A stretch of 64,000 bases of DNA from Hemerocallis citrina (Eukaryota; Streptophyta; Magnoliopsida; Asparagales; Asphodelaceae), in the NCBI GenBank assembly GCA_017893485.1, contig CM030368.1, forward strand, positions 176,882,504 to 176,946,503, in the 5' to 3' direction. Below the pieces are notes generated by a model, which was given only the letters and a program-made list of their open reading frames with translations, was not told the DNA's origin and did no database searches. Numbering within the stretch: the first letter of the stretch is position 1; each line of letters starts with the position of its first letter. Below, piece by piece: positions 1-64,000 of the stretch. Both the position numbers and the translations under genes were made by a program.

Positions 1-1
1 C

Positions 2-1828
2 CTTCAGATCAAAAAGGGATTCGCCATCCCTCCGGAGTACAAGCTGATGATCCCCGGCCCCGGGATGCGAGCGAATTCCAAGCTATCATCGTCGGATATG
101 TGCATGTTCGACTTCGACTCCTTGAATGCCGGACTACGTTTTTCGCTGCATCCTTTCATCCTCCAGATCCTCGGCTGGTTCTGCCTCGCGCCGACCCAAT
201 TCATGCCGAACACATGGCGTCACGTGAACGCTTTCTTGCTTCAGTGCTACAAAGCTGAAGCAGAGCCAGACCTTACAGTCTTCCGAGGCCTGTATCGGAT
301 AAACCGGATGCACAAGACGGAGCATCGGTACTACTTGGGGCCGAGGAAGGGTGTTAGGATCATAGAAAACCCGGACTCAATTAAGGGTTGGAAAGAGAAG
401 TATTTTATATTAAGGGGTGAGGCGATACGGCACATTCCGACCCGGTGGAAAGTGGAGATGCCGAAATTTGCGAGAGCCGACCCTGTACTGTCTGAGGCCG
501 AGGAGGAGGTGGCGAGGAAGATCATGGCCCTTCCCTTGCTAAGTTGGAGGGAGTTGACAGAGGAGGTGCTGTTCGGGTCCGGCCTTAGCCCCATCGACCT
601 GAGTATGCTCCTGACATCTCATTTATTTTCGTTTTTCTTTCAAGTCTTTAGTTCGTCTTGTTGACTCGTTTTTTGTTGTCTGATGCAGAAGCGATGAAGA
701 TTGATTTCAACGCTATGATGGCCGATAGGTCCAAGTTGGCCGGGGGCAGAAAGAGGAAGAGGGCGACCGCGGATGCCTCGTCGACTCCGCAGCCCACGGT
801 CGCCTCTACCACCACCCCGCCTCCTCCGACTACTGAGGTGCCTTCGGAGGTGGTTGTTGCCAAGGAGCCCTCGGTCCCTGTGGCCCCGACCGTGATTGAA
901 GGGGCCTTTGATGTTAACGCGGCGCTGACGCTTGAGGCTCCGCCGTTGACCAAAGCGGCCGAGGAAATCCTGACCGAGCAGCACAAGCAGTTGTTTGTGC
1001 CGAACTGGCGGGTGAAGAATCACGACGGATTCCTCGACAACTCGCAGATGTCAGTGCAGGTCGTCAAGCACTTGGCGACCCCGAAGGACAGAGCCGCGCT
1101 GAAGGCGGGGACGGTCGGCGACGACACCTATGAAGTGGCTCGATCGCTCGTGTCGGTAAGTGTCTTCTTGCGAATTTCTTCAAGTTTGCTGCTCGGCTTG
1201 CACATTGCTCTGATCGTTGTCTTTGCAGGCCACCTGCCACTTCGGCCACCTCCTCGAGACGTTCGCCGCGCAGGAGAAGGAGCTGAAGGCCACCAGCGAC
1301 AAGGACAGGGCGGAGAAGGTCAAGGCGGTTCGGCAGCTCGAGGCCGAGCAGCGGCGGGTCGAGGCCTTGGAAGTCCGGGTCGCCGATCTTGGGGCGGACT
1401 TGGAGAGAGTCAAGGGGCGAATTGACGCAGAGTCCGCCAAGGCCACGAAGGCCGCCGAGGAGTTGGCCGCGTCGGCGAAGTCTCTGGCCGACCTGAAGGC
1501 GGAGAAGGAGGCGCTGGCCGTGAAGATTAGGGCCGAGGTCGAGGCTGAGGCGAAGAAACACATGGTCGAGAACATGGAGAGGTCCTATCAGAGGGCACTC
1601 GACCATGTTCAGGATCGTGTCCCCGGCTTCGAGCGGGTCGGCTACAGACTGTGGCCCGGATCGCCCTCAGGCGGTGAGGAGGAGGGAGGCGAAGGCGACG
1701 AGGTCGAAGGTGATGACGAGGAGGAGGAGGCCGACCCACCTGTGGCGAACGCCCAGGTCGAGGGGAGGATCGAGGGGCCATCTGGCGACGCGCCCGTGGT
1801 CGAAGCGGCGACGCAGGTGGACCCCTGA
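2..1828 (+). CDS. Antisense spliced gene of copy A, PF04195-like domain plus coiled coil (5' end missing)
   Basis: I read three exons: 2-602, 689-1155 and 1229-1828. The introns start GTATGC and GTAAGT and end CAG; phases match (1 then 0). Exon 1 carries the domain annotated in plants as 'putative gypsy-type transposon' (PF04195). Its recognisable blocks are FRIPxEY-like, LMPNTWRHV-like (here FMPNTWRHVNAF) and ENPDSIKGWKEKYF. Exon 2 is low-complexity and basic (GGRKRKR), then a conserved block ending in DRAALKAG. Exon 3 is a long charged coiled coil rich in Glu, Lys and Ala with an acidic C-terminus. It lies opposite to gag-pol. The function is unknown; despite the domain name it has no visible transposase catalytic triad. 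The reading frame is open throughout. The same exon structure occurs at 56617-58916. Confidence 0.8.
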
Positions 1829-1886
1829 TCCCCTCGCAAATTTTTTGTAGTTTTTGTTTTTTCTTTCAAACTGTGTAATGCCTTTT

Positions 1887-1902
1887 GCGGACTGGCCACC
1901 GC
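1887..1902 (+). promoter_or_regulatory. Conserved 3' UTR motif GCGGACTGGCCACCGC
   Basis: It lies 58 bases after the stop of the antisense gene. The identical 16-mer is at 58962-58977 in copy B, and close variants lie in copy C on the minus strand at 34681-34696, 35623-35638 and 43745-43760. GCGG and CCGC can pair and TGGCCA in the middle is palindromic. A polyadenylation-like AATGAATGAAAA follows. The role is unknown. Confidence 0.75.
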
Positions 1903-2004
1903 TTTTGATAATGAATGAAAAGTGTTGTGTTTTGATTTTGGACTTCTGTCTAAGTGCTTGGTTCGGCCATATAGTACTTCAATGTTGTCCCTTTCTTATT
2001 TCAG

Positions 2005-2703
2005 ATCGCCGAGCAGACTCTTATCACCCCGGCGGATCGGCGCCGAGCTGAGTTATTTCAGCGGTCCCGGGAGGTTCATCTGACGAGGAGAATACTTTAC
2101 AATGTAGAGAAGAGGAATAGTGAGCTGTTGGTCGAGCTGCATCATCTGCGGATAGTCGAGGCCGAACTATCTGCGAAGGAGGAAGAGTTGGTTCGGGTTT
2201 CGGCCGAACGAGATGACTTCGCAAGGAAGGTAGAATAGCTGCAAAGGGTGACGGTCGATAAGAGCATCGAGGTGACCCATTTGCGCCGCGTTATATCCGA
2301 CAGCGCCGAGTACCCCGGTTCGGCGAAACTTCCTCGATTCAAAGTGATTGTAAAGGATGACACGTTGAAGGACCGGATCGTCGAACTGGAGGAAGAGGTT
2401 GCTCGGCTCAAACCTCAGCCGGTGAGGGCTAACGTCCGGAGCACCTCGTGCACTCGCGAAGAGATTGAGCGAGGGATTACGTTCTATCAAGCCGCGAGCC
2501 GAACCCCCATTATAGGTAGGTCAGCGGCCGACGCCCAAAGCGGGGTAGCGGTGTCTTCAAGTGGTGCTTCGGTTGGAGCGACCGTCAGGGTTAGCGGCGA
2601 GGGGGCGTCTCGATTCGTTGGTCTAGAGACGAGCTCGGAGGTCAAGAAGCGCCGACCTAAGGTATCGCTGAACCGGAGCGTCCCCCTTCCTCGGAGGCAG
2701 TGA
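2005..2703 (+). pseudogene. Second antisense exon (terminal exon B) of copy A, coiled coil, one stop
   Basis: An acceptor-like TTTCTTATTTCAG ends at 2004. The 699-base segment to the TGA at 2701-2703 is in phase 0, as is the acceptor of exon 3 before it. The product would be a heptad-rich coiled coil (EEEVARLKPQP region), followed by a Ser/Gly-rich tail and a conserved C-terminal block with SLNRSVPLPRR. Copy B has a clear homologue at 59120-59959 sharing ANVRSTSCTREE and the tail. One in-frame TAG at 2236-2238 interrupts it, compatible with a CAG to TAG change. There is no obvious own promoter, so it may be an alternative last exon of the upstream gene. Confidence 0.65.
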
Positions 2704-3229
2704 ACGGGTCATGTCTTGTCTTCGGACTTGCGAACTGTGTTTTGTTGTAATCTTTTTGTAAATTTATCCAAGTTATATTAATAAAATTGGAGTTGATTTA
2801 TCCGAACTGTCCTTTGCTGGCTTCTTGTTGTGCTGTAATCGCGCTAGCTAGGGTAGGCTCGAAATGAACCGCGAGGCGAGTGTTCGCTTCGTCGAGCATC
2901 TTGGCCTCGAAACTCACGCTTTTGCCGCGGTTCTGAATCTTGCTCGGAGCCTTCAGGTGCGGCTCGGTGCGGCGGCCAAGGTACAGCTGTTTCGAAGCTG
3001 CGGCCACGCGACCTGATTAGGAGTGCGGGCCCTTGGCCGTCCGAGCGTCGTTCTGAAAAGGTGGGACCAGTTCCCTAACAGCATTAATGGTGCTCTGGGA
3101 TCCGTGGGGGCGTTCCACCTTCCCAACGGCATTGAGAGTGGTGCCCTATAATTAATACGCGGCACTTCAGCTCCCCAGGCGCGACTGTTGGACTCACGAG
3201 GGTCATAATGACAGTCTCTTGGGGGAAGG
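2704..3229 (+). other. Non-coding: 3' end of antisense unit, then promoter-like block
   Basis: AATAAAATTGG near 2780 is a plausible polyadenylation signal for terminal exon B. From about 3050 the sequence resembles 55100-55230 of copy B (GTTCCACCTTC, GAGGGTCATAATG), leading into a TATA box. I see no open frame of note. Confidence 0.55.
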
Positions 3230-3238
3230 CTATAAGTA
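3230..3238 (+). promoter_or_regulatory. TATA box CTATAAGTA upstream of hairpin array
   Basis: GGCTATAAGTACCTCATTCC matches GGCTATAAGTACTCCATTCC in copy B (55234-55242) within a conserved block that also includes TTGTCATTTT and GTTGAGTTTTAG downstream. The spacing predicts a start near 3260, about 75 bases before the first hairpin. Promoter activity is inferred. Confidence 0.55.
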
Positions 3239-3337
3239 CCTCATTCCCTTTGTCATTTTAATCGCAACAACGTTGAGTTTTAGCCCTCGGAGGCAGCTGC
3301 TTTTTGTGGTTGCTCTTCGGAAGGACGGGTGGTCGTT

Positions 3338-3680
3338 CTTCCACCATGGTCTTCTCCTGACTCTGACGGCCCCGATGCGGATGTCAGGGTCGGGGGAGAC
3401 CATGGTGGAAGAGGTGATAACCAAAGTCCGGATTCGGGGGATCATGTGTTTCGGAAGGACGGGTGGTCGTTCTTCCACCATGATCTTCACCCGATTCTGA
3501 CTGCTCCGATGTGGATGTCAGGGTCGGGGAAGATCATGGTAGAAGAGGTGATGACCCAGGTCCGAATCTGAGGAAGGAGTTTGCTTCGGGAGGACGGGTG
3601 GTCGTTCTTCCACCGTGATCTTCTCCCGATTCTGACTGCCCCGATGTGGGTGTCAGGGTCGGGGAAGATCATGGTAGAAG
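3338..3680 (+). repeat. Array of three 74-nt near-perfect hairpins, ~134-bp period
   Basis: The hairpins are 3338-3411, 3472-3545 and 3607-3680. In each, a ~30-nt left arm starting CTTCCACC pairs with the right arm ending GGAAG or AGAAG, with about one bulge, a few G-U pairs and a 15-nt loop. Arms change together between units: CCATGGTC/GACCATGG in the first becomes CCATGATC/GATCATGG in the second. The short flanking ORFs on both strands are by-products of the symmetry. It could be a small-RNA precursor array or a protein-binding array. Confidence 0.8.
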
Positions 3681-4077
3681 AGGTGATGACCCAAGTCCGG
3701 AACCGAGGGGAAAGTCCCCTAAACCTTAACCCAAACTTTCTTTCGAGGCTCGGCTGGATACTTACTCGGCACGGGTCGGCTGCGCTTTCGTAGCTTGGTA
3801 ACCGGAGTGACTTTTGCCGAAGGTTGGTTCTGGTTGCCTGTCGCTCGGCGTTTGGTGCCGAGCGAAGTGAAGTGATCAGAGCCGTTGAATGGTGGCACGA
3901 ATCTTGAGGCGGATCCAGTTCCCAAGAAAACGTTATCTTGTCATTTTGTGGACACGTGGCTGAATCAGATCCGTTCATCACACTCTAACACACATTTCGA
4001 GACGATCGGACGGTGGTTTCGCCTCGGGAGGTTTTTTCGCCATATACGAGGGTCGGTACCTCTTCCGCTCGGCTCGG
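3681..4077. other. Spacer with dispersed Tat module
   Basis: No gene is visible. Around 3865-3990 it holds a diverged copy of the module repeated in copy B (54005-55085), with AAGAAAACGTTATCTTGTC and CAGAGCCGTTGAATGG. Confidence 0.6.
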
Positions 4078-5036
4078 TGGTCGTGGGGGCAGTTCGGAGT
4101 GGCCATCTTCCTCCGGCCCGCTTAAGGACGAGCTGGTGAAGTAAAGTCGAGCCATAGGACCCCGACCATCGTTAGGTTAGTTTGATGGTTGTGGGAGCAA
4201 TTCCGAATGGCGAGCTACTTCTAGTTCGCTTAGAAGCGAACTTGCGAAGTAGAATCGAGCCAAGTGTTGGACTCCGAACCATTCAACGGCTGTGGGAGCA
4301 ATTCCGAACGACGATCTACTTCTGGCTCGCCTATGGGAGAGCCGGGGAAGTAAAGTCGAGCCGAGTGTTGGACTCCGAACCATTGCTAGGTTAGTTCAAG
4401 GGTTGTGGGAGCAATTCCGAATGGCGAACTACTTCTAGCTCGCTTAGGAGCGAACTTGCGAAGTAGAATCGAGCCAAGTGTTGGACTCCGAACCATTCAA
4501 CGGCTGTGGGAGCAATTCCGAACGGCGATCTACTTCTGGCTCGCCTATGGGCGAGTCGGGGAAGTAAAGTCGAGCCGAGTGTTGGACTCCGAACCATTGC
4601 TAGATTAGTTCAAGGGTTGTGGGAGCAATTCCGAATGGCGAACTACTTCTAGCTCGCTTAGGAGCGAACTTGCGAAGTAGAATCGAGCCAAGTGTTGGAC
4701 TCCGAACCATTCAACGGCTGTGGGAGCAATTCCGAACAGCGATCTACTTCTGGCTCGCCTATGGGCGAGTCGGGGAAGTAAAGTCGAGCCGAGTGTTGGA
4801 CTCCGAACCATTGTTAGATTAGTTCAAGGGTTGTGGGAGCAATTCCGAATGGCGAACTACTTCTAGCTCGCTTAGGAGCGAACTTGCGAAGTAGAATCGA
4901 GCCAAGTGTTGGACTCCGAACCATTCAACGGCTATGGGAGCAATTCCGAACGGCGATCTACTTTTGGCTCGCCTATGGGCGAGTCGGGGAAGTAAAGTCG
5001 AGCCGAGTGTTGAACTCCGAACCATTGTTAGAGTGA
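4078..5036. repeat. Tandem repeat, 107-bp monomers in a 214-bp higher-order unit
   Basis: Two alternating monomer types, one with GGCGAACTACTTCTAGCTCG and one with GGCGATCTACTTCTGGCTCG, repeat with a 214-bp period (starts near 4182, 4405, 4619 and 4833); the first unit is diverged. Each monomer has a small inverted repeat (CTCGCCTATGGGCGAG, TCGCTTAGGAGCGA). Homologous 110-bp monomers lie in copy B. Such hypervariable arrays beside the 3' end of pol are known in Tat/Ogre elements and can seed satellites. The ~67-aa ORFs inside are repeat artefacts. Confidence 0.92.
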
Positions 5037-5200
5037 AGAGTTAAAAGCAGAGATGTAATAGTAGCAAAAATATGAAAAAACTTTATTTATTAATATCCAA
5101 TGATCGGCTGCTTCTAAAGTTGCTAGCCGTTATTACAAGGAAAAATAAAAGAAAATTACTACAAGTAACAGGAAAGGAACGGTTCCACATCTCGAATTAC

Positions 5201-7090
5201 TTAGAGAGGCGTTGTTGCTCTCTCTTGGTATTTTAAGAGATGGTCGGCATTCCAAGTCCTGGGAATCTCCCTGCCTTCGAGATCTTCTAGTCTGTATGTG
5301 CCGGGGCGGATTTCTTTCGAAATCTTGTAAGGACCCTCCCAGTTAGGGGCCAATTTGCTTTTCTGACTAGGGAACGAGATGGCCAACTTTCGGAGGACCA
5401 GGTCCCCTTCTCTGAGGTCCGTTGGGCGGACTCTTTTGTTGTATGCTAGCTCGATCCTTCTTCGGTAAGTTTGCTGGCGTATGGCAGCTCTCTCTCAGAT
5501 TTCGTCTATCAGATCTAGACTTGCTCTGAGCTCCTTAGCGTTCTGTTCTTCTTCATAAGCTATCAGGCGAGGAGAGGGTAACCCGACTTCTAGGGGGATG
5601 ATGGCCTCGGACCCGTAGGTGAGATTGAATGGGCTCTCGCCTGTTGGGGTCTGCTTCATGGTGCGGTAATTCCAGAGCACGTTGGGTAGCTGATCGACCC
5701 ACAAGCCTTTGGAACACTTGTCTAACCTCTTCTTAATGCCTGAAAGGATCTGTCGGTTAGCATTCTCGGCCTGGCCATTCGACTGAGGATGGGAGACGGA
5801 GGAGAACCGGTGTTGTATGGCGAGGTCTTCACATAAAGCTCGGAAGACAGCCCCCGTGAATTGCGTTCCGTTGTCCGTAATTAGGACCCTGGGGACGCCG
5901 AATCGGCAGATCACGCTCTTCCAAAAGAATTGAACAACCTTGTTTTCGGTAATCGTGGCTAGGGGCTCGGCCTCTATCCATTTCGAGAAATAGTCGACTG
6001 CCACGACTAGGAACTTGAGCTGTCCAGGGGCTGGCGGAAATGGCCCTAGTAAATCCATCCCCCACATTGCGAAGGGGATCGGACTTGATAGGGAAGTGAG
6101 TGGTGCTTGTGGAAGGCGTCGGATGTCGGAGTGCTTCTGGCAAGAGCTGCATTGCCGGACGTGACGTTCGGCGTCCCGTAGGAGAGTGGGCCAGAAATAC
6201 CCGTAGTTCAACACTTTGCGCGTCAGGGCTTTGGAGCCAGAATGGGCCCCGCCGATGCCCTCATGAAGTTCTTGCAGGGCGTAGTCGGCTTGTCCGGGGG
6301 AGAGGCACCTCAGGTAGGGTCGACCGTCCACCTGGGTGAAGGAGCGTTTATATAGGATGCCTTCAATTAGTGTGTAACGTTCGGCTCGGGTTCTAACCCT
6401 TCGCGCTTCTTTGGGATCCTCGGGGAGGAGTCCGTCCCTTAGGAATTCGACGAGGGGTTTCATCCAATTGTCTTCGAGGAGGACAGGCAGTGTTTCTGCG
6501 GAGTCCAGTGTTTCATCCTCTATGCTCGGCTTCAGGAGGACTTCTATCAATACGGTCTGCTCGAGACCTTGAAGGGAAGAGGAGGCTAATTTGGATAGGG
6601 TGTCGGCCTGAGCATTTTCTTCTCTGGGGATCCTTTGGATGAGGGCATCTTCAAACAGTGCCATGAGGCTTTTGACTTTAGCCAAGTATTTAACCATCCT
6701 GTCATCACGGGCTTCATACTCGCCGAGGACCTGATTGACGACCAACTGAGAGTCGCTGAAGATCCGCAGGCGTTGTGCCCCTGCATTTCGGGCCATTCCA
6801 AGGCCGGCTATGAGCGCCTCGTATTCAGCTTCGTTGTACGAGGCTTTGAAGTTTATACGGAGGGAGTATTGGAGGATAAAGTCATCTGGGCCTGCCAGGA
6901 TGACCCCTGCCCCGCTTCCCTCGTTACAAGAGGATCCGTCAACATAAACCGACCAGACGGGTGGTCCCTTCACTGTTTGGCTGGACTCGGGGATAGTACT
7001 CTCAACTATGAATTCGGCTAGTGCCTGAGCCTTGATCGCGGTCCGAGGCTGATAAGTTATATCATGTTGCTCAGCTCGATCGACCATTTC
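5201..7090 (-). pseudogene. pol 3' part of copy A: archaeal-type RNase H and integrase
   Basis: The archaeal-type RNase H has VYVDGSSCNEGSGAG, NEAEYEALI, SDSQLVVNQ and a final Asp in REENAQADTLSKL, so its acidic residues are all present. Integrase follows with the His/Cys zinc site (HEGIGGAHSG, CSSCQ) and the D-D-E core (MDLLGPF, TDNGTQF, QAENANR). The tail has KLAPNWEGPYKI and ends TWNADHLLKYQE. A one-base deletion near 7070 separates it from the upstream frame. A TGA at about 5495 (GAA ATC TGA GAG, probably an old CGA) interrupts the C-terminal domain. The 127 residues that open this ORF before 7090 are a shadow frame. Confidence 0.9.
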
Positions 7091-7638
7091 ATAAGGCGAC
7101 CCGAAGTCTCGGGTTTGTGAAGAACCTGTTTCAGCGGCTGGTCGGTAAGAACGACCACCGAATGGGACTGAAAGTACGAGCAAAGCTTTCTCGCGGCCAT
7201 CACCAGGGCGTAGGCCATTTTCTCTATCTTCGGGTATCGGAGCTCGGCGTCCCGAAGCACTTTGCTGACATAGTAGATGGACTTCTGAGCCCGGTCTTCT
7301 TCCCTCACTAGGACTGCACTGAGGGTCTGCTCGGAGGCTGCCAGGTAGAGGTAGAGGGGTTCGCCAGGGATCGATTTGCTGAGGAGAGGGGGATTGACGA
7401 GGTAAGCCTTGAGCTGGTCGAAGGACTCCTGTTGTTGCTGCCCCCATTCGAATCCTTTAGCCCCCTTGCGGGCCTTGAAGAAGGGGAGGCATTTTTCCCC
7501 GGACTTTGAGAGAAAGTGCCCTATGGCGGCGAGGCGGCCTGTTAATCTCTGAACTTCTTTAACATTTCTAGGAGGGGCCATGTCCAATATGGCCTTGATT
7601 TTCTCCGGGTTTGCTTCAATTCCTCGCTGGCTAACCAT
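7057..7638 (-). pseudogene. pol middle of copy A: RT connection and first RNase H
   Basis: The segment starts in the RT thumb (GIEANPEKIKAILDM) and covers the first, retroviral-type RNase H. That domain reads LYLYLAAS where active enzymes have an aspartate, so it looks catalytically degenerate, as is common in Tat elements that use the second RNase H instead. VLTDQPLKQVLHKPE and the GRLMKWSIEL block are typical. The frame is lost after SIELS by loss of one base. In-frame TGA codons near 7753-7755 and 7659-7661 separate it from the RT frame upstream. Confidence 0.88.
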
Positions 7639-7755
7639 GAAGCCGAGGAACTTCCCTCATGAGACGCCGAACGCACACTTGTTCGGGTTGAGTCTCATAT
7701 TGTGCTTTCTCAAAACGTCAAACGCCTCTTGGAGGTCGGTCACATGATCAATGCC

Positions 7756-9882
7756 TCAGATGCTTTTCACAAGCATGTCATCAACATACACCTCCATGTT
7801 CCGGCCGATCTGAGCCTGGAAAACCTTGTTGACGAAGCGTTGGTATGTTGCCCCTGCATTCTTTAGGCCGAATGGCATGACTCTGTAGCAATAGAGGCCT
7901 TGGTCGGTCACAAACGAAGTCTTCGGGATATCCGGAGGGAACATCCGGATCTGATTGTAGCCTGAAAAGGCGTCCATGAAGCTGAGGAGCTCATGTCCCG
8001 AAGTTGCATCGATCAGGGTGTCAATGCTCGGAAGAGGGAATGGATCCTTGGGGCAAGCCTTGTTGAGGTCGGTGAAATCAATGCAAATCCTCCAAGTCCC
8101 ATTGGACTTCGTCACCGTTACTACATTCGATAACCACTTAGGATAGTTCACCTCCTGTATGAACTGGGCCTTCAAGAGCTTGTCTACCTCCTCTTTGATA
8201 GCGAGCTGACGCTCGGGAGCGAATTTGCACCTCTTCTGCTGAACCAGTTTGGACCCCGGATCAACGCTTAGGCGGTGGACTAAGAGCTCTTCGGAGATAC
8301 CGGGCATATCTGCAGCCGACCAAGCGAAGAGGTCTTGATTCCTTCGGATGCATTGTACAATGTCTGAGTATAGGGCAGACGGGAGGGTCTTGCTGACAAA
8401 GAACTTGCGGGTCAGCTCCTGCTCAGAGAAGAGCACTTCCTCCAATTCGTCCACCGGCTCGGACGTTGGTCGAGCAACATCTTGGGGGATTTTCAGAGTT
8501 TCTAAGGAGAGGACGGGTCCGAGGGTAGAGGTCATATAGCACTTGCGAGCCTGCTGCTGATTGCCCCTTACTTCCCCTACTCCGGCCCGAGTGGAAAATT
8601 TCATTTTGAGATGATAGGCGGAAGGGACGGCCTCAAGGGCGGCCAGGCCGGGCCGACCCAAAATGACATTGTAGGCTGCTGGGACATCTACGACCATGAA
8701 GTCCATCGATTCCGTTCGGGTAGTAGGAGTTTTGCCAGCGGTTACGTCGAGGGTAATCACCCCTTCAATAGTCACTGGCACTCCCATGAACCCATGGAGC
8801 GTGTAACCGGCGGGCTTGAGTCTGTCCCGGGAGAGCTTTAGGCCTTTAAAAGCGACGAGGAAGAGGATGTTGACGGAGCTGCCGTTGTCTACTAAGATCC
8901 TCTCCACTTTGAAGTTCGCCATGTGGAGACTGATGACGAGTGCGTCGCAATGAGGGGTGCAGACACCTTCAAGATCTTCGTCGGAGAATGTGACTTGCAC
9001 TCCGAGGCCCTTGGGAGGAGGGGTGGTTCGGACTAAGTTGACTTCTTTTATAAATGCCTTCCGAGAGGAGTTCGAGGAGCCCCCCATTGGGCCCCCATGA
9101 ATGAGGTGGAGGACTCGCTCTTCCTCAAAGTCTGGCGTCTCTTCTCGTTCCGGACGCTTGTTAGCCCCCCGAGGCGGGGGAGGAAGTTCGGCTCGGTCCT
9201 TTCTTACAAACCTGGTCAGCTGCCCCCTCTGGATAAGGGCTTCTATCTCGTTCTTTAGGGCGCGACAATCGTTGGTGTCATGCTCGTGGTCCCGGTGATA
9301 ACGGCACCATTTTTCTTTGTCCCTCCTCTTGGCGGGGGTATTCATCCTCGGAGCAGGAGGTATTATCCCTTCCTTTTCGACTTCCATGAGAATGGTTGAG
9401 ACATTAGTGGTGAGGGGAGTGAACTTCTCGAATCTGGGGGGAGGTCGGCGCTGGCCGGCATTATCCTTCTGGAGCTTCTTAGCTCCTTCCTCTTCTGTTC
9501 CCTTTCTCTTAAACCCGGAGGAAGACCCCTCCCAGTTGGGTCGCTGCTCGGCCTCTTCGGCCCGGATATACTTTTCACTGCGAAGGAGGAGGTCGAAAAA
9601 GTTCTTTGGAGGCTTCTTGGCGAGGGAGGAGCGGAGGTTGGAATTGAGGACATTAGATTGAAATGCTGCCGCAGCGACCGATTGGTCGAGGGATGCTATG
9701 GACCTGGCTTCTGCTGTGAATCTCTTCACATAGTCTCTCAATTTCTCCCCCTTCTTCTGGTGGAGGTGCAATAGTGAGATGCTGGTCTTCTCAGCTCTAC
9801 GGCTGCTTACGAAATGGGTGAAGAAAAGGGTCTCGAACTGCTCGAAGGAGAATATTGAGGAGGGGCAAGGCGAGAGTACCAT
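7756..9882 (-). pseudogene. gag C-terminus, protease and reverse transcriptase of copy A
   Basis: This is an uninterrupted 708-codon frame. Residues 10-120 are the end of the gag domain. A zinc-knuckle-like CRYHRDHEHDTNDC lies at about 193-206. The aspartic protease active site is DNGSS at about 332-336. The reverse transcriptase follows, with KWLSNVVTVTK, CIDFTDLNKACPKDPFPLP, MDAFSGYNQI and the catalytic YVDDM near 700. The ORF's own ATG is not the real start: the gag frame continues from upstream but is broken by a one-base shift near 9875 in a C-run. It is the longest intact part of copy A pol. Confidence 0.93.
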
Positions 9883-10952
9883 TCTCGAGCTGGGCCCTTA
9901 AGAGTTGCGTGGAAGGTTTTGCAGAGGAGGGCATCGGAAGCTTGATGGAGGAGCATCAAGGTCTTAAAGCTTTCGATGTGATCAACGGGGTCGATCTCCC
10001 CGGTGTAAGTCTCGAACTGGGGAGGTTTGAAGCCGAACGGCACAGGTGCATCCACTATGGTTCGGGAGAAAGGGGGTCGGCTAAGACGTAGGGTCCTCCC
10101 CCTAAGCTCCTCTTCTTGGTCTATCTGACCCAGGCGCCTCTCTACTTCATGAAGACGGCGGTACATGGTGTCATCCCTCCGACGGTAATCAGCCGAGCCT
10201 CTAGACTCGTCTTCGTACGAGGGAGAGTGAGGGCTACGGCGATGGTAACTTCGAGAGCGACGAGGACTTGGGGTACGCCGGGAGTTGCTAGGAGCAGGAC
10301 GAGGAGAGGGGGACCGTCGGCGAGGGCTTCGGACCGGGTGAGGAGATGGAACCTTCGGTGCGTTGGTGTTGGGACGGAGGTTGAGAGCTTGTAGGACGGT
10401 CGCTTGGAACTGCTGGAACTCGGCACGTGTGATGGGTGCCTCATTGTTCCTGGGCTGTTGCCGACCTGTAGGGGAGTATGGCCTTCTTCGGTAGTGCTCG
10501 GGGGATTCTTTCCGACCCCTTCGGTTAGGGGACCTTCTATACTCCTAGTGGCGAGGGTACCACTCGTCCGGACAGTGTTGGCGGGAGGTTCCCTCTCGGG
10601 CCCGCTTCTCATCCAGATGGCGGTGAAGGTCATCATCTTTCTGGCGGTTGAGGGCGGTATTATGGCGACCAGAGGCTCGGGGATGATGGGAGGCCATAGA
10701 GTCCGTAGAGGCGTTGTGGATGGAGACGTGTTCTTGGTGAAGAGGCTGTTTTTGAGGGTTAGGACCCTTTGGGGGTGGCTGATTTGGAGGAGGAAGGTCC
10801 TGTTGGAGCGGGTCTTCCGCTGGAGGAGGAAGTTGCCCCTGCTGTTGGGTTGGCTGGATGGGAACTTCTTGCTGCTGATCAGGGTTGGGTCCTCTGTTGG
10901 ACCCTCTTGATCTGACATTACTGGGAGGCATGGCTGGAGAAGATCTGTTCAC
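9870..10952 (-). pseudogene. gag N-terminus of copy A (one stop, 3' frameshift)
   Basis: The first ATG after the primer site is at 10952 (MNRSSPAMPP). The N-terminus is rich in Pro, Gln, Ser and Arg. A TAG at 10545-10547 interrupts the frame after EWYPRH, and the same frame then continues through an Arg/Ser-rich stretch into the gag domain (FKPPQFETYTGEIDP, FHATLKGPAREWYSRLAP). The frame shifts after that point. Gag forms the particle in the cytoplasm. The 10142-10918 ORF in another frame is a shadow. Confidence 0.82.
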
Positions 10953-10985
10953 CGGGAAGAGGAGAAGTTTCTATTCGTTAGTTTT

Positions 10986-11001
10986 CCACAGACGGCGCCA
11001 A
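10986..11001 (-). other. Primer-binding site of copy A
   Basis: On the minus strand TTGGCGCCGTCTGTGG lies two bases after the LTR. Its first nine bases (TGGCGCCGT) match the complement of a tRNA-Asp 3' end as I recall it; the rest does not. Copy C has nearly the same site at 16516. Confidence 0.75.
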
Positions 11002-11003
11002 TC

Positions 11004-11598
11004 TGTTGCCGCTAAATTTGGTGTGGGGGCAAACAGATAGTATTTGTGGATTCTTAGGGAAACTGGATAGTAAACCTGTATACCTGTTCCGTCGGGGTAT
11101 GATCGTCGCTCCCGCCGTACACCTGCAAAAAGTGCGAGACACCGGGGTTGTTCCCGGCGACGCACCCTCCGACGCTCAAGTCAGTAATCTAGGAAGACTA
11201 TGAAAGAGCGCAAAAACTGGAGAAAGATTGATTACCCCTTAATGGAGATGGATGGGGGGTATTTATAGGCGTCTTAGGGAACAGATTAGGCATGTAATTC
11301 CTGTGCATAGATAAGGAATGTAATCCCTAATCCCCAGTGAAAGGATAGATATGAATCAGGGCCGTTGATTAATGTTAATCAGAAACCCTAATTCTATCCT
11401 GCTGGACTGGGTTTGTTGCGGGTTGAAGTCTGCACCCAGTTGAGGTGGATCCGTTCGTGGGTTATTGGATCTGTGAGAAGGAGACCCAGTACCCGCTTCA
11501 GACCCGTTTGTAGGTGAAATTACTATTTTACCCCTGGGCTTCAGGATTCGTGTCCAATTTGGACGGTCTCGATTAAACCCCTATTTTTAGCCACATCA
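11004..11598 (-). repeat. 5' LTR of copy A
   Basis: Minus-strand ends are TGATGTGGCTAAAAATAGGG and GCGGCAACA. It aligns by eye with the copy B LTR at 53012-53601 (shared CGCGAAACACCGGGGTT-type block, ACCCTCCGACGCT, GGATCTGTGAGAAGGAGA). The plus strand shows GGGTATTTATAGG near 11258, a TATA box when read on the minus strand. Confidence 0.9.
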
Positions 11599-12018
11599 GC
11601 GGCCCACCCAACTCGTGAACCCTTTAGGGTCCAACCCGGGTCGGGTCTGGTCGACCCGCGGGTTGGTCCGTTTAGATAGGTAGGTTTTTTTAAAAAATAT
11701 TTTTAGCTTAAAATAATAATAATAATAATACTAAGTAACTAATAATACTAATAAACATTAAAAATCGTAATAATAATAATAAGATTGAAAGAATGAAATT
11801 GCCAAAAAAATTTGAAATATTATTCACATGAATTTAAGTTATACAATTTTCACAATTTCTAATGAAATGAAGAATTCAATTCACAAATAAGTTTTATACA
11901 ATAACAAATTTCTTATATACAATTTTAATTTACTCCAATTTTTCTAATTTAACATAACAAGTAAAGATATAATACAATTCCTAACGTGTCGGTCGAGTGG
12001 CTATTACAAGCAAAGCAG

Positions 12019-14148
12019 CTATTGTTGTTGTTGTTCTTCCGGCGAGTTGCTCCCACTTGTGGACGTTGATAGTGCGTTCCCTTGTGTCCTATCTTCAGCC
12101 TTCAGCCAGTCTTCTGTGCAAACGAGCATCTCTAACAAGTCCGACTTCAAGCGATTCCTGTAATCAGTTAGAACCCTGCCACTTGAAGAAAATGCACTCT
12201 CAGAAGCAACTGTAAAGACAGGAGGAGTTAGTAAATCTTTATCCATAATTGACAGAATACTAAAAGTGTGTTCATGGTCCTTCCACCATTGTAAAATATC
12301 TAGTGGAGAAGTAGAAGGCTCAGAATCTTGTTGGTTATACCAATTTAATTCATTTGGTTGATTAGTCCTAGATTTTTTTGATTGAATTTGTTCAAGTAAA
12401 TTAAATGTTCTATCATCAAATTTACTTTTACCCTTACCTTTAGAAGTACCAGAAGAAGAACTAACTACAGAAGTTGTATTACTAGAAGCAAAACGTCTAT
12501 CATAATAATAATACAAGTTATTTAATGTAGATTCAAACTGAACTAAAAAAGTAGCGCAATCAATTACTAATTCTACATTTTTCCCAAGTAATGCAAAAAA
12601 TATTTCAATCAAACTCATCGTACCTTCTAATTTGATATGAGGATCCATAACGGTAGCAACACAAATCAACATAGGAGGAGAAAAATAATACTTCAAAAAA
12701 ATTTTGTATGTAGGTTTTACAATCTCACCAACATTGATATCATTTAACATTTCGTTAAATGTTTGCATCATGCTAACTAATAAAATAAAAATGCTACTAG
12801 AAGAGGATTCATATGTTTTTGAAAATTTTAAAGTTACGGTTTTAAAAGGTTCTAAAAATTTCAACAAAGATTCGGCAAAAAACCAATCAGTGGGAGTCAT
12901 TTCAAAATTGTGCATATTTTTTGCGATACAAAAATTATTTACAACTACTTTATATTCGGTAACAACATTTAGTAAATCAAAAGTAGAATTCCATCGGTGT
13001 CTAACATCCTTTGGAAATCTTCTAAAAGGTACATTTTTAAGCCTACACCAAGCTTTCCATTCTTGTAATATGCTTGGACTTAATGCAATGAAATGTACAC
13101 AATTTCTAATTTTAATTATATATCGATCGGCTATTTTTAATGCATCTTGAACACATAAATTTATAATATGACATGCACATCTAACATGAAAAATATTGTC
13201 AGATTGAGGGTTTAATACGGATTTTAAAGTAGTAATTACTACATTGTTGTTAGATGCATTATCAAAACTAATACACATAATTTTATCGCGAATATGAAAA
13301 ACATCACTAATTTCTATAATATGATTTACTATTTCAGCGCCACTATAGGGATACGGCAACGCCGCAAGTGATATGATTCTTTTTTGAAGAATCCAATCAT
13401 TGTCGATCCAATGACAGGTTATTCCCATCGTTGGAATATTGTTGACACTCGTCCAACAATCTGAAGTTAAACTAACTCTACAAGTTAAACTCCATAAAAT
13501 TGCAATCAAAGCGTCCTTCATTTCGATGTACATTTTAAAACAATCCGATTTGCAAGTATTTCTCGAAATTCTTCTAAAATGAGGGTTTAAGGCCATTTGG
13601 TTAAAATTTTCCAAGTTCCTACTCTCGGAATAGGAAAATGGTAACTCTTCCTTTATGACTAATCGAGCCATTTCCCGACGAACAAGATCGGGATCATAAG
13701 GGTGGCTATCAACTAGACCGGTCCTAGGGTTGATTTTTTGTTGGCCTTGTAGGTCAGCAAGAAGGTCTTTATGGTTATGTTGGATGTGTCTACTAATTGT
13801 ACCGGTGCCGTCACCCCTCTTGAATTTGTATGTTTTACCACATGTTTTACAAACTTTCAAAACTATACCCGGAGTATATTCGTCCGGGATATAATCGTAA
13901 AACTTATGCCAATCACTGGTTTCTCCTCTACTTTTCCTACTACTACGGGGTTGTGTGGTTTCAGTTGGTTGTTGTTGTTCTTCTTCTTCTAATTGTATGT
14001 CACCTACAACCTCGTCGTGTGTACCCCATTGTTGGGTAGAAGGATCATGGTATTCTTGGGCGGGCTCACTAGTTGGGACAATTGGTGGCCTACGGGAAGA
14101 GGAGGAGGAATCTTGCCCGCTACGACCGCTACCGCGTGATCTAGACAT
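12019..14148 (-). CDS. hAT-family transposase with BED zinc finger
   Basis: This 709-aa enzyme would cut and paste its own element in the nucleus. A Ser/Gln-rich N-terminus is followed by a BED zinc finger (C100, C103, H121, H126). Next is the RNase H-like core: first Asp in SLTSDCWTS, second in CISFDNASNN, the Cys/His pair in CACHIINLCVQDAL, and the Glu in TVASESAFSSSGR. The C-terminal hAT dimerisation block runs from about DILQWWKDHEH to TEDWL. The start ATG at 14148 (MSRSRGSG) precedes the BED domain by a typical distance. The frame is open end to end, and the length is close to RICESLEEPER/Ac-type proteins. The stretch before the Ser-rich linker looks short for the family, so a small in-frame deletion is possible. 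Confidence 0.92.
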   Translation of the reverse strand: MSRSRGSGRSGQDSSSSSRRPPIVPTSEPAQEYHDPSTQQWGTHDEVVGDIQLEEEEQQQPTETTQPRSSRKSRGETSDWHKFYDYIPDEYTPGIVLKVCKTCGKTYKFKRGDGTGTISRHIQHNHKDLLADLQGQQKINPRTGLVDSHPYDPDLVRREMARLVIKEELPFSYSESRNLENFNQMALNPHFRRISRNTCKSDCFKMYIEMKDALIAILWSLTCRVSLTSDCWTSVNNIPTMGITCHWIDNDWILQKRIISLAALPYPYSGAEIVNHIIEISDVFHIRDKIMCISFDNASNNNVVITTLKSVLNPQSDNIFHVRCACHIINLCVQDALKIADRYIIKIRNCVHFIALSPSILQEWKAWCRLKNVPFRRFPKDVRHRWNSTFDLLNVVTEYKVVVNNFCIAKNMHNFEMTPTDWFFAESLLKFLEPFKTVTLKFSKTYESSSSSIFILLVSMMQTFNEMLNDINVGEIVKPTYKIFLKYYFSPPMLICVATVMDPHIKLEGTMSLIEIFFALLGKNVELVIDCATFLVQFESTLNNLYYYYDRRFASSNTTSVVSSSSGTSKGKGKSKFDDRTFNLLEQIQSKKSRTNQPNELNWYNQQDSEPSTSPLDILQWWKDHEHTFSILSIMDKDLLTPPVFTVASESAFSSSGRVLTDYRNRLKSDLLEMLVCTEDWLKAEDRTQGNALSTSTSGSNSPEEQQQQ

Positions 14149-14622
14149 AATGTAGTAATGTACTAATGTATGTAAAAAAAATACACAATGTAGGAACGGT
14201 GAATTATAAAAAAAAATCTAAAAAACAAGAGAGTTGAGATAGAGAAGATCAAAAAATCGACAATAATTTTAACTACAACGCAAAAAAAAAATAACGAGAG
14301 AGGTATGAAATTTTGATACCGTTCACCGTGGAATACCCGAAAAAATAAGAATAGAAATAGAACTAGAAAGAAGCGCTTCGCCGATTCCGCAATTGAAGAG
14401 TTAAGGAGAGCTTGAAGGAGAATTGACGAGAGTTGAAGAGAGTTGAAGACGTTGAAGACGTTGAATTTTGATTTCGATACAATCGAAAATTGATCGTGTA
14501 TATGCCTTGTTGTAGACTTGCTTGTTGAATACTACAATTGTTGAAAAATTCCATAGAAATGATGTATAATAGTAAAGAGAGTAAGAGAGTAAGGTGTGAA
14601 TTTTTAATGGGATTTTGAGGGG

Positions 14623-14630
14623 TATTTATA
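14623..14630 (-). promoter_or_regulatory. TATA box of the hAT transposase
   Basis: The minus strand reads CCTATAAATACCCC. It lies about 475 bases before the ATG at 14148, leaving a long AT-rich leader with several purine-rich GAAGA runs. Confidence 0.55.
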
Positions 14631-14689
14631 GGCTAAAAATACACACACACAAAAAAAACCAAAAAAAATTAAAAAAACGGTCAAGAAAG

Positions 14690-14994
14690 AGCTCCCCCCC
14701 AACGGGCAACCCGCGGTTTCGAACGGTCGACCCGTAACGGGTCGAACGTTCGACCCGTACGGGTCCAACGGTTCGAAACCCGCGGGTCGACCCGTGGATT
14801 GGCGGCGGGTTGGGCTTTTTACAACGGGTTCGCAGGCCGGGTTTAACGGGTTGAATTCGCATTTTAGACGACCCGGGTCGACCCGTTACTGTTCACCGGG
14901 TTCGACCCGAACCCGCCAAACCGTTTCACGGGCCGGGTCCAACGGGCGGGTCGCGGGCGGGCCGCCGGTTGACCCGGCCCATTTGCCATCCCTA
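14690..14994. repeat. hAT subterminal motif array (GGTCGACCC, ACGGGT)
   Basis: About 300 GC-rich bases hold many overlapping copies of ACGGGT/ACCCGT and the palindrome GGGTCGACCC. Ac-type transposases bind short subterminal repeats, so these are candidate binding sites. Similar motifs lie at the other end (11620-11680). Confidence 0.7.
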
Positions 14995-15042
14995 CATCCT
15001 GCAACTGCAAGGGCATATTTTTAATAGCATATCCAACAATAA

Positions 15043-15507
15043 GGGAGCGTTTGGTACATGGAAATGTGCAAGAGAATCTCATGTTTCCTCATATATTACT
15101 TTATTTGGTATGTGGCAAGCATAGTTTTGGAAAGAATGATAGATTCCCAAGGGAATCAAAATTCTTTGTTGGGAATGATTTTCATTCCCCCAAAAACCAT
15201 GGGATTTGAGAATTACCCTGAGATTTTCATAACAAATAATAAAATAACCAAAAAAACTACAATAAAAAAATATATTCCTCCCTAAAATCATGGGATTTGA
15301 ACATTCTCATGTGATTTCCATAACAAACAATTAAAAAAACCCAAAAAACTAGAATAAAAAATTACAATAATAAATGATTCCCGGGAATGCAATATACTAT
15401 ACAAAACGTGATAATGCAACATTTCCAGGAATCTTCATTCCCACCCTCACATTCCCAGGAATCCTTTCATTTTCAGGAATTTTCCAATCCATGTACTAAA
15501 CGCCACC
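15043..15507. mobile_element. Tourist-like (PIF/Harbinger) MITE
   Basis: The termini GGGAGCGTTTGGTACATGG and (reverse complement) GGTGGCGTTTAGTACATGG are inverted repeats flanked by TAA on both sides (15040-15042 and 15508-15510). It is 465 bp and AT-rich with no ORF. Internal repeats of ATGGGATTTGA occur. The 3-bp TWA target duplication is the PIF/Harbinger hallmark. Confidence 0.8.
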
Positions 15508-15664
15508 TAAAATACATAGGCCCTAATTGTTTTGAAAAGGGAAGTAAATAACTAAGTTAAACAATTCGTTTAACTCGAAGTTTATGCTAGTTATTTTAAT
15601 AATTCAAACTCAGAAATACCTCAAATGAAAAAAAAAGGGTAAATTCAATAAATGTCGCTAACGA

Positions 15665-15901
15665 TCTCTACTATTTTAATGGGAGAGTTAGGATTTGTAA
15701 CAAACAAACTCTAACTTTGTAACTATATAAATACGTATAATACACGTCTAAACTATATCAAACAGATATAAATGTGTACCGCACGTATAGCCCAAATCAA
15801 AACATTAAAATATAAACTATTTTTTTTCTTATTCGATATATATTCATTTAATTGGATAACTTTACTTTTTGTAGACGTGCATCGCACGTACATTATACTA
15901 G
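15665..15901 (+). mobile_element. Small non-autonomous Helitron
   Basis: It starts TCTCTACTATTTTAATGGGA after an A. It ends with the hairpin ACGTGC-ATC-GCACGT, then an 8-base spacer and CTAG before a T. It is 237 bp and non-coding. The same family occurs at 44898. Confidence 0.85.
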
Positions 15902-15942
15902 TTTGATTAAAAACAAAGTACTCCCGACTATTTTTTTCGTAT

Positions 15943-16513
15943 TGATGTGGGTAAATTTTGTCATTGATCTCTGTCGAACGATTCTAGCACGAATCACAAA
16001 GCAACAGACTGAGCTTATCGCCAACCTCACTACTGATCCAGGCCAGATAGCTCCCCGGACCTTTTGCAAGCCCATTTGCACACTCGAGTGAATCACCTGC
16101 AGTTCGCGCCAGACGCTCCATCGGTTACGCCGTAACCGTCAGCTCCTAAGATTAAGGATCTGACCAATTCCAGATCCGAAATGAAGGAGATTTCAATTCT
16201 TCCCAAGGATCCGTCCATAACAGATTTCCCCCGTACCTATAAATAGAACATCTACTGTACTGTTACAAGATAATCACTCTTTTTTGCTACAGAACCCCTT
16301 CCTCTAAATTGTTGTCTTTTGAGTTAAGCATCGGAGGGTCTGTCACCGGGAATACTCCAGGTGTTTCAGGCTTCTTTTTGCAGGTCGGTAAATCGGCTCC
16401 AATCCACTCGATTTTTCCTCGGATACAAAACGAAGGTTAGTATCACACCCGTTTCCACAATTACAAGAACTCACATTATCCGATGATGCCACACCCAAAA
16501 AACGACAACAACA
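15943..16513 (+). repeat. 5' LTR of copy C
   Basis: It begins TGATGTGGGTAAATTTTG, resembling the copy A LTR start, and ends ACAACAACA directly before the primer site. CCTATAAATAGAAC near 16237 is a good TATA box, about 275 bases before the LTR end. Confidence 0.82.
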
Positions 16514-17137
16514 GATTGGCGCTGTCTGTGGGAAACAGTCAGTCGATCCTACTTTCGATTCGAGTTCTAATCCGAAGCAGTTTACTCTCATAGCGCCTAA
16601 AGCTAAGAAGATCGCCGCCGCGAGGCCCTGGGTTCCCCCTCCTCCATCGACCCACACCCCCGTGAACACCCAAGGGTCGTGAAGGTAGCGGACCGATAAT
16701 CCGCGGGGACCAGCTCCAAGGACATCTCGTTCTTTCGCGACGCAGCTCGAGCAACCTGCAGTAGGTGACCTCCGTATCGTCATCAACAATCGGCTGAGTC
16801 AGGGCGACCTCCGAAACCAGCTTGGTCGTTCGAGGGGAGAAGCTGGATCGGCGAACCCGGCTTCGAGCCACAGTGTTCATCAGTCCCAAGGATGAGATCA
16901 ATGGCGAGCCAATCTCCAAGGGACTCCCGACACCCTGACGACCATGGAGAAGAAGGCCACGTTACTTGTGCCGAATTCCGAGAGTTCTAGGCTGAGTTCC
17001 TATGAGCACTCTGAGGAAGAGTCTGGGATGAGCGACGTTCAGGCGAGGAACTAATCGAGGATCCTGGAAGAGAAGGATATCATGGGTCGACCAGATCCGG
17101 GAACTAGCAGAATGATATCCGATAACGTCTCCAAAAG
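16514..17137 (+). other. Leader and decayed gag N-terminus of copy C
   Basis: The expected gag N-terminus falls here but all frames are broken. Scattered in-frame pieces exist near 16944 (ATGGAGAAGAAGGCC). The minus-strand ORFs in this stretch look like shadows. Confidence 0.55.
16516..16531 (+). other. Primer-binding site of copy C
   Basis: TTGGCGCTGTCTGTGG starts two bases after the LTR. It differs from the copy A site by one base. Confidence 0.78.
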
Positions 17138-17652
17138 ATGGAAGACTGCCTTGCTCGGATAGTCGAGAACGGGGGACGATCCAGTCGAGGTCGTCAACCA
17201 ACCCGACCTCCCGTCACCACCCAAATCCTCGACGCTCCTATTCTGAGAAACTTCAAGCCTCCCCAGTTTGAGACATACAACGGAGAGACAGATCCTACTG
17301 ATCATATAGAGGGGTTCAAAACCCTCATGATGATTCACACCGCCTCGGATCCTCTCCTATGTCGTGTGTTCCTTGCTACTCTACGTGGCCCTGCTCAGGA
17401 ATGGTATTTGAAGCTCGACCCCGGTTCTATTTTCTCTTTCGATCAGTTCGAAGAGAATTTTCTTGCACATTTCATGACCAGTCGCAATACAGAGAAAACG
17501 AGCACCTCCCTTATGGATCTTAAACAGAAGGACGGAGAGTCCCTCCGGGACTTCGTTCGAAGATTCACTGCAGAAGCCCAGGCGAGTTCCTCCATCGATG
17601 CCGAGGTCGCCTCAGCATCGTTCCAGCACAATGTCCGCCATAACCAGCTGAA
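17138..17652 (+). pseudogene. gag domain of copy C, 5' piece
   Basis: The segment reads through the conserved gag core (FKPPQFETYNGETDP, DHIEGFKTLM, LRGPAQEWYLKLDPG, FDQFEENFLAHF) with no stop to base 17652. There a solo LTR interrupts it after the residues NQL. The homologous frame resumes at 21175. The last residues of the ORF (SNMIS) come from the inserted LTR. Confidence 0.88.
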
Positions 17653-20600
17653 TGTAGCGCCCCGAATTTCTAATATGATATCTTAGAAAATACATGGCAC
17701 AATTCACAGCATCAACTTCAATGTAATATTAAACATAGTCCAAAAAAACACAGATAATTTTTTATTTCAACTTTTATTACAACAATCATTTACAAAACAC
17801 AACGGAAATACAAACACCTTGAATTACAAACTTTTTCTTTTACAACACTTCTTTACAAATTTACACAAAAGCTCTATTACATCAATTTATCTCAAGTATC
17901 CAAACCCCAAGCTCTAAGCAACAACCTGTAAAACATGAGGCTAGAGATGATCCCTAACCCCCAAAACTAAAGGGGTCAGCCACAAAGGTGTGAGTGACAT
18001 AAAAACAAACAACATAATTAAATCATAAAACACTGAGTCATCAACAACATGCATTAACAACAATAATAAATGAATGAGAAATAACAAGTAAAGCATAAAA
18101 ACATCATGGAATGAATACAACAAGTGAAGCTAGACTAAGTGTCAAGTGTAGGAAAAACAGGAAAACACAAGCATAAAACCAAGTCAAGAAAACACAATCT
18201 ATATGCTGACTCTCTAATGCGTACTTGTCGGATTCTATGCATTCCATAGTACATAGGTCCGGTGCAAGCCCTTAACGATCTCCACTTTATAGGAATAACC
18301 CCTCGCTATGCAACTAATCCTACTACGGTGATGGGGAAAACAAGATCCAGAATACTCCGCGAATAGGCACCACAGCCCTCGACGCGCAAGCATCATGTAA
18401 GATAGCTCAAAAACAACCGGAGAATCATCTCCCAAACCCCGTAACCCACGAATAGGCTTGCAAGGCCCTCTACGTGCAGATACACCAGGTACATTCCGTG
18501 AATAGGCCTGTCGACCCTCGACACGCGAATGCACCCTGCATGCTCCGTGAATAGGCCTGCAGACCTTCGACACGTGAACACACAATGTCCTCTCGAGACT
18601 AAACAACAAACAGTCCTGGAACGCATCGTTGGACTAACAAAACCATGAGCCTATACTTACGTTTCCCAAGTTCCATCACCTCCCCACTAGTGCATGTCCT
18701 TAAGTTGATTATTATTAAACCACCAAAAATCCTCATCTCTAGAGTTAGTATATCCTGCTGGACTTAAATACTCAACAACAACTAAACCAAGACCCCCTAG
18801 GTCTAACTCAACAAATCTCAACTACCGGTTCACAGGACTCCCACTCAACTCCTAGAGATCTCAACAAGACCAAAGTTCACAAATCCATCGTCAAAACGAT
18901 CAAAGGGAGAAACCTCTCCAATCAACAAAACCCAAATCTTTATAAAATTCCATAATCCAAATTCAACAATGAAATATCTTAAAAACATATGTTCTGTAGA
19001 AACAATAATATTTAGAATAGTACGTTAAAGATCAAAACATTTAGAGAATAAATCATTTGAAAGAACATTCAAAAATATAAAGATACATCAGTATCAGTCA
19101 ACTACAAAAGCTATCGATCGACTGTCCAGAGAGAAAATTCAATAATCTTTAAGAAATAATTCTAAGTATAGCAGTCGACTGAAAAGGGTATAGGTCGACG
19201 GTCCAGAGTGAAAAATACAATAACTTCGAGAAAATAATTCTAAGTGGTACCAGTCGGCTGTTAAGGTCCTCAGTCGACTGTCCAGACGAAATTTCAAAAA
19301 AACTAAGGAACATAGCAACCAGGTCGTATCAGTCGACTAAAAATTCATACCAGTTGACTGTCGACCTACAGACTGTATACTTTTGGTTGTGCACGATTCA
19401 ACCGATACGAAGATTTACTTTACAAAAACGAAATCTATAAAAAGTATATTTTTGATATGATCAAATACAACTTATAGGATATACAAAGATCCATATAAAC
19501 CAATCAAAAACCACTTGAATTGATAAAAATAACTTTTTGATGAACTTCTTCAAAATAAAACATAAATTGTGCATATATTCAAAATAGAGTTTCTAAAATT
19601 AATTGTTCGTTGAAATTGCTTCGTATTCAGATCCAAACCACATCAAAACCAAATCTTAAAAGAAAATCCCAATTTGGATATATTTCCTCAAATTCAACTA
19701 AATCTCAAATTTTAGTCATCATAACTCAAATCCTCAAAACATGGTCCTCTAAACCATTATTCCTTCTCAAAATTTCTCGAACTCAATCTCAACTACTCTC
19801 AATAGTTAATTCATAAACAAAAACTAATTTATCATCAACATGGCCAAGTTGTTTTCATCCAACTCACCAATAGTTCCAAAAATCTCATCTTTAATTAATT
19901 AATGCATAACATCCATCATACTCAATCAAATCAATAATCCAAAAGAAAAAGTCTACTCACAATTTATATTAGGTTCTCTAACAAATCTAAAATCATTCAC
20001 ATGCAAATATCTAGGGTTCTTCTCAAAGATCCAATTTTTCATCCATCCAACATACATATTCATACCAAACCCTAGCATGCATTCTAATAGATGAAACACC
20101 ACATACCACATACATAAAACAAAACAACCAAACAATTTACATCACTCACATACAACATGCACAAAACAAAATAAAACAAAACAAGTCACTCACATACATA
20201 AAACAAAACAACAAAACAATTATATCACTCACCTTAAATGAAGAAATCCAATCGAATAAGCAAAACCCTTCTTTGCGAAATCCAAGATCTTTTCTTTCAA
20301 TCTCCAAGAAAAATAAAAATAATAAACCTTGTGTTGTGTAGCGAATGATTGCTGCAATCCACCTTTTATATAGGCCGGAATTGAAGAATTAGGGTTTTGA
20401 AACACATTTGCAAGATAATCCTTTAACAAATTATTACTTTACATATATAAACCTTTCTTTATAAAGTAGTTAAAATAAGTTAAATAAATAAAAACCAAAT
20501 CAAATCTTTTTACTACTGAGTTGTCCAGCAATCCAGCACAGCCCAGCAATAAGTAAAATTCGGATTTGCACTCAGGGTGGCAATTTTGCACAAAAGTCAT

Positions 20601-21169
20601 TCTTTTTGTAATATTTGCAAATACATCATAAAATATTCGTAAAAATCCAGAAAATTCAGAAATAATATCTAATAATACATATTATATTTTCCAATAAAAA
20701 TATCTGACTTTTACTTTCCAGGAAACATTTGCACAAGATCCAACATAAATTCCATATTTGCAAAAACACCATATTTGTTTAAATCTTTACCAAATCAACT
20801 CTAAATAAAATTTAAATATATTTTAATTTCAATGATGACCATGGAAAGCCCAAAAATCAGTAAAAACGAATTTTCATAATTTATTTGAGATCCAAACGAC
20901 TTTTTTTATACATAAAAGCCCCTCTCTTTCGAGGTATTTATAAAAATAGTTTCTTTACTCAGAAAAATCCCAAAATTTAGAATATACTCTATTATAAGTA
21001 GGAAAATTTATTAAAAATATAAAATTGTATATTTACACCAAAAATATTTGCACGTGTTTTGCACGTGTAAAAGATAAATCTTTAGAAAAATATTTATTAA
21101 ATCTCACGAAAATCATTTTAATTCATTTTCTATTCTCAAAAATAGTATTTAAAAATACGGGGTACTACA
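17653..21169 (-). mobile_element. Solo LTR (LARD-related) inserted in copy C gag
   Basis: The ends are TGTAGCGCCCCGAATTTC and AATACGGGGTACTACA with a perfect 5-bp target duplication CTGAA (17648-17652 and 21170-21174). It is 3,517 bp. Blocks such as GATTCTATGCA..CCATAGTACATAGGTCC are shared with the LTRs at 21594 and 27253 in the same orientation, so it reads on the minus strand. No internal region is present. It contains ~60-bp degenerate repeats with GAATAGGC (18340-18580) and ~80-bp repeats with CAGTCGACTG (19090-19380). There is no credible ORF. Confidence 0.88.
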
Positions 21170-21593
21170 CTGAAGGCCTCCCTGGCCAAGAAACCTCCTC
21201 TCGATTTCCCCAACCTCCTCCATAGTGTTGAGAAATATATCCGAGTCGAGGAGGCTCTGCATTACGGTGGCTGTAAGGAGACCCCGAAAGAGGAAAGCGG
21301 ATGAGCCTGAGGCCTCGAAAAAATTGCAAAAGAATCCCACTGGTCAAAGGCGCCCACCCCCGGTCCCCCTGTTCGAGAAGTTCACCCCGCTCACTGCGAG
21401 CGTCTCGGTCATCCTCATAGAGATTGAGGACAAAGGGATAGTCAGGTATCCCCCCCTAACAACAACAACAGGAGGAGGGACCGAAGATTCTACTGTCGGT
21501 TCCATCGGGACCACGACCACGAGATCAACAACTGTCGGGCTCTTAAGGAGAAGATTAAAGCACTCATACAGAGAAGCTACCTTACTGCGTTCA
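21170..21593 (+). pseudogene. gag middle of copy C
   Basis: The gag frame resumes with KASLAKKPPLDFPNLLHSVEKYIR, matching SSLAKKPPKNFFDLLLRSEKYIR in copy A. A stop and frameshifts follow. KLQKNPTGQRRPPP, FEKFTPLTASVS and the remains of the zinc-knuckle region (KALIQR-like) are recognisable. It ends at the LARD insertion. Confidence 0.85.
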
Positions 21594-24500
21594 TGTAACA
21601 CCCTGAATTCTATTTACATGTAATTCGTAGTACAACATGATCTTTTACTTCATTTCGTACAATTTTATAAGAAAATTAAAACTTTTGATTACACAACAAT
21701 GTTTATTACAGAGTTACACAGCAGAAATTAAATAAAATACAACATGAAATACAACTCTATTAACAGAAGCTTTAATCATGAATGTAATCTTTATCATCAC
21801 CCGTCTTTATGTCCTTGACAATCCAATCAAGCTCTGCACTGAAAATCTGTGGGCACGTCAGCTGCTTACAACTGACGCAATGTTATAAACAGCGATCCTC
21901 TCTATGCTGTATTATAACGAAATCTCTTATTTTAACAAACACAAACTTGAATGCATATAAAAGTGTAAAAAGTGACTATCCTAAACATGTCAGTGTATGA
22001 TATGATTTAATACCTAATGCAGATATTATACTACAAGGACACTAATGCATACTTGTTCGGATTCTATGCACCACATCCTATATAGGTCCGAGGGCAAGCA
22101 CCTACGTACTCTACATTAAAGGGTTTAACCCATCGCCGTGAATTACTACTACGGTGACTAGTGTATGTTTTAGATATTCTGTGAGTATCTAGTACCACCC
22201 TGATAATTATTGAGTATCGCACTCCCACTTCAAGTGATTTTGGACACACTGCCTCACACCCAGTAATTTTGGAGGCAAATACCCACACCGCGAGCTATGA
22301 CCCCGGTAATTCTTGAGAGTTGTTCTCCCATTGCGAGTGATTTACAGCCATCACGCCTCACACCTAGATAATTCTGGAGACGAAACCCACACCGCGCTGT
22401 CATCGGTACCTCATCACACAAACACCCCACGAGCGTCGCCTTGATCCCAGTAATTCTGGAGTAATCTCCCTCACCGCGAGCCTCAACCCCAGTAATTCTG
22501 GAGATACCTCCCACCGAGCTATCTAGGCCCTCATACTCATGTTTGTCCATACTTCATCACATCTCCCCTTAGTGCATGTCTTTAAGTTTTAGTTTTAAGT
22601 CATCATAACCTAGAGCTAGCTTACCCTACCGGACTTAAATCAACACGAGAGAAAGTCAGCCCAAACTGACTACTTCTTAAGAGATACTTAACCCACACTA
22701 GTTAGTTCTCAATTTCATTTATTTATAATGTCGGTTACTAGGGTATCGCCTAGCCTCTAGACTAACATCTTTCATGTTAAACAATTGGGGTACGCATACC
22801 CTTATAACTCATATTCTCAATTTCATGTATTCATATTTCCTTCAAATTCTTTCATTCATTTTTATTTATTCACCAATAAGAACAATCTCAAACTATTCAC
22901 TTTCACAGTACAGTTTTCATATTCATCAAAATCTCCTCAATATAAGTTAATAAAGATTCAAACATAATGTCTTAAAAATTCATGATTGGAAATTCATCAT
23001 ATCATTTTCCTTTGATTTTATCACAAATCAACTCTTAAATTTTATTTCATACACATTTGAATTTAAATCTAATCTAATTCAATAAACATGATTTTTATTT
23101 CTAAAAAAATGTTCTTAGAATATTGTTAAAATAATTCCCGTGTGTATAAAATATTCTATAACTTTTCTATGAATTTTTCCCAATTTTTTAACTTGTAAAA
23201 TCTCAAAAAAATAAAACAAAATAAAACCAGAAGGGAGGTCACCGGATTCGAACCCTGAACAAACAAAAACCCAAGAGTCGCCCAAACCAATGAGCCAAGT
23301 CTCAGTTGTGTTACATAGATGTTGGAGTTGTTTTGTACTCAAACTTATTCTCTGGATTTTTTTAAATTTAAATAAAAGAGCCAAACCTCTAGACTCGAAC
23401 CCGCGACCAAGAATCCCCCCCCCTCGACGTGACACGTGGTGACGCCACACGCGCGCGCTAGCCAACAAGGCCACCGCCAGTTTCTGATATAGGATGTGTT
23501 TAATTTTTTATATTTTCATGCTCTGTTTTAATCTCGATTTTCAACTTTCAAACGAATTTTGCTTTCTAATCTTCTCTCCAAAATAATATTATAAAAAATA
23601 CATTTCTTAACTCCCATAATTATTTCTTACTGATTTTAATCATATTGGTATAAAATTAATCAAACTATTCTGAAATCTAGTATTCATATTTTTCAATTAG
23701 AAGAAATTCCACTATTATAATGAAAGTATATATTCTTTGTTACAGCAAAAACTATCTCAATTTGACTTTTATAATTTCTGTTAATACTTTCACAATTTCT
23801 TGCACACAAATTACAGGTTTGTTTACACATATGCACAAATCAAATGATTTAATCATGGCATGACATTTGTATATAACCATTTCAACATACTAATGAAATA
23901 AACTTTTAATTCGACAACTTCGTTATATCATGATAAATTTTCTTTTAGCATGCAACGACTTCCATATTGCAATTCTACCAAATGTTCTAAAATAGCAACA
24001 TCACATGCATCACAAAAATCAACTAAAACTCAATAAATTTTCTACACATGTATACTACATAATTTAGAAAGTTCAAGAAACCGCCCACCCATATGAGGAA
24101 TAAATAAATCCCTAGCTATGATCTCCAAGAAAGCCTCCAATTCCCTTCCCAAAATCCGTGCACCAAAGAAGAAAAATCCCCTCTAAGCATTTCGGCAGCA
24201 AAACAGCAGATACACATTTTTTTATTTTTTATTTATTCTTTATGCTGATGTAGGCTGGGGGGTGGGGGTTAGTTTTATAAAGGATGATTAATTACTTAAT
24301 TAAATGTAGGATAATTAACCCACTAACTACAAATTAATCACCACGAATAAAAATCCACTACAAACTCTTCCTCTTCCTCTTCTATGAACAGCCGGCCAAC
24401 CTTCACATTCCCACATGTGCACTTTTGTGCACGTGCACTCTATGTGCACACACTCACACAATTTATAATTTATTTTTATTGAATAAAAATGAGTATTCTA

Positions 24501-25028
24501 CATAACAAGTTGTGTAGGCTTCATTAAAAAAAAATTGTGGGCTTTAAAAGCAATTTTGGGCACATGGTGTTTTTTATAATAAATAATACTAAGTGTAATA
24601 AATAAAGTGAGAAGAAAATGTACATTACTCCTTAAAAAATTTTAGAGACAACCATACATATAAAATTTTACGTGCAATGCACGTGCAAAATTATTAAAAT
24701 TAATTTGAGAGAACGAAAAACATTCAAAATACAAAACATGTATGTTTAATATTTTCACAGATATTCCACGTAACGGAAAATATACGTAATCGACACATGT
24801 ATTGAAAGCACGTAGAATATACGTAAAAACACAAAGATTAAAATAAAATGTTTGAGTTGGCCCGAAATGAGTTTTGAGAAGACGGAAAATGTATAAATTT
24901 TCGGAATATAAAATACATATGACATTTATATAAAAATACGTTACTAATATTATTCGTAACGGTACAAAATATACGTGCGTAACACACGATGGCAAAATTG
25001 TCATTACTCCATTTTGCGGGGTGCTACA
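21594..25028 (-). repeat. 3' LTR of the LARD-like element
   Basis: TGTAACACCCTGAATTC to GCGGGGTGCTACA. It includes degenerate ~60-bp repeats with TAATTCTGGAG (22190-22510) and two tRNA-like segments (see 23228-23480). Confidence 0.88.
23228..23480 (-). repeat. Two tRNA-like (SINE-like) segments inside the LTR
   Basis: On the minus strand GGTTCGAATCC (23244-23254) is a perfect Pol III B-box, with an A-box-like TGGCTCATTGG 32 bases upstream (23287-23297). A second pair is GGTTCGAGTC (23392-23401) with TGGCCTTGTTGG (23462-23473). The same pair sits in the other LTR at 28842-28852 and about 29031, and a related pair is at 40919 and 41091. Confidence 0.6.
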
Positions 25029-27252
25029 CTCTCCCCCTTAGAACAGTTCTTTCCTCAAAACTTACTAGGGTGAAAGTTGTATTTCGTACACACCAAAAAA
25101 ATATCATTATTGTACTCAGAAAACTGCAACTATTAAGAAAATAAATGTGGTATAAAAATGTGTAATATGGAAAAACACGGTAAACTTAGATAAGAAAACT
25201 ATGAGTATCAAAAATTTATAAGAACGAACAAGAAAATCTAGAAAAATAGCTTAAGAAAAGAAATGTGACCATAAAAGATAGGATGGATTGAGAGAAAATT
25301 TCATTAAAATAATATTAGGTAAAGTATTAGATGAAAATAAAAAATATAAATTAAGTCATTAATTGTGAAAGAGTTTGGAAAACAAAGCAATTGGAAAGAT
25401 TAAAGAGAAACATAGTCGATAGATAAATTATGAATAGGCTTGGTAATCAAAATTTTATCAAAGTAATAAGCGGTAAAATGATTAAAATCGCAAACTGAAC
25501 TAGTACCATATAGTACGAGATAAAAATTGAATTAGAAATTTAAGAGAAGACTATTGGGTAAAAGTTTTGAAAAATATACGAGCATGAAATTTAGTTAAAA
25601 GTATCGACGATATAAAATAATTCTGTAAACAAGTTAATATCATAAAATAATTGTAAAGTAAATACAATAATTATATATATACGATTTTAAAGATATAGAA
25701 TACTAGTTGGTATATATCAAAATACTTTCAAGTAGAGCAAGAAAACCAGCATACAAAATTATATATGAACATAGGCGCAAAAATTATAGGGTGAAACAAA
25801 CAGTATTATGATATGAAAATTATAAATGGGTTGTAGAAGTAAAACAAGATATCATAGTAGAAAAGTAATATCATACTATTGAAACAATACAAAAAACTAA
25901 TTATATAGAAATAAATTAGGAATCGTAAACAAAAGTATAAATAATAAGATAATTAATTTAATTTTAAGTTGTAAAATATTATAAAATAGTATAAACTAGT
26001 ACAAAATGGATTAGTGGTAAGTAACTATTATAGAAAACAAAGTAGGGGTTATCAAAGTAGAAAATTTTCTTCTGTTGTAGGTTCGCCTTGTTGGTGTCCA
26101 ACTGCAGGCTTGTCTCCTCGACCTCAAGTTGCAGAATTGCCTCTACGACATCCGTTTGAAGTTTGTCTTCTGTACTTTTGGTCGCAGACTTTGCCTCCCC
26201 GACGTCCAGTTACAATTTGTCTCCAATGATGTCTAGTTGCAGATTTTCCCTCTCGACATCAGGTTGCACCAAAACAGAAGATGGGAAGATGTAATCTTCC
26301 ATATGTGCTTGGATATTGGGTGTTTAATAAAGTATGAAAATAGAAGTTACATTTTTAAAATTGGTGATATAAAAATAAAAGTTGAGATAATAAGAGTAGA
26401 AAATTACAAAGATAAAATATTCAAATAAAAGAATAGATTTTAAATATTGAATATAAGCTATATCACAAAAATAGTAGGAAAATGATTTATAATGTGTGGA
26501 AGTATGTCATAACTATATAAATAAAACATTACAATCTTGTAAGGAAAAATATATACTGAAATGAATAAGACGATGTAAAATAGTGGAAAATTATAGTATC
26601 GTGAAATCAAAATAAAGTGAATGTAAACATACAATATTAAAATTCACAATCTAATAGAATTTGTAACAAGAAAAATGATAGTCTTAATAATAATTATTTA
26701 AGTAATAATTCAAAACCTAATAGAATACGTAAAAAAAGTAATAGCGAAAATATAAAAGCACATAAAAGAAACATCAAAAAAGAAAACGAGTAAGTCAAAC
26801 TTAAAAGATTAATAAGATGTAAGGTTGTAAATAAAGCAATAAATATCAAATTAAATTACTAGTACAAGAAAATAATTATGTGAAAAATATTAAATGTTAA
26901 AGGAGAAAAGTACTGTGAGAAAAACTACACGAAGAAATTGGTAAAAATGAATGTAGGTTCAAACCCACCACACTTCTGCTGCGCCACTCTCCAAGGAAAA
27001 ACATGCTCGCATACAATATCACATCAATTGTATACGAGGGGAGTATCTTGAATGCAAGTTTCATAACTTCATCATTCATGACTCCAGCCATTCAATAGGG
27101 AAAGGGAGGAGAAGACATCAATGTATAGAGCAACGCAAATGTAAATCACTTACATTTAAATCTCTATAAGCTGAACTCACACTCTAATATCCACCCTAAT
27201 GTGTTGTCCTTGTAATTTTGTACTACTTATTGAAGTTTTCTCAGATACCACT
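25029..27252 (-). other. Non-coding internal region of the LARD-like element
   Basis: It is AT-rich with no ORF resembling gag or pol. On the minus strand the polypurine tract TAAGGGGGAGAG abuts the left LTR (25029-25040). The primer site TGGTATCTGAG lies two bases from the right LTR (about 27240-27250), one base different from the initiator-Met type TGGTATCAGAG. A GC-richer patch at 26080-26280 holds degenerate ~45-bp repeats (GACATCCGTTTGAAG, GATGTCTAGTTGCAG). Confidence 0.8.
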
Positions 27253-30200
27253 TGTAACACCCCGAATTCTATTTACATGTAATTCGTAGTACAACATGAT
27301 CTTTTACTTCATTTCGTATAATTTTACAAGAAAATTAAAACTTTTTATTACACAACAATGTTCATTACAGAGTTACACAGCGGAAGTTAAATAAAATACA
27401 TCATGAAATACAACTCTAATAACAGAAGATTTAATCATGAATGTAATCTTTATCATCAATCGTATTTAAGTCCATGCCAATCCAATCAAGCCCTGTACTG
27501 AAAATCTGTGGGCGCGTCAATTGCTTACAACCGACACAATGTTATAAACAGCGATCCTTTCTATGCTGTATTATAACGAAATCCCTTACGTTAGCATACA
27601 CAAATTTGAATGCATATACAAGTATAAAGAGTGACTATCCTAAACATGTCAGTGTATGATATGACTTGATACCTAATGCAGATGTTATACTACAATGACA
27701 CTAATGCATACTTGTTCGGATTCTATGCACCCCATCGTACAAAGGTCGCACCTACGTACTCCACATTAAAGGGTTTAATCCCTCGCTGTGAATCACTACT
27801 ACAGTGACTAGTGTATGTTATAGATATTCTATGAGTATCTAGTACCACCTCGATAATATTCTTGAGTATCGCACTCCCACTTCAAGTGATTTTGGACACA
27901 CTGCCTCACACCCAGTAATTCTGAAGGCGAATACCTATACCGCGAGCTATGACCCCGATAATTCTTGAGATTCGTTCTCCCATTGCGAGTGATTTACAGC
28001 CATCACGCCTTACACCCCGATAATTCTGGAGACGAAACCCACACCACATTGTTATCGGTATCTCATCACACAAACACCCCACGAGCGTCTCCATGATCCC
28101 AGTAATTCTGGAGTAATATCCCCCACCGCGAGCCTCAACCCCGATAATTCTGGAGATACCTCCCACGGCGCTATCTAGGCCCTCATACTCATGTTTGCCC
28201 ATACTTCATCACATCTCCCCTTAGTGCATGTCCTTAAGTTTTAGTTTTAAGTCATCATAACCTAGAGCTAGCTTACCCTACCGGACTTAAATCAACACGA
28301 GAGAAAGTTAACCCTACCAGATTTATAATGCCGGTTACTAGGGTCACGCCTAGCCTCTAGACTAACATATTTCATGTTCAACAATTGGGGTACACATACC
28401 TTTATAACTCATATTCTCAATTTCATATATTCATATTTCCTTCAAATTCTTTCATTCATTTTTATTTATTCATCAATAAGAACAACCTCAAACTATTCTT
28501 TTTCACAGTACACTTCCATATTCATCCAAACCTCCTCAATACAAGTTAATAAAGATTCAAACATAATGTCTTAAAAATTCATCGTTGAAAATTCATCTTA
28601 TCATTTTCCTTTGATTTTATCACAAATCAACTCTTAAATTTTATTTCATATACATTTGAATTTAAATCTCATCTAATTCAATAAACATGATCTTTATTTC
28701 TAAAAAAATGTTCTTAGAATATTGTTAAAATAATTCCCAAGAGGTATAAAAATACTCTATAATTTTTCTAAGAATTTTTCCTAATTTTTAAACTTGTAAA
28801 ATCTCACCCAAAAAAAAAAAAAAACCAAAAGGGAGGTCACCGGATTCGAACCCTGAACCAACAAAAACCCAAGAATCGCCCAAACCAATGAGCCAAGTCT
28901 CAGTTGTGTTACATAGATGTTGGAGTTGTTTTGTACTCAAACTCATTCTCTGTTTTTTTTAAAAAAATGAAAGAGTTGTACTCAAACTCATTCTCTGTTT
29001 TTTTTTTAAATGAAAGAGCCAAACCTCTGGACTTGAACCTGCAACCGAGAACCCCCCCTCGACGTGATACGTGGAGACGCCATACGCGCACACTAGCCAA
29101 CAAGGCCAAGACGCCATACGCGCACACTAGCCAACAAGGCCACAACCAGTTTCCGATATAGGATGTGTTTAATTCTTTATATTTTCATGCTCTGTTTTAA
29201 TCTCGATTTTCAACTTTCAAACAGATTTTGCTTTCTAATCTTCTCTCCAAAATAATATTATAAAAAATACATTTCCTAACTCCCACAATTATTTCTTTAC
29301 TGATTTTAATCATATTGGTATAAAATTAATCACAAATAATTATTTTGAAATCTAGTATTCATATTTTTCAATTAGAAGAAATTCCACTATTATCATAAAG
29401 GTATATATTCTTCGTTATAGCAAAAATCATCTCAATTTGACTTTTATAATTTCTCTTAATACTTTCACAATTTTTTGCACACAAATTACAAGTCTGTTTA
29501 CACATATGCACAAATCAAATGATCTAATCATTGCATGACATTTGTATATAACTATTTCAACATACTAATGAAATAAACTTTTAATTCGACAACTTCATTA
29601 TATCATGGTAAATTTTCTTTTAGCATGCAACAAATTTCATATTTCAATTCTACAAAATGTTCTAATATAGCAACATCGCATGCATCACAAACATCAACTA
29701 AAACTCAATAAATTTCCTACACATGTATACTACATAATTTAGAAAGTTCACACTTACCCATATGAGGAAAAATAAATCCCTAGCAATAAGCTCCAAGAAA
29801 GCCTCAAATCCCCTTCCCGAAATCCGTGCACCAAAGAAGGAAAATCCCCTCCAAGCATTTCGACAGCAACACAGCACATACACATTTTTTTATTTTGGAT
29901 TTATTCTTTATGCTGATGTAGGTTCGGGGGTGGGGGTTAGTTTTATGAAGGTTGATTAATTAATTAATTAAATGTAGGTTAATTAACCCAATAACTATAA
30001 ATTAATCACCACTAATAAAAACCGACTACAAACTCTTCCTCTTCCTCTTCTATGAACAACTGACCAACCTTCTCATTCCCACATGTGCACTTTTGTGCAC
30101 GTGCACTCTACGTGTACACACTCACACAATTTATTATTTATTTTTATTGAATAAAAATGAGTATTCTACATGACAATTTAGTTGTATATGCTTCATTTTA

Positions 30201-30702
30201 AAAAATAATTGTGGGCTTTAAAAGCAATTTTGGGCGCATGGTTTTTTTTTATAAAATAAATAATACTAAGTGTAATAAATAAAGTGAGAAGAAAATGTAC
30301 ATTACTCCTTAAAAAATTTTAGAGACAACCATACATATAAAATTTTAAGTGCAATGCTCATGCAAAATTATTAAAATTAATTTGAGAGCGAAAAACAGTC
30401 AAATTACAAAACATGTATATTTAATATTGTCACGGATATTCCACGTAACGGAAAATATGCGTAATCGACACATGTATTGAAAGCACGTACAATATACGTA
30501 AAAACACAGAGATTAAAATAAAATATTTGAGGTGGCGCAAAATGAGTTTTGAGAAGACGGAAAATATACAAATAATCGGAATATAAAATATATATGAAAT
30601 TTATATAAAAATACGTTACAAATATTATTCGTAACGTACAAAATACATGTGTGCAACACACGATAACAAAATTGTCATTACTCAATTTTGCGAGGTGTTA
30701 CA
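27253..30702 (-). repeat. 5' LTR of the LARD-like element
   Basis: TGTAACACCCCGAATTC to GCGAGGTGTTACA. It is collinear with the left LTR. The two tRNA-like segments recur at about 28840-28930 and 29025-29145, the second partly duplicated (ACGCCATACGCGCACACTAG twice). Confidence 0.88.
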
Positions 30703-31178
30703 ATTCACTCAGAATACAAGGTAAGCCTCCCTCCTCGAAGGGCGAACCAATTTTTGGAAATGGTCCTAAGCCAGAAAAAGCTAATAAGCTAGCTATGCTC
30801 GATTGTGTCCATGGTGGACCCATGGGAGGAGACTCAAACACCTCCCGCAAAACTTTCATGCCAGAGGTCAACGCGGTCCACCATCAACCACCCCCCAAGG
30901 GATGGGGGTTATCGGTCTCGTTCTCCAACGAAGATCTCGAGGGTGTTCGACTCCCACATTGCGATTCCTTCGTCATTAGCCTTGGTTTAGCCCATCAAGA
31001 GGTTCACCGCGTCCTTGTAGACAATGGGAGCTCAGTAAATATTATGTTTCTGGAAGCCTTCGAAGCCCTAAAACTCTCCCGGGAAAGGCTAAAGCCAGCA
31101 GGGTACACGCTTCAGGGGTTCTCAGGCGCCCCCGTCCAGACAGAGGGAATCGTGACCCTCAACGTTACTACCGAGTAG
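30703..31178 (+). pseudogene. Copy C gag end and protease
   Basis: HGGPMGGDSNTSRK and VDNGSSVNIMFLEAF (protease active site DNGSS) match copy A. The join to the upstream gag piece is out of frame and a TAG ends the segment at 31176-31178, before the domain is complete. Confidence 0.85.
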
Positions 31179-31202
31179 GCTCCGACTTCCCGAACTGAGG
31201 TC

Positions 31203-32216
31203 ATGGACTTCATGGTGGTAAATGTTCAAGCTGCATACAATGCTATCCCTTGGTCACCCTGGCCTCGCCTCCCTCCAAGCAGTACCCTCGGCATACCACA
31301 TGAAGATGAAATCCTCACCGAACGTGGCGTCGGAGTCATCCAAGGTAACCAGGAGGCCACCCGAACCTGCTACATAGCCGCTATGGGGGCGATAGTCCTA
31401 CCCCTCGATGCAGTCGAGCTCTCCTTTGAAATGAGTACAACCGGCTCGGTGCAAGTCGATGAACTAGAAGAGGTCCCCTTCTCTGATGACAACCCATCCA
31501 AGTGGTTCCAAGTGAGCCAATCCCTCCCTCAGGACCTAAGGAAAGACATCATCAACTATGTCCGTCAAAGTGGGGATTTATTCGCATGGGTGCCCTCGGA
31601 TATGCATGGGATCTCCGATGATCTTATAATGCATAGGCTGAGCGTCCACCCGGACTCCTAACCAGTGCAACAGAGGCATCACAATTTTGCCCCTAATCAG
31701 CTGCAGGAGGCTAAGGAAGAAGTACAGAAACTCCTGTCCGCTAAGTTCATTCAAGATGTGAGCTACCCAGAGTGGGTGGCCAATGTTGCGATGGACAAGA
31801 AGCCCAATGAGAAGTGGAGGATCTGCATCGACTTCACAGATCTCAACAAGGCCTGCCTGAAGGATCTCTTCCCCCTCCCGAGTATTGATGCACTCATTGG
31901 TGCGACGTCCGGGCACGAACTTCTCAATTTTATGGACGCTTTCTCAGGCTACAACCAAATCATGATGTACCCTCCAAACATCCCTAAGACAGCTTTTGTG
32001 GCCGACCAAGGGTTATATTGCTACCGCATCATGCCTTTCGGACTGAAGAATGCCGGAGCAACCTACCAGAGACTCATAAACCGAGTCTTCAGAAATCAAA
32101 TTGGTCAGAACATGGAGTTGTATGTGGACGACATGCTCGTCAAAAGCCTCAAGGGTCGTAATCATGTGAAAGATCTTAAAGAAGCATTTGAGGTCCTTTG
32201 ATCCCACAACATGCGG
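31203..32216 (+). pseudogene. Copy C reverse transcriptase, 3' part deleted
   Basis: Two frames separated by one TAA (31660s) cover the protease-RT linker and RT: RICIDFTDLNKACLKD, MDAFSGYNQIMMY and YVDDMLVKS. A TGA follows EAFEVL. At about 32211-32216 the RT sequence HNMR jumps straight into the second RNase H. The RT end and first RNase H, several hundred bases, are missing. The joint shares GGCTG with both expected flanks. Confidence 0.87.
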
Positions 32217-33830
32217 CTGGAGTCATGCTTAGGGGCCCAGACACATTCGTTCTCCAAAACTTTTTTCGCCTCAACTTTTTGGCTTCAAACAACGAGGCGG
32301 AATACGAAGCAATGATCATAGGACTCCTCTTGGCCCATAAAGAAGTAGCCAAACACGTAAGTATTTTCTGCGACTCTCAACTGGTCGTCAATCAGATTTT
32401 AGGGGAGTACGAGGCTCACGATGCTCGAAGGGTCCTATACGTGGCATGTGTTCGATCTCTTATCTCGAATTTCCCCGAAACAACAGTGACTCAACTCCCT
32501 CGGGAACAGAATACACAAGCGGACACTCTCTCTAAACTGGCTTCTTCCTCTTTCGAAGGATTAGATTACACTTTCTTGGTGGAGGTTCTCCTAAAAACCA
32601 ACATCAAAGTCACCGAGCCGCCCGAAGTCAACTGCATCGACCCACCCATGGGAGCGATAACTTGGATGGACCCGATTTTGAAATTCCTAAAGGCGGGTGA
32701 ACTACCCTAAGATCCATCAGAAGCCAGAAAGGTTCGGACCCGTTCAGAGAGATTCACACTCATCAGCGACACACTCTTCAATCGCTCATACACCATGGAG
32801 GACGGAATACCTTATCTCCGATGCCTGAATCTCGAGGAAGCCAAATATGCGTTAAAAGAGATGCACGGAGGAATTGGTAGCTGCCACATGGGCAGCAGAA
32901 CACTTGCAAGGAAAATACTTAATCATGGGTATTACTGGCCGACTCTCCTCCAAAATGCTCAGGACCTTGTGAGAAAATGCGTCCCCTGCCAAATGTACCC
33001 TTCTATTCGACATGCTCCCCAATCCGAGCTAAAATCACTAGCCAGTTCGATCCCGTTTGCTATGTGAGGAATGGATCTAGTTGAGCCTTTTCCAAAAGCG
33101 ACTGCCCAGAGGTGCTTCCTCAATGTCGCCATAGACTATTTAACCAAGTGGGTCGAGGCGAAACCCCTCGCCACCATAACCAAGCATCAATCACAACAAT
33201 TCTTTTGGAAAAATATTACTTGTCGATTTGGTATCCCTTGGATTCTTGTCACCGACAATGGCACCCAGTTCGTCAGCAAAAACTTCCACAAGTTCTGTGC
33301 CGACCTAGGGATCCAGCAAAGATTCTTTAAACAACTCATTAAAAGGCCTATAGTTCGAAGAGTTACCGAGTGTGCTGTGGTCCTACCGAACCACTAAAAG
33401 AATTCCAACTGACGAGTCCCCGTTAAAAATAACTTTCAGAACCGAAGCATTCATTCATCTAGAAGTCGGTCTCCCTTCTCCATGCATCATAAACTTCGCT
33501 GAAAGTTGCAACTTAGCAGGCCTAAGGGCCAACTCCCTGATGAGGCGTGCGAAAAATTAACTATCAGAAAGAACATCTACCAACATAGGATCAACGCTTC
33601 TATAATCGAAGGTGGGACTGAACAACATAAAAGAGGGCGACCTTGTACTCTGACAGCTCACCATCTCTGAACCGACCAAGAAAGAAAAACTCACCCTAAA
33701 TTAGGAAGGTCCATATAAGGTCTCCAAAGTGGTTTGTCCAAGGACCTTCCAACTTGAAGACCTGGGGGGCAAGGCAATCAAGGGAACTTGGAATGAGGAG
33801 CACCTGATGAAGTTCTATGAATGCCCTTAA
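32217..33830 (+). pseudogene. Copy C archaeal-type RNase H and integrase remnants
   Basis: The RNase H part has NEAEYEAMI, CDSQLVVNQILGEYEAHD and REQNTQADTLSKLAS; its first aspartate region is lost in the deletion. Integrase shows MHGGIGSCHMG, CVPCQ, GMDLVEPFPK and TDNGTQF. The part after IQQRF that would carry the catalytic Glu is deleted, and the frame resumes at VLWSYRTTKRIPTDESP. The end is GTWNEEHLMKFYECP with TAA at 33828-33830. Stops include TGA before GMDLV (33065) and TAA at 32708. Confidence 0.87.
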
Positions 33831-33949
33831 AACGATTTAAACTCATAACAAGGCAAATGTAGTAAGCTACAACTTTCAGTGGCCATCGAATAAAGTTGTT
33901 TTCAGTTTCGTCAATCAACCTTGGTCTACTCCTTTTTAAAACAAAGTGT

Positions 33950-34530
33950 AAACCTTGGAAAGAGTGCCTCAACAGAACACCTCGATTCTGAGTCTTAAGC
34001 AGTTCTCGCTGCTAAGTCTAAACCTTGCAAAGAGTGTCTCGACTCTGAGTCTTAAACAGTTCTCACTGCTAAGTCTAAACCTCGGAAAGAGTGTCTTGAC
34101 AGAGCACCTTGACTCTAAGTCTTATGTAGTTCTTACTGCTAAGTTTAAACCTCGGAAAGAGTGTCTCGACAGAGTACCTCAACTTTGAGTCTTATGCAGT
34201 TCTCACTGCTAAGTTTAAACCTCGAAAAGAGTGCCTCGACAAAACACCTCGACTCTGAGTCTTACACAGTTCTCATTTCTAAGTCTAAACCTCTAAAAGA
34301 GTGTCTCAACAGAGCACTTCGACTATGTGTCTTACGTAATTCTCACTGTTAATTCTATACCTCGAAAAGAGTGCCTCAATGGAGCAACTCGACTCTGAGT
34401 CTTACGTAGTTCTCACTGCTAAGTCTAAACCTCAGAAAGAGTGTCTCGACAGAGCACCTCGATTCTGAGTCTTACGCAATCCTCACTGCTAAATCTAAAC
34501 CTTGGAAAGAGTATCTTGCTTCGAGTACTA
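33950..34530. repeat. 70-bp tandem repeat of copy C
   Basis: About eight units with GACTCTGAGTCTTA and AGTTCTCACTGCTAAG; anchors lie at 33990, 34047, 34117, 34187, 34257, 34327, 34397 and 34467. It holds the same position as the arrays of copies A and B but its sequence is unrelated by eye. Short ORFs inside are artefacts. Confidence 0.9.
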
Positions 34531-34649
34531 TGGGGGATTCCTCTGTCACATCTAAAGTTCGGGATGCCACGATCCCGAACTTAACACGAATCTCTCCACT
34601 GCCAAGAAGTCAACATCTCAGATCTCGACAAAAGCAAGTTAGAAAAGAT

Positions 34650-35110
34650 AAATTTTATTGACCGAAAGGTGATTAGAAATGCGGTGGTCAATCCGCAAAA
34701 GGCATACAAAACTCTAAAAGCTAAACCTAAATCTATACATGATTCACTTCACACCACAGAATGCCAGCTACTCTCCTCACAATGAGGAAAAGAAAAAGGT
34801 GAAGGCACCTCGGTAGTTGACCCTGGGACTCCATTACAAAGAAGAGAGGCACTGATGAAAAGGCGTCACGTCCCTCTCAGCTCGTCAATCTCTCTCGCTG
34901 CCACGACTCGGGAATCCCTGGAGGAGATGGAAGTTGAAGCCAAAAATGACCCGAACCTCCGTTTCTCCAATCGACCCAGCTAAGAAAAACTTAAGATAAG
35001 GATGAAGATTCCTCTTATATAGGTAAATTTGCATCCCCGGGTCAGCTAAGAAAATCTCAAGAGAAGGATGGAGAGTCGTCTAATATAGGTAACTCTGCAT
35101 CCCCAAGTCT
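34650..35110 (-). pseudogene. Antisense unit 1 of copy C (decayed)
   Basis: The minus strand has a TATA-like CTATATAAG (35014-35022), itself in a ~65-bp duplication with a second TATATTAG near 35073. A short broken coding stretch follows, then the conserved 3' UTR motif variant GCGGATTGACCACCGC (34681-34696). I call it part of the antisense gene family mainly because of that motif. No domain is recognisable. Confidence 0.45.
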
Positions 35111-35640
35111 CGGTCACAATTGTTACAGATTTCAAAATCCGAGCCGAGCAAGCAGAGATAAGACCCCAGCACTACAATCCCACCAAAGTCAAAGACTTGA
35201 GGACTCAAACCACTCTCCGAAAACTTCATCAAGGAAACATTCACTTATTGGAACAAATGGCTTGGAGGCTATGAGATTTTATAGGCAACTTTGCCAACTA
35301 ATTCATTAATTATGCAGCAAAAGTCAACACTTGAACTTTCAAGTCATATAGTAACCACAGTTATCACAAAGAAAGTGACATAGGTGAACACAACCGTTCA
35401 AACAGTCAGCACTTCAACTTCCAAGGCATACAGTAACCTTGGTTATCGCGAAGAAGGTGACATAAGCAAACACCTGGCAATTATTCGCGCACAATCGCCG
35501 AGGTGTGACTGCTGAAGTGAGACCTCGACTACCTAGTCCCGTCCTGACAAAGCCCAATAGAAAAATGAGAAAAAGGAAGGAGAACAGAGAATTTTTTTAT
35601 TCATAATGAAAAGAGTACAAGGGCTGTGGCCACTCCGCAA
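35111..35640. other. Spacer between antisense units of copy C
   Basis: It holds an imperfect direct repeat of ~105 bp (CAACACTTGAACTTTCAAG..TCACAAAGAAAGTGACATAGG and CAGCACTTCAACTTCCAAG..TCGCGAAGAAGGTGACATAAG). At the right it carries the 3' UTR of antisense unit 2, with the motif variant GCGGAGTGGCCACAGC at 35623-35638. No gene is seen. Confidence 0.55.
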
Positions 35641-37424
35641 GAAGGCAGTGATACAAATAACTTATTAACGGCTTCACAGAGTGGATCCTTTTCCCTTAGA
35701 AGGCAGGGGTTCTTTCTCTGTGGCCATGGCATCCAGCTCGGTCGCCCGCTACAGGTCCTCTACATTCACAGTGAAGGCAAAGCCATCAATCTTGAGTCAT
35801 GGATACTTAATCTTCACATGCGTAAGGGTCGTCTCGTACCCCGCATCTTCGACATCGAGCACTTGCAGCATGGTCTCGTCCAATTCCTTCTTGTCCTTAC
35901 TCGCCCGCTGAGCCACCTCATCCAGCTCGCCTCGTAGTCTCTTCTCTTCGACTACCCCTGCCCCGGGCTCGGACAATTTATACAATTTATAAGACAAATT
36001 AGATACTATGTAGTACAACTGCTCACCACAGGCTGCCTCTCAAAAGGTGGTTAACCGAATTGGTGACTCTTGATCCTTGGCAATTATATTTATACTATAT
36101 TTTTATTCAATGAAACCATCGATATGGTACTAAACCATACCCAAATCCCCTTTTTCATATCATACCCGTACACACACATGCATGAAAGAAGCCGTGGGCC
36201 CCTTCCATCATGTGCCACGTCATCTCCATACAAGAACACAGCACATGAGTGCTGTTCTTCTCCTTCAAGAACCGGTGGGTCCCCCCACCTTTCACAAACC
36301 GGATTTAAAATGAATCCTTTTTCATTTCAAATCCATACATTTATATATAAATCCTCCCTATAGAAATCTCTATAGGCAATTTCCAATTCAATATATTTTT
36401 CAAATCATACATATATATTTCAGAAATACGGGGTATTACACACACCCCCCTTCAGAAATCAGCGTCCTCGCTGATGAGCACGGGACATGCACAATCTAGT
36501 GCAGGATCTACTTTCTAGCCGATGTAGAGCATTTCTGTGAGCGTCACTCTCGTCTTTGGAATTCTGGAGACCAATCCCACTCTGTGGATCATTTTGTGGA
36601 TCTCTGTCCATCGTCCCAGACTTCTGGGGATTGTCTGTCTCACTCCGCCGATCATCCTGGAGTCCATAACTCACTGCTCTCATACACTCGGTGTCGAAAG
36701 TCGGCTTTGATACCATTTGTAACACCCCTGCCCCGGGCTCGGACAATTTATACAATTTATAAGACAAATTAGATACTATGTAGTACAACTGCCCACCACA
36801 GGCTGCCTCTCAAAAGGTGGTTAACCGAATTGGTGACTCTTGATCCTTGGCAATTATATTTATACTATATTTTTATTCAATGAAACCATCGATATGGTAC
36901 TAAACCATACCCAAATCCCCTTTTTCATATCATACCCGTGCACACACATGCATGAAAGAAGCCGTGGGCCCCTTCCATCACGTGCCACGTCATCTCCATA
37001 CAAGAACACAGCACATGAGTGCTGTTCTTCTCCTTCAAGAACCGGTGGGTCCCCCCACCTTTCACAAACCGGATTTAGAATGAATCCTTTTTCATTTCAA
37101 ATCCATACATTTATATATAAATCCTTCCTATAGAAATCTCTATAGGCAATTTCCAATTCAATATATTTTTCAAATTATATATATATATTTCAGAAATACG
37201 GGGTATTACATACCATGCTAGCCGCTCTTCGGACCATCGCTCCTTCTTGGCCAGCAACTCCTGCCGAGCCTTTTTCTCCCCCTCTAACCCATTCTCAAAA
37301 TTCTTAACAGCCCGCCAAAGCTCCTGATTACGGTGCACCAATCCCCTACAGTTCCTTTCGGACTCCTGGGCCTGTTGAGCATCGCGCCGAGTCTTCGCTT
37401 TAGCTTAGCCCCAGTGACAGTAGC
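35641..37424 (-). pseudogene. Antisense unit 2 of copy C, exon 3 (coiled coil), split by a TRIM
   Basis: The minus-strand pieces 37424-37211 (ELLAKKERWSEERLAW) and 35947-35641 (EEKRLRGELDEVAQRASKDKKELDE, GYETTLTHVKIKYP) form the coiled-coil exon; the latter half matches the ALDHV/VVKRV region of the other copies. The intron before it is well preserved: 37425-37495 on the minus strand runs from GTAAGG to TTTTTGTAG. The frame across the TRIM joint does not match exactly, and a stop interrupts the C-terminus. Confidence 0.72.
35948..37210 (-). mobile_element. TRIM-like element 1
   Basis: The LTRs are about 35953-36440 and 36718-37210 (493 bp) around a 277-bp internal region. The minus-strand primer site is TGGTATCAAAGCCGAC (36700-36715) and the polypurine tract GAAGGGGGGTGTG abuts the left LTR. 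The left LTR lacks its TGTAACA terminus (TCGACTAC instead), so the target duplication (TACCA expected from the right side) cannot be confirmed. Confidence 0.85.
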
Positions 37425-37426
37425 CT

Positions 37427-37926
37427 ACAAAAAGGAGATGTTAAAGGAGATTAAAAACCAAGGGAAGACATCGGCGACAAGCAAAAGATCCTTACCAGAA
37501 CCAAAGCCTGAGCCCAACGAGCGTAGACTTCATCCTGAGTCTCCCTATTCAGGGATGCCAGTTCTCTAGGAGTGGCCAGATTTTCGAAAACTGAGCCGCA
37601 TTTGCACGGATCGTTGTCAGATCTGCCTCCATGATGGTCCACGAGAGGAATCCATGCCTTCACTGGCAATGGCGACTTCAGTGCCGTCCCACCACCCGGT
37701 TGTGGAGTTCCATCGGTGGTGACCGGTGACCCTATAATGTTCATGGGGTCAACATCCTTACCCTTTTTCCTCAGTAGAGGCGCGACCAAAGAAGGGGAGT
37801 GGGGGCGCTTTGAGGATCCCTCCTTTGTCTTCTTCCCCTTGGGGTCCTTGGTGATCGCAACCTCTACCTTGTCCGACCTGGCCTTTCCCTTGACCGCCTT
37901 ATTCTCCACTCCTGCCTTGGCCTTCA
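37427..37926 (-). pseudogene. Antisense unit 2 of copy C, exon 2 (3' part)
   Basis: The minus-strand protein has a Lys-rich start (KGKARSDK, GKKTKEGSSKRPHSP), a Gly/Pro linker and WIPLVDHHGG..LATPRELASLN..ARWAQALVL. This aligns with VPNWRVKNHDG..LATPKDRAALK of copy A. The exon ends at the donor GTAAGG (37495). It is interrupted at 37926 by a solo LTR and continues in frame at 43203. Confidence 0.75.
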
Positions 37927-39060
37927 TGTAACGCCCTGAATTCCAAATAAGGCTGAATTCGAGATTTCACAGGATCTTTACTTCACTTCGTACAATTTTA
38001 CAAGGAAAATAAAACTTTTTCAATAACATCAGAGTTTGTTACAATTTGTTACACAGCGGAAGACAAAGTAAATTACAATGAAACAATTACAACATCTTTA
38101 AACAAAACAACATCGGTATATCCACTTTATAGCTTCATGAACTTCCATTACCTGCATGTAAGACTGTGGGCACGTCAGTTGATTACAACCGACGAAATGT
38201 TATATACGGCTATCCTCTCTATGCTGGGAATAGTATAACGATCTCCATACTTTAACAAAACACAAACTTGAATGAAATAAGTGTAGAAATTGTGACTACG
38301 CTAAACATGTAAGTGTATGTCATGCCTTAATGCCTAATGCACACAATTTATACTAGGATGACACTAATGCACACTTGTTCGGATTCTATGCATCCCATAC
38401 TACATAGGTCCGAGGGCAAATGCCTACGTACTCCACAATAAAGGTTTCGATCCCTCGCTATGAAACTACCCAGTAATAAGACAAGGTTTAGATCATTCCA
38501 CGAATTTGAATCCCAGCCCCGGAGTCCACCGCTGACTGTTATCATAGATCCAACATCGTGCGAATCATCCCGCAAGTGCCCCTCTAGCTCCGGAATACGC
38601 ATATACATTGGAGTACGACAAAACAAAACTATCCACCCGATTACTCAAGATCCCGGAATCCACCGCTGACCCATCCTCATAATCCTGGATTTAAAAATAA
38701 AAGCCCGTTTCCCACAGAGCAACCTCAGTCCACCGACTGGGTCTATAGCCACAGAGATCCACCACCGACTATATAGAGGCAACCCACTTACGTTTGCCCA
38801 AGTTTACTGCATCTTCACTTATGTGCCTAGTTATTTAGCTCAAGACATGAATAAGTTATCATCCCTAGAATTAGTTTTACCTCCTACCGGACTTGTTCAC
38901 AAAATACGAGATCGCCCGACGGCAATATCTCGAAATCATAACTCAAAAAACTTTCTTTCAATATTGCCGGTAACCGAGGTCTTACTAATGTAATCATAAG
39001 CTTTCATGTACAAGAAGCATGGGTACACATACCCTTTAATAATCATGTCCTAAACTTAGA

Positions 39061-40114
39061 TGTAACGCCCCGCACTCAGTCCGTACGCACACAATTAATT
39101 AAATTCTAGCCACGCCCACCACAGGCACCATCAAAAGGTGGGTATACCCGTTAGGTACCTTTATCACTTGGTTTTCCTATTATATCTTTACACCTACCAT
39201 ATGTTACCATCGATATGGGATTATATTCCCAAGGGTCAACCCGGTTCACTTCTACACCACACACACACACTTCCTTTTTATTCCATCTTTCATTCATTCA
39301 TTCATTAATTCCTTCATGGTCAACTAGTCAACCTATCCATTCTTTTTCCAAATCCATCCATCCATTCCGTAAGCCACGTCACCACTCCCATCCATCCATT
39401 CTGATTAGTATATATATATACACTATATACTATATATACTATCCATATAGTATACTATATACTATTATGCGGAAATACGGGGTCTCACATTCACCCCCTC
39501 TTAAGAATTCAGCGTCCTCGCTGAATACGGGACGTGCAATCTAGTACAGGATCGCCTTTCTAGTCGAATGTAGATTTGTCTCCTAATCGCTGCCCACACA
39601 GGGTCTTACGCATCTCATACACATATCACTCACTTCCTATATACAAATCCTACATTCGATGTCGAAAGTTGGCTCTGATACCATCTGTAACGCCCCGCAC
39701 TCAGTCCGTACGCACACAATTAATTAAATTCTAGCCACGCCCACCACAGGCACCATCAAAAGGTGGGTATACCCGTTAGGTACCTTTATCACTTGGTTTT
39801 CCTATTATATCTTTACACCTACCATATGTTACCATCGATATGGGATTATATTCCCAAGGGTCAACCCGGTTCACTTCTACACCACACACACACACTTCCT
39901 TTTTATTCCATCTTTCATTCATTCATTCATTAATTCCTTCATGGTCAACTAGTCAACCCATCCATTCTTTTTCCAAATCCATCCATCCATTCCTTAAGCC
40001 ACGTCACCACTCCCATCCATCCATTCTGATTAGTATATATATATACACTATATACTATATATACTATCCATATAGTATACTATATACTATTATGCGGAAA
40101 TACGGGGTCTCACA
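39061..40114 (-). mobile_element. TRIM-like element 2 (youngest of the family)
   Basis: Two 429-bp LTRs (39061-39489 and 39686-40114) differ at about two bases. The internal region is 196 bp. The target duplication TTAGA is perfect (39056-39060 and 40115-40119). On the minus strand TGGTATCAGAGCCAAC, an initiator-Met-type primer site, lies two bases from the right LTR, and TTAAGAGGGGGTGAA abuts the left LTR. There is no ORF of its own; the ~92-109-aa frames across the LTRs are simple-sequence artefacts. Confidence 0.95.
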
Positions 40115-40333
40115 TTAGATATTCTTATATTCACTTATTCACAAAGTAATCTTAGTCTTGTCACTATCCATGATCTATTCATCCATTCACATTCTTTATA
40201 AGCAAAAGAATAATTTCTTTTAAGAACACAATTTCATCACATGAAATTTCATAATAAATCCAAGCCATTATAATGTCTCACTTCACTTTAGAATATTCTT
40301 CGAACAAATAAGAGTAAACTTCTCTTCAAGAAA

Positions 40334-40902
40334 ATCACTTCACAAAAATAATACTTTACTTTTCTTAATAAAAGAAAGATCTATAATAGTTTTTTAAGTT
40401 CACATTATTCATCTTTCTATCTCAAATACACTTGAGAGATTCTACAATCCTTTTTAATAAACTCCATTTTATTTTGTAGAATTTCTATCATTTTCTCCAA
40501 ATTTTATTCCCAAAAAATCCTTTCAAAATATTAAAGATCCAGTATGAAATATTCCCAAACATACAGTATCCAATAGCAATCAAATTTCTTAAACACCAAA
40601 AAAAATAAATCACTTTAGAATAAAAGAAAGATCACTTCACAAAAATAATACTTTACTTTTTTTAATAAAAGAAAGATCTATAATAGTTTTTTAAGTTCAC
40701 ATTATTCATCTTTCTATCTCAAATACACTTGAGAGATTCTACAATTCTTTTTAATAAACTCCATTTTATTTTGTAGAATTTCTATCATTTTCTCCAAATT
40801 TTATTCCCAAAAAATCCTTTCAAAATATTAAAGATCCAGTATGAAATATTCCCAAACATACAGTATCCAGTAGCAATCAAATTTCTTAAACACCAAAAAA
40901 AA
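40334..40902. repeat. 297-bp direct duplication within the solo LTR
   Basis: ATCACTTCACAAAAATAATAC starts at 40334 and again at 40631. The following ~270 bases repeat almost exactly, through CAGTATCCARTAGCAATC. Confidence 0.9.
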
Positions 40903-40916
40903 CAAAAGTGGGCCGC

Positions 40917-41150
40917 TGGGTTTCGAACCCATGCCCAAGCGTCAACTGTAGGAAATAACACAAGGTCTAACCACAACCTCAAAGTCCATGTGGACTTATT
41001 GTTCAAAGGGGCAACCGAATCCCATATATCGACATCCCACTGCCGGATTTAAAAAAAGAAACCGAAAGTAAAAAAAGAAAAGGGTTTGCCGAGTTTCGAA
41101 CTCGTGACCGCGCTATAGTGATAGTTTTAAAGAGCCTCCTCTAACCAAGA
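40917..41150 (-). repeat. Two tRNA-like segments in the solo LTR
   Basis: Minus-strand B-box-like GGTTCGAAACC (40919-40929) and GAGTTCGAAACTC (41091-41103), about 170 bases apart, parallel the pair in the LARD LTRs. Confidence 0.5.
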
Positions 41151-42444
41151 ATTCCATTTGACATTTCTGTTACGAAGTTATACTAATTCGCTTTTGTTCA
41201 AACTTTCTGTTATTCTATTATCTTCAAAACTCGATTTTTCTATTTCGATTCTAATCTTTCATTAGACCAATTTTAGTTCATAAAAACTGAGTTATTTTCC
41301 AACAGTAACCACTGATTTAAAAAATTCCATATTTTTGAAATAAAACTAACTTTCAATAGTTTCTTCTAACTAATAACCATGAATCTCAATTTTACTAAGT
41401 AGCACAATTATATGCCTTGTCTACAAATTCAATAGCATTAATTTTATAAAGAAAATAATATATTCATTTACTTATCAAAAGAAGAATTTCCAACTATTGT
41501 TCATGTAATAAACAATTTCTTTATTCATGATTATTAGCGTATGGCAAAAAAAATAATTGATTACTTCTTTTTCTCAATAACTACTACATGATATAAATTT
41601 TTAAATCATCACACATAACATGATTATTATTCTTACCACATCCATAGTATAGTATGTTTTATTTCATCATATCAGAACTACTTATTTTATTACTATTAGC
41701 ATGCACATTCTCAAAATTTACAAAGTAAGAGAATACCTACCTTAGTGAAGCTTGAACAATTGAAAGAAGGAGAACACTACTTCTAGTTCTTCCTTTCCTA
41801 GCAATAGTCTCCAAGCACAAGAACACTACTTTCTTTCTTTTTTTCTCTCTTATTACTTTTGTTTACTTTTGGTGTGTGAAAAATGAGAAGAAGGAGGATG
41901 CTATTTATAGGTCTAGGTTAGGGTCTCATTTGCAAAATTTCATAACCTAATAAATCTCCATATTAATTCTTACAACTCTTCATCTTCTAAACTCTTAAAA
42001 TCTAGAACTCTTCACCTCCACACCCTTCATTTGTCCACCTCTTCAAAAACTCTAACTCTCAAAACTCCCACTGCTCTATCTCCTTCTACCGGTTGCTCTC
42101 TCTTTCTCCCATAATCCACAAAGAGCACACAGAGAAGCCCATTTGTACATCTACTTAATAATCGGGTGGCCATCATGAATGGCGTCACCACCTAAGACAA
42201 CCAGCACTTTGAGTGCTGTTGTTTGCTTCATATATTTCACATTATTCCATTTAATTACTATAATGATCCATGCATACATTTTTCAAATATCACTATCATT
42301 CAACATTCATTCAAATCCCAGTTTAATTCAATTCCAATACACATTTCAATCAGCCCCCACTCTTATATATATTTTTTGAACATATTACATACTTTTGAAC
42401 ATATCATATAGAGAGAGAGAATATCATAGAGAGAGAGAGAGAGA

Positions 42445-42614
42445 GGAAAAAAGGGGTATGAACAACTTGCTCATTTAGTAAATAAGCAATTAATGATGTG
42501 GCATACATATGATTGAAAAAGTCTTAAAAGAGTTAGTTCTCCAATGTATCACATGCATGTCACATAATTAATTGCTCATTTACGAAATGAGCAAGTTGCT
42601 CATATCACTTTTAC

Positions 42615-42616
<2 letters not shown>
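42445..42616. mobile_element. Foldback MITE with long inverted repeats
   Basis: AACTTGCTCATTTAGTAAAT on the left and AACTTGCTCATTTCGTAAAT (reverse complement) on the right lie in ~55-bp terminal inverted repeats around a short loop. It abuts (GA)n and (AT)n runs, so the exact ends and target duplication are unclear. Confidence 0.65.
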
Positions 42617-42648
<32 letters not shown>

Positions 42649-43202
42649 TATTTAGAAATTATATGGGGTGTTATACACACTCCGAAATTTATTTAGAAAA
42701 TAAATACACTCAAATATGCTCGCCGAAAACACGTGCGTAGCACGTAAAATACCAGAATACGAAACTTCTTTATCAACGGAAAAATGTTAAAATAATAAAA
42801 ATACAATATAAGAAAATATATTTATTAATTTTATATATTTCACGACGTAATTGTCACGTACGTAGAAAACACATGCATTATACGTGCAGAAAATCGAAAA
42901 ATGCATTTTAATCAAAATAGGGGGAAAATGAATTTCCGTTTTATAAAATACGTAAAATAAATAATTTAAACACATAGAAAATATTGTACGTAGTGGTGGA
43001 GACACATGCATAAAAAAACACGTAGTACGTAAAATGCATAGATTGAAATTTAATATTTTTGTTAACCCAAAATAGTGTAAAAATCCATACGGGAAGTGCA
43101 TAAATAGTCGGTGATCAAAAACGCGGTAAAAACACGTTACAAAATACACGTGCTAACACACGAGGGCAAAATTGTAATTTCCAATTTTGGCGGGGTGTTA
43201 CA

Positions 43203-43400
43203 CTTCACCCCCGCCTCGGCTCGAGGGTCAGCCTTGGCCTTAACCTCTGGACTTAGTCACGGCCTTAGCTCTGTCCTTATCCTCCGCTTCAGCTCTGGCC
43301 TTAGTCTCAGCCTTAGCTCTGGCCTTTCCCTCAGAAGAGCGTCAAAAATTAGGACTGAGAGAAGAATAAATTTAAGAAGGGGGTAGCGAAGACAACGATA
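43203..43400 (-). pseudogene. Antisense unit 2 of copy C, exon 2 (5' part)
   Basis: It continues the Ala/Lys/Glu-rich frame (KADPRAEAGVKAKAG across the TSD-closed joint). A one-base shift near 43243 breaks it further upstream. The exon 1 domain is not found next to it. Confidence 0.6.
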
Positions 43401-43700
43401 AAAAAATTGTGAAGGGAGAACAGGCAGATGAAAGCACTATATAGGCCTGAAAGGAATATTGAATATTGTGCACTCACGTGGCAAGCGTGGAACATGCGGG
43501 TCCCTAGACAGTTGGTTTCCCCGTCAGCGAAACCCTTCGAATTCCCACTTGAGCCTTTGTTGCTCCGAAGTTCGGAATCCTACATGATCTCAATTGCGAA
43601 TGGGGCCCGACTCTCCAACTCCTCCAGCCAAGACAACGATCCGATCCCGAAGGATCATTAGAAAATTTTAAAGTTCACAACATGATCAAGGCTTAATAAT
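43401..43700 (-). other. Promoter-like 5' flank of antisense unit 2
   Basis: A palindromic TATA-like CTATATAG lies at 43437-43444. The rest resembles the upstream flank of the other units, GC-richer than the surrounding LTRs. No ORF is supported. Confidence 0.4.
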
Positions 43701-43713
43701 ACAAAAACCCCTA

Positions 43714-44361
43714 TCATTTCATCAAAAATAATTGGGTATAATAGGCGGTGGCCAGTCCGTGTTCGGCAAAATACAATGAAAAATAAAAGCTAAAGCAAGG
43801 GAGCTCCTCCCTAGAAGTCGGACGAGCATTGACCCCTTCTGCGATCCTGGGAATAGATCTGAAGTCTAATCCCCACTCCAAAGGAATCTCGGCGGGGGTC
43901 GCAGGCGAAACCCCCGGGGAAGGCGGACAAAAATTTTCATCACTTACATCTTCAAAGGCCCCGTGAGTAGGACCGGCACCATCCCCGAGACCAGAGGGAA
44001 TCGCGAAAGGAATCGCGAGAGAAGTGACAAACTCCAGGTCGTATTCAAGATGGCCAAGGCTGAGATGGGGGTAATCCCGCTGGACGCGCTTGACAACTTG
44101 TTTGAAACCACGGTCCTTGCCATCGACAATCTCATCCGTAGCACCCACTAACTCGAATCGGGTTTCAGCCAATTCGCTCTCCAGCGCATCTTTCTCATCC
44201 AACAGAGTCCTATAGGCAGATCGTTCTTCACCTAGGTCGTCCTCTGGTCCCATCGACCTTTTCTCCAATTCATTCACCTTCTTTTCCAATGCCTCAACGC
44301 GCTCGCGCTCCTCCTAGTATTTCTTCTCATACCGTTCTGCCTTTTACTCCACGAGGTCGAG
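43714..44361 (-). pseudogene. Antisense unit 3 of copy C, exon 3 (coiled coil) 3' part
   Basis: The minus-strand protein has EKKVNELEKR, EKDALESELAETRFELVG and GFKQVVKRVQRDYPHL, then an acidic/proline tail. That matches the C-terminal coiled coil of the antisense gene. Two stops lie just upstream (before 44290). The 3' UTR motif ACGGACTGGCCACCGC is at 43745-43760, inside the over-long ORF, so the real stop is before it. A solo LTR interrupts the exon at 44361. Confidence 0.75.
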
Positions 44362-45292
44362 TGATGTGTCTAAATTTTATACAAATATTTGTACGCATTT
44401 ACCCATTAAAATCGCTTGTTTTCGTCTATCTTGTGTTTAATTCGTCTTATTTCCATAAGATTTCAAGTAATTAATTATTTTTGAAGGAATGAGATTTTTG
44501 ATGCAAAAAGTGAAGATTTTTGGAAAAAATCAACAAACAAAGCAAAACTATTGATTTATTATTTTTAATGATTTGTTAAATTTTATATTTTACAAATTGA
44601 CAATACAAGGAGCAAAATACAATTTTAATTGTTAATAGGGTGTAAAAAGAATAAACAAATTTGGAAGGATTTAGATAGAGCTAAAATAAAAATTAATTAC
44701 TTTAAGTTGATCTAAATAATTTAAATTTAAATTTTTATTTTTAAATTCTAAATTTTTATTTTATTTGTATTTGCAAGACGTGTTTCAAATAAATAAAGAT
44801 GAAGGGTTCTTTCTGCAAAAAAAAACCCTAATTCTGCAAGAGCAAACAAATAGAAAAAGGAGGAGACGAGAAGGCTACTTTAAAAAAATAAAAAATATCT
44901 CTACTACTATAATGGGAGAACCCCTTTGATGCACTCGATTTCGCATCGCCATTAAAGAACTCAAATAGAACTCAAGAACGGTGAATTAGAGCGGGAACGA
45001 AAAAGAAGAGAGCTTGGGTTTGAGAGAAAAGCTCCAAGATGGAAGGAGAAGAAGAATCAAGAACAAGAAGAAGATAACAGAGAGAGGAGAAGAGATAGAA
45101 AGGATTTCCCAATTATTCAGACATAGCTCATAACTGAGCTGCCTACTTGTATTTATAATGTTTCATTACACGTGCTTGACATGTACATTTACTCTTTTAC
45201 ACATCAGTCCCTATACTTCCATTTATTTACTTCCCTAACCATTCGGGTGTGTATCAATTCCTCCCCCCTTCAATAAGACCTTGCCTCAAGGT

Positions 45293-47500
45293 CTAACGAG
45301 GAAAGTACTTGAAAGTATAGGTGATCAACCAGGAACCTGACCAGTTCACTAGAGTCACTAAGCTTCCTGCAGTTCCTTTGATATTGATAGGGAATATCTC
45401 TGACATCATTACCCATGGAACCGCTCCCATTCCAATTGAGAATGATCCTATGTACACTAGGATACCCGAAAGAGCAAGTGCAGGAACCCATTCCATATAA
45501 ATTGCTTGACCCTTCAAATAGAATGATATCCCTGTCAAAAAACAACCTACAAATGTTTCTGATGCCGAAACCATTAGAAGAGGCTTCCTTCCGCTCGCAC
45601 CCACTATTGTTAAGGGTACCTGTATAGTGCCCATTAAAATGTTTCCAAGGTCTCCTGAAGCAAATCCTACAGACACAAAGGTTTCGCTTGCATAGAAGCA
45701 GATAGCGTTGATCCCTCCAAGTTGTTGAAATACCATTAACCCAACTCCCACCAATACAGCTATCCTTTCAGGAGTAAAAGGAAATGCACGCCATCCATAT
45801 CTATTGATGAGCTCGACACCATCGGTGCAAACAAGTTTTCCATCGGGGTCGAGAATGATTAAGGAAGGAATGCCTTCAATCTGATCCTCATCTGAAGAAA
45901 CAAAGACGACTTCGAATTTGGAACCCTTATCCTTCAACTGATGGTAGACAGAGGCTAATACAGGAGTGAAGCTCTCACATTTAGAATACCAATTTGCACC
46001 AAAGTACAACCCAATTGTATTTCCTTCAGTCTCCTTAACACTGACCAATTCTCCATTTTCTATGACAACTGAAATGGGTTGTGCTTCCTTGGAGATCTGC
46101 ATCTCAGTGAAGAAGGCAATGACTTCATTCAGTTTTCCCCAGTGTGCATTAGAGAGAGCATTTTCTTGTTCCCGCACCAGTGCTCCTCCATAAACACTGC
46201 AGGCAGTTAATCCCACTGCCCTACCATAAAACTCAAAGTCTGCATGTACCTGTTTTGCAAGCTCCCTAGTAGATAGAAGTACCAACACTGTAGGACTTCT
46301 TCCATGACCTGTCTTCCTTGAATCTTTGAAAGGTCCATGTGTTAGAGACTCTAATAACGGCAACACAAATGCCAATGTTTTACCCTGACCGGTGCGAGCT
46401 CGCCCAACCAAATCAAACCCATCAAAAACCAACTGATCATCATGTACTAAAGAACAACACACTAAGCTTCTCAGCTTCGGGTACCAACTTCCTCCTGGAT
46501 CAAAAATGAAGAACATTGCAAGAAAATAGAGCTTTGCAAAGATGAAGTGTCCACCAATTGAATTGATTTGTTCAACCATATACAATCCCAACCTCTTCTT
46601 TGGAACATCAGGACCAAAGTTCGTCTTCATCAGTGAATGATTTGGTGATTTTTCTCGATGAGAAGATGAGTGATTCAATGACCCCTTATCACCAGCAACG
46701 CTACTTTCAACATCAACTTTATTTTGAAACTCATGAGTTGTGACCGAATTCTCTTCCTTTTCTTGTTCTTGCATTTCATCAAACACACTAGACGTCTTCT
46801 CACCATTATAATCTTCAACATACTCTATACAAATGAAGTATAGTGGTGCCAAACCCAATTTAAATCTTCCGCTAGAGAAACAACTAGGACACAAATCACA
46901 ATCGAATACCTTGTTGCTCTTGTATCGTTTATAGAAACAATCAGCGAGACAAACATTACACTCATACTCCTCAAAATTTACCGTACCATAGAGTTCAAAA
47001 TTTCTTCCACTAACCATCTGATCTCTACTCTTTTGATAAGAACCCAATTTTGGTTCCATAGAAAATCGATCAAGATCAAGGTTGGGAATTTGCTTACCAA
47101 AAAATTTGACTGGCGAAATCTCCTCTGATGGTTCTTGATTAGACCTGAACTCCCCCATTCGTTGAGTCAACAGCTGCAACTGCGTCAATATCAAAGGAAT
47201 TTGGGAGACTTGCGAAGCCATTTCCTTCAACTGATTCTCCATACTAACTACTCGATCATTCAAGAACTGATAGCTTCGCTGCCACTCCAGATCTGGAGCA
47301 AAACCAAGGATTCCATCATCAACTGGATCTTGAGGGCCTTCTTCTTCACCCGCAGCCAGAGAATCGATCGGATCTTGAGGCCCTTCTTCTTCACCCGCAG
47401 CCAGAGAATCGATCGGATCTTGAGGCCCTTCTTCTTCACCCGCAGCCAGAGAATCGATCGGCTCTGATACCAATTGATGCACTCGATTTCGCATCGCCAT
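45293..47500 (-). CDS. Chimeric ORF: gag-like N-terminus + SWI3-like + DEAD-box helicase + nucleoredoxin + ERD6-like transporter pieces
   Basis: This is a 735-codon frame from ATG 47500 (inside the 5' LTR) to TAG 45293. Residues 7-14 are encoded across the primer site. A 15-aa repeat (PIDSLAAGEEEGPQD) occurs three times at 14-58, followed by a gag-like coiled segment (~70-115). Residues ~175-215 form a ZZ-type zinc segment (CNVC..CDLCPSCF) as in SWI3 proteins. Residues ~357-445 match a plant DEAD-box helicase with the P-loop ARTGQGKT and STRELAKQV but stop before DEAD. Residues ~452-579 are a nucleoredoxin module in which the WCPPC site reads WYSKC. Residues ~581-735 are an ERD6-like sugar transporter half (GRKPLL, PWVMMSEIFP, KGTAGSLVTLVNW) with membrane segments. 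No introns remain. No part looks catalytically complete; a cellular role is unknown. Confidence 0.9.
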   Translation of the reverse strand: MAMRNRVHQLVSEPIDSLAAGEEEGPQDPIDSLAAGEEEGPQDPIDSLAAGEEEGPQDPVDDGILGFAPDLEWQRSYQFLNDRVVSMENQLKEMASQVSQIPLILTQLQLLTQRMGEFRSNQEPSEEISPVKFFGKQIPNLDLDRFSMEPKLGSYQKSRDQMVSGRNFELYGTVNFEEYECNVCLADCFYKRYKSNKVFDCDLCPSCFSSGRFKLGLAPLYFICIEYVEDYNGEKTSSVFDEMQEQEKEENSVTTHEFQNKVDVESSVAGDKGSLNHSSSHREKSPNHSLMKTNFGPDVPKKRLGLYMVEQINSIGGHFIFAKLYFLAMFFIFDPGGSWYPKLRSLVCCSLVHDDQLVFDGFDLVGRARTGQGKTLAFVLPLLESLTHGPFKDSRKTGHGRSPTVLVLLSTRELAKQVHADFEFYGRAVGLTACSVYGGALVREQENALSNAHWGKLNEVIAFFTEMQISKEAQPISVVIENGELVSVKETEGNTIGLYFGANWYSKCESFTPVLASVYHQLKDKGSKFEVVFVSSDEDQIEGIPSLIILDPDGKLVCTDGVELINRYGWRAFPFTPERIAVLVGVGLMVFQQLGGINAICFYASETFVSVGFASGDLGNILMGTIQVPLTIVGASGRKPLLMVSASETFVGCFLTGISFYLKGQAIYMEWVPALALSGILVYIGSFSIGMGAVPWVMMSEIFPINIKGTAGSLVTLVNWSGSWLITYTFKYFPR

Positions 47501-47695
47501 TAAAGAACTCAAATAGAACTCAAGAACGGTGAATTAGAGAGGGAACGAAAAAGAAGAGAGCTTGGGTTTGAGAGAAAAGCTCCAAGATGGAAGGAGAAGA
47601 AGAATCAAGAACAAGAAGAAGATAACAGAGAGAGGAGAAGAGATAGAAAGGATTTCCCAATTATTCAGACATAGCTCATAACTGAGCTGCCTACT

Positions 47696-47706
47696 TGTAT
47701 TTATAA
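47696..47706 (-). promoter_or_regulatory. TATA box in the 5' LTR of the chimeric retrotransposon
   Basis: The minus strand reads CATTATAAATACAAG. It lies about 200 bases upstream of the ATG at 47500 and would start transcription within the LTR. Confidence 0.6.
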
Positions 47707-49178
47707 TGTTTCATTACACGTGCTTGACATGTACATTTACTCTTTTACACATCAGTCCCTATACTTCCATTTATTTACTTCCCTAACCATTCGGGTGTGT
47801 ATCACCCTTAGTCCTTAATCCAATCCGTGCAACGCACGTGTTGGGTAATGGACTAATTTTGGTAAATATTTTCGAAGGTGGGCCAGTTTGGTAAATATTT
47901 TCGAAAGTGGATCAGTTTGGCAATTATTTTCTTTTTACCCTTTTCATTATCCTTCAATTTTTCCACGTGCACAGCACGTGTATGATACTAGTATATATAA
48001 ATAAATAACGAAACAGAGAGAGAGACAGAGTCTGTCCCCTCTATTGCGTGAATTGCGTGAAGAACGAAAAGAAAAGGTGGCTCGTGGTTCAAGGAAGAAG
48101 GGAGAGAGAAAAGGGCAGGCGTGAGTGCGTTCTTGCTGTTGGCTGTGCACTTCGAAACAGAAGACGCACAGGAGCCTGCTGACCTGGCACAGAAAACGAC
48201 AGGGACACGTGTGCAGGTGGCTCAGACTCGACGTGACAGACGCGACAGCTCCGCTGACGTGGCGGATCGATCTGACGTGGCGGGTGACGTGGCTTGGCTC
48301 GGTTTTCGAGACAGAAACGGAAAAGAAGAAGAGACAGAAAAGGGTTACTGTTCAGCACAGTTTTCGAGACTTCGTTTGCAGATTTTTTTAATTTTTTTTT
48401 TTTCTCTCTCTCTAATTTTTATTATGCAATCCAAAATAATTTTTGTTAATTGTAAATTTATTATGAACTAAATTTATTTTTCTAGAACTTTGATGTAGCA
48501 TAGTTTTAAAAACACAAATTTTAATTCCTTATTATTTTTCTATTTTTTCATGGTTGTGTATTTAATTTTTGTGCTTAATGCTTACAATTATTTGGCCAAT
48601 TTTTTGTATGATTATTGGATCATGGAGAGACCAAGAGGTAATTTGTGATTTAGAACAATAAAAATTGAACACCATTGATTGAGCGAAATTAGAGATAATT
48701 TACCGCGATTGATGTGACCGTTAAGAAATCCATAGAACTTAATGAGTTTTCGAATAATTAAATTTGCATAGAGATATGACAAACTGTTAGTTGGAGATAT
48801 TTTTGGTGTTGTTCGAGAGAAAGCATTGAATAATTTGGAGATTTTGGTCTACAACTTGGAAAAATAATATTTTTATTCTTATGGAATTATAAATTGTGTG
48901 GGATTAACTAGGTGAAGTCAAAAGCCCTAAAATTAATTTTGCCATTAACAAATTACAAAAATTTCACATCCCGCTCCCTCTTAATTAATTTAGTTGGTTA
49001 TCTTTAGATTAATTTAATTTAGTAGCTTTCTTTATTAATTTCGATCTTCCAAATAGTGATTTATCTAGTAATATCAGTACTCAATAAAATAATTAGTCCC
49101 TGTGGGTTCAACACTCTATTCACTTAACTATACTACTTGTTGCGATTTTGTACACTTGCAAATAATCACATCATCGAG

Positions 49179-49640
49179 CAAGCGCTCGGCACCGTAGAGA
49201 GCGACATACAGGGAAACCCGAGAAGTAAGTAAGGAACACTCACACTTACAAGGCAAAACACTTGAACCCTTACCAGTACGGCCCCTTGAGAAAAACGAAG
49301 GAAACACGAGTTTGTGATCTCTTGAGCGAAAGTCTCCCGGTCCCTCGGACGAGCAAGGTTCTCCACAACTTTCCGAGCCATGTCCGACTCCATGACGGAA
49401 CCAAGATCCAGTCTGGTTCGGGGAGCCCCACAACCTTATCGTCGGTCCTCAACAACCTATCGCCCGGTCGACCGCTCAGAGCCTTCTCCGAGCCACGAAT
49501 CTCCAAAGCCTTGGGGTTTTTAGACAAGTGCTCCAAGATAGGTGTCTCGATTTTCCTTTTACCCTTGCGATCAACTATCGATGCCTCCCCAGGCTCCGAT
49601 GCTAGGGCAATCGTCTCACCCGCACATGCTAAGAAAATCA
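49179..49640 (-). pseudogene. Antisense unit 3 of copy C, exons 2-3 upstream part
   Basis: The minus strand shows a frame-shifted exon 2: WILVPSW..KVVENLARPRDRETFAQ, parallel to VPNW..VKHLATPKDRAALK of copy A. An apparent donor GTAAGGGTTC lies near 49276. Downstream of it YGAERLL joins the coiled coil at 44361 once the solo LTR is removed. Several frameshifts. Confidence 0.65.
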
Positions 49641-50853
49641 GATATCAGATAAAGCAATATACCAATACAATAAGACGAAAGCAAAAGAACTTACACAAGC
49701 CAACAAAACTTAGACCAGCGTCGAGCAATCTCTCCTCTGACATTTGCGGCCAGTCGACACTAGCGCCATTCTCGAAGCGTCTCTGAAACTCGACGCTCTC
49801 CTCCGAGTTCAGGTCATAAGATGTCAGAGCATCCTTCTTCGACGGGCTATCATACGACCATTTGGTGGGGATGTCCCACGGTTCAGTACCTCGGACGATA
49901 AAGTATTTCTTCTTCCAACCGTTGATAGAATCGGGATGGTTGTGCACCACTTGGTACCCCCAACGCGGCGAGATATACCAGCGATAAGGGTGATTGGGCA
50001 GTGCTCTAAAGCCTAAACACGTCTAAAATATTTGAGGCAAAGAGGAACCCTTCTCTCGCGACAGACCACGATGAAGCTGGTCGACTGCTTCTGTGAGTTC
50101 AGCTCATACTACATGTGGCTCATGCCCACCCAGTTCAACACCTCCTTTATAAAAGGATGAAGGGAAAGACGCAGGCCCGAGTGGAACATGTCGAAATTAA
50201 TTATACACAACAGCCTAGAAAGATTGGCATTTTGACGAAGGACGGGGTGCGGAAGCATCAACTCGAATTAGGGAGGGATACGATAAACCGCCTGAAGCAA
50301 GTTTATTAGCAGCCAAGATGCTTTTCGTCTTATCCACATCTACTACCGTCCTACTCGATGAAGGTAGAACACTGAAGCCATGCTCATCCCTCTGATCCTT
50401 AGGATATCTTCGGATAGCCTCTGTACGCTGGAGTGCTTGGTCAAGGGGGAGCTGAATCCCCTCCGGCATCGACGATCCTAGTCTACATGGAGCCACAACC
50501 GACAGGATCTCAAATTCTGGCGCCGCCTCTTCAAGATCGCCCACAGGTCTCTCCTCACTCCCACCGACCGATCTTCACCCCCCTGATCACCTCCACCCTC
50601 CGATGCGTGGGGTGATTCTCGATTATCCTTCACTAAATTATTCCCGACCTCACCGGTTTTAGTCTCTTTATCTACTCGACCATGACCCTCTCCCTCAGAA
50701 CCAGAGGTTCCTTCGATATCCACGTTCGGCTCTGGCAAAATCTTTTGTATTGACTTAGAATTCAGAGGTTCGCTTCTCCGCAAAGAGGGCCATGGATAAC
50801 TCGCCTCGCGAAGAGCTACCCCCTGATCCATTGTCGTCGCCAGAAGAGCTTGA
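49641..50853 (-). pseudogene. Antisense unit 3 of copy C, exon 1 with PF04195-like domain
   Basis: The minus strand has HNHPDSINGWKKKYFIVRG..IPTKW, the same block as ENPDSIKGWKEKYFILRG in copy A, followed by an acidic segment and SEERLLDAGLSF. An intron donor GTAAGTTC lies near 49692. Upstream pieces (LHPFIKEVLNWVG-like near 50130-50160, and a Glu/Ser/Gly-rich N-terminus to 50853) complete exon 1, with several stops and frameshifts. A TRIM cuts it near the N-terminus. Confidence 0.75.
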
Positions 50854-51246
50854 TGTAATGCCCCGACCCCAAATTCAGACAATTTATTTATTTATTAGTA
50901 CAACTGCCCACCACATGATGCCTCCCAAAAGGTGGTTAACCAATTACATGACTCTTGATCATAGACAATATTATTTATTATTAATTAATCATGTAAATCC
51001 TTCGATGTGGGATCAAATAACCCCACACCCTGACTCATCTCACACGTACTGCACACAGCCCCCCCCCCCCCAAGCCCCATGCCACGTGAATAGCAAGCAC
51101 GGGCTGCCCCCCTCATTCCTCCTTCTCTCTGACGACGTCAGCAAGGAAGAGAGGACCCGGGCCCCACACCTGCCACATCACCCATCCGACAGCAGCAGCA
51201 ACCCCATCTCATCTCTTTTTTAATTAAATCCCCATTATTACAATCT

Positions 51247-51297
<51 letters not shown>

Positions 51298-51960
51298 CAT
51301 ACTTACACTATATTATACTAGTATTATACCTCCAAGAAATACGGGGTGTTACATACACCCCCCTAAGAATTCAGCGTCCTCGCTGAGTACAGGGCATGCA
51401 ACCTAGTGCAGTATCTTATTTCTAGCCGATGTGGAGTGGGGTACCCTGATTCAGCTAATTCTAGCGTACTGTCCCTGGCCACACTGCCAGCGTACTGACC
51501 CTAGCTCCCTTCAGGCATACATCTCACCCACTCTTACCCACACTTGGTGTCAAAAGTTGGCTCTGATACCATTTGTAATGCCCCCACCCCAAACTCAGAC
51601 AATTTATTTATTTATTAGTACAACTGCTCACCACATGCTACCTCTCAAATTGTGGTTATCCAATAGGTGACTCTTGATCATAGACAATATTATTTATTAT
51701 TAATTAATCATGTAAATCATCCGATGTGGGGTCAAATAACCCCACACCCTGACTCTTCTCGTATGTGCTACACACACCCCCCTGGGCCCCATGACACGTG
51801 GACAACAAGCACAGGCTGCCCCCTCCTTCCTCCTTCTCTCTGACAACGTCAGCAAGGAAAAGAGAAGCCGAGCCCCATACCTGCCACGTCACCTACGTGA
51901 CAGCAGCAGCAACCCCATCTCATCTCATTTTTAATTAAATCCCATTATTGCAATCTTGCC

Positions 51961-52008
<48 letters not shown>

Positions 52009-52064
52009 CATACTTACACTATATTATACTAGTATTATACCTTCAAGAAATACGAGGTGTTACA
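50854..52064 (-). mobile_element. TRIM-like element 3
   Basis: The LTRs are 50854-51353 (500 bp) and 51574-52064 (491 bp), each with a (TA)n tract near the right end; the internal region is 220 bp. The target duplication CTTGA is perfect (50849-50853 and 52065-52069). Minus-strand primer site TGGTATCAGAGCCAAC is at about 51556-51571. The tract TTAGGGGGGTGTA abuts the left LTR. The LTRs differ at many positions, so it is older than TRIM 2. Confidence 0.93.
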
Positions 52065-52353
52065 CTTGAGCTCCCAAATTCTATGGTCAACATATCCAGA
52101 ATTACAATCGTGACTAGAGGAGTCCCGGGTATAAAGAAGGTAACCCCTCACAGTGATAAAGGGAGGGGGCAAATTTATAGAGACTGACTGATTCCAAAAC
52201 CATCGACACATGCCGTCCCCTCGAATTCCGTGAGCGACAGTCATTCGAATGACCACCGTCACGTGTCGACTCCTCAAGATCCAAAAAGTATGATGTGGTA
52301 AGAAACAATGTGGACAGAAGGTTTAATGCCCCCGTCTCACTGACCAACACAAG
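52065..52353 (-). promoter_or_regulatory. 5' flank and TATA box of antisense unit 3
   Basis: The minus strand reads CTCTATAAATTTGCCC with the TATA box at 52173-52180, comparable to ACTATAAATCTTCACC before the copy B gene (56417-56424). Further upstream it has CGACACGTGACGGTGG. It is cut by the LARD-family LTR at 52354. Confidence 0.55.
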
Positions 52354-53011
52354 TGTAACACCCCACAAAATTGAGTTATGCACACGTATTTTGTATTGTT
52401 ACGAGTAATATTCGTAACGTATTTTTACGTATTTTATATTCTGATTATTTATACATTTTCCTCCAACTCAAACATTTTATTTCAATCTTTGTGTTTTACG
52501 TATATTGTACGTTCTTTCAATACACGTGTCGATTTCGTATATTCTCTATTACGGGTAATATCTGTAATATTATTAAATATACATGTTTTGTATTTTGACT
52601 GTCTTTCGTTCTCTCAAATTAATTTTAAATATTTAGCACGTGCATTGCACGTAAAATTTTATGTGTTTCAGTCCCTAAAATTTTCCAAAGTGATGTACAT
52701 TTTTATTCTCATTTTATTTGTTACAAATGTATTATTTATTTTTCTACTAAAATCCATAGGCTTAAAGTGTATTTTAAAGTCCACTAAGAAAATTAATTGA
52801 AAGAGAGCCCCATGATTTTATTCTACACTTTAAATGTACACTTTTTAACCCTACACACTTGTCATGTAACAAACACATACAAATAAATTATAAATATATA
52901 ATTAAAGAAATGAGAAGGGTGTGCACATGGGGTGCACGTGCATGTGTGTGCAACCTAAAGAGTTGGCCGGCCAAGGAAGAAGTAGAGGAAATGGCTTTGT
53001 GAAGTGGGTAT
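52354..53011 (+). mobile_element. LARD-family LTR, 5' part, cut by Tat copy B
   Basis: It starts TGTAACACCCCACAAAATTG and aligns with the reverse complement of the LARD LTR end (30702 downward). Shared blocks are CGTATATTGTACG, the CACGTGCATTGCACGT core and GTTGGCCGGC. Orientation is opposite to the other LARD LTRs here. The rest must lie beyond copy B, to the right of the window. Confidence 0.82.
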
Positions 53012-53601
53012 TGTTACCGCTGATTTCGGTGTGGGGGTAAACAGATAGAATTTGTGAGTCCGAGAAAAACCTGAACAGTTGACTCAGCCTTCTTGCTCCT
53101 GCCGCTACCTGCAAGGAAGCGCGAAACACCGGGGTTGATTCCGGCGACACACCCTCCGACGCTCTTGTCAGTAATCAGAAGAGATTAAGAAAGAGCTTAA
53201 AGTGGTGAAAAAGTGATTAACCTGGTCATGCAGGCAGAGGGGTTGTATTTATAGTCGCCAGGGGAGTTGTTTAAGGGCCTGATTTCCTGTGTAACGGCCG
53301 GGAGTGAAATCCTCAGTCTGTTTAGGAAACTAACTCCTTGATTCCCGGTGAGAACAAATCAGGCCCGTTGATTGGGTCAAATCAGTGGCCCTGATTTGTC
53401 TCTTGCTAGTCTGGGCTCGCTTCGGGTCGGGACCCGTGCCCAATTGGAGCGGACCCGTTGGTGGGTTATTGGATCTGTGAGAAGGAGATTCAGAACCCGC
53501 TTTGGACCCGCTTGTATGTGAAATTACCTTTTTACCCCCGAGCTTCGAGATTCGTGCCCAACCTGGACGGTTCCGATTTAACCCCATTTTTAGCCATATC
53601 A
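53012..53601 (-). repeat. 3' LTR of copy B
   Basis: Plus-strand ends TGTTACCGCTGATTTCGG and TTTTTAGCCATATCA, collinear with the copy A LTR. The minus-strand polypurine tract AGGAGTGGGGGGCTCG abuts it (53602-53617). Confidence 0.9.
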
Positions 53602-54004
53602 CGAGCCCCCCACTCCTAAAGACTGAGCGTGATCAGCCTTTGAGGAGTAGTTTGACTGTTTTGGTGGCTAGCGGAGTTGTATCGGAGTCCATGTGGAGGA
53701 CTTAGGATCTTGAAGGGGGTAGTGAGGTAACTTTTTGATGCCATGTGCTGTTTCCTAGCCATATCGAGTATTTGGCGTCTTTCATCTATTTTTTTCGGAT
53801 TATTTATTTAATTTTGCGATGTGTTTACTAATCGTTTGGGGGGCCTTAACAGTGCATTCTGGGCAATAATTGTTCGTTCAGGGGCCCAAAAATATACCCC
53901 CGAATTTTCAATTATTTTCTAGAATTTTTAGTTAAATTTCCCGAATTTTTAGTTCGCAATTTTTAAATAAATAAAGCGATTTAAATAAATAAAAAACAAT
54001 TTTT
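53602..54004. other. Non-coding region next to the 3' LTR of copy B
   Basis: Polypurine tract, then an AT-rich stretch with AATTTTTAGTT repeats (53900-53960). No gene seen. Confidence 0.6.
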
Positions 54005-55085
54005 AATACTGATTTATGGCGTGGCACAATCTGGACCTCTGATCATCGTCGAGCGTGATTTTCTGAGAGATCTGACGGTCTCCATCGCTCGGCATCTTTT
54101 TTCTCCGTTTACGAGCTCGGAATGGCACTTGCTCGGCTGCCGACCGGAGACCAGGGGGTTCGGCGTTCCGAGCGACGTGGCGCAATCTGAGCCATCGGAT
54201 GGCGGCGCGTTTCCCAAGAAAATGCTATCTTGTCTTTTAGTGCACGTGGCGCAATCTGGATCGTTCATCATTAGAAGCACGAATTTCTGAGAGATCCAAC
54301 GGTCGTAGTGGCTCGGTGTCTTTTTTCTCCGTTTGCGAGCTCGGAAAGACAATTGCTCTGCAGCCGACCGAAGGCAGGGGGTTTCGGCTGTCCGGACGAC
54401 GTGGCGCAATCTGAACCGTTGGATGACGATGTGCATCTCGAGACGGGCACATTTCTCAAGAAAACACTATCTTGTCGTTTTGTGTCCTCGGCGAGATCTG
54501 GGCCGTCTGATTGAGATCATGCGCGAAAGTTAAGGAGAAAGTGTGTTTTCTCCGTTTGCGAGCTCGGAAAGGCACTTGCTCGGCAGCCGACCGAAGGCAT
54601 GGGGTTTCGGCAGGACGAGCGACGTGGTGCAGTCTGAGCCATTGGATGACGACGCGCATCTCAAGACGGGCACATTTCTCAAGAAAACACTATCTTGTCG
54701 TTTAGTGTCCTCGGCGAGATCTGGGCCGTCTGATTGAGATCATGCGCGAAAGTTGAAGAGAAAGTGTGTTTTCTCCGTTAGCCAGCTCAGAAAGGCACTT
54801 GCTCGGCAGCCGACCGAAGGCATGGGGTTTCGGCAGGACGAGCGACGTGGCGCAGTCTGAGCCATTGGATGACGACGCGCATCTCAAGACGGGCACATTT
54901 CTCAAGAAAACACTATCTTGTCATTTAGTGTCCTCGGTGAGATCTGGGCCGTCTGATTGAAATCATGCGCGAAAGTTGAGGAGAAAGTGTGTTTTCTCCG
55001 TTAGCCAGCTCGGAAAGGCACTTGCTCGGCAGCCGACCGAAGGCATGGGGTTTCGGCAGGACGAGCGACGTGGCGTAATCCGTCT
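54005..55085. repeat. ~223-bp tandem repeat of copy B
   Basis: About five units, the last three nearly identical (anchors ATCATGCGCGAAAGTT near 54516, 54739 and 54962). Each holds ACACTATCTTGTCGTTTAGT, an inverted repeat around CTTGTC, and GAGAAAGTGTGTTTTCTC, another short hairpin. Single diverged modules occur at 55975-56240, 60785-61080 and in copy A near 3865-3990. The 64-90-aa ORFs are artefacts. Confidence 0.88.
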
Positions 55086-55233
55086 CGAGGCGATCCTGTT
55101 CCCAAGGACATTAATGGTGCTCCGGGGTTTGTGCGGCGTTCCACCTTCTCCAGGTCATTAAGGATAACTCCTTCAATTAATTCGTGGCGTTTCAACTTCC
55201 GAGGGTCATAATGGCTGGTTCTTGGAGGTTAGG

Positions 55234-55705
55234 CTATAAGTACTCCATTCCCCTTGTCATTTTCAGTCGCAGTAATGTTGAGTTTTAGACCTCGGTGGTG
55301 TCTGCCTCTGGCGGACGCCAGTCTTGTGGGGTCTTGACCTTGATAGGTTCGGAGGGGTGGTCACTCTATTGTCTTCTTCTTCTCCCGTTCCTGACGGCCC
55401 TCGTTGTGGGTGTCAGGGTCGGGGGAGAACGAGGCAGGAGTAGTGACGACTGTGATCCGAACCTGAGGTAAGAGTCGCTCCGGGATGATGGGTGGTCGTT
55501 CTTCCACCAAGGTCTTCTACCGTCTCCGGCTGTCCCGAGGTGGGTGGCGGAGTCGGAGGAGATCATGGTGGAAGAGGTGACGATCCAAATTCGGACCCGG
55601 GTGCCAAGTTGCTTCGGAAGGACGAGCGGTCGTTCTTCCACCATGATCTTCTCCGGACTCCGTCTGCCCCGTCGTGGGTACCAGCATCGGGGGAGGACAT
55701 GGCTC
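55234..55705 (+). repeat. TATA box and hairpin array of copy B
   Basis: CTATAAGTA at 55234-55242 lies in a block conserved with copy A. Downstream there are hairpins at about 55380-55440 (weak), 55501-55574 (strong, arms CTTCCACC and GGTGGAAG) and 55635-55705 (right arm decayed). The repeat period is ~134 bp, as in copy A. Confidence 0.68.
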
Positions 55706-56416
55706 CGACTTCCGGACCATCTGAGCTTGTTGTTTGCAACTGTGAAGGCTCTGTTGCCAGAGTCCTCTGCCAGGCCGAGCCTTCCAGTTGCAATCAACTA
55801 GCTCGGAATGGTGCGCTTCTCCCAATTTCTGAGTGTTGATCTGCTTTCGACCGGGACCCGTGGGTCGGCGGAATACCGACCGAGACCCGGGTCCTGGGGG
55901 GTGCTCGCCAAGGGCGGTGCCTTAAAACTTTGAATCAAAACCTTTTCTGGTTTCTCTAGACGTAGGTAGGGCGTCTGAGGGTTCAATCGCCCGAGCGATG
56001 TGGCACACCTGGATCCGTCGGATGACATGGAGAAGATGTAGGCCGTCCGAGCGACCTGACGCAATCTGAGCCGTCGGATGAGGACGCGCATCTCGAGACG
56101 GGCACGTCTCCCAAAAAAATACTATCTTGTCGGTTAGTGTCCTCGGCGAGATCTGAGCCGTCTGATCGAGATCATGCACGAAAGTTGAGGAGAAAGTGAG
56201 TTTTCTCCGTTTGCAGGCTCGGAAAGGCACTTGCTCGGAGACCGATCGGAGGCTGTGCAATCTGGCTCGGATTGCGTGTAGCTCGGATTCGGGTCCCATT
56301 GCGCCGAGCCAGTCGACTTGGTGAGGATGGCAGTTGTGTTGGACCTTCGCGACGTTTCGAGAGCAGCCCAAAGGTCGCGAACTTTCGTTTGGAAGTCCAA
56401 GGGACGTTCCATTTTA
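55706..56416. other. Upstream region of the copy B antisense gene
   Basis: It contains one diverged 223-bp-type module (55975-56240) and GC-rich sequence. No ORF is supported; ORFs on both strands are overlapping shadows. Confidence 0.5.
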
Positions 56417-56424
56417 CTATAAAT
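56417..56424 (+). promoter_or_regulatory. TATA box of the copy B antisense gene
   Basis: CTATAAAT is followed by a pyrimidine-rich leader (CACTTTTTACTTTTACTCTC) typical of a plant 5' UTR. It lies 193 bases before the ATG at 56617. Confidence 0.65.
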
Positions 56425-56616
56425 CTTCACCCCCCCTTAGACCAAGTCTCACTTTTTACTTTTACTCTCTCTCTTCAGTTCTCACTTTGCCTTCGAAGTT
56501 TTCAGCTCTCTGGTGGCGGTGCTAGCTGTCGCGGTAGCGTTCCTTGCTTCCGGTGAACTTTCCGACCGTACCTATCACTTCAAGGTCAGTCTCTTTCCCT
56601 TCTCTTTTAGAAAAAA

Positions 56617-58916
56617 ATGGTTAAGATCACGGATGAGACCCCCGCCTCGGAGCAAGCCGTTGGCCGAGGGGATAAAGGGAATGAGGTAGTGGAGCCGAGC
56701 GATCAGAATGTCGTTCGTCCGGATAGAGAGGGCGAAGTGGCCGAGCTGCCTAAAGAGGTTGCGGCGGTGTCCCGGGAGGGGAAGGCCGTGGTCACGATCG
56801 TGGAAACGCCGAAGACGGTGGGAGCGTTCGGTCGGCAGCCCATTTCTCTGTCGAGCGTGGGAGGCGTACGGGACTACGCCGAGGACACCTTGGAGAGAGT
56901 GACCCAAGGCACGGCTAAGCTGGTGGAAGAGAACGAGCCGAGGGAGCTGTCCGATGTGGACCATACCATCTCGTCTCTCACCGAGGGTGACCTTCACTTG
57001 ATCCGAGAGGGCTTCCGGATCCCTGCCGAGTATGGACTGCTCCTCCCCGGGTCGGGTTTCCGAGCTAACACAAAGTTCTTGTCGGACGTGTGCATCTTTC
57101 CGGTCGACTCCCTTATTGCCGGACTCCGCTTTCCCCTCCACCCGTTCGTGGTTGATGTCCTGACATGGTACAGTTTGAGCCCCGCCCAGCTGATGCCGAA
57201 CACATGGAGGCACGTCATGGCGTTCGTCCTCCGATGCCAAGAGGTCGGTGGTAAGCCGAGTATGTTCCTCTTTCGGAGTCTCTTCCGACCCTGTCAGCCA
57301 AGGCGAGACGAACAGAGGTTCTATCTTTCGCCTCGGACGGGCATGAAGCTGATCGAGAATCCAGACTCGATTAAACATTGGAAGGAGAAGTACTTCCTCA
57401 TCCGGGCTCCGGCGCCGTGGGTGATACCGACGGTTTGGGCAAAGGAGGGTCTGCCCAAGCAGACCAAGAAGGAGGCGGCGCTGAGTGATGAGGAGGCGGA
57501 GGTCCAGAAGAAGCTCCTCGCCCTGCCAGCGCTAAGCTGGAAAGAAGTTACTGAGGGGGATCTGTTCCGTGGGGGTCTCAGTCCGATCGACCCTAGTATG
57601 CTTCTGGTATTTATACTCTTTGCTTAAAGTTCATGAAAATTTTTCTAAGTTTTTTCATTCGGCTTGTGCAGAGAAGATGAAGCTGGATTACAAAGCTCTG
57701 GTGGCGAAGGGCCGGTCGGAGCAGGAGGCGAAGAAGAAGAGGCCTTCGGCAGGGCCTCAGGACAGCCGAGCCTCGAAGAAGCCTTCTGTCGAGAAGACTG
57801 CCGACCAACCGAAGGTCGCGGTCCTCGAGCAGGGGGAGATCAGGGTTCTCGACTCCCCTGCTTCGGAGGTGCCGACTCCGACCCCGAAGGTGGATGCTCC
57901 CGGTTCGTCGAGCGGTGCGTTCGGCGTGAAAGAGGTGTTGTCCCTCCAAGTTCCTCCCCTCACTGCCGATGCGGAGAAGATCCTGACCGAGCGTCACAAG
58001 CAGATCTTCGTGCCCGACTGGCAGGTGATGAACGTCGACGGCTTCTTGGGCGACGGCAACATCTGCATGGAGGCGGTGAGGTACCTGCCGACCCCAAAGG
58101 ACCGAGCGACCCTGAAGGCTGGGCAAGCAGGGGACGCCGTGATGCAGATCGCTTGGAATACTATGTCGGTAAGTAGGCTGAGCTCTCCCTTATCAAAATT
58201 TTTTCTAAGTCTTTGGGCTCGGATTTTAATCCGCTGTTCTTTTTCAGACCCTCTGCCACTTCAATTTCCTGGTCGAGGAGTTTGCGAACAAGGAGCAGGA
58301 GAAGGAGCGGGAGAGGGCGGAGCGCGTCAAGGCCACGCAGCGGCTTGATGCCGAGCAGCTCCTCTCGACGAAGAGGGCGGCCGAAGTGGCGGGGTTGGAG
58401 AAGCAGCTGGCCGATGCCATTCAGCTGTCGAAGGACACGGCGGCCAAGCTTGAGGCGTCGGAGAAGGAGGCAGCCGAGCTGAAGGAGGAGCTGGCCAACG
58501 CTCGGTCGGAAGCGGAGAAGGCTCGGAAGAGGGCTGAGAGGATCATGGCCAAGCACCAGAAGAAGGTGAAGAAGGTGAGGAAGGCCGTGCAGGAGGAGGC
58601 CGCGCAGCACATGCTCCAGAACATGGAGGAAGCCTACGGTCGAGCCCTGCTCCACGTTGCCGCCAAGAACCCGGGCTTCGACACGTCCTCCTACCACTTT
58701 TACGACCTCGTGGAAGGGGAGGAGGGTGTTCCCGAGGGGTTGCTCGGCCCCGAGGGAGAGACGAAACTCGTCGAAGGCCCAGGGGAGGCCGAAGCCGAGG
58801 ACGAGGATGAGGACGACTCCGAGGAGGAGAGCGGGAGCGAGGACGGAGGCGAGGGCGGTGGCGAGGACAAGGCCGGGGGGTCGACGGACCCTAACGACAA
58901 AAAGGTCGACCCCTGA
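56617..58916 (+). CDS. Antisense spliced gene of copy B, PF04195-like domain plus coiled coil, intact
   Basis: The exons are 56617-57595, 57672-58168 and 58248-58916. The introns (GTATGC..GTGCAG and GTAAGT..TTTTCAG) keep the frame, giving about 714 aa. Residues 1-125 are charged and disordered. The PF04195-like domain (~125-270) has FRIPAEYGLLLPG, LMPNTWRHVMAF and ENPDSIKHWKEKYF. A linker is followed by a conserved block (TERHKQIFVPDWQV, DRATLKAGQAG). The C-terminal exon is a coiled coil (~490-640) ending in a Glu/Asp/Gly-rich tail. ATG 56617 is the first in frame after the TATA box. No stop interrupts it, unlike pol of the same element. Its function is unknown; a nuclear structural or chromatin role would be a guess. 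Confidence 0.85.
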
Positions 58917-58961
58917 CTCGGTTGTCTTTTTTAGTCTTTTTTTTCTTTTGTAAGCCTAACT

Positions 58962-58977
58962 GCGGACTGGCCACCGC
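58962..58977 (+). promoter_or_regulatory. Conserved 3' UTR motif GCGGACTGGCCACCGC (copy B)
   Basis: It lies 45 bases after the stop and is identical to the copy A motif at 1887-1902. TTTTGAATGAAAACATTTT follows as a plausible polyadenylation region. Confidence 0.78.
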
Positions 58978-59119
58978 TTGTGTAAAACTTTCTCCTCGGT
59001 TTTGAATGAAAACATTTTGTTTGGCCAAAATTTGTCCAAGTGTTTAGCCTCGGATTTGTGTGTGACTAGTTGTAGATGTTTCCGTGTATTGTCCCATCGG
59101 ATTTATCTCCGATTTTCAG

Positions 59120-59959
59120 GTGAAGTTCGGTCCGATCACGGAGGTTGTATACATTCGAAAGGAGCTGGCAAAAACGAAGGGCGAGCTCTTGCAGAGCCGA
59201 CATAATCGATTTCTCCAGCTCGGCAAGCTGGAGGAGACGAAGGCAGCTCTGCGGAGGTACTGTCGCGAGCTGTGGCAACTGCGGAAGTACCCCCAAGCTC
59301 CTTGTCCCGAAGGCGAAGTCGAGCGGCTCCGTAGAGAGCTCACTGCCGCCGAGCAGAAGAATGACGACCTTTTGGCTGAGGTCCAACACTTGGAATTAGC
59401 GGAGAAAGAACGCTCGGCGGCGGAAGAGAAACTGACTTCCGAGCTGGAGAAGGCATCGACCGAGCGCAAGAGGCTATTGGCCGAAGTCGACAGACTCAGA
59501 AGGATCATGATAGATAGGGGGATCGAGGTCACCCACTTCCGACGGCTTGCAACTGATGGCACCACCGTCTCTGGCTCGTCAAGACCCTCTCGTCCGAAGA
59601 AGATGGCGAAAGACGACGCGCTAAGAGACAGAATCATTGAACTGGAGGAAGAGGTCGCGTCGCTCAAGCCTGTGCCGGAGAGGGCTAACGTCCGCAGTAC
59701 GTCATGTACTCGGGAAGAGAGTGAGAGAGGGATTTCTTTTTACGAACTTGCGACACGCTCGCCTATGACCAGACGGAGTCCAGCCGATGCTCAGAGCAGT
59801 GCGGCCATCTCGTCGAGCGGGGCCTCGGTCGGCGCCGCAGTTGGGGCCAGCACCGAAGGGGGGTCGCGCTTCATTGGTTTAGGATCGAGCTCGGAGGGCA
59901 GGCCTCGTCGTCCTCGCATTTCCTTAAACCGAAGCGTTCCCCTTCCGAAGAGAACCTGA
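59120..59959 (+). CDS. Antisense terminal exon B of copy B (coiled coil)
   Basis: An acceptor GATTTTCAG ends at 59119; the open frame from 59120 is phase 0 and ends TGA 59957-59959. The protein (about 279 aa from the acceptor) is a long coiled coil (EVERLRRELTAAEQKNDDLLAEV, LEEEVASLKPVPE), followed by ANVRSTSCTREE, a Ser/Gly-rich stretch and SLNRSVPLPKR. It is homologous to 2005-2703 in copy A but without the stop. An ATG at 59084 could also start it, but that lies upstream of the acceptor and has no clear own promoter. It may be an alternative last exon of the upstream gene. Confidence 0.68.
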   Translation: MKFGPITEVVYIRKELAKTKGELLQSRHNRFLQLGKLEETKAALRRYCRELWQLRKYPQAPCPEGEVERLRRELTAAEQKNDDLLAEVQHLELAEKERSAAEEKLTSELEKASTERKRLLAEVDRLRRIMIDRGIEVTHFRRLATDGTTVSGSSRPSRPKKMAKDDALRDRIIELEEEVASLKPVPERANVRSTSCTREESERGISFYELATRSPMTRRSPADAQSSAAISSSGASVGAAVGASTEGGSRFIGLGSSSEGRPRRPRISLNRSVPLPKRT

Positions 59960-60134
59960 TCATGTCGCTTCATGTCCCTTCTGATTTGTTGTAAAGCGTT
60001 GTTGTAGGGTCGGTTCGGCCGTGTGTAACACTATTATGTCTGAATGTGAATTTGAGGGTTTCTTTAGAAAATTACTAAGTGTTGGACTTCAGCAGTGTAT
60101 TGAAATTTTACTGTTCGTTTTCCCTTCTTTTCAG

Positions 60135-60566
60135 CTCGAGACGGTCGACCCATACGCTGAATCCCATGGTTCGGATGATGATTCTGAATCTGAGGCCATA
60201 TCTGGGACGGCGGCTCTGAGTCCCAGGAGCGTCGAGATGGAGATACGCCGAGTTGAGAGTGAGCAGGCCCACCGTTTGTCCGTCCTCGACCTTCGGGAGG
60301 CGGAGATCCAATGCCTGGAGAATAGGATCACCGAGTTGAGCCCCGCAGGAGGGGACGAAGATTCACAAACCGCTTTCAGCAACGCTCTTCGGGTCAAGTG
60401 CATTCGGCACAACCAGTCGAAGATTATAGCCGAGCGGGACGATCTGCTCTCGGAGATTCAACTCTTGCAGACTGTGGTAGCGAAGCTTCGGAAAGATGCA
60501 GGGGGGCCATCAGCCGAGGAGGACGAACAGGCGACCGAACAGTCTAGTGAAGATATTTCCATTTGA
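60135..60566 (+). CDS. Antisense terminal exon C of copy B (coiled coil)
   Basis: TTTTCCCTTCTTTTCAG ends at 60134 and the frame that follows is phase 0, to TGA 60564-60566. The product is acidic, with two charged helices (EMEIRRVESEQAHRLSVLDL, RDDLLSEIQLLQTVVAKLRK). No homologue of this exon is seen in copy A. A TTTAATAAAATATC polyadenylation signal is at about 60657. The nearest ATG (60021) is upstream of the acceptor. Confidence 0.6.
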   Translation, partial: LETVDPYAESHGSDDDSESEAISGTAALSPRSVEMEIRRVESEQAHRLSVLDLREAEIQCLENRITELSPAGGDEDSQTAFSNALRVKCIRHNQSKIIAERDDLLSEIQLLQTVVAKLRKDAGGPSAEEDEQATEQSSEDISI

Positions 60567-61194
60567 GGGCCAAGTATAATGGGTCGGCATCGTGTATTTT
60601 GTTTGTCAACACTTTGTAACCATGAAAAAGATGTGCTTTGTATTATGGCCTGGTTGTTTAATAAAATATCTTTCATTGCTCTGCATATTTGTCTTGCTTA
60701 TAACTGTGTTGGTCGCGCCGAGGTCCTTGAACCGAGCACGTTAGTTCCGTCGGCGAGAGTGTTTGAACCGAACGGGTTCCCATGAGTACGGTATCTTGTC
60801 GTTTAGCGACTCTGACAAGGTACGACACGAACTCCTAGACGGCTCTGTCCCCAAGGAAGCGCTATCTTGTCGTCTAGCGTAGGTGGCACGATCTGAGCCG
60901 TAGATTGTAGGCACGAATCTCGAGGCAGCTCAGTTCCCAAGAAAACGTTATCTTGTCGTTTAGCACAGGTGGCAAGATCTAAGCCGTATGATTGGGATCA
61001 TGCACGAAAGTTGAGGAGAAAGTGAGTTTTCTCCGTTTGCGAGCTCGGGAAGGCACTTGCTCGGTGACCGACCGGAGACGTAGGGCTTCGGTCTTCGGCA
61101 GCTGGCCCAAAATCGCTCGGATTACATGGCCGAACGAAGCTCCGGCATCGATCCTCTGGAGAAGCTTGAACGAACTGGGAGTCAAGTGCTGGAC
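60567..61194. other. 3' end of the antisense gene and module spacer
   Basis: Polyadenylation region, then diverged modules with AAGAAAACGTTATCTTGTCG and GAGAAAGTGAGTTTTCTC (60785-61080). No gene seen. Confidence 0.6.
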
Positions 61195-61870
61195 CCCGGG
61201 ACCATCGGTGTAGCTCGACGGTTGTAGGAGCAATTTCGAACGGCGATCTACCGCTGGCTCGTCCGGGGTCGAGCCGAGGGGGTAAAGTCGAGCCGAGTGT
61301 TGGACTCCTGTCCATCGGTATAGTTCAACGGTTGTGGGAGCAATTCCGAACGGCGATCTACCCCTGGCTCGTCCGGAGACGAGCCGAGGAGGTAAAGTCG
61401 AGCCGAGTGTTGGACTCCGAACCATCGGTATAGTTCAACAGTTGTGGGAGCAATTCCGAACGGCGATCTATCCCTGGCTCGTCCGGAGACGAGCCGAGGA
61501 GGTAAAGTCGAGTCGAGTGTTGGACCCCGAACCATCGGTATAATTCAACGGTTGTGGGAGCAATTCCGAACGGCGATCTACCCCTGGCTCGTCCGGAGAC
61601 GAGCCGAGGAGGTAAAGTCGAGCCGAGTGTTGGACTCCGAACCATCGGTATAGTTCAACGGTTGTGGGAGCAATTCCGAACGGCGATCTACCCCTGGCTC
61701 GCTCGGAGGCGAGCCGAGGAGGTAAAGTCGAGCCGAGTGTTGGACTCCGAACCATCGGTTTAATTCAACGGTTGTGGGAGCAGTTCCGAACAACGGTCTA
61801 CCTCTGGTTTGTCCGGGGACGAGCCGAGGAGGTGAGGTCGAGCCGAACGTGGACTCCGAACCATTGGTTG
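61195..61870. repeat. 110-bp tandem repeat of copy B with stem-loops
   Basis: About six monomers; anchors lie exactly 110 bp apart at 61334, 61444, 61554 and 61664. Each holds a 7-bp stem such as GGCTCGTCCGGAGACGAGCC. One monomer has GGCTCGCTCGGAGGCGAGCC, where both sides of one pair changed. It is homologous to the copy A array. The 69-99-aa ORFs on both strands are artefacts. Confidence 0.93.
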
Positions 61871-62038
61871 AAATCACAATTTAAAAAGCAGGTGATAAGA
61901 GGGGAGAGAAACATGCGAATTCACAAACACGAAAGAGCTTTCTTTATTGATAATCGACGGCGAACCGTTTTACATAATACAATTTATGAAAATAGGTTAC
62001 AAGTCGGAGGACTGGAATGGCTCGATATCCTATGATAC

Positions 62039-64000
62039 TTAGAGTGGCGCCGGAGCGCTTTCTTGGTATTTTAGGAGGTGGTCGGCATTCCAGGTTCTCG
62101 GAAGCTCTCTGCCCTCTAGGTCTTCAAGATGATATGTTCCGGGCTGAACTACCTTTGTGATCCTGTACGGCCCTTCCCAGTTCGGAGCCAGCTTGCCCTT
62201 CTGATTGGGGAAGGATATGGCTAGCTTTCTCAAGACCAAATCTCCTTGCTTAAGGTTGGCGGGTCAGACCTTTTTGTTGTATGCCTGTTCAACCCTTCTT
62301 CGGTAACTCTGCTACCGAATCGCCGCTCTTTCCCTCAGTTCATCTATCAGGTCTAAATCTGCTCTGAGGTCCTTGGCATTCTGTGCTTCGTCATAGGCTG
62401 TGAGCCGAGGGGAAGGTATTCCGACCTCGAGAGGTATCACGGCCTCGGACCCATAGGTGAGGTTGAAAGGGGACTCGCCTGTGGGGGTCCGCTTGCTCGT
62501 GCGGTAGTTCCAAAGGACGTTGGGGAGTTGGTCGACCCATAAGCCCTTGGAGCTTTTGTCCAGCCTTTTCTTGATGCCTGCGAGGATCTGCCGATTAGCA
62601 TTTTCGGCCTATCCGTTCGACTGAGGGTGGGAGACGGACGAGAAGCGCTGCTGGATGGCAAGGTCGTCGCACAGAGCTCGGAATGCTGCGCCAGTGAACT
62701 GAGTCCCGTTGTCCGTCACGAGGACGCGGGGGACGCCGAACCTACAAATGATGCTCTTCCAGAAGAACTATACCACCTTGTTCTCGGTTATAGTGGTGAG
62801 GGGCTCGGCCTCGACCCACTTCGAGAAGTAGTCGATGGCTACGACCAAGAACTTGAACTGACCCGGAGCCGGAGGGAAGGGCCCTAGTAAGTCCATGCCC
62901 CACATTGCGAAGGGGATGGGACTTGATAGGGAGGCGAGGTTGGCCTGAGGGAGGCGTCGAATGCTGGAGTGTCTCTGACAAGAGCTGCATTGCCGAACGT
63001 GTCGCTCGGCGTCTTGAAGGAGGGTCGGCCTGAAGTACCCATAATTCAAAGCTTTTCGGGCCAAGGACCTAAATCCTGAGTGTGCCCCTCCGATGCCTTC
63101 GTAGAGCTCTTGTAGGGCATATTCGACCTGATCCGGAGAAAGGCACCTTAGGTACGGTCGGCCGTCTATTTGAGAGAAAGAGCGTTTGTATAAGATGCCC
63201 TCGATCAAGACATACCGCTCGGCCCGGGTTCTGACTCGGCGAGCCTCTTTGGGGTCTTCGGGTAGAACCCCGTCCCTCAAGAATTCCACCAACGGCTTCA
63301 TCCAATTATCTTGTAACATGACCGGCAACGACTCCGCCGAGGCAGGCGTCTCGTCTTCGATGCTCGGTTTAGAGAGGACTTCGATCAGTACGGTCTGTTC
63401 GAGACCTTGCAGGGAGGACGAGGCCAATTTGGAGAGGGCGTCGGCTTGTGAGTTCTCTTCACGAGGAACCCGCTCAATGAGAGCCTCCTCGAACCGGTTC
63501 ATGAGGGCCCGAACCTTGGCGAGGTACTTCGCCATCCGCTCGTCTCGGGCCTCGTACTCGCCCAAGACTTGGTTCACGACGAGCTGGGAATCGCTGTGGA
63601 TTCGGAGGCGCTGCGCCCCAGCACTCCGTGCAAGTCCGAGACCGGCAATGAGAGCCTCATACTCCGCCTCGTTGTTCGAGGCCTTGAAGTTCATACGGAT
63701 CGCGTACTGGAGGACGAAGTTGTCAGGGCCGTTCAGAATGATGCCAGCGCCGCTTCCTTCATTACAAGAGGATCCGTCCACGAAGACTGTCCAAATGGGG
63801 GGTCCATTCGGGACGTGGCCGACCTCAGGGATAGTGGACTCTACGATGAAGTCGGCGAGTGCCTGCGCCTTAATTGCTGTCCGAGGTTGGTAAGAGATGT
63901 CATGCTGGCTCAGCTCTATGGACCACTTCATCAGCCGGCCCGAGGTCTCAGGCTTGTAGAGGATCTGCTTTAGGGGTTGGTCGGTGAGGACGATGACCGA
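62039..64000 (-). pseudogene. pol 3' part of copy B: RNase H domains and integrase (cut by window edge)
   Basis: It starts at the edge in the first RNase H (VLTDQPLKQIL). The archaeal-type RNase H follows (VFVDGSSCNEGSGAG, NEAEYEALI, SDSQLVVNQ, REENSQADALSKL), then the integrase zinc site (YEGIGGAHSG, CSSCQR) and MDLLGPFPPAPGQ. TAG stops sit where copy A has Gln: before FFW (62766-62768) and in QSNGQAENANR (near 62608). Further stops are TAG near 62313 and TGA near 62257. All are compatible with C-to-T changes. The end is TWNADHLLKYQESAPAPL. Confidence 0.9.

Follow-up and report, generated by a model that had tools for sequence, protein, structure and literature searches.

A family of LTR retrotransposons in Hemerocallis citrina most probably captures spliced host mRNAs repeatedly by template switching, and its out-of-frame products are in part lost; we put the probability of this reading at about 85%. 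One member lies at 44927..47804 of the window, the whole stretch of 64,000 nt that was analysed (GCA_017893485.1, CM030368.1:176,882,504-176,946,503, forward strand). The original prediction viewed it as a single element. That observation holds and its scope was understated, since a search for siblings places the element in a family of dozens that carries varied cargo. The proposed capture from spliced mRNA by template switching is supported, as far as comparison of sequences can carry such a claim.

Anatomy of the window element and its open reading frame

The window element is a young LTR retrotransposon of 2878 bp, with its sense, and that of all its parts given below, on the minus strand. 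The 330-bp LTRs (5′ LTR, TG..CA, 47475..47804, with TATAAATA at LTR position 100; 3′ LTR, 44927..45256) differ by 1 mismatch and 0 gaps, and the target site duplication CCCTT was read from the sequence at 47805..47809 (copy 1) and 44922..44926 (copy 2). An exact primer binding site (PBS), TTGGTATCAGAGC, which we take to be of the initiator-Met tRNA type, is located at 47461..47473; the window holds 3 matches to it with at most 1 mismatch, compared to 0.05 expected by chance. The polypurine tract (sense GAAGGGGGGAGGAAT, 45257..45272) adjoins the 3′ LTR. Paired LTRs, target duplication, PBS and polypurine tract are thus all present, as had been predicted. No Pfam model for gag, reverse transcriptase, RNase H or integrase was found in the long ORF up to E = 1, in agreement with the earlier statement that pol is lacking, and the element is therefore called non-autonomous. 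It has no sequence match in the remainder of the window, and an Rfam scan gave no match at gathering scores. Identity as a TRIM (up to about 1.5 kb, without coding capacity) is ruled out by the length of the element and its frame of 735 codons, and identity as a Pack-MULE or Helitron is contradicted by the direct LTRs, the lack of inverted repeats of at least 30 nt and the absence of introns.

The predicted continuous frame joining host segments was confirmed as an ATG frame of 735 codons (45293..47500), which is fully open and has its stop before the 3′ LTR. The ATG falls within the 5′ LTR (LTR position 305), from where the frame continues through the PBS. It encodes, in this order, a leader, a ZZ finger and the helicase, nucleoredoxin and ERD6-like segments, with Pfam domains above the curated cut-off at residues 177-213 (ZZ), 359-453 (DEAD), 493-540 (Thioredoxin_8) and 578-732 (Sugar_tr). 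The leader (codons 1-125, 47126..47500) comprises the LTR-encoded start, the PBS-encoded residues LVSE and a coiled-coil-like stretch, and includes three 45-bp acidic repeats (47318-47465). LVSE is also read through PBS-like sequence in a neighbouring element at locus L015. The ZZ zinc finger (Pfam; codons 177-213, 46862..46972) belongs to a block present in 14 of the 17 elements compared, and is therefore considered an old part and not a fresh capture. For the segment that had been named SWI3-like, the ZZ finger is supported and the SWI3 assignment is not: word-limited protein searches of the ZZ-bearing part gave no match to a SWI3 parent.

Captured host segments and their parents

The DEAD-box helicase segment (46154..46432) consists of parts of 3 parental exons. 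It differs at 5 of 279 positions from its parent on contig C285, and a near-identical locus lies on C5. Both intervening parental introns (682 bp and 100 bp, GT-AG) are exactly missing in the window element, which at the level of sequence demonstrates capture of this segment from a spliced mRNA. The nucleoredoxin segment (45750..46046) shows 4 differences in 297 positions to a single stretch of C7 (278158091-278158480); it starts at the apparent 3′ splice site of this parent and has an in-frame internal deletion of 93 nt at a TCAG microhomology. The segment between helicase and nucleoredoxin (46044..46148) is 97% shared with the relatives L048 and L049. The ERD6-like sugar transporter segment (Sugar_tr; 45296..45749) matches Iris pallida ERD6-like 16 at 82% and is 5 aa shorter, in frame; DNA and protein searches of this assembly did not find its parent. 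Of the host origins that had been predicted, parents were thus identified for the helicase and nucleoredoxin segments and not for the ERD6-like segment, and derivation from spliced mRNA is demonstrated for the helicase segment. The hybrid ORF joins intronless pieces of at least two host genes, with parents on different contigs.

Host parents were identified in two elements, the window element and its relative L017. In L017 three host genes are joined, with 2 exons from acetyl-CoA synthetase, 8 exons from the exportin-5 gene and 2 exons from a third gene, each exon being 98-100% identical to its parent. The exportin-5 piece is equal to its parent at 1016 of 1021 letters and ends at a parental splice site. 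Nine introns are gone from L017, and the joints fit GT-AG in 8 of 9 cases, the exception being at query position 461. Overall, close parents are available for five genes in the two elements, and four of these parents contain introns, 11 in all, that the elements lack, with 10 of the joints fitting GT-AG. Segment edges at parental splice sites, as seen for the nucleoredoxin start and the exportin-5 end, are not predicted by template switching alone.

Copies of the family were fetched by DNA similarity of LTR or core and not by frame, except L048 and L049, which were found via their cargo. A host domain besides ZZ was detected in 30 of 32 scanned loci (Pfam, E <= 0.01), and these host domains belong to 27 Pfam families in all. 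The 17 elements compared have sizes of 1.5-6.0 kb and frames of up to 866 codons, and no antisense matches were found among their interiors. We refer to the cargo as sense because the sense frames, on which Pfam was run, are long and the parents agree. The sibling L009 (contig 1) has an interior 99.46% identical to that of the window element, and a 1-base deletion splits its frame. L016 is a mosaic in which an L011-like part passes into an L019-like part at a stretch of 12 identical nt, and the mosaic L022 has an internal join with 9 nt. Automatic listing gave 25 distinct switch points (31 before merging), with microhomology of at most 2 nt in 13 of them; some of the longer microhomologies sit in shared PBS or LTR sequence. 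Splicing within the element was rejected as the reason for shorter cores: the ends of an extra SecA-coding stretch in L037 and L038 are not GT-AG, and we therefore assume a deletion in the window element.

One intact frame with several domains would also be seen if an LTR element had picked up, as a whole, either a genuine host gene with several domains or a single domesticated gene. This is highly improbable, since among the 120 listed of 976 protein matches none spans more than 27% of the frame, the parents of the helicase and nucleoredoxin segments are found on separate contigs, and other copies hold other domain combinations. No family LTR was found in the stretches checked at four parental loci; neither the single multi-domain gene nor the parental fusion named as counter-evidence in the original prediction appeared in these searches. 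LINE-made retrogenes or processed pseudogenes, inserted successively into an LTR element, would likewise give intronless cargo. We consider this origin unlikely in view of the collinear cargo, which has no antisense matches between copies and mostly in-frame joins and is exchanged between copies at matching bases; moreover, pieces with known parents end within genes and not at the 3′ end. Capture at the DNA level in the manner of Pack-MULEs or Helitrons, with introns lost afterwards, has in its favour that such capture is common in plants according to the account cited (PMC13317346). The 11 absent introns of four parents, 10 at GT-AG joints, speak against it, as does the identity of 96-100% between copies and parental exons, which leaves little time for separate intron loss. 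It is refuted for the four intron-bearing parent genes and has a very small probability in general.

In repeated capture of spliced mRNAs, a constant core would be retained, with a short leader (LTR start codon, coiled coil and usually ZZ) on one side and a short 3′ end that includes the polypurine tract on the other, and the middle of the element would be replaced or extended, again and again, by pieces of spliced host mRNA. Reverse transcriptase would be provided in trans by an autonomous helper, and the template switch would occur inside a particle, where the enzyme would move between the RNA of the element, host mRNA and RNAs of other elements.

Reading frame bias and selection

Of the 27 Pfam families, 21 have one or more copies in which the domain shares the frame of the leader or of ZZ (P 2.9e-6 vs 1/3), where 9 are expected by chance. 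In frame with the leader itself are 18 of 27 (P 4.1e-4), a strict count in which P-type ATPase and cyclin rest on weaker same-gene matches in the leader frame. GH1, BFN, LpxB, BCD1, WD40 and RabGAP-TBC (6 of 27) are out of frame with both leader and ZZ, the LTR start of L026, L028 and L037 is in a different frame from ZZ, and L053 and L056 appear to have a common frameshift. An unbroken frame is therefore not strictly needed. Unassigned internal sequence amounts to 0-790 nt in each of 19 copies (46 nt in the window element), which leaves little room for undetected out-of-frame pieces.

Purifying selection acts on the leader, with dN/dS values of 0.22-0.27 for the window element versus L011, L016 and L017 (P 7e-5 to 5e-7). 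It could be a legacy of an ancestral gag; profile comparison of the leader with one Gag sequence gave a probability of 7.9%, which does not establish homology. For the cargo, dN/dS ranged from 0.36 to 1.28, with no value significant and the estimates too imprecise to show neutrality. The whole frame gave 0.34 for the window element versus L009 (P 0.07).

It is possible, if doubtful, that the frame bias arose without selection, from switching in random frames with an excess due to shared descent and to lenient counting of one copy. The copies are related by descent, the cargo is without significant constraint, frameshifted copies exist, and two families in the strict count depend on weaker matches. 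Against this, nearly all copies were fetched irrespective of frame, little unassigned sequence is left for hidden out-of-frame pieces, and 18 or 21 families compare with 9 expected. Partial loss of out-of-frame products, as in our main reading, would be explained most simply if early-stop RNAs with a long untranslated tail either are destroyed by nonsense-mediated decay or do not yield a leader protein from which the element benefits.

Only tentatively do we extend this to a standing gene-fusion machine, which we think rather unlikely. The purifying-selected leader would then be the selfish core and the mRNA pieces stuffing, and fusions with an open frame would transpose better. Translation to near the 3′ end would protect the RNA from decay or, alternatively, let the leader protein work on the RNA that encodes it. 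If this is true, the genome would hold a library of exon-shuffled proteins that has passed a frame filter, as a plant counterpart of Gag-oncogene transduction.

Comparison with known systems and significance

In the accounts cited, Bs1 of maize has pieces of three host genes in an LTR element, with a chimeric gene that is transcribed and translated (PMC13317346), a cargo of exons only (PMC4717578) and a low copy number (PMC2774510). The likeness to Bs1 with different cargo that had been predicted is borne out by intronless pieces of at least two host genes in one ORF. The resemblance, with host gene segments as exons only in an LTR element, is one of mechanism only: one cargo set is described for Bs1 in these accounts, whereas here many copies have different, swapped sets from 27 domain families. 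The soybean TRIM GmaRetroS15 is reported to have an intronless captured piece, with three genes in one TRIM element, and 30 elements of 7 subfamilies are described there, with lengths of 1,172-1,449 bp (PMC4717578). Small LTR elements, an intronless captured piece and three genes together are thus shared with the TRIMs as described there, whereas the size of 1.5-6.0 kb in 17 elements and the frames of up to 866 codons are not. LTR retrotransposons of maize, rice and sorghum contain host gene fragments between their LTRs, and for maize, under the conditions used, the cited accounts give no element whose fragments came from two or more standard nuclear genes (PMC2774510, PMC3726574). Host fragments between LTRs are common to these elements and ours; in contrast to maize as described there, several host genes occur per element here. 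Capture by plant LTR elements appears in the cited accounts as one fragment in one or few copies, or as a single multi-gene element (PMC13317346, PMC4717578, PMC2774510, PMC3726574, PMC7264820). Among the titles and abstract beginnings listed by literature searches there was no plant family of such kind, which is a weak test of absence from print.

Acutely transforming retroviruses are defective, have a Gag leader fused to spliced host sequence and need a helper. The likeness is in the way of working only, namely a defective element, a leader with spliced host sequence and a probable need for a helper. In contrast to these viruses, the present element is from a plant and has several host genes in a row, and its leader, compared with one Gag sequence, reaches a profile probability of 7.9%, which does not establish homology.

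Judged from the accounts cited, this kind of element is already known from Bs1 and some TRIMs, and the scale of capture across one family is described in none of them. Annotations of such genomes may hold false chimeric genes. With host pieces in 30 of 32 loci, some of them 99-100% identical to living parents and precisely freed of introns, exon shuffling is caught in the act, and the origin of chimeric genes can be measured directly, from its rate and the sequences at the joints to the frame filter and what becomes of the products.

Anatomy of the element and origin of its cargo

The region at window 44927-47804 had been predicted to hold a very young LTR retrotransposon fusing pieces of several host genes in one ORF, and this element was confirmed, with all its parts present. 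It reads in sense on the minus strand and has 330-bp LTRs that differ at one position; the 5-bp duplication CCCTT is found on both sides. A 13-nt primer site (PBS) of the initiator-Met type follows the 5′ LTR, and a purine tract lies ahead of the 3′ LTR. The stretch between them is occupied by a single 735-codon frame, which starts at an ATG within the 5′ LTR, about 200 bp downstream of a TATA-like box, and runs across the primer site, there encoding the residues LVSE. Pfam assigned to this frame a ZZ finger, the beginning of a DEAD helicase domain, and thioredoxin-like and sugar-transporter stretches, all above the curated cut-off; retrotransposon proteins were not among its matches. At a grass substitution rate of 1.3e-8 per site per year, a single change between the 330-bp LTRs suggests insertion within about 0.1 million years.

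We compared 1188 bases of the cargo with all 701 contigs of the assembly (3.78 Gb) and obtained a near-identical sibling element on contig 1 and two host parents. The helicase parent on contig 285 (near-identical locus on contig 5, more distant locus on contig 4) has introns of 682 bp (GTATTG..ATACAG) and 100 bp (GTAAAC..TTACAG). The helicase segment of the element consists of three parental exon pieces joined without these introns, differing from the spliced parent at 5 of 279 positions, and this shows that the segment was captured from spliced mRNA, as proposed. The nucleoredoxin parent on contig 7 differs at 4 of 297 positions, and the captured segment has lost 93 nt of it in frame at a TCAG repeat. 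We infer that this cargo, 1.3-1.8% diverged from its parents, was captured before insertion and then moved with the element. No family LTR was found at the four host parental loci tested (L041, L042, L043, L045). For the ERD6-like segment (window 45296-45749) the assembly search found no close parental exon; among the matches listed, the best protein relative by identity was from Iris pallida (82%), suggesting that the host is a monocot close to the irises.

A second case of spliced-mRNA capture is the family copy L017, with a frame of 831 codons from stop to stop. Its cargo comprises parts of three host genes, collinear and in sense orientation: two exons of an acetyl-CoA synthetase gene (identified by ACAS_N), eight exons, spread across 15 kb, of an exportin-5 gene on contig 2 (1016 of 1021 letters equal), and two exons of a gene on contig 10. 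Eight of the nine intra-gene joints fit GT-AG; the remaining one, at query position 461, has the AG acceptor and lacks the GT donor in the stretch read. Since the cargo is near-identical to the parental exons, L017 carries three host genes little changed since capture.

Two segment edges lie at splice-site-like positions, unexpected under simple template switching: the nucleoredoxin start in the window element, at an apparent parental 3′ splice site (L041 position 1501), and the exportin-5 end in L017, likewise at an apparent parental splice site (L075 position 571). A 182-nt exportin-5 piece that stops at the exon end where the L017 cargo also stops occurs, minus its intron, at ten places with 87-91% identity (C666:665958, C9:182120432, C4:169697719, C1:254356092, C1:398310592, C1:122880126, C10:161229757, C8:119879183, C123:103590 and C2:414041525), and is probably an older capture copied many times.

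Domains, reading frames and exchange in the family

An LTR search of the assembly gave 271 candidates, 40 of them scored. We examined 36 loci that carry LTR or core sequence of the family. Of these, 17 (including the window element) are bounded by LTRs, nine are additional loci (L015, L017, L034-L038, L048, L049) and ten are others; L010 and L014, with the LTR alone, were left out. In 12 of the 17 LTR-bounded elements an ATG frame on the sense strand reaches 450 codons or more (maximum 866); the longest antisense ATG frame in the 17 is 119 codons (top four per element listed). At least one sense frame, and sense frames only, was scanned with Pfam in 32 loci (all except L009, L035, L056 and L057), and 30 contained a host domain other than ZZ (E <= 0.01); none was found in L034 and L058. 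Unassigned internal sequence amounts to 0-790 nt across 19 copies (46 nt in the window element).

Besides ZZ, 27 domain families exceed the curated Pfam cut-off, counting overlapping models of one kind once and excluding UCH, Snf7, HSCB_C and PIG-X, which fall below it: Sugar_tr, DEAD, Thioredoxin_8, ANF_receptor, Glyco_hydro_1, DUF608, Hexapep (NCBIfam: LpxD), E1-E2_ATPase with Hydrolase, Wtap, Mlo, Gln-synt_C, Peptidase_S10, Ribul_P_3_epim, Cpn60, SecA_SW, Exportin-5, ACAS_N, JmjC, PPR, Iso_dh, BFN, Cyclin, LpxB, H_PPase, BCD1, WD40 and RabGAP-TBC. In at least one copy, 21 of the 27 share a frame with the leader (codons 1-125 of the 735-codon frame) or with ZZ, where 9 are expected (P 2.9e-6); the unit is the domain and not the join, a single in-frame copy counts as yes, and stops between segments in L015, L026 and L036 were taken as later decay. 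Glyco_hydro_1, BFN, LpxB, BCD1, WD40 and RabGAP-TBC are out of frame with both. With the leader itself 18 of 27 share a frame (P 4.1e-4); two of them, P-type ATPase (L016) and cyclin (L048), are counted because of weaker matches that lie in the leader frame and belong to the same gene. The LTR-side frame check placed PBS-encoded LVSE and ZZ in different frames in L026, L028 and L037, and therefore the epimerase, carboxypeptidase and chaperonin (frame in L028 based on NCBIfam) match the ZZ frame and not the LTR start.

All-against-all comparison of the 17 interiors revealed cassettes common to several copies in varying combinations, and no antisense match between copies. L016 is L011-like before and L019-like beyond a shared 12-nt run, and in L022 a stretch is left out at a 9-nt repeat. 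Of 25 distinct, automatically listed switch points (31 before merging), 13 have microhomology of at most 2 nt and 11 of at least 5 nt, some of the longer ones lying in PBS or LTR sequence common to the copies; the mean for random breakpoints is 0.74 nt. These joints fit template switching by reverse transcriptase, of which joints alone are no proof.

Across longer times the leader appears to have a function in the element, because its dN/dS against the window element is low for L011 (0.26, P 7e-5), L016 (0.22, P 5e-7) and L017 (0.27, P 5e-6); the value for L018 (0.43) was not significant. For ZZ (codons 177-213), dN/dS varied widely, being 0.29-0.31 against L015, L021 and L028, and, with few changes, 0.78 (L018), 1.73 (L011), 0.62 (L036) and 1.28 (L038). 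The cargo comparisons, of low power, gave no significant constraint: dN/dS ranged over 0.58-1.28 in the glutamine-synthetase/MLO part, ATPase-LpxD and epimerase-carboxypeptidase and over 0.42-0.58 in SecA, and was 0.36 (P 0.12) in the stretch compared between L016 and L011, which includes the receptor domain.

Other repeats in the window

A compact direct-repeat pair at approximately 39061-40120 (625 bp apart, 100% identical over at least 300 nt) has the appearance of a young TRIM. Its repeats begin TGTAACGCCCC, PBS-like ATGGTATCAGAGC lies at 39672-39684 (minus), and its sequence is unrelated to the family of the window element. Another close pair at 35954-37023 (770 bp apart, 99%) is possibly a second small LTR element. 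Retrotransposon gag, RT, RNase H and integrase pieces and a hAT transposase-like frame occupy 5498-9897 and 12022-14217 (minus), and a direct repeat of about 3 kb, spaced by 5.6-5.7 kb and 91-93% identical, lies at 21594-30636.

Proposed mechanism and known systems

The element anatomy, the RNA-level origin of the cargo, serial capture and exchange between copies are demonstrated. A helper would supply the reverse transcriptase, templates may be switched inside particles, and reading frames might be filtered via RNA decay or via the leader protein. Such a filter would be leaky, since L053 and L056 apparently share a frameshift.

Gag-oncogene retroviruses resemble the family in working principle only, and one Gag-like sequence tested gave no support for homology of the leader to Gag. 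An apparent N-terminus of another element's Gag lies at L015:3-704 (minus; no Pfam match); this piece also encodes LVSE via a PBS-like sequence, the layout of the family leader.

Among known elements, Bs1 and GmaRetroS15 are reported to carry segments from three host genes apiece, and a chimeric gene was formed by Bs1 (PMC13317346, PMC4717578); a maize survey, under its search conditions, reportedly found no element containing more than one gene (PMC2774510). Bs1 and GmaRetroS15 are like the family in multi-gene capture, and thus this kind of element is already known. What appears to be new here is its family-wide, multi-gene and frame-biased form.
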